Shown: in pieces, positions 1 to 43,535 of the stretch
How the letters are laid out: every line of letters starts with the position of its first letter
Position numbering within the stretch: the first letter of the stretch is position 1
Source: Halarchaeum nitratireducens
GTDB lineage: Archaea > Halobacteriota > Halobacteria > Halobacteriales > Halobacteriaceae
Assembly (NCBI RefSeq): GCF_014647155.1
Contig: NZ_BMOQ01000012.1
Location: 1-43,535, forward strand
Reading direction: 5' to 3'
Length of the DNA: 43,535 nt
Notes under the pieces: generated by a model
What the model was told of the DNA's origin: nothing
The model's input: the letters and a program-made list of their open reading frames with translations, nothing else
The model's database searches: none
Program-made: the position numbers and the translations under genes

Positions 1-129
1 AAAAAACCTTCGACCACCGTTTCCGCAGGTTCCGTAGGTGGGGGGTGAGTTTCCGTAGGCTACCCGAATATCCACAGCACCGGCGTTTCCGGAGGTTCCG
101 TACCCCACACCATATTTCCGCAGGTTCCG
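1..129. repeat. Orc1-type iteron array between orc1 and parA
   Basis: Four direct copies of a 15-16 bp box (consensus RTTTCCGSAGGTTCCG) start at 19, 49, 85 and 114, about three helical turns apart. The same box occurs on the far side of the orc1 gene, so these are almost certainly binding sites for the plasmid's own Orc1/Cdc6. They lie between the divergent orc1 and parA genes and could serve both as origin elements and as autoregulatory operators. The box resembles archaeal origin recognition boxes in spacing but is plasmid-specific in sequence. Confidence 0.8.
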
Positions 130-167
130 ACGATCTTGGAGACGCCGTCTGTCTGACGTAGCTATTT

Positions 168-190
168 GAAGTCACAGAACGCACAGAACG
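168..190 (+). promoter_or_regulatory. Putative par operator/centromere repeats upstream of parA
   Basis: The 14-mer GAAGTCACAGAACG (168-181) is followed at once by a half copy, CACAGAACGG. The same 14-mer occurs exactly twice more inside the downstream partner gene, at 1044 and 1312. The position directly ahead of the parA start fits an operator or parS-like centromere bound by the partner protein. The role is inferred from position and repetition. Confidence 0.55.
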
Positions 191-200
191 GATGGAAGCC

Positions 201-971
201 ATGACTCGGAGAATTGGGATCACGAACCAGAAGGGTGGCGTGAGTAAAACCACGAACACAATCAACGTCGCTGGCGCACTCGCTGCTGCTGGCGTAGACG
301 TTCTTGCCGTCGATATGGATCCTCAGGGGTACCTCACGCATCGGCTGGGGTTCGAGGACGAGTACACGTCGGACCCACCGTCACTGTACGATGCGCTTCA
401 GTCGCCCGCTGACCACGACGTCGACGATCTCGTTGTCGCTCACGAGGAGTTTGACCTCCTCCCGGCCAACATCGATATGTTCCATCTTGAGCAGGATCTT
501 ATCGCGAGCGGGATGCGCCCCCGGCTGCGGTTGAAGAAGGTTCTGGAGAGTGCGACCGCGTGGGACGTCGTCCTTATCGATGCGCCGCCGTCGCTAGGTC
601 CACTGAATGATAACGTCGTTCTCGCCACCGAGGAACTGCTCGTCCCAGTCGAAGCCGACGAAAGTTCCCAGCTCGCGCTTAACCATCTACTCCGCCAGCT
701 GGACACGCTCGAGGACAACTATGACACGCACATCGATATCCTCGGTCTCATCGTCTCGAACGTGGCCTATCCGCTGGATAATGAACAGCGGGCGGCCATT
801 GACTGGTTCAACGAGCGCTTCAAAGGACGTGTCGCAGTGTGGACCGTGCGCAGTCGGGCCGCAATCAAGCGGGCAGTGAAAGACCAGGGCTCGGTGTTCG
901 CAGAAGACGCTGAAGAGACCGATATGACCGACGTGTATGCGCAGATCGCTGCGGAGATCATCGATGAGTGA
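201..971 (+). CDS. parA: ParA-family partition ATPase
   Basis: 256-residue SIMIBI-class ATPase that drives plasmid segregation on the nucleoid. Visible motifs: deviant Walker A KGGVSKTT (residues 11-18), Walker A' DMDPQG near residue 42, and Walker B VVLIDAPPSLG near residue 120. The length is normal for the family. The start at 201 places the N-terminus just before the deviant Walker A as usual; an in-frame ATG at 192 adds three residues. It overlaps the next gene by 8 bp (ATGAGTGA), so the two are translationally coupled. It is divergent from orc1 across the iteron array. Confidence 0.93.
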   Translation: MTRRIGITNQKGGVSKTTNTINVAGALAAAGVDVLAVDMDPQGYLTHRLGFEDEYTSDPPSLYDALQSPADHDVDDLVVAHEEFDLLPANIDMFHLEQDLIASGMRPRLRLKKVLESATAWDVVLIDAPPSLGPLNDNVVLATEELLVPVEADESSQLALNHLLRQLDTLEDNYDTHIDILGLIVSNVAYPLDNEQRAAIDWFNERFKGRVAVWTVRSRAAIKRAVKDQGSVFAEDAEETDMTDVYAQIAAEIIDE

Positions 972-1350
972 CGAGATCGATGACCGGCTGAGCCGCCGGT
1001 TTGACGACGACCAGGACGACCAAGACGACGCGGCTACTTCCAAGAAGTCACAGAACGACATGACGTCTGGTCAATCCGGGAAACAGAGGAAGTCACAGAC
1101 TTCACAGAAGGCACAGAACATCAAGAAGGAATGGAACGTGCGGAGTTTCTACCTCGACGACGACCTCGATAGCGATCTCACGACGGCGTTCAAACGACTG
1201 GATCTCTCACTATCAGAAGCTGATGCCGAGGTAAACCTCAAGAAAACGCGCCACTTCTACCCGCTAATCGTCGAACTCGGTTTGGAACGCTTGGGGAAAA
1301 TGGACATCACAGAAGTCACAGAACGGTTGGAAAGCACAGATTCGGAATGA
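964..1350 (+). CDS. Small acidic ParA partner (ParB-like adaptor)
   Basis: 128 residues encoded directly after and overlapping parA, the usual place of the centromere-binding partner. The N-terminal 45 residues are highly acidic and look disordered. A Ser/Gln/Lys linker with SQTSQKAQ follows, then a C-terminal region with FYLDDDLDSDL and LKKTRHFYPLIVELGLE that could form a compact DNA-binding or dimerisation unit. No classical ParB HTH or clear RHH is visible, so the role rests on operon position. The gene carries the same DNA repeats as the parA leader, in two different reading frames. Confidence 0.7.
   Translation: MSDEIDDRLSRRFDDDQDDQDDAATSKKSQNDMTSGQSGKQRKSQTSQKAQNIKKEWNVRSFYLDDDLDSDLTTAFKRLDLSLSEADAEVNLKKTRHFYPLIVELGLERLGKMDITEVTERLESTDSE
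1044..1326 (+). repeat. Intragenic GAAGTCACAGAACG repeats in the partition partner gene
   Basis: Exact 14-mer copies at 1044-1057 and 1312-1325 match the one at 168-181. Between them, at 1089-1119, is a run of three 9-bp-spaced CACAGA cores. The copy at 1044 is read as K-S-Q-N and the one at 1312 as E-V-T-E-R, in a different codon phase. Conservation is therefore at DNA level, not protein level, as expected for a centromere embedded in coding sequence. Confidence 0.6.
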
Positions 1351-1495
1351 TCGTCGAGGGCGGATACCAGCGTTATTCACTCACACCACGACCGTCTACC
1401 ATGCGTATGTTGTCCTGACTGGGCAACACAACTGCCCCGATGTCGGTGTTGAATAGCGGTATGACGGGAGGATGAGCGAGCTACGAGGAGGAGCT

Positions 1496-1577
1496 TCACT
1501 TATCCCTCGCATCTTTTTCGAAGGTCAGATCCGTTCGCGCCTCGGTGCCGCAGTTACAGCTGCCGTGGCTCTGTTGA
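1496..1577 (-). pseudogene. 3' fragment of an unidentified Cys-containing gene
   Basis: On the minus strand a short frame reads HGSCNCGTEARTDL and ends KDARDK-stop at 1496-1498. The acidic composition and haloarchaeal codon pattern suggest a real coding remnant. It is cut on its 5' side, next to IS debris. The parent family is not recognised. The rest of the 1351-1767 gap shows only the IS6-type end listed next. Confidence 0.35.
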
Positions 1578-1654
1578 AACCCTATTAGTTAGACACTACT
1601 TTCGGTGAAGCATCTGCTAGGTAGGTATGCGAATCTAAAATGCTCACCAGAGCA

Positions 1655-1738
1655 CTTGCTGAGCAGGTCTTCGAGCATCTGAACTAATCAACTTAACGAC
1701 CTGTCCAATCCTCAAACTGGCCTAACTCGACAGTGGCA
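1655..1738 (-). mobile_element. Solo end of an IS6-type element (degraded)
   Basis: This stretch aligns, inverted, with the left end of the intact IS at 33296-34040, including the first transposase codons (GCTGAGCAGGTC) and the terminus CTAACTCGACAGTGGCA. No transposase body follows. It is an old one-ended remnant; a second one lies at 19136-19222. Confidence 0.6.
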
Positions 1739-1767
1739 CATAAGTTAGTAGCTAGGTCCCAATACAG

Positions 1768-2940
1768 TTATTGAATAGCATAAATGTCCCCAGCGTTGGT
1801 GCCGGCGTACACGACGCCGTCTCGGACGACAGGAGAACACTCGATGCCAGTCACCATCGTATCTCCGGACTGTCTACTTTGCACGCCGAATGTCCATCGA
1901 GTCTCCCCCGTTGCAGCGTCGAGGCAGACAATATTCTGGTCGGTGTAGACGATGGAATTCTTCGTGGCGCTTAGAGCAGACGCAGATTGGGTCGTCTTAA
2001 CGGACCACTGAACCGTCCCATCCGTCGAGAGAGCATAAATCGTCCCGCCCCCACAAACATAGATGCGACCGTTCTCTCCGGAAATCGGTTCAGTGATGTC
2101 CGAGCCAATGTCCTTCTGCCAGCGTTCGCTTCCGTCCGCCGGCTCAAGTGCATAGATCGAGCCCGCCTGTGTACCGACGTATACGGTTCCTTCTATGACA
2201 GAGGGCGTGGCCCGAACAGCACCATCCACTTCGTACCGCCACTGTTCGCTTCCATCGGTTGCGTCCAAGGCGTGGACAACATTCGTTTTCCCGCCGACAT
2301 AGACAGTTCCGTTCGCGACGGTCGGCGTTGAGAGATATTGGCCCTCATCGGAGCGCCAGTCGGACTCTCCACGTGTCGCATTCAGTGCGATGATCTCTGA
2401 GTTGCTTAGACTGGTAACGTACACTCGACCGTTCGAGAGCGTCGGTGCAGACGAAATATCAGTACTGGAAAGCGCCCGCCATCGGAGACTTCCGTCGGAT
2501 AAGTCAATCGCAGAAACACCCGTACTCTCCTCACGACTACCGAGCATAGAGACGTATGCTGTGTCTCGCGTCACAGCTGGTGCCGTGATACTGTTAACAT
2601 TTGAAGGCGCACTCCAGAGTCTGGACCCGTCGGTCGTACTCAATGCGTATAGCGAGTCGGTAGTAGCGACAAGAACGCGGCCATCTATGACCGCTAGTCC
2701 TCCGTCAACCTCCTCGTGCCGTGATCGCCATTTCCTAGTGATATCCGTAGGCACTGACGTATTAACCGAACCCGTATGCGCAGCAGTATATTGATATTGT
2801 GTGCGAGCAGCTGTGTATTCTGGATCCTCACCCGTCGGTGTTATCGTGGACTCTCGTGACGGTGATGTAACGCATCCTCCGATAATGGACATAGTGAGGA
2901 GGCCTCCATTCCGAAGTACATGACGTCGAGACCAAGGCAT
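1768..2940 (-). CDS. PQQ-like beta-propeller Tat lipoprotein
   Basis: 390 residues. The start at 2940 gives MPWSRRHVLRNGG, a twin-arginine signal, followed by the lipobox IIGGC, so the protein is exported folded and lipid-anchored outside the membrane. The mature part is a series of about 40-residue blades with the PQQ-propeller signature (ALDATDGSEQWRYE, ALEPADGSERWQ, CLDAATGETRWTF), as in BamB/PQQ_2 proteins. Such propellers are usually scaffolds. No enzymatic residues are evident and PQQ binding is not implied. An upstream ATG at 2964 would put eight residues before the signal and is less likely. Confidence 0.88.
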   Translation of the reverse strand: MPWSRRHVLRNGGLLTMSIIGGCVTSPSRESTITPTGEDPEYTAARTQYQYTAAHTGSVNTSVPTDITRKWRSRHEEVDGGLAVIDGRVLVATTDSLYALSTTDGSRLWSAPSNVNSITAPAVTRDTAYVSMLGSREESTGVSAIDLSDGSLRWRALSSTDISSAPTLSNGRVYVTSLSNSEIIALNATRGESDWRSDEGQYLSTPTVANGTVYVGGKTNVVHALDATDGSEQWRYEVDGAVRATPSVIEGTVYVGTQAGSIYALEPADGSERWQKDIGSDITEPISGENGRIYVCGGGTIYALSTDGTVQWSVKTTQSASALSATKNSIVYTDQNIVCLDAATGETRWTFGVQSRQSGDTMVTGIECSPVVRDGVVYAGTNAGDIYAIQ

Positions 2941-3174
2941 GGTAAATTCACATCTACCAGACATTAAGTTCTTTATCCCATACTCTTCGCGGTCGTTCGA
3001 GTTGTCGTATTAAATAGTGGTGGCTTCGTTAATGGCCTCTTGTGGCCGGTGAATGGGTGATAACAGCAGACCCAGATTAAGCGTTTTTCGCTTGGAGAGC
3101 GCTATTCAACGACGAACCGAACAGTCATTTCAGCTCACGTAAGGCCGCCCCAGTTGTTTTTCCCTCTCGGAGAC

Positions 3175-3379
3175 ATGTCCAATACAGATACCTGAGGATT
3201 CCGACGACACTGACGGGGAACGGGTTATCTTGGCAATACTGGTTGGGGTGACGTTCGGAGCGGCACTCGGAACGACAGTTCTCCAAGATCTCACACGGGG
3301 TATTGTTGTTGGTGTCGTCGTTGGAACCCACCTGCTCTCGTCTTCCCAGAGCGGACAGACCGGCTCTTCGAGACGGTAA
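3175..3379 (+). pseudogene. Frameshifted small one-TM membrane protein
   Basis: ATG at 3175 reads MSNTDT then stops (TGA 3193-3195). One base over, the frame continues EDSDDTDGERVILAILVGV, a hydrophobic helix, and ends SSSQSGQTGSSRR with TAA at 3377-3379. The joined product (about 67 residues) has a typical haloarchaeal acidic N-terminus followed by one or two membrane segments. A single inserted base near 3193 explains the break. It may be a real mutation or a sequence error. The downstream membrane gene begins 35 bp later on the same strand. Confidence 0.5.
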
Positions 3380-3414
3380 CAGACAAACTCGGAGAATAGC
3401 TCTGCTGTACAAAT

Positions 3415-3684
3415 ATGTTGCAAACGGCGCTAGTCTATCTTGGATTCGTCCTGACGCCGCTCCTGGGGCTCCTCGCGCTCCGCCTGTTGTTGCGCTCTGG
3501 TCTCGTCACTGACGGTACTGAGGACCGTGACGTGTGGTTCACCGACGAGCCGCAAACGCTTCACTCCTGCCGGTTACGGTGCCACAAGGGACTGACTTGG
3601 GCCACGTTCTTCGGCGTCTGGTTCCTGACACTGATACTCTACGTCTTCTTCGTTGATACAGTGTTCACCGACCCACCCGTCTGA
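3415..3684 (+). CDS. Small two-TM membrane protein
   Basis: 89 residues with an N-terminal hydrophobic helix (VYLGFVLTPLLGLLALRLLL), a polar loop containing a Cys pair spaced C-R-L-R-C, and a second helix (TFFGVWFLTLILYVFFV). It lies 35 bp after the frameshifted membrane gene and is probably co-transcribed with it. The family is not recognised; the loop cysteines might bind metal or form a disulfide. Confidence 0.6.
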   Translation: MLQTALVYLGFVLTPLLGLLALRLLLRSGLVTDGTEDRDVWFTDEPQTLHSCRLRCHKGLTWATFFGVWFLTLILYVFFVDTVFTDPPV

Positions 3685-3753
3685 GCACCGGTAAATAGTT
3701 TGCCTGTATCTAACGAACAAGAGGCGTTACGTATTCTGAAAGTGGCAGTTTAT

Positions 3754-4338
3754 CTAGGCTCTAGACTGGTTTGATGACAAAACGAATAGTCCGAGCAGAG
3801 TCACAAGACGGCTGAGTAGATACGCTCCAGCGTACAGCAGACTTGCTGCAGGTTGGTAGACAATCAAGAGGACGTAGGTTCCGAACGTGAACGAGAACCC
3901 GACTAGTCTGACAGGAAGTGATTCACTCAACTGCTGGCCGTACTCACCTAACCGGTGCATAAGGTATGGAACCCCACCGCCAAGCAAGACCCCCATTAGG
4001 AGACCAATATAGGAGAGTGGCGTGGCTGGAAGGCTACCTGTACGGACTACCTGGCTGACGCTTTCAATCTCGCTAAGCGAGTAGGTGAGAAGAGCGAACA
4101 CGAAGAGTACCCCGCCTAGCTGAACGAGGCTCATCACGAACACAGGGAATGCCGTCAGGTCCAACCCCGCATCCAACGCTTGTCTGATCACCCAGAAGAA
4201 CGCTATTCCGAGAAGGGCGGTAGTCAGACCGAGTACGGTCGCGACGAAATCACTCGTGAAGACGCCAAGTACCAGTAGGAGGAGTCCAAGCGGGACCAGT
4301 ACCGCTGAGAGAAGACGGAGAAGCCGCATTCTATCCAT
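3754..4338 (-). CDS. Six-TM integral membrane protein, unknown function
   Basis: 194 residues with about six hydrophobic segments (for example VLVPLGLLLLVLGVF, ATVLGLTTALLGIAFFWVI, LLMGVLLGGGVPYLM) and short charged loops. It converges with the two small + strand membrane genes. No catalytic motif or transporter signature is visible. Codon use is slightly less GC-rich than in core genes. No family is recognised. Confidence 0.7.
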   Translation of the reverse strand: MDRMRLLRLLSAVLVPLGLLLLVLGVFTSDFVATVLGLTTALLGIAFFWVIRQALDAGLDLTAFPVFVMSLVQLGGVLFVFALLTYSLSEIESVSQVVRTGSLPATPLSYIGLLMGVLLGGGVPYLMHRLGEYGQQLSESLPVRLVGFSFTFGTYVLLIVYQPAASLLYAGAYLLSRLVTLLGLFVLSSNQSRA

Positions 4339-4489
4339 ACCTCCACAAATATGACATAATATAAAATAGGTTCGGTGATGGGTGGGATCGGAATACCTGT
4401 CTGTTAGGTTCTTTCTCTGTACGCAACACTCGCCGTCGGCATTCCAAGTGAGCGAGATCCGGGAGACACACCGTGCATCGAGTGAACTA

Positions 4490-4683
4490 TCGGCTTTGTT
4501 CAGCGGAAACGGTGGTGTGGAAGAGGCATTAAGCAGGTTGTTCTACCTGGCGACGACCGCGAGGGCGACGCTGAGGACGGAGATCGTCCTGGGATTCCTG
4601 AAGGCGTTCTTCGCGGTATTGAGACCATCATTGAAGGGAATACCGCAAGCAAAGAGGACCTCGAGTCTCTACTGAAGTACTAA
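4490..4683 (+). pseudogene. C-terminal fragment of an unidentified acidic protein
   Basis: The + frame reads KQVVLPGDDREGDAEDGDRP, then GIPEGVLRGIETIIEGNT and ends EDLESLLKY-stop at 4681-4683. The GC-rich third positions and acidic character mark it as real haloarchaeal coding, but no start or N-terminus is present upstream. It looks like the tail of a larger gene left by rearrangement. The family is not identified. The rest of 4339-4489 shows nothing convincing. Confidence 0.4.
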
Positions 4684-4751
4684 CGACTTTTCTTGAGGCA
4701 GATGTGTGTCACGTCTCTTCCGAACAACACCGAAGACAAGTCGGAAATCCC

Positions 4752-4845
4752 AACAGATGGCTCTCTCAGCGTTTAGTCCTGAAACCGAGTCAGGCGACGC
4801 CCCCCTTGTAGGAAGCCCCACCTTTAGACGGGGAAAATGTTACGC
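4752..4845 (+). mobile_element. Orphan TnpB-element right end (putative)
   Basis: AGGAAGCCCCACCTTTAGAC followed by GGGGAAAATGTTAC has the layout of haloarchaeal IS1341/IS605 right ends: GAAGCC, a GC hairpin with a CTTTAG-type loop (CCCC 4816-4819, GGGG 4830-4833), then GTTAC. The preceding frame (SAFSPETESGDAP) could be the last codons of a lost tnpB. No tnpB body is nearby. It abuts the integrase stop at 4840. Confidence 0.35.
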
Positions 4846-5445
4846 GAGTCCGGCCTCCTCGAAGGCATCGTTGACGACGTCTGCCGTCGGTGCGTTGAGG
4901 TAGGGTTCGATGGCCTGGAAGCTATCCCAGCCACCGACGGCCATCACGACGCGGGGATTCATTTGCCGGTCGACGAGGAGGCGTTGCGCGAAGCGCCGGC
5001 GGAGGTCGTGGGAGCTCACGTACTGGTAGTCGTCGTCGCCGGTTTCGGCGGCCGCACGCTCGGCCGTGCGCTTCACGACGTCGCGGACGCCGCGTTCGGT
5101 GAGATCAATCAATAAATCGTGTGGCGCTATATCTTCGGCAGTTTGGTAGCGGTGAATGTCGCCCTCGACGTCTGCGGGGAGGTAGGCATCACGTGGCTTT
5201 CCGCCGTTCCCCGTTGTGTCTTTTCCCTCTGGAACTCGGAGTCGGTAGTGATCACCATCCGGCGTGCGTTTCACATGCTCCGGGCGGATTTGCGGGATTT
5301 CGAAGGCTCGGAGGCCAACGTAGCTACCAAGCTGGATGATGAGATCGTCGCGATGGTTCGCCGCGGCCCGCCGCAACTCCTCGAGCTCGGCGTCGGTCAT
5401 CCAGACCTTGTATTCGTCCTGCTTTGCGGTCGCTTCCAGTCGCAT
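4840..5445 (-). CDS. Short tyrosine recombinase/integrase
   Basis: 201 residues: essentially a catalytic domain without the usual N-terminal SAM-like arm. The catalytic set is visible: Arg46 in SYVGLRAFEI, H146-x-x-R149 in SSHDLRRRF, W173 in the His/Trp position (VGGWDS) and nucleophile Tyr182 in IEPYLN. This is the only recombinase on the plasmid with all key residues in one frame. It could cut and rejoin plasmid or chromosomal sites. No paralogous core site was found immediately beside it. Confidence 0.85.
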   Translation of the reverse strand: MRLEATAKQDEYKVWMTDAELEELRRAAANHRDDLIIQLGSYVGLRAFEIPQIRPEHVKRTPDGDHYRLRVPEGKDTTGNGGKPRDAYLPADVEGDIHRYQTAEDIAPHDLLIDLTERGVRDVVKRTAERAAAETGDDDYQYVSSHDLRRRFAQRLLVDRQMNPRVVMAVGGWDSFQAIEPYLNAPTADVVNDAFEEAGLA

Positions 5446-5579
5446 AGGAACTTCTAGAACAAGCTCACACTAAATATCTATCGAGCATCAGAAACAGCGG
5501 TGTGTCATCCCCGATTAGGCCGTTTGAGCGGAGAATAGCAGTGGTCCAGTGACGACTTCTAAAATAAGTCGGCAGAGAC

Positions 5580-5828
5580 CTACCGACCGCCGAATGCCGA
5601 GGACACGAACGCCATAAGAGCGGCTACATCTACGATACCGAGCATCGCTCCGATTGCCCACCACGTAGAGAGGAAGGACGAGGCCGTCTGCGTGAACATC
5701 GCGGACGGCGAGTGAAGCGATAGGCTGTCGACGACGTTGAGGAGGACGATCGTTCCCACCACCCAGCCGATATTCCCGACGACCATACCCAATACGACTG
5801 CCGCTCCATCTGGTTGCCCTCGACTCAT
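5580..5828 (-). CDS. Small membrane protein
   Basis: 82 residues starting MSRGQPDGAAVVLGMVVGNI. Three hydrophobic stretches are visible (VVLGMVVGNIGWVVGTIVLL, FLSTWWAIGAMLGIVDVAAL and the tail), suggesting two or three membrane helices. An upstream in-frame ATG at 5870 would add 14 residues of poor quality, so 5828 is preferred. Family and function are unknown. Confidence 0.5.
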   Translation of the reverse strand: MSRGQPDGAAVVLGMVVGNIGWVVGTIVLLNVVDSLSLHSPSAMFTQTASSFLSTWWAIGAMLGIVDVAALMAFVSSAFGGR

Positions 5829-5936
5829 TGTGGCTTCTGTCGGGGGCGAACTCCATAAACACCAGATCAACCGCTCGCGAACGCGGACATCCTACCCTCC
5901 GAAGCCGAGATGATCGCGGATGCCGTGTCAACGAGG

Positions 5937-6133
5937 AACGTCTCGGTCGATTTCGAGGTGCGTCCGTCTCAATTACCCCCGACGAGTAGAACACGCCGAA
6001 TTTCTGGGGTTCACCCCTCGTTGTGCAGTTTGTTCTCCGCTTAAATCTGCGTGCTGGGGGTTCTCCGTGCTTCTGTGGCCGTGAAAGATGGTTGCATATC
6101 GCCGAAATCGTCCAAAGGAACAGGCGGTATGCA
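5937..6133. repeat. Diverged duplication, copy 1 (copy 2 at 39102-39342)
   Basis: About 200 bp shared with 39102-39342, including GACGAGTAGAACACGCCGAA, TTCTCCGCTTAAATCTGCG and TCTGTGGCCGTGAAAGA. Relative to copy 2 this copy lacks about 40 bp between short CTCGT repeats. On the minus strand both copies read RFKRRTNCTTR and FGVFYSSGVIETD, so they may be relics of one gene. Confidence 0.65.
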
Positions 6134-6214
6134 GTGTACAGATACTGGCCGTTCCAGCCTGCGGAGTCGACTTTCTCCAACTGGGTTATATTTTGCCGTC
6201 GCGTTCGAGCGGCT

Positions 6215-6952
6215 ATGTCCTCCACCACGGATCCCGTCGTGTACAATGACGTCGAGCTGACGAAGAAGGCACAACAGACGCTCCGCGCGCTCCAGGATAT
6301 CGGGGGCGAGGGGACGACCGGCGAGATACAGGCACACACGCCGTTCCCGAATCGACAGTCGGTTCATCACCAGATGGACGCTCGACTCACCGTCGCGGGT
6401 CTCGTCGAGCGCGCGGGGAAGCGCGAGAACCCGGGCGCGACCTTCGACGCGAACGTCTGGCGGATCACCAAGGACGGCTGGGCGTTCCTCCGGGAGAATC
6501 GCGAGCGGCTCGCGACGAACCTGAACCTCGAGCTCCTCACCGGGCGTTTCGAGCGACTCGCGAAGCGGCTCCAGACAATCTTCGGCCGCGTGCACGACGT
6601 TGAGCGCGGCCACCGCGACCTCGAGGCACAGTACGAGGAGCACGCGCGCCGGACGGACACGCAGTATCGCCACCTCCAGCGTACGAAACTCGACGTCGAC
6701 GACGACAGCTATCGCCGTCTCCAGCAGACGGTTCGACACCTCACCAACCGTGTAGAGGAGCTGGAAGAGGAACTCGCACGCGTCGACGGCGAGATCGAGG
6801 ACGTCGAGGGTGGGGTGAACGGCGTCCACCTGGAGGTCCTCGAGAAGGCCGACGAGTCACGCACGGCGAGAGCCGACCTCGGTGAGCGAGTGCATCGGGT
6901 TGAGGACGCACTCGAGGAACGCGGTGGATGGTTCGCCCGCTTCCGCTCGTAG
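6215..6952 (+). CDS. Winged-helix protein with long C-terminal coiled coil
   Basis: 245 residues starting MSSTTDPVVYNDVELTKKAQ. Residues 14-95 form a winged-helix domain (TLRALQDIGGEGTTGEIQAH; recognition region SVHHQMDARLTVAGLVERAG). Residues 100-240 are a charged heptad coiled coil (VRHLTNRVEELEEELARVDG). A TATA-like TTATATTTT lies about 28 bp upstream of ATG 6215, supporting a leaderless start there. Such proteins are common on haloarchaeal plasmids and viruses and probably regulate transcription or bridge DNA. The exact role is unknown. Confidence 0.75.
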   Translation: MSSTTDPVVYNDVELTKKAQQTLRALQDIGGEGTTGEIQAHTPFPNRQSVHHQMDARLTVAGLVERAGKRENPGATFDANVWRITKDGWAFLRENRERLATNLNLELLTGRFERLAKRLQTIFGRVHDVERGHRDLEAQYEEHARRTDTQYRHLQRTKLDVDDDSYRRLQQTVRHLTNRVEELEEELARVDGEIEDVEGGVNGVHLEVLEKADESRTARADLGERVHRVEDALEERGGWFARFRS

Positions 6953-7535
6953 CCCCCGCCCCTGTCAACCCCCTTCTTCTCGAACCTGCGAGAGACGCTG
7001 TGCCGCGCCAATGCGCGGGCCCGCCACGGTGTCGTCCCTAGGTACTAGGATATACCACTCGCGCCCCTCGGTATGGAGGATGGAGAGAGCTTTAGAGAGT
7101 CTCTGGACGTGCTCCGCATCGTGTGGAGGCCCACTACGGGTAAATCAGGCCCCGGGTGAGTGAACGAAAGTCGGAGGATGGCCGAGAGCGCATATCGTTC
7201 GTGCGGACGCCGCGCGCATTTCTCGCAATAGTTGCCGCGCAAAGCGCGCGCCCTAGCGAGCCCTGTCCAAATCCCGTAGGCTGGGGGCGCGTCCGGCCTC
7301 CCGATCGCCGTCGACGACACTCGCGGGGCGTGTGCTCGGTACAGACGCCAGGGAGAACCGCGCACTCTTCCATAGTCGGGTTCGGACGGAACGCGACGTC
7401 GAGACTCGGCGAGAGACCGGCTACGCACTGCTCCGGCGTTTCATAATCGGGGGAGACCCCCGGCAGTAGAGTGAGAAAGGTGATTTTGGTTCTGGGGTCG
7501 ACGCGTGGCGGTGGAGTGTCTGTGAGGAGAGGGGG
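6953..7535. other. Gene-poor stretch with two weak + strand frames
   Basis: A TATA-like GGATATACC at 7048 sits 25 bp before a 28-codon frame (ATG 7073, stop 7157-7159) whose stop overlaps a GTG at 7156, opening a 96-codon frame to 7446 that ends with SIVGFGRNATSR and a variable tail. The same SIVGFGRNATSR segment recurs in the small gene at 39337. Third-position GC is lower than in confident genes, so neither frame is called as a gene. Confidence 0.3.
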
Positions 7536-7641
7536 CTACGCGAGTTCGTCGAGAATCTCGCGGTCCTCATCGATAATCTCTCGCACGCGCTCGCGGTGCT
7601 CCTCAAGGTCGTCTTTCTCGGCGTGTTCCTGGCTCATTGTG
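7393..7641. repeat. Duplicated 250-bp segment, copy 1 (copy 2 at 10202-10449)
   Basis: Nearly the same sequence as 10202-10449: both carry ACCGGCTACGCAC, CGGCGTTTCATAATCGG, TTTTGGTTCTGGGGTCGACG and the whole 33-codon gene. Similarity stops just after that gene's start codon, so its promoters differ. Confidence 0.85.
7536..7637 (-). CDS. 33-residue acidic helical protein, copy 1
   Basis: Begins MSQEHAEKDDLEEH and ends REILDELA; almost all charged residues, predicted as one long helix. The start is 45 bp after the Doc toxin stop on the same strand, so it is probably the third cistron of the antitoxin-doc operon. A second copy with the same protein sequence lies at 10342-10443. Conservation of the frame in both copies, with changes at synonymous sites, supports translation. 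The function is unknown; a partner or modulator of the neighbouring toxin systems is possible. Confidence 0.6.
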   Translation of the reverse strand: MSQEHAEKDDLEEHRERVREIIDEDREILDELA

Positions 7642-7682
7642 TGTAGTATAGGGGATCGTTTGATTTGAAGCTTCTCACGGGA

Positions 7683-8078
7683 CTACGGCTCGAGGCGGTC
7701 CTCATCGATTTCGCCGGTTTCCAACCACTCAGCGATTTCGTCGACGTCGTACCGGCGAATCTTCCGCAAGACGCGGGGGACGTTCGGGCCGCGGTCAGGT
7801 GGTTCCTCGCCGTGGTCTAGGAGGAACTCGCGTGTCGTCACCCAGGCCGTCCGTTTGTTACCGTCCTCGAAGACGTGCGCGGTGACGAGTTTTCGAAGGA
7901 GGAAGGCCGCTCGCGGGTAGAGCCCTTCGACGTCCTCGCCTTCCCGGAGTAGACGCCGGATTTCGAGACGTGGCGACGCCACCCGTGCGCCGGTGTACTT
8001 CAGGTCGTAGTCAGCTTCAATCTCCTCGTGCGTCGCCACGATTTCCTTTGCTCGGGGATACGGTGGTGACGTCGTCAC
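7683..8078 (-). CDS. doc: Doc-type Fic-fold toxin
   Basis: 131 residues starting at GTG 8078 (VTTSPPYPRAKEI). Contains the Doc/Fic active loop HVFEDGNKR with His68, the variant in which Doc phosphorylates elongation factor Tu in bacteria. The archaeal target is inferred to be a translation GTPase, not shown. The length matches Doc (about 126). The start overlaps the upstream antitoxin stop (GTGA), a typical coupled TA arrangement. Longer readings upstream run through the antitoxin gene in another frame and are rejected. Confidence 0.85.
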   Translation of the reverse strand: MTTSPPYPRAKEIVATHEEIEADYDLKYTGARVASPRLEIRRLLREGEDVEGLYPRAAFLLRKLVTAHVFEDGNKRTAWVTTREFLLDHGEEPPDRGPNVPRVLRKIRRYDVDEIAEWLETGEIDEDRLEP

Positions 8079-8479
8079 GGCTCCATCGCGTCGAGTGCGT
8101 CTTGAAGCGTCTCGGCGTCGGCACCGTTCGCGCGATCGACGAGTTCGCGACGAAGCTGTGCCTCCTCTTCCTGTTCGTCGAGGCGGTCCGGCCACGGTCG
8201 TCCCTGCACCTCGGTCCAGAGACCGTACATCGCGGCCTCCGGGAAGTGAATGCCGACGTGGTCGCCGCCGTCTGTGGTGACGTCGAGTACCCAACCGTCC
8301 TCGAGCTTCGAGCTCGGGCCGTAGTTGCACGCGGTCTGGTCGTCCTTGGCGACGTACTCGCGGTGTTCATTCGCGAGGAGGCGGTTGATGACGTCGTTAA
8401 ACGAGTCTCCCGGGTATTTCTGCCCGCTCAGGTCTTGCCACGTCTGCCGCGTCACCTCTATCGAAGTCTTCTCTGTCAT
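8075..8479 (-). CDS. Antitoxin partner of Doc with RHH-like N-terminus
   Basis: 134 residues from ATG 8479. The N-terminus TSIEVTRQTWQDLSGQKYPG then SFNDVINRLL has the beta-strand plus helix pattern of haloarchaeal ribbon-helix-helix antitoxins. The C-terminal part is acidic (DEQEEEAQLRRELVD, QDALDAMEP) and likely wraps the toxin. A TATA-like TAGTGAATCC/CTATAG segment lies just upstream. First gene of a three-cistron operon with doc and the 33-residue protein; autoregulation is expected for the family. Confidence 0.7.
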   Translation of the reverse strand: MTEKTSIEVTRQTWQDLSGQKYPGDSFNDVINRLLANEHREYVAKDDQTACNYGPSSKLEDGWVLDVTTDGGDHVGIHFPEAAMYGLWTEVQGRPWPDRLDEQEEEAQLRRELVDRANGADAETLQDALDAMEP

Positions 8480-8829
8480 GGTTGCTATAGTGAATCCAGC
8501 CACCATAGTTTTTGGTGTTGTACGATAGTCGTGTGAGTAAGCACGTGGCGATGTCGTCGAGAAGACGACCGGCGCTGGAACGCCGGCCGCGTGCGCCCAC
8601 CAACTTGAGGCTGGGGGAGAGGAAGTAGCGTGGTAGGGGCCGTCTTCTCTGACCGGTATCGGATTCTCTATTTCCGGTTGCCCTAATCGCGGAAGTTTGG
8701 TAAAAAGGTTTTTCCCCGTCCCCGAGAAAGAGGAAGGTGAGGACGCGGACCAGGCCCGCTGGGTTGAACCCTCGGGACTGATCCGGTTAGGAACGTGGGG
8801 TAATGGCCTACGTTCTGTTGACGTCCGCT
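8480..8829. other. Intergenic stretch between antitoxin promoter and pseudogene
   Basis: About 350 bp with the divergent region of the antitoxin and no convincing gene on either strand. A minus-strand frame runs through it but lacks a plausible start and has poor codon composition. CCGGCGCTGGAACGCCGG (8569-8586) is a short hairpin. Confidence 0.4.
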
Positions 8830-9470
8830 CTACGGTCCTAATCCTTTGAGGAGGTACTCCTGTAGCGTCTGCGACTCGAGCATCCGGACCGTGTTCTGCC
8901 ACTGTGAGGCGACGTCGTGCGACTCATCACCAGTATATCGACCTTTGATCCACGCAGCGACACGAGTCTGCTCGATCCCGCCATACGACCCGGTGAGTCC
9001 CTTGATCTGATAGAACGGGAAGGGTGAAGACGTCGCGTCCCGCCAGTCGCGGTTGAACCACACTACAGAGTCGTAGCGCTCGGTGGGATGTTCTCCCGCG
9101 TCCATCTGGGATCGAACGTAGCCCGCGATGTAGTCGGCGGCTGCAGCCTCGGGATACGTGAGGTCTGCGGACGGAAATCCTGACACGTACACGCTCCCGA
9201 AGGCTGACTGGAATGAGGGGCCGATAATTTGGGCAGCCTGTGTTCGGAGATGCTCCTGCGATCGGCCATACATGCTGGCAGCACCATCTGGAAGCAGCAC
9301 CGCGTCACCGCGATAGGACTCGGCTTTTGCGAGAGCTGCTTCGCCAGCATGCAGACAGCTGCAGCCTTATCGTGGATAGTCTCTTGCTCGTATCCAACGG
9401 CGACTCGCCACGGGACAGGTAGAGTCCGTCACCGCTTGACCACAGAGTTATTACGGTCTATTGTGTTCTA
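8830..9470 (-). pseudogene. Broken gene of unknown family (two frameshifts)
   Basis: The last 156 residues are in one frame (GTG 9300 to stop 8830: GAASMYGRSQEHLRTQ, AAAADYIAGYVRSQMDAGEH, SVVWFNRDWRDAT). Upstream, coding-like sequence continues in two other frames: AALAKAESYRGDAV just before 9300, VAVGYEQETIHDKAAAV at 9350-9413 and TLWSSGDGLYLSRGES at 9413-9455. This implies two small indels and no intact start. The ADYIAGYV segment is reminiscent of RNase H-like DUF3800 proteins, but that is only a guess. Confidence 0.5.
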
Positions 9471-9476
9471 TTACAC

Positions 9477-9797
9477 ATGCCCATCAGTATCGATCGGTTC
9501 GACGACGAACCCGCGGATGTCCTCAACCTCCAGGAAGGGACACACCCGTATCGGCTTCTTCAGTTCCTCGCGGACCACAGCGACCAGGCGTTCACGCAGA
9601 CGGAACTCCACGAATCGACGGGCATCAAGCGCGGGAGCATTGGCGCTGCGCTCTCCCGCTTGGAGGACCGCGGCCTCGTTCGACACCGCGGGCGGTACTG
9701 GGCCATTGCAGAGGACGACCGACTTGCCTCGTACGCGGCGCAGGTGAACGCCAGCTCCGCCTCGACGACGGACGACTACTACGGCGACGGGGAATGA
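9477..9797 (+). CDS. Winged-helix antitoxin/regulator paired with PemK-like toxin
   Basis: 106 residues starting MPISIDRFDDEPADVLNLQE. The middle is a MarR/Lrp-like winged helix (QFLADHSDQAFTQTELHEST, GSIGAALSRLEDRGLVRHRG). The C-terminus is acidic and Tyr-rich (TTDDYYGDGE), suited to block a toxin. Its stop overlaps the toxin ATG (ATGA, 9794-9797), as is normal for TA operons. The archaeal HTH plus PemK-like pairing differs from bacterial AbrB-type MazE. Confidence 0.75.
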   Translation: MPISIDRFDDEPADVLNLQEGTHPYRLLQFLADHSDQAFTQTELHESTGIKRGSIGAALSRLEDRGLVRHRGRYWAIAEDDRLASYAAQVNASSASTTDDYYGDGE

Positions 9798-10130
9798 CGG
9801 ACGTCTTCGAGCGCGGCGCGGTTGTGAAAGGCCCGGATCTCCTCGCAGATCACGACCTCTAGGCCGTACGTCTGTCTGAGCGACCGCACTCATCCGTTCC
9901 ACGACGAGGAAGCGCTCTACGCGGCCGCGACGACGACGCGGCGAGCGGTCGCCATCCCGCTCACCGACGACGACTTCGTTTCGGGCGGCCTGCCGCGGGA
10001 GAGCTATGTGAATCCGTGGACAGTCGTCACGATTCGGCATGCGGACATGGCGCGTGAAGAGGGGCGTCTCGTCGAGGCGACGACGGAGAAAATCGCTACC
10101 GAGGCTGCTGGCTATCTCGGTATCCGCTGA
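9794..10130 (+). pseudogene. Frameshifted PemK/MazF-like toxin
   Basis: Reads MTDVFERGAVVKGPDLLADH then stops at 9860-9862. Shifting one base continues RPYVCLSDRTHPFHDEEALY, AVAIPLTDDDFVSGGLPRES and YVNPWTVVTIRHADMA to TGA 10128-10130. The joined product of about 110 residues has the length and the R-P-V-L-x-SD...P-W pattern of haloarchaeal PemK-like endoribonucleases. One extra base near 9860 breaks it. The intact antitoxin plus broken toxin suggests an inactivated module, or a sequence error. Confidence 0.65.
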
Positions 10131-10148
10131 AAGCGCCGTCTCGCGTCC

Positions 10149-10190
10149 TTAACCAACAGTCAGCTGCGGGCAGCCGAGTCTGTTGGTTAA
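10149..10190. repeat. Dispersed palindromic site A
   Basis: TTAACCAACAG (10149-10159) and its exact complement CTGTTGGTTAA (10180-10190) enclose 20 bp. It begins 18 bp after the stop of the PemK-like toxin. It belongs to a seven-member family with conserved arms and unrelated centres. Confidence 0.8.
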
Positions 10191-10201
10191 ACCACTCTGG
10201 T

Positions 10202-10449
10202 GACGTCGAGATGCGTCGAGGGACCGGCTACGCACCGCTCCGGCGTTTCATAATCGGGTTGAATCCCCGGTAGTAGAGGTGAAAAAGTGGTTTTGGTTCT
10301 GGGGTCGACGCGTGGCGGCGGAGTGTCTGTGAGGAGAGGGGCTACGCGAGTTCGTCGAGAATCTCGCGGTCCTCGTCGATAATCTCTCGCACGCGCTCGC
10401 GGTGCTCCTCAAGGTCGTCTTTCTCGGCGTGTTCCTGGCTCATTGTGTG
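10202..10449. repeat. Duplicated 250-bp segment, copy 2
   Basis: Second copy of 7393-7641, differing at scattered positions and by short indels (AGTAGAGGTGAAAAAGTGG versus AGTAGAGTGAGAAAGGTG). It starts 12 bp after palindromic site A. This ties the duplication to a module border. Confidence 0.85.
10342..10443 (-). CDS. 33-residue acidic helical protein, copy 2
   Basis: Same translated sequence as the copy at 7536-7637 (MSQEHAEKDDLEEH...DELA), with a synonymous change in a GAC/GAT codon. Here it is not behind doc: a TATA-like CATATAC lies about 35 bp upstream on the minus strand (10473-10480), so it has its own promoter. It is again within a few hundred bases of a toxin-antitoxin pair, on the opposite strand. 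Function unknown. Confidence 0.6.
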   Translation of the reverse strand: MSQEHAEKDDLEEHRERVREIIDEDREILDELA

Positions 10450-10667
10450 TAATAGGGGGGCCAGAGAGGGGGCGAGTATATGCGCGGTCGTACTCTCACG
10501 GGTCTGCCATCTACATGCATCTCCTCGTGGGAGGGGTTTGGTGGTGTCGAATACCTATGCGAGGAGCGTTGAGTGCTTCGCTGGAGGGTGTGCATCTTCC
10601 GGGAGGAACAGGCGTCCGCGCCTCGTAGCTATTGATTGTCACGAGAATCACTTAAACGCCGAATGAG

Positions 10668-10844
10668 TTAGTGGTGGCTGGCCCACTTGGGAGCGTAGAA
10701 GACGACGCACGGCCGGGAGAAGGCGTGATAGTGCGAAACGGGCATCACGGCGAACTCGAGCTCCCATGCCGTGGCGAACTCCACGACGTCGAACCAGCCA
10801 TTCCGTATCTGCTTACCGTCCTCGCCGACGCCAGTCTTCGACAC
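10668..10844 (-). CDS. 58-residue protein of unknown function
   Basis: GTG 10844 to TAA 10668. The product begins MSKTGVGEDGKQIRNGWFDV and ends VVFYAPKWASHH, with an aromatic-rich middle (WELEFAVMPVSHYHAFSR). Nearly all third positions are G or C, unlike the overlapping + strand frame. It is divergent from relBE and shares their upstream region. An in-frame stop just upstream fixes the maximum length. The family is not recognised; it could be a fragment. Confidence 0.5.
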   Translation of the reverse strand: MSKTGVGEDGKQIRNGWFDVVEFATAWELEFAVMPVSHYHAFSRPCVVFYAPKWASHH

Positions 10845-10937
10845 CGAATAGACGGAGATTCTTCTCTAGATTTAATACACGTAAAGGGAGCTACCAAAAA
10901 CTGTTAAGGCTGACAGTCCTATATGTCTGTATAGGCC

Positions 10938-11132
10938 ATGTCCGCTGACAAACGCCTTCCGGTAACCGAGGAGACGCGGAAGGAACTCCACGATCTCAAG
11001 GAGCCCGGCCAGACCTACGACGATCTTCTCAAGGAACTGGCTCAGCAGCGCCGCCGACAGGAGTTGGAGCAGCGCTTCCAGGAGTTGGAGGAGGCGGACC
11101 GCGACGAGTTGACGTCTCTCTCGGATGTCTGA
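10938..11132 (+). CDS. RelB-like antitoxin
   Basis: 64 residues: MSADKRLPVTEETRKELHDL then YDDLLKELAQQRRRQELEQR. The short strand plus helix at the N-terminus and the long charged C-terminal helix are typical of haloarchaeal RelB-type antitoxins. It overlaps the toxin by 8 bp (ATGTCTGA). TATA-like CTATATG lies about 20 bp upstream of the ATG, suiting a leaderless autoregulated operon. Confidence 0.8.
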   Translation: MSADKRLPVTEETRKELHDLKEPGQTYDDLLKELAQQRRRQELEQRFQELEEADRDELTSLSDV

Positions 11133-11418
11133 GTACGACGTCCTGCTCGCCGACCAACCGTGTGAGTTCCTCGACGCTGCCGACGAGAAGACCAAACGGA
11201 TCTGTACGGAGAATCTCGGCTACCTCGCAGACAACCCGTACCCCGGACGCGGCCGTGGAGACAAGGAGAAGCTTCCTATCGACGGCGAGCGAGACCGTTA
11301 CCGGCTGCATATTTCTCGAACCTACACGGCCATCTACACCGTCTTGGAGGACGAGAAAGAGGCGCGCGTGCTGGAGATCGTCTCTATCGACGAGGCACAC
11401 AAGCGATACGGTTTCTGA
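11125..11418 (+). CDS. relE: RelE/ParE-superfamily toxin
   Basis: 97 residues, the normal length for RelE. Features: N-terminal EYDVLLADQPCEFL strand-helix, NPYPGRGRGDKEKLPIDG with basic residues, then RYRLHISRTYTAIYTVLEDE and the C-terminal RVLEIVSIDEAHKRYGF. Ribosome-dependent mRNA cleavage is the family role; here it is inferred. Coupled to the antitoxin at 10938. Confidence 0.85.
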   Translation: MSEYDVLLADQPCEFLDAADEKTKRICTENLGYLADNPYPGRGRGDKEKLPIDGERDRYRLHISRTYTAIYTVLEDEKEARVLEIVSIDEAHKRYGF

Positions 11419-11476
11419 ATCCCTGTTTCAAACACCTCGGTCGGCCCTGTAGATCTGCGCCGGGTGCGGAAGTTGG

Positions 11477-11809
11477 TCAGAGTTCCTCGATGAGATTCTC
11501 TAGGAGCTCGTCGTTCGTGATGTCGAAGGTCCAGGAGTGGCTACCGGAAGCCTGCTTGATCACGTCAGCGACGGTCTCTTTCGGGACATCGAAGTGCATC
11601 TGGTGGTCCCATCCCCAGCAGGTGAGGACGTACGCGACCCCGTGAGAGGTGCGATAGCGCGCAATCCAGACAGTCACCTCTGGGTTGTCCCCGTGCTGGA
11701 GGACGACGTCGGGATTCGCATCCTCTCCGGCCCAGGTGGGCTCGGTCAGGTAGTCTCCGAGAGCTTGGCTGAGCGGTCTCGATTCCTTTAGTTCGAACGG
11801 AGCGTACAT
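11477..11809 (-). CDS. Conserved-looking hypothetical protein
   Basis: 110 residues (MYAPFELKESRPLSQALGDY; middle VTVWIARYRTSHGVAYVLTC then WGWDHQMHFDV; end DELLENLIEEL). Codon use is fully haloarchaeal. It converges with relE, with 58 bp between stops. No known motif; the Trp/His-rich WGWDHQMHF segment is the most distinctive feature. Confidence 0.6.
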   Translation of the reverse strand: MYAPFELKESRPLSQALGDYLTEPTWAGEDANPDVVLQHGDNPEVTVWIARYRTSHGVAYVLTCWGWDHQMHFDVPKETVADVIKQASGSHSWTFDITNDELLENLIEEL

Positions 11810-12081
11810 CCGGATCGTCTATAGTAGGGTTCAGAAGTCTTTGTCGTGGCAGCCGCTGAAGACAGGTGCATTCGCTGGCTCTCGAAGATCCAACGAGAGA
11901 AGTAAGTAGTATTTCTGGTGATCACTATCAGTGGTTGATGGCACGGTTTTCTTATTCAGACCTGTCTCCGTAACTTACCGGTGTACGAGTTTCTTTCAGT
12001 GTGTTTTCTGAATAAAGTCACTATACTACCGATGACTGCTATAGTTACGAATACTGAGCTCCAATGACGCGATTTTCAGAC

Positions 12082-12190
12082 TCGTCCGACTCACCGACTC
12101 TTTCTCTCAGACTGGGTGCAGGAGGCCTACGAGATCTTTGTGGACGTGGCAGATGGCTCGCACAACGACATCTCCTACGAGGACGCGTAG
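12082..12190 (+). pseudogene. C-terminal gene fragment
   Basis: The + frame reads LFLSDWVQEAYEIFVDVADG then SHNDISYEDA-stop (12188-12190). It is clearly coding in composition but has no start. The upstream 11810-12080 stretch holds only AT-richer non-coding DNA. It marks the edge of the AT-rich insertion that follows. Confidence 0.4.
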
Positions 12191-12271
12191 TCTCTCAACG
12201 GGGGGTGACCCGTCCTTGATAGTTGAAGCATGAATTAATTTTATAATGGATGAATTTAATTATGAGGTACT

Positions 12272-12661
12272 ATGTGTGATACGGATCACACGAGCAAAAG
12301 AACAGTACTCAAAAGCATCGGTTCTGTCATGGCAATCAGTGGAAGCCTATCAGTGATCCCGGAAGAAACGGCGGCAGTCAAGGAGAATAAAGATCCCACT
12401 ATCCCCGAAAAGCTAATCTCTGACTTTCATACACTAGATAAAAGAGCTAAGCGGTACTTCAATAAATCCGTCTCAAATGGGAGTCATAAGTCACTAGTGA
12501 GGGACTGTCCTGTTGGCCTCCGAGAGACACCATTTATTCAGAAGGGAAGTAAATTATACTGTCTCAGGTCTTTCACTCAGGGAGATGGGTATCAAACGGA
12601 GGATAAAACACATATAGATGAAAAGAAATCTATTAAAATTCGACCAGAGGTGATCAACTGA
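12272..12661 (+). CDS. Secreted protein with Tat-like signal, AT-rich island
   Basis: 129 residues. The N-terminus SKRTVLKSIGSVMAISGSLS resembles a haloarchaeal Tat signal (Lys-Arg variant). The mature part is Lys-rich and only mildly acidic, with two cysteines (RDCPVG, LYCLRS). Base composition is far lower in GC than its neighbours, a sign of transfer. Its stop overlaps the start of the zincin gene (TGATG), so the two are coupled. The family is not recognised; a substrate, inhibitor or immunity partner of the zincin is possible. Confidence 0.65.
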   Translation: MCDTDHTSKRTVLKSIGSVMAISGSLSVIPEETAAVKENKDPTIPEKLISDFHTLDKRAKRYFNKSVSNGSHKSLVRDCPVGLRETPFIQKGSKLYCLRSFTQGDGYQTEDKTHIDEKKSIKIRPEVIN

Positions 12662-13311
12662 TGTCTATTGAAATAAACATCTTCGCTTCGCAGGAGCTAT
12701 ATTCTAATTCCCAATTACAAGCGCCTGAAGTTGCCAAGAACTACCTAACGCAGGCTCTGAATGATACCGAATTCGGGTTTGATATTTCAACTCCCAATGT
12801 TCAATACGACGCCAATGATAGTGATCCAAACTTAGATGATTTCGCTGCCACGATTCAGACTGAGCATCCAGACCTGTGGGCGAAAGATTCAAACCATCTT
12901 CTAGTATCTGGGAAAGCCGACCCAATTGGTGCAGCAGGAAGGCGGGCGTCATATAGTGATGATGGTGGGGTTATCGCGGGTATGTCTAGTACTACTACCC
13001 AGACAGAAATGTATAATACTCCAGAAGGAGCCGCAATCCATGGTACACTACATGAGGTCGGCCATGAACTGCTATACGATAGTGATGTAAATGATCATAA
13101 ACGTGGTGATAACTGGGTGGAATATGATCCGGAATATCCCACAATCGGACAATACTATGTGACTCCCATGCTTGCGGATCATGCAAGTAAATGGTCAGAA
13201 AATGGCTGCCAGCATGATCTAGTAAACCCTTCCGACTACTCTTCGTTCTATCGAAGTATGCTCTGGGCTGATTGCATGACAAAAAAGATATCCCCAAAAG
13301 ATCCTGTCTAG
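12661..13311 (+). CDS. Zincin metalloprotease-like protein
   Basis: 216 residues with a clear HExxH zinc site (IHGTLHEVGHELLYDSDV; His131, Glu132, His135). The next His is His146 in VNDHKRG, so it is not a standard metzincin (HExxHxxGxxH) and a third ligand is uncertain. No signal peptide is present, although the coupled upstream gene has one. Two or three cysteines occur in the C-terminal half (NGCQHD, WADCMT). Very AT-rich coding for a haloarchaeon. Proteolytic activity is inferred from the motif only. Confidence 0.65.
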   Translation: MSIEINIFASQELYSNSQLQAPEVAKNYLTQALNDTEFGFDISTPNVQYDANDSDPNLDDFAATIQTEHPDLWAKDSNHLLVSGKADPIGAAGRRASYSDDGGVIAGMSSTTTQTEMYNTPEGAAIHGTLHEVGHELLYDSDVNDHKRGDNWVEYDPEYPTIGQYYVTPMLADHASKWSENGCQHDLVNPSDYSSFYRSMLWADCMTKKISPKDPV

Positions 13312-13522
13312 TTCTGCACCCCCAACCGTCGCCTTTATATTGATGAGTTGATACGTTCTCCGGCGGTTATAGTAGTACATGAATTATTCAAGCTATTTGC
13401 GTGCGGTCGACGCGCATTTTGAGGGTATGCAACTACTTTTCTATCTGTCCCGAGTTGAACATATTACATCAAAAGGCCCATGCCCCCAATCCACGTAACT
13501 TCAAATACACTCGCAGCTCTCA

Positions 13523-14311
13523 ATGCCTACTCCTAGCCCCTCTATTGGTCTCGCTGTGCCAGCGTACGAACCGGATCTCAAGCGCCTCCACCCATATCTC
13601 GATATGCTCGCGACGACGGTCGCCGACGAGGTTCTCGTCGCGCTGGATGACCCCGATCCCGGTGTCGTGGACACCCTTCGCGAGCACGCCCAAGTGTCGG
13701 TGTCGCCCGCGCGTCGTGGGAAAGGTGCGGCTGTGACGGACGCTTTTGACGCGCTCGCGGATGATGTCGATCGGTTGGTGCTCGCGGACGCCGACGCTAG
13801 CACACCCCCTGAGTCGATCGCCGAAATCGTTGCCGCGCTCGACGGCGGCGACGCGGAAGGACACACGGCTCCCACGGTCGCCGTCGGCAGTCGTCGCCAC
13901 CCCGACGCAGATGTTCGCTCCCATCAGTCCCTCGTCCGACGAGGGCTCGGTGCGGGGTTCGTCTCCCTCGCACGCACACTTTTAGGCGTCCAACTGAGTG
14001 ACTATCAGTGTGGGGCGAAGGCGGTCACGACCGACGTGTGGCGCGACGTTCGGCCGTATCTCCACGAACCGGGGTTCGCGTGGGACGTGGAGTTCGTCGC
14101 CGTCGCCGACGCGCTGGGCGAACGGATCGTCGAGGTTCCCGTCACTTGGGAGGACCAACCGAACAAGACGGTGTCACCGATCAGTGATACACTCTCGATG
14201 GCCCGGGGCTTGCTCGCCGCGCGCGAACGCGCGGCGACCGTGCGGGGCGCGTCGTCCCCACTCGCCCGCATCGTCTGTCGACCGACGCCGCTCGTCGAGA
14301 CCCATGAATAG
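13523..14311 (+). CDS. Family 2 glycosyltransferase (dolichyl-phosphate sugar type)
   Basis: 262 residues, GT-A fold. N-terminal SIGLAVPAYEPDLKRLHPYL nucleotide-binding strand, LADADAST as the metal-binding D-x-D region, SDYQCGAKAV and the acceptor-side GFAWDVEFVAVAD, all as in DPM1/AglJ-like GT2 enzymes. It would transfer a sugar from a nucleotide donor to a lipid carrier at the inner face of the membrane. It overlaps the GtrA gene by 8 bp and is followed by a DUF2298 gene, a typical surface-glycan cluster. Confidence 0.88.
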   Translation: MPTPSPSIGLAVPAYEPDLKRLHPYLDMLATTVADEVLVALDDPDPGVVDTLREHAQVSVSPARRGKGAAVTDAFDALADDVDRLVLADADASTPPESIAEIVAALDGGDAEGHTAPTVAVGSRRHPDADVRSHQSLVRRGLGAGFVSLARTLLGVQLSDYQCGAKAVTTDVWRDVRPYLHEPGFAWDVEFVAVADALGERIVEVPVTWEDQPNKTVSPISDTLSMARGLLAARERAATVRGASSPLARIVCRPTPLVETHE

Positions 14312-14750
14312 GCTTCAATCGCTCGCTCGCGGGGGGCTACTCGGACGCTATCTCTCGGTCGGCGTGACCGGCGCGTCGGTCGAGTCGATCGTAGTCCTCG
14401 CGTTGACGGCGACCGCGCTTACCGGGTCGCTCGTCGCGAAGGCCGTCGGTGCGGAGATTTCTATCTCGTTGATGTTCGTCCTCAATGACCGCTGGACGTT
14501 CGCGGACGCCGGCGCAGCCGGCATCCGCTCGTTCGTCGATCGCTTCCTCCGATCACACGCCGTGCGCGCCGTCGGGCTCGCCGTCGGGTTTGTCGTCCTC
14601 ATCGCACTCACGGACTTCGTCACCGTCTCCGTTCGCCTCGCGGGTCTCGAGCTGTGGCCCACGCTCGCTAACCTCATTGGCATCGGGACTGGCTTCGCGG
14701 TGAACTATATCGGTGAAGGCCTATTCACGTGGAACCCGGCAGAAACGTGA
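14304..14750 (+). CDS. GtrA-like membrane protein
   Basis: 148 residues with four hydrophobic helices, beginning MNRLQSLARGGLLGRYLSVG. The family marks are G(A/T)SV near helix 1, FVLNDRWTFAD after helix 2 and the C-terminal GTGFAVNYIGEGLFTW. GtrA proteins are thought to flip or help move lipid-linked sugars made by a partner GT2, here the coupled upstream gene. Confidence 0.88.
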   Translation: MNRLQSLARGGLLGRYLSVGVTGASVESIVVLALTATALTGSLVAKAVGAEISISLMFVLNDRWTFADAGAAGIRSFVDRFLRSHAVRAVGLAVGFVVLIALTDFVTVSVRLAGLELWPTLANLIGIGTGFAVNYIGEGLFTWNPAET

Positions 14751-14769
14751 ATCGCGAACCGCTCGCCCC

Positions 14770-17127
14770 TTAAGACGAGGCGTTGTCGGCTCGAACGCTG
14801 TAGATCGTCACGGTCCCCTTTTCGAAGACGGGCGTGATACGCTCGTGGGAGCCGAACTCCCGGAGGTCGTAGCGCTCGCGCTCGTTCGGGCCGACGTAGA
14901 TGTACTCGACGTCGTATTTCTCGGCGATCGCGAGCGTCGTGCTCGCATTGGATTCATAGAGCCGTTCCACGTCTTCCCGCCGGTCCTCGTAGGCTTTTGA
15001 GCCCCGATACCCCTTCTCGTGAACCCACCCAAGGACCGTCGGGATCCCGGTCAGGCTGGAAGGGGCGTTCATCCATTGATAGATCGCGATCCCCGGTGCG
15101 GACGTGATCGTCGGGGTTCCCTCACGGCTGTCTAACCACGCGATAGCCGCGCCCGCATCGGGGTGCGAGTCGTTGACGTATCCGAGCCCGTCGAGGGTCG
15201 CTTCTCCTTCGATAGCGGCGTTCGCCCGTTCGCCGCCCGCAAACGCCGGGAACACGGCCATCGCGGAGATGACAGCAACGACGAGCAGGACGGCGGCGAC
15301 CGGCCGAACGCGTTCGCCGGTGCTCCGTGCCGACAGCCCACGGAGCGCCTTCGAGAGGATCGCTGCGACAGCGACGCCGCCACCGATCCCCCACAGTATC
15401 CACACCGAGTGATAGATCTTGTAGACCGTGTTCCAGCGGAGCGCGTTCGGATTGTACGGCCACACCTTCGCGTACGCCAGTTCGGCGAAGATGAGGAGGC
15501 CGACGCCGGCGAGCACTAACAGGACGGTGAAGCCACCGCTGCGCTGCGACACATCGCCGTCGTGCTCCGCGCGTTGGCGTCGAACGACGACCCACGCCGC
15601 GAGGCCAAACACGGCGAGGAGCGCGACGGGTGCGAAGCCCGCGACGGCGAGTGCCACGACACCGATCGCGAGACCCAGTAGGAGCGCACGCGTCCCGCCG
15701 ACGTTACGGAGGGTATGGCGTGTCGGCGTCCAGAGCAGAAGTGCGAACAGGACGAGGAATCCGCCGTGGACGAGCAGGAACGGAACGAGGGGGCTTCCGG
15801 GTGGGAGGAAGCCCACGCCATCGCTCGTCGCGGTATGGTAGAGGAAGTACGGCGCGACCCACGCGACTGCGATGGCACCGACGACGAGTGCGGCGACACC
15901 GCCACCGAGCAGACGGCCTACATCGCGTCGAATGATCGAGTGGAGACCTTCGAAACGGGGGAACCGAGAGCCGGCAGGGCCGAAGAGGCTCCGTGGATCG
16001 GCGTCCGCGAAAGTGACCGCGAGGAACGTGAGACCGACGACGACGGGGAGTTCCCACGTGTTCACGACGCCGAGCAGCCCACCGAGCGCCGGAAGGACGA
16101 AGAGGAGGAGGGCGCGCCGACGCCAGACATCCTCCTCGGGCGTTCGATAGTACGCGAACACCAGCGCCGCCGCGAGGACGAGGAACGGCGCGCTCGTCAT
16201 ATGCGGACGTAAATCCCCGTTCACGAACGTCCACGAGGGGAACACGTCCACCGTTCTGGGGATGACGTACCGGCCCAGCCAGTAGGACCACTCTCCGGGG
16301 GTCGTCGCTTGGGCGAAGGCCTCCCCGTAGGGTGCCCGAATGCCGCTCACGATGGCGCGCCCGTATTCGCGCGCCAGCTGCTCGGGGAAGAGCCCCAACA
16401 GGAGGCGCGCCGGCGTGGCGAGCGTCCCCGACGCCGTCGACAGAAACGCCGCGGCGAGGCCCGCCACGACAGGGGGGGAGCCGCTTCGGTCAGCGATAGC
16501 TGCCGCGAGCCCGTACGCACCGGTCGCGAGCGCGGCGTAAAACGTCGGGACGAGGAGATTGTACGCGTAGCGGGCCTCCAACCCGCTGAGCGTCGTGAGG
16601 AACCCCGAGATGAGATAGCCGCCGTAGTAGTATCTGACCGTCCGCCCGGCGAACCACGGATCCTCCGGCGGGAAGGTTTCGGCCCGAAGCACGGCCTTGA
16701 GCAGGGAGAAGTCGAGGAACTTCTCCCCGCCGGCGGGGACGATCCAAGGATAGCCGAGACGGACGACCAGAAGCGCGCCGAAGGCGACGGCGAACACGGC
16801 CAGCGGGATACGGAGCGTTTTCGGGTCGGGCCAGATACCCGTGCGGAGGGTGAGCAAAGAGAGCGTAAGGAGTGTGAGTCCGCCGACGACGAAGCCAGCG
16901 GTCGCATCGAGTTTCCCGACCCAGTACGCGGGGAGCGAAACGACGAACAAGGCGACGGGAAGTCCGAAGGCGGCACCCGCAGTCGGGGACCGTGGGAAGA
17001 GCCGTTTCGTGAGCGGAAGCGCCGCCGCCCAGAGCACGGCGAGCATGAGAGACCAGCGAAGGAGGGCGAGGAATTCCACATCGGGCCGTGGCGACGAAGC
17101 GCCAAGAGTGTACTGTATATCGCTCAT
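14770..17127 (-). CDS. DUF2298 multi-TM protein (Chlor_Arch_YYY type)
   Basis: 785 residues from ATG 17127 (MSDIQYTLGASSPRPDVEFL), with about twelve membrane helices and a soluble C-terminal tail (YDVEYIYVGPNERERYDLRE). The family-defining VRYYYGGYLISGF is present after the first loop. DUF2298 proteins resemble GT-C/PMT-type glycosyltransferases, and the convergent GT2-GtrA pair supports a role in transferring lipid-linked sugar outside the cell. The activity is inferred. Longer upstream readings into the 17128-17388 stretch are rejected. Confidence 0.85.
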   Translation of the reverse strand: MSDIQYTLGASSPRPDVEFLALLRWSLMLAVLWAAALPLTKRLFPRSPTAGAAFGLPVALFVVSLPAYWVGKLDATAGFVVGGLTLLTLSLLTLRTGIWPDPKTLRIPLAVFAVAFGALLVVRLGYPWIVPAGGEKFLDFSLLKAVLRAETFPPEDPWFAGRTVRYYYGGYLISGFLTTLSGLEARYAYNLLVPTFYAALATGAYGLAAAIADRSGSPPVVAGLAAAFLSTASGTLATPARLLLGLFPEQLAREYGRAIVSGIRAPYGEAFAQATTPGEWSYWLGRYVIPRTVDVFPSWTFVNGDLRPHMTSAPFLVLAAALVFAYYRTPEEDVWRRRALLLFVLPALGGLLGVVNTWELPVVVGLTFLAVTFADADPRSLFGPAGSRFPRFEGLHSIIRRDVGRLLGGGVAALVVGAIAVAWVAPYFLYHTATSDGVGFLPPGSPLVPFLLVHGGFLVLFALLLWTPTRHTLRNVGGTRALLLGLAIGVVALAVAGFAPVALLAVFGLAAWVVVRRQRAEHDGDVSQRSGGFTVLLVLAGVGLLIFAELAYAKVWPYNPNALRWNTVYKIYHSVWILWGIGGGVAVAAILSKALRGLSARSTGERVRPVAAVLLVVAVISAMAVFPAFAGGERANAAIEGEATLDGLGYVNDSHPDAGAAIAWLDSREGTPTITSAPGIAIYQWMNAPSSLTGIPTVLGWVHEKGYRGSKAYEDRREDVERLYESNASTTLAIAEKYDVEYIYVGPNERERYDLREFGSHERITPVFEKGTVTIYSVRADNASS

Positions 17128-17293
17128 CCGTAGGAGATCATTCAGGATGAAGCCCTGCACTGATTTGGAAGACATCCAGGGGACGGGGGTGAGTGAGGGA
17201 CTCATCAGGGATGCTGTCTGCGAAGCGACCCAGCTCGACTTCCAAGAGTTCACGGCGAATCGAGCAAGTAACGCGAAGTTACGTCCTCGACGC

Positions 17294-18687
17294 ATTGGTG
17301 TTCGGTTAAGCACTGGATCGCCTCCTGAAGGCCTCAGCCACTCGTTCGCTGAGTAAGAGCCGCGATTTCTCTGGTTGGCGGGCGTCACGAAACATCAGCT
17401 CCGACAGGTTCGGCGGTGGATGGCCGAACGACTGGGCCAGATCTTCGAGAATGAGCTGGGCGAGAGACCGGAAGGTCTTCGCCCAGCGTTCTCGCGGAAA
17501 CACTGTCTCTGGGAACAGCTCCTGAAACACCCCGAGTAAGGCTCTGCTGACCGTCAGCGTCAGCAGAGCCGCCACCACTAACAGCTCGACGATCGCTGGA
17601 TCGCTCGTCTGGAACTTCTCCAGCCCATACAGCGACTTCAGTTCCCGGAATACCAACTCCACTTCCCACCGCAATCCGTACAGCGCCCCGACCTGCTTCG
17701 GAGTGAACTTATCGGGCAGATTCGTCACATACAGGTGGTAGTCGTCGGTGTCCTCGTTGCGGACACCGACGACACGAAACTCCATCGAATCCGTTGACTG
17801 CTTCCCAGCGTATGCCCGCCGTTTGAACTCGATCTCCACGGTTACGTCGATGATCTCCCGACTGAGATCTCCCAGAACGTCCCGCAGACGACGCTCTGGC
17901 AAGGAAATGGCGCGCCCGCGCCATTTCCGTCGCTCTCCGACGATCAACGGATTCGCGTTCGACTTCAGCCGAGTCAGGAAGAACCCGCCGTTCTCCTCGA
18001 TCAACGCGAAGCGACGGAAACTGTAGAAGCCCAGATCGAACAGTAACAGCCGGCTTCGCAGCCAACTCCCGGTACGGAGTTGGCTGCTCTCGTGGGTGCG
18101 TTCGTCGGTGAGCTGGAACTGCTCGATCGTCTGCTTGCTCGCGTTCTGTACGACGTGGAGCTTCGCGCCAGATTGACCCGGGTGAGTCGCGGGAAACGCA
18201 TCGAGAAGCCGATGCAACCTGAACACGGTTGCATCGGCGATCAGCACCTCTCGAAACAGCTCGAACTGTGGCGCGATCGTGTGAGGAACGGCGACCTCCT
18301 CGAGAGCGTGCTCGAGGAGGTCGCTCAACAGTGCTGCGAGGGCGGGCGTGAACCGATCGTAGAAGCTGGAGCGGGCAACGGTCTGGTTGGTTACTGCGGA
18401 GTACGCCCGCTGAAAGCCGGCGATAGTTCGGGCTTCGCCGTCGACGGCGAAGCCCATGATGAGCGTCCAGACGAGCATCGTGATGTCGATTTTCCGATCA
18501 CGCTGGAAGACATCGCGCTCGCGCGCGATGTCTTCGATTAGCTCGGTGGGAAACAGGGAAGTCAGCCGCCGTCGTATGAGATCCGGGGAGAGCGTCTTGA
18601 ACACATTCTCTCCCCACGCGGTCTACAACGATAGCTTCGTCACTAGGGCGCTGTCTGTCGGTTTCTCCGCTTAACCGAACACGGATG
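17294..18687 (-). mobile_element. IS4-family (ISH8-like) insertion sequence
   Basis: 1394 bp bounded by 11-bp direct repeats GTCCTCGACGC (17283-17293 and 18688-18698). The terminal inverted repeats contain GTGTTCGGTTAAGC and GCTTAACCGAACAC. The 11-bp duplication and about 1.4 kb size fit ISH8-type IS4 elements. The element is complete, with one transposase gene whose stop lies in the terminal repeat, so it may be active. Confidence 0.85.
17306..18604 (-). CDS. IS4-family transposase
   Basis: 432 residues, DDE/RNase H fold. Landmarks: VLIADATVFRLHRLLDAFPA (first Asp), LLFDLGFYSFRRFALIEENG (second Asp) and the C1 signature YGLRWEVELVFRELKSLYGL with the catalytic Glu (YREK-type motif). Full length for ISH8-like elements and uninterrupted. 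Cut-and-paste transposition with long target duplication is expected. Confidence 0.9.
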   Translation of the reverse strand: MFKTLSPDLIRRRLTSLFPTELIEDIARERDVFQRDRKIDITMLVWTLIMGFAVDGEARTIAGFQRAYSAVTNQTVARSSFYDRFTPALAALLSDLLEHALEEVAVPHTIAPQFELFREVLIADATVFRLHRLLDAFPATHPGQSGAKLHVVQNASKQTIEQFQLTDERTHESSQLRTGSWLRSRLLLFDLGFYSFRRFALIEENGGFFLTRLKSNANPLIVGERRKWRGRAISLPERRLRDVLGDLSREIIDVTVEIEFKRRAYAGKQSTDSMEFRVVGVRNEDTDDYHLYVTNLPDKFTPKQVGALYGLRWEVELVFRELKSLYGLEKFQTSDPAIVELLVVAALLTLTVSRALLGVFQELFPETVFPRERWAKTFRSLAQLILEDLAQSFGHPPPNLSELMFRDARQPEKSRLLLSERVAEAFRRRSSA

Positions 18688-18715
18688 GTCCTCGACGCCT
18701 ACTTCGAACGGCAAG

Positions 18716-18990
18716 GCTACCTGAACATGGCGAACGCGGGTTCGATCCCTGAGCGCCGACGCTTCGCCCGGGTGAGCGAGCGCGATGAAGTCCCGCATGG
18801 CTTCTCGCACATCGCTTCGAGCCGCCGGTGGACCATCTGTCTCGCTGGCGGGTCGTCGAGTTCGTCCATCATGTCCGAGATGGTGATTAACTCCTGCTCG
18901 GAGAGGAGTTCAATACCGTGTACCAGAGTTCGTCCCCAGTCGTCGGCCCATTCATATTGTATGACAATAATACAATGAATTATAGCCGGT
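18716..18990 (-). pseudogene. Remnant of an unidentified minus-strand gene
   Basis: The frame reads QYEWADDWGRTLVHGIELLS then EQELITISDMMDELDDPPAR and QMVHRRLEAMCEKPCG, strongly coding-like, but no ATG precedes it in frame. The last stretch to stop 18716 is of poorer quality. Probably 5'- and perhaps 3'-truncated by the IS activity around it. Family unknown. Confidence 0.4.
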
Positions 18991-19135
18991 CAGGCACTCA
19001 GAATCGGATAGATATGCCAAGTTACGCTAAAGAGTAAATACAAGAACCGAAATGAATGAGCCGCTTCAATTACAGACTACAAACTGAATAAAGAAACTGT
19101 GCTACCCACTACTGGTCTTCTAAATCCGGTCCACA

Positions 19136-19222
19136 GCTCTCGCTGAGCAGGTCTGTGATCATCTTTGGACAAGAAACTCAACGACCTGCTCACTTCTCAA
19201 ACTGACTCAACTAGACAGTGCC
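19136..19222 (-). mobile_element. Solo end of an IS6-type element (degraded)
   Basis: CGCTGAGCAGGTC ... ACTCAACTAGACAGTGCC is the inverted left end plus the first codons of the element at 33296-34040. There is no transposase body. It abuts another IS remnant at 19235. Confidence 0.65.
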
Positions 19223-19234
19223 ATTGTTGACTAA

Positions 19235-19311
19235 GAACCACTCCGCCGGAACGTGGTTGCTCGCCCACACCTTCTGCCAAAATCGGCTAACCTGAACAAT
19301 GCCCTCTATAG
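19235..19311 (+). mobile_element. 3' end of a second IS type, + orientation
   Basis: Reads as a transposase C-terminus (TWLLAHTFCQNRLT-stop at 19293) followed by the element's terminus AACAATGCCCTCTATAG. An inverted copy lies at 19972-20034, so the two 3' ends face each other around the lipoprotein gene. Confidence 0.55.
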
Positions 19312-19321
19312 CGGAGTGGCC

Positions 19322-19933
19322 TTATACTGGGGTTGCAGAGAGCCGATATTTCTCAAAGTCCCCAGTATAGACGATGACTCGGTAGTACTCGTCCTGGTAC
19401 TCTACGAGGTGATAGTCGTGGAATTCATTCGGGAACGCCTCACGGTCATACCACGCCGACTCGTTCCCGGCGCGAGCCTCGGTAAAGAATCGCTGTGCCC
19501 GATCGGAGAGGTTCTCGTACGTAATAACTTCGCTATCGTTTCCAATCTCGGACGCGTTCACGTGAGCAGTATGAGACATCTTGTACTGTGCGACAAGTCC
19601 GATGCGTTGCCACGACAGGTTGTAGACTGTCCCCTGATACCGGATCCGCGACCAATCCATATCTGGCGTAAGGTCGCCACTAAGATCCGTGCGGAGTGTG
19701 GTCGCCTCCCCATTTTTGATTGCCTTCAAAGCGAGCGCTTGGGATGCGTTTGAGAGGTTCTGGAACTCCCGAGGTCCTACATCCTGGGTCGGCGTGGTCG
19801 TCTGTATGTCCGTTGTTGTGTTGGTTAATTTTGAGGTCGTTTGCGTGCCAGATGGCCCTGGAGAACCTACCCCACCGCAGCCAGCGAACAACGCGAGGAT
19901 AACCACTCCAAATAGTGCGAACCTGGTTGGCAT
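19322..19933 (-). CDS. Sec-type lipoprotein of unknown function
   Basis: 203 residues from ATG 19933. The signal MPTRFALFGVVILALFAGCG has a hydrophobic core and lipobox LFAGC, followed by a Thr/Ser/Pro linker typical of haloarchaeal lipoproteins. The folded part (from DVGPREFQNLSNASQALALK) includes RIRYQGTVYNLSWQRIGLVA and EYQDEYYRVIVYTGDF, a small alpha/beta domain without known motif. It is flanked closely on both sides by inverted IS 3' ends and may be cargo. Confidence 0.75.
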   Translation of the reverse strand: MPTRFALFGVVILALFAGCGGVGSPGPSGTQTTSKLTNTTTDIQTTTPTQDVGPREFQNLSNASQALALKAIKNGEATTLRTDLSGDLTPDMDWSRIRYQGTVYNLSWQRIGLVAQYKMSHTAHVNASEIGNDSEVITYENLSDRAQRFFTEARAGNESAWYDREAFPNEFHDYHLVEYQDEYYRVIVYTGDFEKYRLSATPV

Positions 19934-19971
19934 ATACAGGTATTTAATCACCAAATACAAATATCTTGGGA

Positions 19972-20385
19972 CAATAGAGAGGCATTATTCAGATTAGCCG
20001 ATTTTGGCAGAAGGTGTGGGTGAGCAACCGCGTTTTGGTGGTTACTGGGTCGGCGTATCGGGAATAGTTTGCAAGCTAGTTTGTTTATCATTTTATTTCT
20101 TTGTAGAGGCATTCGACAGCATTCCGATTCCTGTGTGCGACGTGTTGGAATCGGAGGCCCTGGCGACGGAGTGCTTCTTGAAGCTATGGCGCGCCATCAA
20201 CGAGTTCTGAAAGGCCAAGGTTTTGCGCTCTACCAATCTTGACCTGAAAAATTCAGTTGTATTGGAGTTGATAGCGACGTACAGCCAGTAGCGCTGGGCA
20301 TTGATTGGAACAGCGCATCGAGGGGTTGACCGGGTTCAAGCCTGGTACTGAGTTGGATCACAATCATAGCGACGGGCCGAACGGG
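19972..20385 (-). pseudogene. Degraded DDE transposase, IS6-like
   Basis: Minus-strand fragments in order: QRYWLYVAINSNTTEF; then, after shifts, the pattern H-x-GNRNAVE-x-L-x-KEIK; and the tail TRLLTHTFCQNRLI-stop (19989-19991). The YWLYVAI and GNRNAVE blocks are typical of haloarchaeal IS6/ISH-type transposases. Several frameshifts and an insertion make it inactive. The far end runs into palindromic site B. Confidence 0.6.
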
Positions 20386-20399
20386 GATCCAGATAGATA

Positions 20400-20439
20400 T
20401 TAACCAACGCTGGCACCTCTTTCCCGCGTTGTTGGTTAA
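20400..20439. repeat. Dispersed palindromic site B
   Basis: TTAACCAACGC (20400-20410) faces GCGTTGTTGGTTAA (20426-20439). The arms match the family; the centre is unrelated to the other copies. It is only 82 bp from site C. Confidence 0.75.
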
Positions 20440-20520
20440 GAACACTCCATCATTTCCAGATAAATACCCCTCGTGCCGACTGAAAATAGAGCCGTTTGCG
20501 AGCGAATTTATTTGGCCCGA

Positions 20521-20561
20521 TTAACCAACAGTGTCGGTTCCGACCAATAGTTGTTGGTTAA
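20521..20561. repeat. Dispersed palindromic site C
   Basis: TTAACCAACA (20521-20530) and TGTTGGTTAA (20552-20561) enclose 21 bp that contain an inner hairpin GTCGG-TT-CCGAC. Sites B and C together bracket a 120-bp spacer without a gene. Confidence 0.75.
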
Positions 20562-21196
20562 CAGCGGTCGCGTACCCTGTCGAAGATTCGCACTATCGAA
20601 CATCAACTCGACGGAATACTAGTGAGGAAAACCCTCGACCGCTCGACGTCCCGCGACCACCGCTGCGCGCCTCGTGCCTGCGGTGCTTGCGGGGGCGGGG
20701 AACGGCTGAGGCGGCCTCGCCCTTTCTGAGTCCGCCAGGACTGTAGATGGTTCACCGAGCGACGTAGCCGGCTGGACAGGTGTGTATGTATCGGCCCGCC
20801 CCGCTCGCCGCTGCCGCCCTCCGCGTCGCTCGCGACCGACCAGTCCGGGCTGGCGCGGCCTCGCGACGCTCGGCCGCGTTCCGGGCTAAAATGGATCTGG
20901 TCTCGACGCCAGCGCTTCACCCGTTCGGGTCCAGGGGACCGCGGCTTCGCCGCCCGCGACGGACAGGGTTGCGTCGCGGCGAACGGGGAATGCGCTGGCC
21001 GCTCGCTCCGGGCGGGTCGGCGCGCGGTGCTGGATGATTCTCCTTCTCGGGCGCGCTCTCGCGTCGCGCCCAGGAGGGCGCTCGCGAAGGCGCGAGCGAG
21101 AGCGCGCAGACGACTCTGTCGGTCGTGACGTCGAGGAAACCCCGTGCTGGAACACGGGGCGTCGGGCGCTGTGGTGAGCGCCTTCAGAGCACTGCA
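20562..21196. other. GC-rich gene-free leader of the tfb gene
   Basis: About 630 bp of very GC-rich DNA with many short palindromes (GGGCGCGCTCTCGC, GCGCTCGCGAAGGCGCGAGC) and a perfect hairpin CCCCGTG-CTGGAA-CACGGGG at 21141-21160, about 40 bp before the tfb start. Long minus-strand frames through it are compositional artefacts. No promoter is obvious. Confidence 0.5.
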
Positions 21197-22267
21197 ATGT
21201 CGAGTAACAACGCGAGCGGAAAGACGGTTTCGGACGTACAGAGTACGACCACCGAAGAACGCGAAGATGAGCCGACGGTCGAGCACGAGCCGGCGGGGCG
21301 GTCGGCCTGTCCAGAGTGCGAGGGCCAGGTAATCACCGAAGACGAGCAGTCGTTCTGCACGGATTGCGGGCTGGTCGTTGCCGACGAGTGGGTGGATCTG
21401 AGTCCGACGCTGAACGATCTGGGCCTGGTTGGAGACGCTGACCAGAGCATCGAGACGGTGGATCCACTCCGGACGGACAAGGGCCTGCACACGAAGATCG
21501 GGCGGAACACCGACGGTCGCGGGAATCCCCTGAGCAACGAGCAATGGGAGAAGGTCCAACGCCTCCGGAAGTGGCACAAGCGGATGCAGTTCGGCGAGAA
21601 GCGCAAGCGGACGAAGCGGCTCAACGAGGGGCTGCGCGACGTCGAGATGATCAGCGGTAACCTGGGTCTGCCGGACCACGTCAGCAAGCAGGCGGCGCAA
21701 TATCTCCGGAGCGCCTCGGAAGCGCGGCTGCCGGGTGGGCGGATGGCCTGGGAGGCACTCGCCGGCGGGGCGGTGCTGCTTGCAGCAACCGAGGCGGGAT
21801 TCCCTCGGTCGTGTGACGACGTCGTGCAGTATACGAAGTCCTCGTACGAGCGAGTGAGCGCGGCAGCGCGGAAGTTACGGTGCGAGCTCGACCTCGACGT
21901 ACCCCCAGCGCGAGACGGAGTCGTCGACGATGTACTCATCGCACTCGACGACATCCTCGACGTGCAGACGTGTCTGGAACTGCGGGAGCTCAGTGACCAC
22001 CTCCTGGCGATCGCCGACGAGAAACCGGTTGGGCCGGGGACGTCGCGCCTGACGATGGGGGCGGCAGCCGTCTACGTGGCGGATCGACTCACTGACGGGA
22101 AGGTGGTCACCCAAGCGCAGGTGGCTGACGCAGCAAGCACCGTCGTCGACACGTCGAAAAGCCGAATCAGTCGGTACTCGCAGACGCTCCACGACGCCTA
22201 CGAGGCGAAGCACGGATGCGACGATCCGGACGCAGTCCTCGAACGCGGCCGCATCCGACTACAGTAA
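21197..22267 (+). CDS. tfb: Transcription initiation factor TFB (TFIIB homologue)
   Basis: 356 residues. N-terminal zinc ribbon CPEC (from Cys38) and CTDCG; B-finger/linker region with GRNTDGRGNPLSNEQ; then two cyclin folds (SKQAAQYLRSASEARLPGGR; SRLTMGAAAVYVADRLTDGK) and a C-terminal SRISRYSQTLHDAY. It recruits RNA polymerase to TBP-TATA complexes. Haloarchaea carry several TFBs with partly specific regulons, so a plasmid copy could retune host or plasmid promoters. The first 35 residues are a disordered acidic extension. Confidence 0.93.
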   Translation: MSSNNASGKTVSDVQSTTTEEREDEPTVEHEPAGRSACPECEGQVITEDEQSFCTDCGLVVADEWVDLSPTLNDLGLVGDADQSIETVDPLRTDKGLHTKIGRNTDGRGNPLSNEQWEKVQRLRKWHKRMQFGEKRKRTKRLNEGLRDVEMISGNLGLPDHVSKQAAQYLRSASEARLPGGRMAWEALAGGAVLLAATEAGFPRSCDDVVQYTKSSYERVSAAARKLRCELDLDVPPARDGVVDDVLIALDDILDVQTCLELRELSDHLLAIADEKPVGPGTSRLTMGAAAVYVADRLTDGKVVTQAQVADAASTVVDTSKSRISRYSQTLHDAYEAKHGCDDPDAVLERGRIRLQ

Positions 22268-22533
22268 CGAGCTCTCAACGCCCTCTTTTTTATTGAGACC
22301 ACCGCCCGGGAACGCCCCACCGCCCCACCCACCGCTCCCGACGCCGAAGGCGTCGGCAGCCACGACCGAGAGCAGACGGATACCAGCGCTCAGGGCCGTT
22401 TCGGCGCCTTCCGGCATTCACTACCCTGATTGTTCCACCGACTGCCACAGGCCGGACGCGCACGACGGACCAGGCGTTCGCCGCCGAGGTGGTCGACCAA
22501 GTCCACGTCGCAGCGAATGAGAACCCAGATGGC

Positions 22534-23370
22534 TCACTCAGATTCGTCGTGTGACTCGGCAACCGGATATGCGTAGCCGTGGAATCCAACCGTCGTCGCT
22601 ACTCGCACACGAGTGGTCGCGCCCGGTTCGACATTGGCAACATGGAGTGTCTCGTTCGCCGGTGTGTGCGCCTGATACAGTCCGTGAACCTCGGGTTGTG
22701 GACCTTGGTCGTCGACGGTGACGGTGTATTCCTCTCCCGGTGTAAATGAATGCCGCCAGCGTCTCCACCACTCTCTACCGATCTCCACCGCCATCGCAAC
22801 TGCGTTATTAGCCGCATGCACCAGCACTGCGACCCACCAGAGCCCCACGACCCACAGATACAGGGGCAGTAACCCACCGACAAACACCGGCACTGTCGGC
22901 CGACGGGAGCCGCGTGGATTCAGCGTATGGAGGTATGCCCAAAGCACCGATCCGCAGACCAACAGCGGGAGTCGATATCCGTCCAGCGTCAGCGCCAGCA
23001 GAAATGGGCCACCTCGAAAGGTGAGCTCTTCGACCACTGGCGCGACCACGACTGATCGCCCCCCAGACCGTGCCTTCCGACGCCACCACTCTCGCTCCCA
23101 GTCAAGTCGCTCCTTGAGATCCGCGACCGAGTACGTGTCCGTATCCTCCGCGTTCTCTGTATCGGCAGCGGGTTCGCGACTGAGAAGGTTAAACCAACCG
23201 AATGGGTCGGTTCCTGTCTCCCTGACGAGCCAGAGTTTGCTTCGGCGGATGATGTATCCAAGCCCGACACTCGCAGCGGTGAGTGCACCCCATACCGCAA
23301 CAATCCGTGCCGGATATACCACCCGCGCTCCCGCAACAGTCGGAACCGAGATGCCCGGTCCGAATGCCAT
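22534..23370 (-). CDS. CPBP (CAAX/Abi) intramembrane protease-like protein
   Basis: 278 residues from ATG 23370 (MAFGPGISVPTVAGARVVYP), multi-TM. The CPBP motifs are present: PVVEELTFRGG (EExxxR), WAYLHTLN (His) and VLVHAANNAVA (HxxxN). A soluble beta-rich tail of about 65 residues follows (EYTVTVDDQGPQPEVHGLYQ). The family cleaves membrane-embedded substrates such as prenylated proteins or bacteriocin precursors. The substrate is unknown. Confidence 0.85.
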   Translation of the reverse strand: MAFGPGISVPTVAGARVVYPARIVAVWGALTAASVGLGYIIRRSKLWLVRETGTDPFGWFNLLSREPAADTENAEDTDTYSVADLKERLDWEREWWRRKARSGGRSVVVAPVVEELTFRGGPFLLALTLDGYRLPLLVCGSVLWAYLHTLNPRGSRRPTVPVFVGGLLPLYLWVVGLWWVAVLVHAANNAVAMAVEIGREWWRRWRHSFTPGEEYTVTVDDQGPQPEVHGLYQAHTPANETLHVANVEPGATTRVRVATTVGFHGYAYPVAESHDESE

Positions 23371-23443
23371 ATACGAACACCGAAAGCATAGCTGAAAAGC
23401 CCACCGAGGACATCTCGTCTGTCCCTCCGACATCCAGGCCCTA

Positions 23444-23515
23444 GTCAACGGCCCGGCGCACGGTGGCGCGGGGCTTGTCAGTGAACTCGGCCTCTGCCGA
23501 CGTTAGTCGGACGGG
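23444..23515 (-). ncRNA. Putative omegaRNA scaffold/right end of TnpB element 1
   Basis: After the tnpB stop the minus strand carries AAGCCCCGCGCCACCGTGCG and a matching stem (23451-23474) and ends GTTGAC at 23444-23449. This is the usual omegaRNA 3' scaffold layout of IS1341-type elements. The guide would be read from the bases below 23444. Based on layout only. Confidence 0.45.
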
Positions 23516-24720
23516 ACGAATCCCCGATTTGGCGTCACCGTTCCTGACTTCAGGGCGAGTTGACTGTCGCCCGTCCGCCGCGACGACTGGAGGCCGCGAC
23601 GGACGTACCGCCACCCAACGTTCTTCGCTCCAACATAATCCGCATTCGCTGTCGCACCACACTTCTCACACTCGAACTCCGCCTGCCTGACGCGATTCCC
23701 TTCGCTCGTGTGTCCACACTCCGGGCACCGCCGACTCGTGTTCTCCGGATCAACGTACTCTACACAGACTCCTTCCGCGTCAGCCTTGTACTCCACGAGG
23801 TCAACGAGCTGGCGGTGCGCCCACTGGTGGAATTCTTTCACCAGTGGCGCACGCTCTCTGATGTGTTTCAGGTTCTCGAACGCGATGTACTCGCAGTCGT
23901 GCGTCAACGCTTCTTCGATAATGTCGTTGGCCACGCGATGCAGCACATCCCGAAGGTACCGGGACTCCCTGCCGCTCATCTGCTGAATCGTCCGATGTGC
24001 GGACTGTGTACCGGTCTGTTGGAGATTGCCACGTATCCGCTCGAACTCCCGATGGCGGTGGCGAAGCTCCCGACCGGACGCGAAGTACGCCGTACTGGTG
24101 GTGGCGATGTTGACGATACCGAGGTCAACGCCGAGAACTGTCCTGTCCTCGTCGTCGCCCTGTTGTTCGACCCGCTTCTCGGGCTTCGGTTTGCGAAAGC
24201 CGAGATGCAGGTAGTAGTCGCCATCACGCCGAGAAAGCGTGGATTCGGTGACCTCCCAGTCCTCATCGTTGAGGTACTGGTGTTGGTAGCCATCTTCGTC
24301 GTCCGGCAACGCGAGGTCACACCGAATACGGTCCTCAACCGTGGAAAGTGAGACTGTTCCGTCGTCGAATATCGTCATCGTCCGGGTGTCGTATTTCACT
24401 GTCTCGGCGGTGAACTCCGGACGTGATGTCTTGTACCCCTCGTCCAGTTCTTTGATTTCTTCGACGCCGGAGAGTGCGGCTGCGGCTTGGTGGGTGGCGA
24501 GGATTGCGTGCTGACTCCCGAGACGCGTCTTCTCCAGCACTCCGTCGTAGGCGAGGTCTTGGAGGTACGTTTTCCGCGTCTCACCGTGTTCCCATCCGAT
24601 CTGGCTGCTGATGTTGCAGGCATCTTGCCACTCGTTGATAGTGGCATCAAGCAGTTGCTTCTGCTCGTGGGTGAGGCTAGGGCGGGTGATTGCGGTGCGT
24701 CTCAGGTAGTCGTCCGCCAC
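23503..24720 (-). CDS. tnpB: TnpB RNA-guided nuclease (IS200/IS605, IS1341-type), 1
   Basis: 405 residues from GTG 24720 (VADDYLRRTAITRPS); a TTG three codons upstream is the alternative. The RuvC-like triad is intact: Asp in VLGVDLGIVNIA, Glu in YIAFENLKHIRE, Asp in TANADYVGAKNVGW. The zinc ribbon CPECGH...CEKCGA is complete. The C-terminal SRRTGDSQLALKSGTVTPNR is common in haloarchaeal TnpB. No tnpA is adjacent, so it cannot transpose alone. Likely an active nuclease guided by the omegaRNA at its 3' end. Confidence 0.9.
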   Translation of the reverse strand: MADDYLRRTAITRPSLTHEQKQLLDATINEWQDACNISSQIGWEHGETRKTYLQDLAYDGVLEKTRLGSQHAILATHQAAAALSGVEEIKELDEGYKTSRPEFTAETVKYDTRTMTIFDDGTVSLSTVEDRIRCDLALPDDEDGYQHQYLNDEDWEVTESTLSRRDGDYYLHLGFRKPKPEKRVEQQGDDEDRTVLGVDLGIVNIATTSTAYFASGRELRHRHREFERIRGNLQQTGTQSAHRTIQQMSGRESRYLRDVLHRVANDIIEEALTHDCEYIAFENLKHIRERAPLVKEFHQWAHRQLVDLVEYKADAEGVCVEYVDPENTSRRCPECGHTSEGNRVRQAEFECEKCGATANADYVGAKNVGWRYVRRGLQSSRRTGDSQLALKSGTVTPNRGFVPSD

Positions 24721-24871
24721 GTCTTTCAATTGAAATCGTATTGGTTCGTTACTTTCTCCGGTGAAACAACCATTAGGTAGGACTGCGTACTTACCGCGAG
24801 CGACGGGAGGCTCGCAGGCTTTTCTTCAAGCTTTTCCCAGCGAGCCACAGGCAAGTACAGGGAAAGGTCGC

Positions 24872-26104
24872 CTACTGCGTAATGTCGTCGAGTCGATTCT
24901 CGTTCTCTGCAATTAACGCCTCTGGCGACGGGATCTTGTCTGCATCTTTATTTAATGCGTCTAAGACCTCATCCGCTTGGAACTCCCGGTACCGCTCCTT
25001 CTGCGTGCGTTCCCGAAGAACCCCTTCGTCTTCCAGTATAGATACCGCTTTATTCGCTGCCGGATACGACATATCGATCATCTCCGCGGCACGGTTAACT
25101 GTAAATACGGGCTCAGTGAAGATTTCGCCGAGAAGAGCCGTAACCGACGGGCGAGCGTCGGCGTACTTCTCTTGGTATTGCTTATGAAGGTGGAGGAGGA
25201 GCTTCGCCCGACTAAACGCCTCGTCCGCCTGCTCTTTGATACCGGTGAGGAAGAATAGTAGCCAGTCGTTCCAGTCCCCTTCTTCGCTAACCGCTAAAAG
25301 CCGGTCCGTGTATTCGCCTCGGTTCCGTCGGATGTAGGAACTGAGATAGAATAGCGGGTGGAGCAAGATGTCCGACGCCATCAACAACAGCACGATAAGT
25401 AGACGACCGACGCGGCCGTTTCCGTCGATAAATGGGTGGATCGTTTCGATCTGGTAATGCAGTATTCCGATATCAATCAGATCGGGGTACGCCCCCTCAG
25501 ACTGCATGTATTCCTCGAAGTTCTCCATTCTTGACGCCGCTATTTCGGCTTTTGGCGGAGCGAAACGGACGTGCGTTCCAATACCTTTCGATTCATCAAT
25601 CCACGCGTAATCCGGCCGAAATTCGCCCGGTAGTGGGTCTCTGTCGTCTGTTCGCCCCTTTTCCATCAGCTTCCGGTGCAGGTCTTTCAGCAACTCATTC
25701 GAGAGGTTCTCTCGCGATCGTCCTGTCTCCGACAGCTGTCTCGCTGCCTCCTTCAGAGCAGACGCATAATTCCGTGCCTCGCGAACGTCCTTCGAATCCC
25801 CACCTTCCCTATACATATCTGAGACCGTGACGCGAGTTCCCTCAACCTGCGAAGACTGTTCAGCCTCCTTGTATACGAAGAGGCCGAAGACAGTCTCGGG
25901 ATTCGGGATCTCACTCCAAAACCCATCAAGCCGTCCGAGTGAGTGCATTGCACGGCCGTACGCCTGAATCACATCGTCCGACAGTTCGATATCCGGCGGT
26001 AATTCGTTCGGCTTGTAAAACTTCGAGAACGGAACGCCGGAGCTCGAATCAACTGGCCGGTACACACCCGGGGCAGGTGTATCTATGAGGTAGCCGTCTT
26101 TCAT
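24872..26104 (-). CDS. Fic-family AMP-transferase with N-terminal inhibitory motif
   Basis: 410 residues. N-terminal Fic_N region with SSQVEGTRV, matching the (S/T)xxxE(G/N) inhibitory helix of class II Fic proteins. Central core with TIHPFIDGNGRVGR, the full HxFx(D/E)GNGRxxR active loop. C-terminal winged helix (PVFTVNRAAEMIDMSYPAAN, VSILEDEGVLRERT). It would AMPylate (or deAMPylate) an unknown protein target. It differs from the plasmid's Doc, which has HVFEDGNKR and needs a separate antitoxin. Confidence 0.88.
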   Translation of the reverse strand: MKDGYLIDTPAPGVYRPVDSSSGVPFSKFYKPNELPPDIELSDDVIQAYGRAMHSLGRLDGFWSEIPNPETVFGLFVYKEAEQSSQVEGTRVTVSDMYREGGDSKDVREARNYASALKEAARQLSETGRSRENLSNELLKDLHRKLMEKGRTDDRDPLPGEFRPDYAWIDESKGIGTHVRFAPPKAEIAASRMENFEEYMQSEGAYPDLIDIGILHYQIETIHPFIDGNGRVGRLLIVLLLMASDILLHPLFYLSSYIRRNRGEYTDRLLAVSEEGDWNDWLLFFLTGIKEQADEAFSRAKLLLHLHKQYQEKYADARPSVTALLGEIFTEPVFTVNRAAEMIDMSYPAANKAVSILEDEGVLRERTQKERYREFQADEVLDALNKDADKIPSPEALIAENENRLDDITQ

Positions 26105-26771
26105 TAGCTATCTGTTCCACCGCTCTAAGTAAAAGGTTATCCGAAATCGTTTCCCTATCTCGCCGGCGTCGTGCCTGAGTAACCGATGTTCGGGAATCGT
26201 TTTTCTGGACGGCTCGGATTGTATTGAGTAAACGCCGGTAACTCTTCTTTTTCTATCGCGCGCTATACGACATCTGAATAAACGTCTCGCGGAAACGGTT
26301 CTCTTAGCTGACCGGACCGCGTCTGACCACACAAGTTCAAGGAGTCGCTTTTCTCTCCCTCGCGATCTCGGTTCGGTGACGGCTATGCGCTTTGTATTCA
26401 GCACACCTCCGCAAATAGTCTTCAGAAGCGAGATATCTGTGGCGTTCGATTCGCTGGCTATACTTAGCGGTTCGATCAGCATTCCTATTAACGGCTAACG
26501 GCTTCAACAGATCCAGCTATTCGGATTAACGTAGGGGAGTCGGCCAGCTATTGAGCGGGGGCATGTCCGGGGTGTCAGCTCCCCCACCGTGTTGACGAGA
26601 CGCGAAGCGTCTCGTTCACTAACCGGAACGCTTCGCGTTCTAGTGACACCTGATGTCGGGAGTTTCCACCTCGCGATCAGTATGAACGTCGTCCTTCACT
26701 GGGATCAACTGAACCAAGGTCCAAATCTTGGCAGGTTTCTGTGTCCCCAATAGCATGGAGGCAGCAAACCA
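26105..26771. other. Gene-poor stretch with tandem perfect hairpins
   Basis: No supported gene. At 26596-26614 CGAGACGC-GAA-GCGTCTCG and at 26626-26640 GAACGC-TTC-GCGTTC form two adjacent perfect hairpins, preceded by a G-run/C-run pair (GGGGG 26557, CCCCC 26581) and TTGAC. The layout recalls ends of IS605-type elements or structured RNA; nothing nearby confirms either. Confidence 0.4.
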
Positions 26772-27011
26772 ATGGCAACAGATCCCTCGTTCAGACTCGA
26801 ACTCGACACCGCAACTGCCCTTCGCGACTGGCTCCTCAAGGCAAGCCATCGCGATACGATCGAACCAGCAGTCACTAAATCGCTCGCAGAACTCGCCGCT
26901 GGCATCGACGGCCCGCTCCACGGCCAGACCGAGTACCTCGAAATCGGCGTGTCGACGTCGAGATTTTCCCCAGTGAACTCGTCTCCGACCGGCCATACCC
27001 GACGCGAGATG
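26772..27011 (+). pseudogene. 5' part of a gene interrupted by the TnpB element
   Basis: Starts MATDPSFRLELDTATALRDW and continues IEPAVTKSLAELAAGIDGPL then HGQTEYLEIGVSTSRFSP, clearly coding, then runs into the right end of the TnpB element at 27012. The frame beyond is composed of antisense tnpB. A matching 3' part may be the acidic frame at 28425-28680. Family unknown. Confidence 0.5.
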
Positions 27012-27038
27012 AGTCAACTACCCCGCCCTGACGCTCGC

Positions 27039-28304
<1,266 letters not shown>

Positions 28305-28424
28305 ATACGGACGGAGTTCTTATATACGTTCGGGAGTCGACCTACCACTGTCGTGCGGTTTCCGTAGCAGTTATCGGCTCCTCCCCTCCCTACTCGCTTG
28401 TGCTTCCGGCGTGGACGCCGGAAG

Positions 28425-28690
28425 CCCGGCGCTCGTTGAGGAAGGGGCATCCGCCTTGACCGCTTCAGGTGAAACCGCTGATCCATCCGACCACGACACG
28501 GACATAGCTGACAGTCCGGCTGAACGTGGCTCAGCTGATACGGATATGACTCCGTCACAGGTCTACGACGCCCTCCCAGATAACGCGTGGCAGCCCCCAG
28601 CGGAGGAAGATGCAACTCCCGCAGAGCGGTCAGCGACATCGACGAACGACCACGAACAGGTGCCGACTACGACAGCTAGCCGCAACCACC
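28425..28690 (+). other. Acidic + strand open frame, probable gene remnant
   Basis: The frame reads ALVEEGASALTASGETADPS, DMTPSQVYDALPDNAWQPPA and EEDATPAERSATSTNDHEQV, strongly haloarchaeal and disordered. It lies between the TnpB 2 element and an orphan right end and lacks its own start (an internal ATG precedes TPSQVYD). It may be the tail of the gene starting at 26772. Confidence 0.4.
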
Positions 28691-28693
28691 CCG

Positions 28694-29000
28694 TTGACAT
28701 CCTCCTCCGCGTTCACGCGGAGGAATCCCGAGCGGTGGGAGTTTCAGGTTCGCAACCATGACTCCGCCACTTTGTGGGAACCCGTCTAACCCTGTCGTCG
28801 CGGTCGGTGGCTGACTGGCGGTGCCAAACCGCCGTTACTCCTATCCTCGGCGTCGTAGACTCCCATCTGTTGTTTTTGCCAGCAGGGAGTCGCCGACACT
28901 TCAACGGACTCGGAGTTATCAGCGGGCTTGCTCGACCGACGGGCACGAGACGAACCTTTCGAGGATTCGCGTTCACCGCATCGGTGTTTCGGATACTGTC
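28694..29000 (-). mobile_element. Orphan right end and 3' tail of a lost TnpB element
   Basis: On the minus strand, GGGATTCCTCCGCGTGAACG and the 8-bp perfect stem (28704-28723) followed by AGGATGTCAAC is the canonical haloarchaeal IS1341 right end. The frame above it ends SHRPRRQG-stop near 28786 and may be the last part of a tnpB. No RuvC core remains. This could leave a transcribable guide scaffold without its own nuclease. Confidence 0.55.
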
Positions 29001-29161
29001 TCATTGAGTGGCGGGTAGACCGCCTCCAACGGTCGTTCGGAATCCGCTCCGTTCCGACCTGACCTTACCGACATATAGCGGTTCTTGAAATTTGAATATT
29101 AGGATTGGAAACTCGGCTATGCTATTGACGGTGGAACGTGACACTGAGTGACGGCGCGTAT

Positions 29162-29181
29162 CCACGGCCTGAACGCCGTGG
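29162..29181. repeat. Perfect hairpin, TnpB-right-end-like
   Basis: CCACGGC-CTGAAC-GCCGTGG, flanked by GCGTAT and TATTGCGC, resembles the stem of IS1341 right ends but lacks a clear GTTGAC terminus. It lies in the 29001-29232 gap, which otherwise shows no gene. Confidence 0.35.
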
Positions 29182-29232
29182 TATTGCGCCTGTACAGCGT
29201 ATAACGACGAGGACGCCGCCGCGTTCCAGTTC

Positions 29233-29376
29233 ATGGCCTCGTACGAATGCGGCGTGTGCGGGGCGGTCCAGGAGATGGAGACCTCACTGCAGGTCTGTGC
29301 ATTCATCGACGACTGCGCGGCCTGTGGCGCCGTCGACGTCCGGTTCAGTGCAGTCGGACTCCCGGAGCCAATGTAG
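29233..29376 (+). CDS. 47-residue zinc-finger protein
   Basis: ATG 29233 to TAG 29374. MASYECGVCGAVQEMETSLQ then VCAFIDDCAACGAVDVRF: two CxxC knuckles (CGVC, CAAC) forming a probable rubredoxin-like zinc ribbon. The coding-like frame continues a little upstream without a start, so it could be a fragment. It converges with the coupling protein gene, 22 bp away. It may bind nucleic acid or protein. Confidence 0.5.
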   Translation: MASYECGVCGAVQEMETSLQVCAFIDDCAACGAVDVRFSAVGLPEPM

Positions 29377-29398
29377 GGACGCGCTCGTCTTGCTGCCG

Positions 29399-31138
29399 TC
29401 ACTCTTTGGCGTGTTCAAGCGCTCGCTCGAGCTGCGCCTGGATCGTCGAAAAGCGAGCGATCAGACCGCGCATCCAACCGTCGGGGACGATGACGATCGC
29501 CTCGCCATCGTCGAGACGTTCGAGGTCGCTTTCGGCGATCGGATGCGCTTCATCTTGGAGTTCTTGGCGTCCGACGGAGCGGCCGTCACGATCATGCACA
29601 GGAACGGAGCGGCGTTGTTCCTCACGGCCAATCTGCGACCGGGCGTACTCAACGCTCGCAGTATCGCCAACCCGCATGATTACGGACTGGACGAGACCGC
29701 TCAGTAGCGCGTTCGCGCGATCTTGCCCGTAGGCGTCGTGGAGCTGGGCGACCGACTGGACGCCAAGCAGGAGCTGGGTGTTCCGACTCCGTCCCGCGTT
29801 GATCAGGTCACCGATCTTCCGGAGACTAGGAAGGCGTGCGAACTCGTCCAGGACGAAATACGTATCTTGGTCGTCAGCAAGCGCAAAGCGTGCTGCCCAG
29901 TCGATGAAGAATCGGAATGCGGGTTGCACTGCATCCCCTTCTGTAATCGGGAAGTCCAACAGTAACGTCCGGCCCTGTGGATCCTGCATGTACTCGCGAA
30001 TCGAGAACTCACCTGCCTCGGCGAAATCGCCGCGGAAGAGGTCAGCGATGATCTGCTGGAAGTTGGCGTAGACACCGGCCGCTTGCCGTTCCGAATCCGG
30101 ATCAATTGCCGAGGCCGCCGCAGTGAGGTCCGAATGGTCGGTGAGCTGCTCGTGCATCTCTCGTTTATCAGTCGACTGGACGAATGCCACGAGATCAGCG
30201 TTCGTCGGCGTCGTATCATTCGCTTGGGCTTCCCGGTGGAGATACGTCACGACCGCAACGAACAACTGGCGTGCAGCAGGGCTGAAGAACTCCGAGCCCT
30301 CCGTTTTAGGGAACAGTGCGCGGCCGATTTCGTCGATGTCGGCCTCGCGTTCGATTTCAGCGAAGATATTCCAGTGGTCGGTTGCGCCCGTCGACGAGAG
30401 GTAGATTAGGTCCTCGTGGTTGTGGTCGCGTTCGAGGATGTCCTGATATTCGCCTTTGTAGTCGAAGACGACAAACGGATCGTCGGCTCCGGCCTGCATC
30501 TGATGGGAGAGATGTTTGATCGTCTCCGTCTTCCCCGCACCAGTCTCCCCGAGCACGAGGATCGAACGGTCCTTCTGCAGTGGGAAAAACCGCGAGAGAT
30601 TCAGGTGGTCGCTTGCCGCAGAGAGGCCCCGAAATGGTAGGACGTAGTTCCCGTCGGTGATGATTCGTCGGAGTTCGCGTTCCGTGTCCCAGGTACGCAG
30701 TCGCTGGCCAGTATATACTGTAGCGCCGAGTATGACGATGAAGCCGCCGACGCGGAGTAGCGTGAACTGCTCGACGAGCGGGAGGGCTAGCCCGGTCAGA
30801 TACCCCGCCTGATGGAGGATGAGTTCGGCCAGCTGTACGAGCAGGAGGACATGGAACGCCCAGAACAGTTTGAGGTGTGCGGGAAAGAGCAGGACAGTGC
30901 CGACCGCCCCAACCAGATAGAACAGCGGGACGAGCCAGAGTGCGCGGCTACGATGCAGTCCCTCAAACTTGACGTCGTAGAAATTCACGCGCTCGAGAAT
31001 GGCGTACACCCAGGGAACCAGCAGTGTGGCCGCCATCACCGCCGCGATCTTGAAGAAGATCTCTTCCTCGTCCTCTTGCCGATAGTCCTCTGTTTGAGAC
31101 TCGGAATCAGTGCGTGCGCTCACGAATTCACTCTCCAA
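29399..31138 (-). CDS. VirD4/TraG-like type IV coupling protein
   Basis: 579 residues. The N-terminal 150 residues hold about four membrane helices (AAVMAATLLVPWVYAILERV; LFYLVGAVGTVLLF; GGFIVILGATVYTG). The RecA-like motor has Walker A LGETGAGKT (residues 197-204), FDYKGEYQDIL, Walker B YFVLDEFARLPSL and LLLGVQSVAQLHDAYG, typical of TraG/TraD/VirD4 with TraM-recognition domain. It would connect a relaxase-DNA complex to a membrane channel. The relaxase lies about 9 kb away; no VirB4 was found. Confidence 0.88.
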   Translation of the reverse strand: MESEFVSARTDSESQTEDYRQEDEEEIFFKIAAVMAATLLVPWVYAILERVNFYDVKFEGLHRSRALWLVPLFYLVGAVGTVLLFPAHLKLFWAFHVLLLVQLAELILHQAGYLTGLALPLVEQFTLLRVGGFIVILGATVYTGQRLRTWDTERELRRIITDGNYVLPFRGLSAASDHLNLSRFFPLQKDRSILVLGETGAGKTETIKHLSHQMQAGADDPFVVFDYKGEYQDILERDHNHEDLIYLSSTGATDHWNIFAEIEREADIDEIGRALFPKTEGSEFFSPAARQLFVAVVTYLHREAQANDTTPTNADLVAFVQSTDKREMHEQLTDHSDLTAAASAIDPDSERQAAGVYANFQQIIADLFRGDFAEAGEFSIREYMQDPQGRTLLLDFPITEGDAVQPAFRFFIDWAARFALADDQDTYFVLDEFARLPSLRKIGDLINAGRSRNTQLLLGVQSVAQLHDAYGQDRANALLSGLVQSVIMRVGDTASVEYARSQIGREEQRRSVPVHDRDGRSVGRQELQDEAHPIAESDLERLDDGEAIVIVPDGWMRGLIARFSTIQAQLERALEHAKE

Positions 31139-31324
31139 TTGTGCCGTTGACTACTGAATGTGGAAGTGTCTTCTTCATCTATCTGGGATACGAATAATAT
31201 TGAACTGCTCACATCCTGGTTCGATGTGCAGTACACGGGTGCTGGCGTCGAGCCGAACGCCGACGCGCCTAGGAGGTCCGGCGGTATCTACGACCTAATC
31301 AAGGAGTTCTACCGTCATTCACCG

Positions 31325-31453
31325 CTAGCCGCCGTGCGCTTGATAGTACGTGTCGGCGAAGTGTCGCCAATTCTCGCACAGACGTTCCTCAGCATCCGCA
31401 GCATCAAAATCCGACGGGAGAGAGGTATCTTTCCCGCCTTCTTCGCTATAGTT
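31325..31453 (-). pseudogene. 3' fragment of an acidic gene
   Basis: The minus frame reads YSEEGGKDTSLPSDFDAADA then EERLCENWRHFADTYYQAHG and stops at 31325-31327. A stop lies just upstream and there is no start. Codons are strongly haloarchaeal. A + strand frame extends through this stretch but has poor composition, so the + gene is started at 31499. Confidence 0.4.
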
Positions 31454-31498
31454 CTACCACCGGGAATTATTTCATCGAGAGAACTGTACAGCATCCAG

Positions 31499-31909
31499 AT
31501 GACATCCCACATCACGTCTACCTGGTCACTCAGAACGAAACCAAGCTGGTGGGAGATCGCGCTAGCGGTATTGATCGGAGCGGAAGCACTCGTCAACTTC
31601 GCAGGTGACAACGAAATCGCGTGGTTTTGGTTCATGATCGGCTCTGCAATGTTTGGGCTGGCGGCTGGCCCCGGCGCAGCCTCAGATGTTGGGCAACAAA
31701 TCGGAACATGGTTCAAGAGCATCGGGGTAGCAGGCCGTCTACTCGCGATTATAGGATTCGCAGTAATGATGTGGGCAACGACAGCGACATTACCGTTCGT
31801 CCGCACGCCGCTCTATAGCCTCTCAACCGGCGGACTCCTCACTATCGCTGTCTTGGTTTTTCTCAAACTCGTCGTGTCATCCCTGACCACCGAAGCTCAG
31901 AGTGAGTAA
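31499..31909 (+). CDS. Four-TM membrane protein
   Basis: 136 residues starting MTSHITSTWSLRTKPSWWEI. Four hydrophobic helices (ALAVLIGAEALVNFA; FWFMIGSAMFGLAAGPGAA; LAIIGFAVMMWATTATLPF; LLTIAVLVFLKLVV). TATA-like CGCTATAG lies about 50 bp upstream. Family unknown. Palindromic site D starts 36 bp after its stop. Confidence 0.6.
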   Translation: MTSHITSTWSLRTKPSWWEIALAVLIGAEALVNFAGDNEIAWFWFMIGSAMFGLAAGPGAASDVGQQIGTWFKSIGVAGRLLAIIGFAVMMWATTATLPFVRTPLYSLSTGGLLTIAVLVFLKLVVSSLTTEAQSE

Positions 31910-31944
31910 TCCGGTACTGTACTCACAAGTAGAAGGAGATGGTA

Positions 31945-31986
31945 TTAACCAACACTGACGCGTCATACTGCGTGTCTGTTGGTTAA
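31945..31986. repeat. Dispersed palindromic site D
   Basis: TTAACCAACAC (31945-31955) and TGTTGGTTAA (31977-31986), with an inner palindrome TGACGCGTCA. Directly follows the four-TM gene. Confidence 0.8.
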
Positions 31987-31997
31987 TCACTGGCTGT

Positions 31998-32306
31998 GTG
32001 GACGTCGTCGAAACGCCGGTCGAGAGCGTGCCTGTTACTGTTGGCCGCTCAGCGAGCCCCACGATGGTGCCGCGCCAGCCAGCTGAAGCAGCGCGAGGGA
32101 CTCAGGAACCGCGGTGTGTGCGTGTCGCCAAACGCGACGTCCGCTGTCGCCCTACTCGCTCGCGCGGCCGCGGACATTGCGCCTTCCACTGTATCCCGCT
32201 CGCACCAAGGCACCGGGTGTGACGACTGAGGAGTAGGTGCCGTCACTGCGAATACCCGGCACTCGTTTGTTGTGAGTCCCGCTTGAGTAACTGGCCCGAG
32301 AATGCA
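31998..32306 (+). pseudogene. Possible Cys/His-rich small gene with internal stop
   Basis: GTG 31998 opens VDVVETPVESVPVTVGRSAS ... HCAFHCIPLAPRHRV and stops at 32220. The same frame then reads SRCRHCEYPALVCCESRLSN to a stop at 32307. The CxxC and HxxxHC clusters suggest a zinc protein broken by one nonsense codon, but the opposite strand also has an open frame here. Weak call. The rest of the gap to 32529 shows nothing. Confidence 0.25.
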
Positions 32307-32529
32307 AATCCGTGAGTCGTCGACGACAGATAGCGATGCATCGACCCGTCGGTGACTGAAGCGAGAGGTAGCTGGCCTTGTTACACGAGATGATGGACTG
32401 GGTAGACGCTTCCGAGAAGAGTGAGGAGGGGTTGGGCTGAGCTATGCGCGACGTAAATTCGGTGGTTCTCACCGCGTGGCAGGTCTAGAGCTCCACTCTT
32501 TCCGTCACCGGCGGGAATACCGCCCGCGG

Positions 32530-33255
32530 TCACTCGTCCGTGAGCGCGACCGCGCGCACGTCGCTCCCCGCGACACTCGACACCGACCCGTCGCGGAGCG
32601 CGAGCGTCACACCGTAGCTCCACGATGTCGTCGCACCGTCCGCACTCGTCCCCGGGTGCACCGACACACCGGTCGTCGCGCGGTAGTCGCCATCCGGGAA
32701 GCACGACCCGTCACCGTACGTGTAGACGTCGTACGCGACGCGCAGCGACTCACCGGCATCGAGCGTCCGCGCGTATGCGATGGAGTCCGTCGAGTAACTC
32801 CCGGTGACGCGCCAACACTCGTCGGCGCGGCTCTCGGGCGGGAGGTCGCTCGCCGTGCCGTTCCCGATGGCGACTCTTTGGACGTGCTGGCGCGCGTCGT
32901 CACTCACCGGATAACAGAACAGCGACGCGTCGCCCTCGGTGGCGTCGAGCGTCGTCACCGAGAACGGCGGCGCGAACCCGAATGTGGCCGTGAACGGATC
33001 GCGTCCGTCGTTCGTCAGCGTCGCCGTGAATCGGGACGGGTGGTCGGCTGTGACGTTGCGCACGAGATCTGCCTCGAACGACGCTATGTCTGGTGAAAGC
33101 GAGGCTTCATCATTCGAGGACGTCTCACCCGTCATGTTTGTCCCGTTCGAGGTGCTTGGCGTTGAATTCCCGGTTTCTCTCAGTCCGTTGCAGCCGGCGA
33201 AGCTGCCGAGGGTAATTGCGCTTACGCTCGTAAGGACCGCACGTCGGGAGGGCAT
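32530..33255 (-). CDS. Tat lipoprotein with Ig-like fold, unknown function
   Basis: 241 residues from ATG 33255. Twin-arginine signal MPSRRAVLTSVSAITLGSFA and lipobox FAGC, a Ser/Thr/Asn linker, then a beta-rich domain (RFTATLTNDGRDPFTATFGF; AGESLRVAYDVYTYGDGSCF). Three cysteines may pair. A TATA-like TATTATAGTATAT lies just upstream, 40 bp from the IS6-type element. Probable cell-surface protein. Confidence 0.75.
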   Translation of the reverse strand: MPSRRAVLTSVSAITLGSFAGCNGLRETGNSTPSTSNGTNMTGETSSNDEASLSPDIASFEADLVRNVTADHPSRFTATLTNDGRDPFTATFGFAPPFSVTTLDATEGDASLFCYPVSDDARQHVQRVAIGNGTASDLPPESRADECWRVTGSYSTDSIAYARTLDAGESLRVAYDVYTYGDGSCFPDGDYRATTGVSVHPGTSADGATTSWSYGVTLALRDGSVSSVAGSDVRAVALTDE

Positions 33256-33295
33256 ATAGTGTGCATCTGCATCTATTATAGTATATGCCTTCTGG

Positions 33296-34040
33296 GGCAC
33301 TGTCTAGTTAAGCCAGTTTGAGAAGCGAGCAGTTCGTTGGTTTTGGTGTCTATGCTCAACCAAGAACTGCTCAGAGAGACGTTGGAGACGGCGAATCTTG
33401 AATGTTGGGAGCGTGAGCGGACGGCGACGCCCGTCAGGGCGTTCGCCGTCCGCCTCCACGCGACCGGTTGTTCGCTCAGGGAGACAAAGGAGATTCTTCG
33501 GCTATTCGGTGTAGAACGCTCGCATCAAGCGATCTTTCAGTGGGTACATCGAGTATCTGATAGCGTTGGCGACCCGCCGACGGCGAAGCCGTCAAGGGTC
33601 GCAGTTGACGAAACCGCTATCAAAATCAACGGAGAGTGGTCTTGGTTGTACGCTGCAATTGACCTCGACACGAAGTTAATTCTCGACGTCGAGTTGTTTG
33701 GACGGCATGGCACCGATCCGGCGGCTGCGTTCTTGCATGGACTCCGCGAGAAACACGATCTCTCCAACACGGTGTTTCTCGTCGATCAATTCGGCTATCG
33801 GACTGCCTTTCATCGATTAGGGTTGAACGGTCGGGTGGACTATACCGACCGGAACCTCATCGAAAAGTGGTTCCACACCCTCAAAATGCGCATCGACCGT
33901 TTCCATAACTCGTGGGTCGGCAGTCGGTCGAGTGCACGCGAATGGCTTGAACAATTTGCGCATTACTACAACCATCAGAGACCGCATCAATCGCTCGATG
34001 GAAGAACGCCGGTCGAGGAGGTGCTAAACTAGACAGTGCC
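33296..34040 (+). mobile_element. IS6-family insertion sequence, intact
   Basis: 745 bp with inverted ends GGCACTGTCTAGTTAAGCC... and ...CTAAACTAGACAGTGCC. It contains one intact transposase. No 8-bp target duplication is seen (flanks CCTTCTGG versus CTCACCAA), so it has probably taken part in a cointegrate or deletion event. Two solo ends of the same type lie at 1655 and 19136. Confidence 0.85.
33352..34032 (+). CDS. IS6-family DDE transposase
   Basis: 226 residues, the normal IS6 length, starting MLNQELLRETLETANLECWE. Order: helix-turn-helix (GCSLRETKEILRLFGVERSH), first Asp in RVAVDETAIKINGEWSWLYA, second Asp in VFLVDQFGYRTAFHRL, Glu in RNLIEKWFHTLKMRIDRFHN. Full frame, no shift. Replicative transposition forming cointegrates is expected. 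Confidence 0.9.
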   Translation: MLNQELLRETLETANLECWERERTATPVRAFAVRLHATGCSLRETKEILRLFGVERSHQAIFQWVHRVSDSVGDPPTAKPSRVAVDETAIKINGEWSWLYAAIDLDTKLILDVELFGRHGTDPAAAFLHGLREKHDLSNTVFLVDQFGYRTAFHRLGLNGRVDYTDRNLIEKWFHTLKMRIDRFHNSWVGSRSSAREWLEQFAHYYNHQRPHQSLDGRTPVEEVLN

Positions 34041-34071
34041 CTCACCAAACTTATTAATAATATACTAGGCT

Positions 34072-34467
34072 TTATTCTATCTGATCTGAAAACCACTTAA
34101 GCCGACCGCTCGGAGTGATGGTGAATACAATATAATTCGGTTCTCTCTGCTCAGTATGCGTCCAATTAAATTCTATACTTGGGCCAGTTAATAGACCAGC
34201 TTGAATTCGATATCGTCCATTATCGGTATAGAACTCACTGATTGTTTCTGTCCCGCGTTCAGGGATTCGGATGCTTGTATTATGCCGGTATTCTTGAGTT
34301 CGACCTTCGTTTGGAGATGAGAGTGTCTTAATAAGCAAAGTACGAGACGATTTATGATTATTTTTGATCTTTATTGACCCCGGAGAGATTGGATTTTGAC
34401 TGCTACACCCTGCGATAGCCGTTGTACTGATTCCTGTCATAGCTGCCAAGAGTTTTCTTCTCTTCAT
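34072..34467 (-). CDS. Small lipoprotein, AT-rich gene
   Basis: 131 residues from ATG 34467. Signal MKRRKLLAAMTGISTTAIAG with lipobox AIAGC. The mature part is beta-rich and Lys/Asn-containing (IKIKNNHKSSRTLLIKTLSS; TDNGRYRIQAGLLTGPSIEF), less acidic and lower in GC than most genes here, which suggests recent transfer. Family unknown. Confidence 0.65.
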   Translation of the reverse strand: MKRRKLLAAMTGISTTAIAGCSSQNPISPGSIKIKNNHKSSRTLLIKTLSSPNEGRTQEYRHNTSIRIPERGTETISEFYTDNGRYRIQAGLLTGPSIEFNWTHTEQREPNYIVFTITPSGRLKWFSDQIE

Positions 34468-34655
34468 TATATACAGAGGAACTAAATACACCGATTATAT
34501 TGTACCTTTGGTCTATTGCTGACAGTTCAGCCGTGAGTGTCCGCCGAGTGAGTTCCCGATACGACGGCGGCGACCGAGTGCCCGGAGGTCGAACGTGACC
34601 GCTACTCGTCGCTGTGCTTTTCAGCTTCTTCCGGAGATAGAACTTTTGTTGAGTA

Positions 34656-34951
34656 CTAATCTTTCTCGTCTGATTCTTCGAACCTCTCTACTTCGACCGT
34701 TTCCAGCATTCTGGCGTATCCTTCCTCAGTAAGCTTGTAGTGCCCTCTTTCGACTTTCTCAACCAGTTCCCCTACTTCTAGTGTATTCAGGCGGTTTGAG
34801 ATGGAACTCCTTGGTCTGTCGATGTTCTTATCAATCACGGAAGGTGTGAGGATGAGACCCTTAGCCAGCAGTTTGCAGATTTCGCGGTCCAAATCTGTAA
34901 TCCAGTCTGGCGGACTGAGTTCCTCGCGTTCGAGATCGGCGACGAGGTACT
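34656..34951 (-). pseudogene. 5'-truncated winged-helix regulator
   Basis: The frame YLVADLEREELSPPDWITDL, DREICKLLAKGLILTPSVID, SSISNRLNTLEVGELVEKVE, KLTEEGYARMLETVE is a typical haloarchaeal phage/plasmid winged helix. No ATG or GTG is available before a stop at 34952; the next gene starts at 34958 on the other strand. A TTG at 34892 could give a 78-residue product. The N-terminus was probably lost at a recombination junction. Confidence 0.55.
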
Positions 34952-34957
34952 ACCCCG

Positions 34958-35740
34958 GTGAGCGACCTGCAACCGCTGTCCCCGGAAGAGGCGTGGCGCC
35001 TCTACAAGGACGGCCGCCGTGACGAGCTGTCGAAGGAGACGCTGGACGGTCAGAAGTACCGCATCCGTGCGTTCATCGCGTGGTGCGAAGAGGAGGGCAT
35101 CGAGAACCTGAACGACCTCGACGGCCGCGGCCTGTACGCGTACCGCGTCTGGCGCCGCGAAGGCAACTACGGTGCCGACGACGACGAGGAACCCGAGGAA
35201 CTGCGGACGGTGACGCTGAAGGGGAACCTCGCAACCCTGCGCGCGTTCCTCCGGTTCTGCGGAAACATCAATGCCGTATCTGAAGAACTGTTCGAGCAGG
35301 TCCCGCTGTCCGCAGTGAGCCGCGGCGAGGACGTGAGTAAGACGACGCTCGACCCGGAGCGCGCCCACGCCATCCTCGACTACCTCGAAAAGTACCACTA
35401 CACCACCCGGACCCACGTTGTCGTCCTACTGCTGTGGCACACAGGTTGCCGAACGGCGGCCCTGCGTGCGCTCGACCTCGAAGACCTGGACCTCGACGCG
35501 AGCCGCCCGAACGCGGACGGCCTCGCCGTCCACTTCGTCCACCGGCCCGCTGAGGGAACTCCGCTGAAGAACGACGAGAAGGGTGAACGCTGGAACACCA
35601 TCTCGGAGTTCGTCGCGGCGGTTCTCCAAGGCTACATCGACGGCCACCGCGTCCCGAAGACGGACGAGTACGACCGTGCGCCGCTCGTGACGACGGAACA
35701 CGGGCGCATCACCCGACCACGGTGCGGAACACACTCTACC
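34958..35740 (+). pseudogene. Tyrosine recombinase lacking its catalytic C-terminus
   Basis: GTG 34958. Complete N-terminal SAM-like core-binding domain (LSKETLDGQKYRIRAFIAWC ... LATLRAFLRFCGNINAVSEE) and the start of the catalytic domain with Arg I (LLWHTGCRTAALRALDLEDL) through APLVTTEHGRITRPR. Then the frame runs into antisense sequence of the next gene. The HxxR and Tyr motifs are missing, so it cannot recombine DNA. Head-only remnant. Confidence 0.75.
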
Positions 35741-36077
35741 GGGTCTCACGGCCCTGCTGGCGAAGGCCGAGGCGAACCGATAGGCGGAGGAGCTCGCTCC
35801 GATCCACGCTTTCCGGGTTCGCGTCACGACCGAGTGCCTCCTGGAACGCGACGCCGACGTCGTCAAGCTCGCCAGTCTCCTCGAGCGCACGGACGAGCGC
35901 GGTGAGGCGAGCGTCCCGCACGGAGAGCGTCTTCGAGAGCTCGCCATCCTCGATAGCGTCTAGGAGCGTGACCATCGCGTCCTCCAGTTCGTCCCCGTCG
36001 TTACTCGACGGCTGGGACTGGGCACGAGTACCGACGTCCGTCTGCCGTCGGAGCTCCTCGAGTTCGTCGTCGGTCAT
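35736..36077 (-). CDS. ParA-partner-like acidic protein (second par locus)
   Basis: 113 residues (MTDDELEELRRQTDVGTRAQ ... VRALEETGELDDVGVAFQEA ... SELLRLSVRLGLRQQGRETR). Its start overlaps the stop of a ParA fragment (ATGA), so it was the second gene of a par operon. The helical C-terminus could bind DNA. Whether it is still expressed is unclear, as its operon head is truncated. Confidence 0.55.
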   Translation of the reverse strand: MTDDELEELRRQTDVGTRAQSQPSSNDGDELEDAMVTLLDAIEDGELSKTLSVRDARLTALVRALEETGELDDVGVAFQEALGRDANPESVDRSELLRLSVRLGLRQQGRETR

Positions 36078-36420
36078 CGGCGGGCCTCCAGGCGTTCGAC
36101 GAGCGCCTCGGCGTTCGTTTCGTAGGCGTCGATCGCACGCTGCGCGGTCGTCGACGGCTGGGCGAGCGTGAAGAGCGTCCCACCACGCATCTGGGCGTTC
36201 TGGACGTCCTGCGAGCTCGGGATCTGCGTCGGCGCCAGAGCCTCAGGGTACTCGTCCTGGAACTCCTCAAGGTACGTCTTCCCGGCGGTGGTGCGTTCGT
36301 CGACCTCGTTCAGGAGAACCATCACGAGCTTGATGTCGACGTCCTGCTCGGCGCGGATCGTCTCCAGGTCGCGGCGTAGCTGGGCGGCCTGTCCCGCCTC
36401 GAAAGGACCGGTCCGGACTG
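36074..36420 (-). pseudogene. C-terminal fragment of a second ParA ATPase
   Basis: Reads RTGPFEAGQAAQLRRDLETI, DIKLVMVLLNEVDERTTAGK, IPSSQDVQNAQMRGGTLFTL and AQRAIDAYETNAEALVERLE to stop 36074, the C-terminal half of a ParA/MinD-like ATPase. Walker A and B are absent. The junction with the opposite-strand gene is near 36420. Distinct from the intact parA at 201. Confidence 0.65.
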
Positions 36421-37005
36421 GCGCGACGTCAATGAATTCGCCGACGCCCTCAATACCGACGGAGAGAGCAGCGGCACCGCCTCGTGGGGCGACGTCGAGA
36501 TCGCCTTCGCCATCTTCGACGAGGAGCCGGAGGAGATCCGGCTGAAGTACACCACCACCCGCGACGGCGAGACAGTCGAACACGACTACACCATCCGAGT
36601 CACCCGAACCGAGTGCAACTTCGGTGGGACGCGGCCCTGGTGGCGGTGCCCGCACTGCTACGACCGTGTCGGGACGCTCTACCTCCCTCCAACGGCGAGG
36701 AAGTCTGCTGTCGAGACTGCCACGACGTCGCCTACACGTCCTCGAGAGCGTCGGGTAACACCGACCGAACGCTCCGCATGCGGTACAACCGGATCCGAGA
36801 GAAGCTGGGGGCTGGCCCAGCACACCCGAACAGCATCAGCGCCGGAATCCCCGACCGACCGAAGGGAATGCACGAGGAGACGTACGAGGGCCTCGTCGAG
36901 GAGCTGGAACAAGCACGAAAGGAATGGGAGCAGAAGGCCTACTTCGGGCCGCTGAATGACCATTACGGCATCGAGCCTGGCGATCCACTTCTGAACCGTG
37001 AGTAG
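36420..37005 (+). pseudogene. Frameshifted zinc-ribbon plasmid/prophage protein
   Basis: Frame 1: DWRDVNEFADALNTDGESSG, EIAFAIFDEEPEEIRLKYTT, RPWWRCPHCYDRVGTLYLPP. A one-base loss near 36690 then shifts to NGEEVCCRDCHDVAYTSSRA ... GIEPGDPLLNRE-stop at 37005. The W..CPxC..R..LYLPP..CRxC..LAYxS pattern is a widespread zinc-ribbon protein of mobile elements with unknown role. The 5' end is missing at the junction with the ParA fragment. Confidence 0.65.
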
Positions 37006-37045
37006 GAGAGTAGGCGAGCCAATCGCCCCGCACACCCTGCCAACC

Positions 37046-37079
37046 TTAACCTCCACTTCCCCCCGGGAATGTTGGTTAA
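37046..37079. repeat. Dispersed palindromic site E (short variant)
   Basis: TTAACCTCCACT (37046-37057) faces ATGTTGGTTAA (37069-37079). The left arm is diverged and the site is 34 bp instead of 40-43. It begins 41 bp after the stop at 37005. Confidence 0.6.
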
Positions 37080-37146
37080 GACCGAGCCCTAGGACGCCGC
37101 CGGCGCCTAGGAGAGAATCTAAGGCAGAGCCGTGAGAAGCCCAGAC

Positions 37147-37374
37147 ATGGCCGCGTCGAAGGGTGGGGTGACTGACGAGGAGCTTATAGAGGCCGTGAAG
37201 GAACACACCCCTGCGGGGACATCGGAGGTCGCCGAACACGTCGCCCTGAGCCGGCAGGCAGCCGACAACCGCCTGCGGCAGATTGAGGGCCGCCACGCGA
37301 CCCCACCAGTGTGGTCAACGAAAATCGGCCCGACGAAGGTATGGCTGCACGCCGACCACGTCGCCCCTCGCTAA
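37147..37374 (+). CDS. Small winged-helix protein, paralogue 1
   Basis: 75 residues: DEELIEAVKEHTPAGTSEVA, VALSRQAADNRLRQIEGR, then KIGPTKVWLHADHVAPR. A minimal winged helix with a C-terminal wing strand (GPTKVWLH). A paralogue lies on the opposite strand at 37685-38008. Probably a DNA-binding regulator of the module between sites E and F. The 37375-37684 stretch between the two shows no gene. Confidence 0.6.
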   Translation: MAASKGGVTDEELIEAVKEHTPAGTSEVAEHVALSRQAADNRLRQIEGRHATPPVWSTKIGPTKVWLHADHVAPR

Positions 37375-37684
37375 CCCCACCGGCTTCGGGTTTTCTCGCC
37401 GTGGGACATGCGTTTCACGAAACGTTTTTCACGGAGCAAAGTGCCAGATCCTGGCTCAATACGCCGCCTACCCGGTATTTCGACTTACATACGCTGCTTT
37501 CCAACCACCTCCCGCCAGTATGACTCTTCGACCGTAGGAGCATCTGACACTCCTGATTTAGCTTCTTCAGGTGGGCGTTGGGGGCAGGGTCTTCCGGTCG
37601 TGCCGAATTCGTTGACTAACACGCAAATATCGGTGGTAGAGGCTCTGGTAGGACGTGGCAAATGGTTTTGCTACGGCGCAAGTG

Positions 37685-38008
37685 TCATCCTTGCCCACTA
37701 TTGGGCAGGAAGTTCGGCATTGACCCGAGCGGCTGGTCGTTCACAGTACGGTAGATGTCGCCGTGGATTCGATCGCGGACGTCCTCGGCGCTGGTGTTGC
37801 GCTCAGGATCAGGGTCGGACATAACGCGGGGGTGCATCCACACGTTCGTTGGCCCGACCTTCTTCTTCCAGATTTTCTCTCTTCGTTCGAGTGCGTGCAG
37901 GTGGTACGCGGTACACTGCCGAGAGAGGCCGATGTTCTCTGCAACCTCCGACGTCCCAGCTGGGGTGAAGCGATAGACCGCTTGCTCGATCTCCTCTTGG
38001 GAGGGCAT
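37685..38008 (-). CDS. Small winged-helix protein, paralogue 2
   Basis: 107 residues from ATG 38008 (MPSQEEIEQAVYRFTPAGTS EVAENIGLSRQ, KKVGPTNVWMHPRVM). It shares PAGTSEVAE, LSRQ and GPT-VW-H with the protein at 37147, then has a longer acidic C-terminus (DPDPERNTSAEDVRDRIHGD). An alternative start at 38032 adds MEPRRRYK. The two face each other and may regulate common targets. Confidence 0.6.
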   Translation of the reverse strand: MPSQEEIEQAVYRFTPAGTSEVAENIGLSRQCTAYHLHALERREKIWKKKVGPTNVWMHPRVMSDPDPERNTSAEDVRDRIHGDIYRTVNDQPLGSMPNFLPNSGQG

Positions 38009-38405
38009 CTTATACCGTCGGCGGGGTTCCATACAGACTGTAGGGTCGCCATCTTCTTAATTTCCAGAACCGAACTGCGGGCGCTGCCTCTGCTATCCTT
38101 GATGACTACCTGCCGGTGAAGTACTGGCCATGGAGACACAGGTCGCTCTCTGACGAACAGGCCATGACACCCCCACCTGTCATGGGTCGATCCCTCGCCG
38201 GGGATGATCGGTGCCCTTGGTGGTCGGTGTGACTCTGTGCTCGACGCCAGTATCGTGCTGCTGTTCTTGGAGGTGAGTTCGGCTTGTGGTCAGGGATGGC
38301 GTCCGCACTCCCCGACTGGTATGTGATACTGTCAGACGAACGTCGGAGTTCCGAGTAAACTGCGACGTTCAGGTTCTTCATGGTGGGGGTGTGAGAGGGA
38401 GAGTA
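38009..38405. other. Intergenic stretch with a perfect hairpin
   Basis: No supported gene. CATGACA-CCCCCACC-TGTCATG (38163-38184) is a perfect 7-bp hairpin lying between the divergent winged-helix and integrase genes, so it could be an operator. Confidence 0.4.
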
Positions 38406-39024
38406 GTGCCGCCGAGAGATGAGTCGAGGAATCCCGACGTTCACGGCCGCGCAACCTCGTGGTTGAAGCCCGAGCAGGTCGAGGCGATGCGCGACGTGTG
38501 TCTGTCCGAGCGATTCCCCACATATCTACAGGATCGGAACGAGGTCATCATCGCGCTCGCCTACGATACAGGCCTCCGTGCTGTCGAACTCGTCGGGCTC
38601 GACGTCGACTATCTCGACCTCGACGTCGGCACGGTCTATCTCCCCAGCGACCTGCAGAAGGGCTCGCCACCACCGGCAACCCTCTCGCTCGAGCGTGAGA
38701 CCGTCCGCCTGCTCCGCCGATACCTTCGCGACCGCTGGAAGGACGTCGACGCCGTCTTCCCTGCACGAAGCAGCCCACGACTCCACGACACGTTCGCTTG
38801 AGCGTGCGGTGAAGGCCATCGCCGTCGAGGCCGGCGTCGAGCCCCAGCTCGCCACCGGTGGAACCGGCGACCCCGAGGACGTCACCCCACATACTCTCCG
38901 GCACTCAGTGGCCTACCGAATCGTGCAGGTCGAAGGCGGCCGCCTCGAGGATGTCCAACTCCGCCTCCGACACTCGACGCTCCGCACGACAGATGCGATC
39001 TACTCACACCTCGTCCCGCGGTAG
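38406..39024 (+). pseudogene. Frameshifted tyrosine recombinase
   Basis: GTG 38406 frame: TSWLKPEQVEAMRDVCLSER, ALAYDTGLRAVELVGLDVDY (Arg I), VGTVYLPSDLQKGSPPPATL, DVDAVFPARSSPR, then stop 38800. From about 38765 the next frame continues SLERAVKAIAVEAGVEPQLA, DVTPHTLRHSVAYRIV (HxLR), LRLRHSTLRTTDAIYSHLVP (R/H and nucleophile Tyr) to stop 39024. All catalytic motifs exist but in two frames. Site F begins 10 bp downstream. Confidence 0.75.
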
Positions 39025-39033
39025 TCTGTGGTC

Positions 39034-39076
39034 TTAACCTACACTCACATCCTGGGGCTCCCTCAGTGTTGGTTAA
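39034..39076. repeat. Dispersed palindromic site F
   Basis: CTTAACCTACACT (39033-39045) and AGTGTTGGTTAAG (39065-39077) pair with a single mismatch over 13 bp. It lies 10 bp after the integrase stop, the position expected for a site used by that recombinase. Confidence 0.8.
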
Positions 39077-39101
39077 GCTTCCTCTCCTATATTTCTCGGA
39101 G

Positions 39102-39342
39102 AACGCCTCGGTCGAGTTCGAGCGTCCGTCCGTCTCAATCACCCCCGACGAGTAGAACACGCCGAATCTCTGGGGTTTCACCCCCTCGTCGCGCAGATTC
39201 TGTTTCACCCACCGAAACCCGAATCTCGTCGTGCAGTTCGTTCTCCGCTTAAATCTGCGCGACGGGGATTCTCCGTGCTTCTGTGGCCGTGAAAGACGGC
39301 TGTATATCGCCGAAATCATCCACAGGAACGGGCAATATGCAG
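39102..39342. repeat. Diverged duplication, copy 2 (copy 1 at 5937-6133)
   Basis: Shares about 200 bp with 5937-6133. This longer copy retains a minus-strand frame reading RWVKQNLRDEGVKPQRFGVF and YSSGVIETDGRSNSTEAFSE, which looks like a decayed gene of unknown type. Confidence 0.65.
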
Positions 39343-39531
39343 GCTGCAGCCGCCGGGGAGAACCACGGATTCTCCATAGTTGGATTCGGACGGAACGCGA
39401 CGTCGAGACGCGTCGACGGCACGGTGCAACGTGGCTACAAGGCGCTCGGGTTCACCGACGACGTCCCCGCACTTGACGACACTCCCGAGCGTGACGATCC
39501 CGACGATTCACACCAAGGCAGTCTGTTCTGA
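39337..39531 (+). CDS. Small hypothetical protein
   Basis: 64 residues from ATG 39337: MQAAAAGENHGFSIVGFGRN, ATSRRVDGTVQRGYKALGFT, acidic tail DDTPERDDPDDSHQGSLF. The SIVGFGRNATSR part is also present at about 7370-7400. The start lies inside the duplicated segment, so the gene may be a fusion of a repeat-derived N-terminus to another tail. Confidence 0.4.
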   Translation: MQAAAAGENHGFSIVGFGRNATSRRVDGTVQRGYKALGFTDDVPALDDTPERDDPDDSHQGSLF

Positions 39532-39542
39532 CGGGGACATCG

Positions 39543-39642
39543 CCGGGTAGAGGCGATACCCGACGGGAGAACCGGTGTGTCGCACCGCGTGGCCGGGTAG
39601 AGGCGATACCCGACGGGAGAACCGGTGTGTCGCACCGCGTGG
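39543..39642. repeat. Perfect 50-bp tandem repeat with hairpins (oriT candidate)
   Basis: Two identical 50-bp units (39543-39592 and 39593-39642). Each contains CGGGTA-GAGGCGA-TACCCG and CGGTG-TGTCG-CACCG hairpins. It sits about 460 bp from the end of the relaxase operon. Paired hairpins in direct repeats near mob genes suit an origin of transfer or a structured RNA. The motif CGATACCCGAC also recurs near 39846. Confidence 0.55.
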
Positions 39643-40104
39643 CAGGCTAAAACCCTGCTAGCACTTTCTAAGAAAACGCCAGACAGCGTAGGGTTATAGG
39701 TGCGCTGGTATGGATATACGGTACGGTGGTTTGGGAATTGATGTTTAAGGCCCCCTCTCGTGTCGCAGGACCCATCTGGAGAAACGACCCCCGCTCATCC
39801 GTAGGAGATTGGTGATGCTGCGGAGTCGAAGATGGCAAGGGCACCACGTCAGCGATACCCGACACGAATGATTTCGCAGGACATGTTTACTACAGAGTTG
39901 CTCCGACGAGAGCGTTAGTTGTGGTGGGTCATCAATATCGATAGAAGAAGAACGGACTCGAAGAAATGCCAGCCTCCAGATCGAGAGAGGGACGACTGGG
40001 AGCCCCGGAGTCCGTAGTGTGGAAGAGCCAGACGAGGAGCAACAGAACCTACCTAACAACGAACCACGACGGACGAACGTAGTACTGGAAACGTCTCTGC
40101 GGAC
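39643..40104. other. Gene-poor stretch beside the relaxase gene
   Basis: About 460 bp without a convincing gene on either strand; the longest frames are Arg/Ser-rich shadows. It includes a lone CGATACCCGAC near 39846. It could hold cis-acting transfer sequences. Confidence 0.35.
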
Positions 40105-40650
40105 TCATCGGCTGGGTCCCTGATCGCGGCCCTGGTCCAGCTCTTGGCTAATCTGCTCCTGTGCCTGCTCTTGGTTCAGTGACTCGTCAAGGGCCTGGTC
40201 GAGGGCATACTCAACGCCCTGCTCCTGTTCGATGGAATGCTCGTGCGCTCGGTCACGGATCTGGTCGAGATCATCCCGGTCAATCCAGAGTGGGTCGCCA
40301 GGCTGGTCAGCGCGCCCCGTCGCGACCACGTGCGCGTGCGGACGGTCACCACCATCACGATGGACTGCATACGCCCAGTCAACGCCCTCGTGACTACCGA
40401 TGGTTTCACGGATGGTTTTCCGGGTCGCACGCCCGATTTCCTCGTTATCGAGCTGTTCCGCATTCTCGGGCGAGATGATGAGATGACGACTCATTCCGTG
40501 CTCCTCGGAACGGTCGAGCAGATGTTGCTGCTCGCTCGCGTCCATTTCCTGGCCCGTTCGGTCGCGCAGATTCTCTTCCTCGTGCTCGATATAGCGCATC
40601 AGCGCCCCTGTATCTCGGCGCTCAAAATCAGAGTCAATGACCGTTGTCAT
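40105..40650 (-). CDS. Relaxase-like mobilisation protein
   Basis: 181 residues. The 3-His metal motif is clear: AVHRDGGDRPHAHVVATG with His97, His105 and His107, matching the HxDxx..PHxH signature of MobA/VirD2-type HUH relaxases. GMSRHLIISPENAEQLD matches the conserved strand before it. A candidate nucleophile is Tyr20 in ALMRYIEHEEE. The C-terminus is Gln/Glu/Asp-rich coiled coil (QEQAQEQISQELDQGRDQGP). It is small, carrying the nicking domain only. It overlaps the RHH gene (ATGA). Confidence 0.75.
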   Translation of the reverse strand: MTTVIDSDFERRDTGALMRYIEHEEENLRDRTGQEMDASEQQHLLDRSEEHGMSRHLIISPENAEQLDNEEIGRATRKTIRETIGSHEGVDWAYAVHRDGGDRPHAHVVATGRADQPGDPLWIDRDDLDQIRDRAHEHSIEQEQGVEYALDQALDESLNQEQAQEQISQELDQGRDQGPSR

Positions 40651-41138
40651 TGGTTGCCCTCACGCAGTGCTTCGAAATCGAGGCCACCGCTGTCCTGGTC
40701 GGCGTCATCTTCAGCAGTTGCGCCCTGGTCGGCTGTTTCGCCCTGACCATCACTCTCGCCGCTAGCGAGATCGTCGACGTCCTCCTCACGGAGTCGTCGC
40801 GCACCGGTTTGCAGAGCCTCTCGGATAGCGGCCTCTCCGTGTTGCTGTTTTATGAGTTCAAACGCAGCAACAGCATAGACCCCAGTCTTCGCGTTCAGAT
40901 CCTGCATCTGTCGTGCAGTGTCTTCCATATCGGTGAGGCCGTCATCGAGGAGGTCTTGTAGCCGTTCAGCTGCCCGCGTTTCAGCAGAGACCGCGCCCTC
41001 ACGTTCTCGACGAAGTCCCTCGCGAACGAGTTCAAACACAAGAGTTGAGCGGGTCGTGTCCTGCTCATCCGCCAGCTCGTCCAGTTCGCGCAAGGTCTGC
41101 TCGTCGCTATAGAACGTTATTTCTTGATCACGCGCCAT
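40647..41138 (-). CDS. Ribbon-helix-helix mobilisation accessory protein
   Basis: 163 residues from ATG 41138: MARDQEITFYSDEQTLRELD, ELADEQDTTRSTLVFELVRE, a textbook RHH domain. Then a helical region (RLQDLLDDGLTDMEDTARQM) and an acidic disordered tail. MobC/TraM-like RHH proteins bind oriT and help the relaxase nick. It is coupled to the relaxase gene downstream (overlap ATGA). It may also autoregulate the operon from the 41139-41547 region. Confidence 0.75.
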   Translation of the reverse strand: MARDQEITFYSDEQTLRELDELADEQDTTRSTLVFELVREGLRREREGAVSAETRAAERLQDLLDDGLTDMEDTARQMQDLNAKTGVYAVAAFELIKQQHGEAAIREALQTGARRLREEDVDDLASGESDGQGETADQGATAEDDADQDSGGLDFEALREGNQ

Positions 41139-41547
41139 GTGACTCTCCCTCGGTTTCACAGGTATCTGTTTTGGGAGACAGAATACTGTCTTTCCAGTCC
41201 CGTCCCGTGCTTGAAGTTACTATCATCGGAGGGCGGTTACACCGTTATTGTCAGCCGTTTTCAGACCCGCAAGCCGTTCTCAATGGTTCGTGAATGGCTA
41301 GTATATTATAAGCTACGAGTTGCGGAGTCTGCATACTATCGTCGCAACGAATCACATTGGTTCAGAGGCTTAACAACCACCACAAGCGAGGCGACCGAAG
41401 GATGGGGCCCTCATACGGGTCCCGACTGACGGAGCCGAGCGCACGCCCCCAAGCGGAGCGACGGGGGCACTCGTGATGCGATAGCGGTTCGATGCGCACT
41501 CGTAGATCTCCTTGTCTTGCTAGCCATGATCGACCCGAGACGATTAT
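41139..41547. other. Upstream region of the mob operon
   Basis: No supported gene. Contains the expected promoter of the RHH-relaxase operon and hairpins such as GGGCCCTCATACGGGTCCC (41404-41422) and GCCCCC...GGGGGC (41446-41469). A second place where oriT could lie. Confidence 0.35.
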
Positions 41548-41548
41548 C

Positions 41549-41590
41549 TTAACCAACGCTTTGCGGTGAATGGGAAATTATGTTGGTTAA
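41549..41590. repeat. Dispersed palindromic site G
   Basis: ATCTTAACCAAC and GTTGGTTAAGAT pair over 12 bp (41546-41592), with core TTAACCAACGC...ATGTTGGTTAA. It lies 50 bp before the first origin iteron, between the mobilisation and replication modules. Confidence 0.8.
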
Positions 41591-41640
41591 GATCACCAGA
41601 TGTGCTCATCTAAGAGATTATAGAGAGGTGGCGGACCGGC

Positions 41641-42136
41641 GTTTCCGGAGGTTCCGCAGGCCACCCCATCATTTCCATAGGTTCCGGAACCCACACCACC
41701 ATTTCCGCAGGTTCCAGAGGTCGGGGCACTGTTTCCGGAGGCTAGTAGAGATTAGCCGGAGAATCGCAGTACAGTAGCCGATTTAGCGGAACGACCACAC
41801 ACACCCTCCACTGTTTCCGCAGGTTCGAGCAAAAGGACTAGGAGGTCGCATTTTACAACCCAAACTCCCACCACTAGAATAATTAGTAGACTGCAGTACG
41901 GGTTTGGTTAATCTCAATATAACATAAACCTTTCCCCTAGTAAATAGTGATCTTGGCCTCCCCGGCCACTCTTCCCGTGAACCTGCGGAAACGATGGAGG
42001 GTGTGTGTCGGATCAACTGCAATCTCTACTCCGTCTTGCGATTTCACCGTGTTTTGCAGAACACCTGCGGAAACGATGGTCCCCCGTACGGAACCTGCGG
42101 AAATAGTGGTGTGTCCTACGGAGCCTCCGGAAACGG
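41641..42136. other. Replication origin: converging iterons around an AT-rich element
   Basis: Forward boxes (RTTTCCGSAGGTTCC) start at 41641, 41671, 41701 and 41731, exactly 30 bp apart, with another at 41813. Reverse boxes occur at about 41979, 42061, 42091 and 42121, again 30 bp apart. Between them 41840-41950 is AT-rich (GAATAATTAGTAG, CAATATAACATAAACC), a likely unwinding element. Converging Orc1 boxes around an unwinding element next to orc1 is the standard haloarchaeal origin layout. Confidence 0.85.
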
Positions 42137-42196
42137 TGGTGTGTCCAGTCAGGTTCTTCCCCGCTTCTCGAAACAGTCGTATTGACCGTGCCGATC

Positions 42197-43417
42197 TTAC
42201 TCCTCAACCAAGTGCTGAACGTTCTTATGAACTCCAATTGTATCGATGGTATCGGCGAGTGCTGTGAGGACTTCAGAGGTGGGATGGTTCAGCGAGTGAG
42301 ACTTGTACTGACCTCCTGAGGAATCGTGTTTCACTTGGGATTCGATGATGTTTAACTCATCAAGCCGGCCATAGTAGTCCCGTGCTCGGCGTTCCGAGAC
42401 AGGATCATGCCCAACCATCTGTGCAAAATCACTATAGAGATCATAGAGAATTGATGATGTGACTTCTTCATCCTCTCGCTCTTCGAGAACCGCGAGTGCA
42501 TATGCGACGATCTTGATATTTTCCGGCAGATCAGCCAACACTGACATCGACCGTTCTATCTCATATTCGTCCATTGCTTCCTCAACGAGATCGTCTGTGA
42601 CGTGGTCCTTTCCTCGCTCGCGAGCGTAGTCACCAGCGATCCGAATTAAGTCGAGGACCATCCGTGCGTCGCCACTGTTCTTTGACCCCAGAGCTGCTGC
42701 ATAGGTGATTGCTGCGTTGGTCACCACATCTTCGTAGAAGGCGGTATCGACGCGTTGGCGGAGCACCTGCTCAAGCTGGCTGGCATCGTACGGCGGGAAC
42801 TCAATGACGCGCTCGCGAAGGGAAGACCGGACATCTGATGATAGATTTTCACCGAAGGCAGTATCGGTGCTAATTCCGATGAGACCGAGCTTTGTCTCCG
42901 TAAGATCACCATAGCTCGCGGCGCGCGTCGCTTTGTACAGGAACGTGTCGATGTTCGCCACGTGGTCGATTTCGTCGAGGACGATGAGAGCGGTTCCCCC
43001 AATCTTGTCGAGCTGGTTGAAGAAAACGGAATAGACCTTACTCTCGGGATGGCCCGTTGAGGGGAGATAGTTCTCCGAATTTGGGATCAATTGATTTGCG
43101 AGTTCTATCGTCAACTGATACGACGTATTCACCCCTTCACAGTTGATTGGAAGGACTGCAAGCTCAGTCTGTAGGTTCTCCGACGCCTCAAGCTGGTTGA
43201 GTACCCAGTGTGTGACAGCGGTCTTCCCGACGCCGTTCTGCCCGTAGAGGAAGATGTTATCTGGACTTTCTCCTTTGTAGACGGGTAGGAGGGCATTCAT
43301 ATACTCCTCTTTCTTTTCGTCGCGCCCGACAATTTCTGAGGGTATGTATTCGTCAGCGAGCGCGTCTCGATTCTCGAAAATCGCGCTCTCTGACAAATCA
43401 TCAAAGGCTGATGTCAT
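42197..43417 (-). CDS. orc1: Orc1/Cdc6 replication initiator
   Basis: 406 residues from ATG 43417 (MTSAFDDLSESAIFENRDAL). AAA+ ATPase with Walker A YGQNGVGKTA (residues 58-67), Walker B TALIVLDEIDHV, sensor region ETKLGLIGISTD and Arg-finger area SSDVRSSLRERVIEFPPY. C-terminal winged helix (EVTSSILYDLYSDFAQMVGH; ERRARDYYGRLDELNIIESQ). It binds the iterons on both sides of the gene to load MCM. An upstream frame to 43474 lies in the iteron region and is rejected. Confidence 0.95.
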   Translation of the reverse strand: MTSAFDDLSESAIFENRDALADEYIPSEIVGRDEKKEEYMNALLPVYKGESPDNIFLYGQNGVGKTAVTHWVLNQLEASENLQTELAVLPINCEGVNTSYQLTIELANQLIPNSENYLPSTGHPESKVYSVFFNQLDKIGGTALIVLDEIDHVANIDTFLYKATRAASYGDLTETKLGLIGISTDTAFGENLSSDVRSSLRERVIEFPPYDASQLEQVLRQRVDTAFYEDVVTNAAITYAAALGSKNSGDARMVLDLIRIAGDYARERGKDHVTDDLVEEAMDEYEIERSMSVLADLPENIKIVAYALAVLEEREDEEVTSSILYDLYSDFAQMVGHDPVSERRARDYYGRLDELNIIESQVKHDSSGGQYKSHSLNHPTSEVLTALADTIDTIGVHKNVQHLVEE

Positions 43418-43457
43418 AGCGGGGGTTGGCGTGGTTACCTCAACCAGCGAACACCAC

Positions 43458-43535
43458 AAAAAACCTTCGACCACCGTTTCCGCAGGTTCCGTAGGTGGGG
43501 GGTGAGTTTCCGTAGGCTACCCGAATATCCACAGC
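43458..43535. repeat. 78-bp terminal redundancy (circular closure)
   Basis: Identical to bases 1-78. This is the overlap of a circular molecule, not a biological duplication. The true plasmid length is 43,457 bp, and the iteron array runs through the junction. Confidence 0.92.

Follow-up and report, generated by a model that had tools for sequence, protein, structure and literature searches.

The conjugative plasmids characterized in Sulfolobus and Thermococcus (pNOB8 type, pT33-3) resemble the haloarchaeal systems considered here in having archaeal hosts and in coding for VirB4 and VirD4-like ATPases, but no relaxase is known on them, and a 2025 review describes them as lacking one (PMC12857230). 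Double-stranded DNA transfer has been suggested as possible in archaea (PMC6563490). A survey from 2011 called a single archaeal plasmid, pNG500, conjugative and reported very few relaxases in archaea apart from that case (PMC3158045), and a plasmidome study reported MOBP matches in a community dominated by haloarchaea (PMC8563766). Plasmid pNG500, from Haloarcula marismortui, carries a full transfer operon (pilin-...-VirB4-RHH-RHH-relaxase-T4CP, the last gene coding for a coupling protein). Its relaxase (RR_RS01185) belongs to the family described here (~30% identity) and shows the same RHH-relaxase-T4CP order as the module of the other relatives, although it is larger (251 aa, with a longer tail) and lies at the end of a complete pilin-to-VirB4 operon with two RHH genes. 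As pNG500 was already called conjugative in 2011, and part of the haloarchaeal family already bears the name "relaxase" at NCBI, we regard the family as a minimal archaeal version of known relaxases and not as a new system.

The DNA analyzed here (the window) is the entire contig NZ_BMOQ01000012.1 of Halarchaeum nitratireducens, 1..43535. Its first 78 nt are identical to its last 78 nt, so the best reading is that of a circular plasmid present in full (43,457 bp). It codes for an Orc1/Cdc6 replication initiator (42197..43426, minus strand; TIGR02928, E=3e-107), flanked on both sides by ORB-like repeats (TTTCCGNAGGNT), and for the plasmid partition ATPase ParA (192..971, plus strand; PF13614, E=2.9e-36). 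A tyrosine recombinase gene (38286-39024, plus strand) is split by a frameshift, while a second integrase-like ORF (4840-5445, minus strand) is open and 70% identical to an integrase near the relaxase of the Haloarcula plasmid CP050019. The cargo includes a DUF2298 membrane protein within a GC-rich stretch (14770-17388), a TFIIB-like factor (21125-22267), a Fic-domain protein (24872-26104), and a TnpB-like (Cas12f1-like) protein (27039-28304). The original prediction had described one pair of genes on this DNA, a small relaxase-like protein with an HUH signature and an RHH partner. It stands as far as the pair goes, but it had not seen that the window is a complete plasmid, nor the coupling protein remnant and the second, intact coupling protein gene described below.

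The relaxase gene (40105-40650, minus strand) is an intact ORF of 181 aa with the limits originally given to it. The protein scores 26.7 bits against the Pfam Relaxase model PF03432, above the gathering cut-off of 24.6, and its best NCBIfam match is MobP1 (NF041450, E=2.4e-8), although the N-terminal 94 profile positions are unmatched and the score of 33.7 bits lies far below the curated cut-off of 200. All 22 aligned haloarchaeal relatives match PF03432 (E up to 0.1), and 17 of the 22 family members match NF041450. A profile-profile comparison by hhalign with bacterial MOBP/DUF3363 relaxases, represented by seven proteins, gave a probability of 98.9% and E=1.5e-17 over query residues 17-139. 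The bacterial proteins, among them those of Xanthomonas campestris (L089) and Mesorhizobium (L109), align with ours in the motif-I tyrosine (Y20), the I.SPE block, the TR pair, and the H...PHxH block. However, they exceed 570 aa and carry a DUF3363 C-terminal part, whereas the haloarchaeal members measure 168-251 aa and the window protein consists only of the nuclease domain and a C-terminal tail rich in Gln and Glu. The original guess of a minimal or divergent family is thereby borne out.

The three HUH histidines are present with the predicted numbering (H97, H105, and H107, with spacings of 8 and 2). Y20 and H97 are invariant in 22/22 haloarchaeal members and D99 is nearly so, while H105 or H107 is replaced by D or Q in two subgroups of relatives, so that the family as a whole does not keep strictly to the motif. 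The role of Y20, first given as uncertain, has become clearer: as this residue is invariant and aligned with the bacterial motif-I tyrosine, it is the likely nucleophile. An AlphaFold2 model built from three near-identical sequences (window, L001, and L002) reached a pLDDT of 49 and a pTM of 0.27, too poor to judge whether the protein adopts an HUH fold, and PDB sequence searches returned no match to a relaxase. Neither phage records nor five scans of viral contigs, run with four members and the alignment of the family, yielded a relative.

The RHH gene (40647-41138, minus strand) overlaps the relaxase gene by 4 nt (ATGA) and codes for 163 aa from its ATG, or 170 aa from an upstream GTG. Its match to RHH_1 is weak (17.3 bits, below the cut-off of 20.5), and NikA (PF21983), whose RHH gene also lies beside a relaxase, gave no match to the window protein. 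The RHH proteins of relatives (L037, pNG500) do match NikA, at about 1e-5, with 25.2-25.6 bits; like all haloarchaeal scores, these lie below the Pfam cut-off of 27. On these matches, the RHH partners of the relatives appear closer to NikA than to MobC or TraM.

The Pfam relaxase model detected the relaxase in 20 of the 242 Halobacteria genomes searched, that of the window included; 32 haloarchaeal loci outside the window, located with the same model, were fetched for comparison. The predicted coupling of relaxase and RHH protein is general, with an RHH gene directly upstream of the relaxase in 32/32 loci. A T4CP follows the relaxase in 31 of them, once as a fusion, and in a few loci its own frame is split. 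H. noricense (L004), Halorussus halobius (L001), and Haloarcula japonica (L002) have the T4CP (527-528 aa) directly after the relaxase, with a 4-nt overlap. The distances between relaxases and those between T4CPs are strongly correlated (Mantel r=0.94, P=0.0001, 14 dereplicated loci). The putative mobilization unit of these archaea is a set of three genes, RHH-relaxase-T4CP, and the third is broken on the window plasmid. The likeness first drawn to the bacterial MobA/MobC or TraI/TraM pairs must be amended accordingly: the combination of relaxase and RHH protein holds, while the two-gene unit and the resemblance to MobC or TraM do not.

The homologues are overwhelmingly on plasmids, whereas a restriction to nonmobile chromosomal genes had been named beforehand as an argument against mobilization. 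We found them on 22 haloarchaeal plasmid records, all of which also carry a T4CP of the same kind, and only one of the loci listed is in a multi-megabase contig (G106:C1); three Halocatena records have the T4CP with no detected relaxase. PLSDB types 21 of the 22 relaxase-bearing records as nonmobilizable, which means that common plasmid typing fails on the relaxase plasmids of haloarchaea. A natural relaxase-T4CP fusion of 689 aa (L054:7854-9923), placed directly after the RHH gene, joins the two transfer steps in one protein. One small circular replicon (L146; NZ_CP100460, Halomarina sp. BND7, 16,726 bp) has a terminase large subunit and a phage minor head protein annotated beside the relaxase and T4CP genes, and could possibly be a phage-plasmid hybrid with a transfer module.

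While the T4CP is present or fused in 31/32 relatives, the window has no intact cognate T4CP beside its relaxase. What is left of the gene is a remnant (39880..40108, minus strand) that begins in the ATGA overlap at 40108, where the DNA is 83% identical to the start of the intact T4CP of L004, meets its first stop at codon 20, contains frameshifts, and loses homology near 39880, near codon 78 of 528. Just past the remnant there is a tandem duplication of ~50 nt (39542-39643), and an adjoining 120-nt stretch is 86% identical to L004 18892-19011. A second T4CP of the TrwB/TraD type (29399-31138, minus strand; 579 aa) is intact and lies 9 kb from the relaxase, with a PF10412 score of 156 bits against a cut-off of 20.5. 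Among the matches listed, which are T4CPs directly after a relaxase, the closest is that of CP050019 (86% identical), and the counterparts of this second T4CP in L002 and L004 also stand alone, several kb from the relaxase.

Regarding the secretion channel, a VirB4 homologue is present within the fetched stretch in 20/32 haloarchaeal relaxase loci, and 16 loci of the Haloarcula type have the order membrane proteins-VirB4-RHH-RHH-relaxase-T4CP, as in pNG500. A self-transmissible plasmid would have a VirB4 on the same replicon, and neither phmmer nor the genome search found a homologue on the window's circular plasmid. The related plasmid CP050019 likewise has relaxase and T4CP, and the annotation of the first 50 of its 54 kb lists no VirB4. 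Within the genome of the window, VirB4 homologues occur at three loci on contigs C8, C9, and C11, with a VirB6-like gene adjoining the one on C9; these channels come without the relaxase and T4CP type of the window, and the relaxase is confined to contig C12. As read from its genes, the layout is that of a mobilizable plasmid that would borrow a channel.

Taken together, we think it quite probable that the RHH-relaxase pair processes the DNA within a haloarchaeal mobilization module. The RHH protein would bind a predicted origin of transfer and recruit the small MOBP-type relaxase, in which H97, H105, and H107 would hold a divalent metal while Y20 nicks one strand, the relaxase staying on the 5' end. 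A coupling protein of the TrwB/TraD type would then deliver the relaxase with its bound DNA to a secretion channel of the VirB4 type. With the cognate T4CP broken and no VirB4 found on the plasmid, transfer would need the second T4CP (29399-31138) together with a channel supplied by other DNA of the cell, as for bacterial mobilizable plasmids. Mobilization in trans is the most likely mode for this plasmid, as far as gene content can indicate.

The same broken T4CP could also mean that the module is decaying, i.e., that it worked in an ancestor and that the plasmid, having lost the T4CP, retains genes without a present role in transfer. The frameshifted recombinase and the lack of a detected VirB4 on the plasmid fit this alternative as well, but a plasmid without its own channel is normal among mobilizable plasmids, and the relaxase, RHH, and second T4CP ORFs are all intact. 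All three are under purifying selection, with dN/dS values of 0.13 and 0.06 for the relaxase and the RHH gene against the L004 relatives and of 0.07 for the second T4CP, values that average the whole divergence and would hide a loss of selection that came recently, once the T4CP was broken. We consider an immobile remnant rather unlikely.

A role of the HUH protein as the rolling-circle replication initiator (Rep) of the plasmid is far less probable still. Reps do exist among HUH proteins, the window protein is small, and two relatives weakly match REP_ORF2-G2P (best 0.017), but the best matches of the family are to relaxases, its genes are in operon with T4CPs or fused to them and are inherited together with them, and the plasmid already encodes an Orc1/Cdc6 flanked by ORB repeats. 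Equally improbable is a purely regulatory pair without DNA transfer (e.g., operon autorepression or plasmid copy control), which the frequent role of RHH proteins as repressors and the overlap of the genes might suggest but which the conserved catalytic Tyr and His, the constant T4CP partner, and the VirB4 homologues near the relaxase in 20/32 loci argue against.

Blocks of ~4.2-4.6 kb around the module are about 95-99% (95.7-98.6%) identical among Halorussus, Haloarcula, and Halobacterium, three genera of separate families, and between two of these the relaxase dS is 0.017. Such identity shows a recent horizontal movement of DNA between genera and does not indicate the route. The broader proposal is that haloarchaea perform a true relaxase-initiated single-strand conjugation, built around a relaxase among the smallest known, in which the RHH-relaxase-T4CP cassette is exchanged between genera and can dock on various VirB4 channels resident in the cell, whereas for other archaea a transfer without relaxase is assumed; we hold the chances for and against this proposal to be about even. 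In any case, a haloarchaeal relaxase with its coupling protein offers a genetically tractable place to test the mode of archaeal DNA transfer.

Last, we looked for the site at which such a relaxase might act and found no convincing oriT or nic site in the window. The conserved DNA upstream of the module (41340-41600) was dropped as a candidate because its parts recur elsewhere, in chromosomes and in 77/242 genomes. One of these parts is a GC-rich intergenic element of ~105 nt (41378-41488) with copies of ~75% identity in the chromosomes of other haloarchaea, whose flanks differ between groups of genomes; an Rfam search of 39000-43535 returned nothing and hence no match for the element. The other is an inverted repeat, CTTAACCAAC-N(21-26)-GTTGGTTAAG, located at 41546-41593 in the window and at L069:25000-25042, with constant arms and a variable spacer. 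It was present in 77 of the 242 Halobacteria genomes, most of them without the window-type relaxase and often once per plasmid-size contig, and a reversed control gave zero matches in the genomes listed. No neighboring gene shared by the sites was found, and a search of the open-access literature gave no relevant paper, so we can only ask whether this repeat is a plasmid-level cis element. An IncP-like ATCCTGC at 40899 was also discarded, as it is inside the RHH gene and a 7-mer is weak evidence.

In the pNG500 group, a noncoding block downstream of the T4CP (L069:23510-23860), which was not seen in the window, is matched in 16/16 Haloarcula-type loci. All 12 of the plasmid records matched carry the relaxase, and seven match over nearly the whole block, while five of the matches fall on a dispersed repeat. 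Judging by this distribution, the block is a candidate oriT for the Haloarcula-type group.
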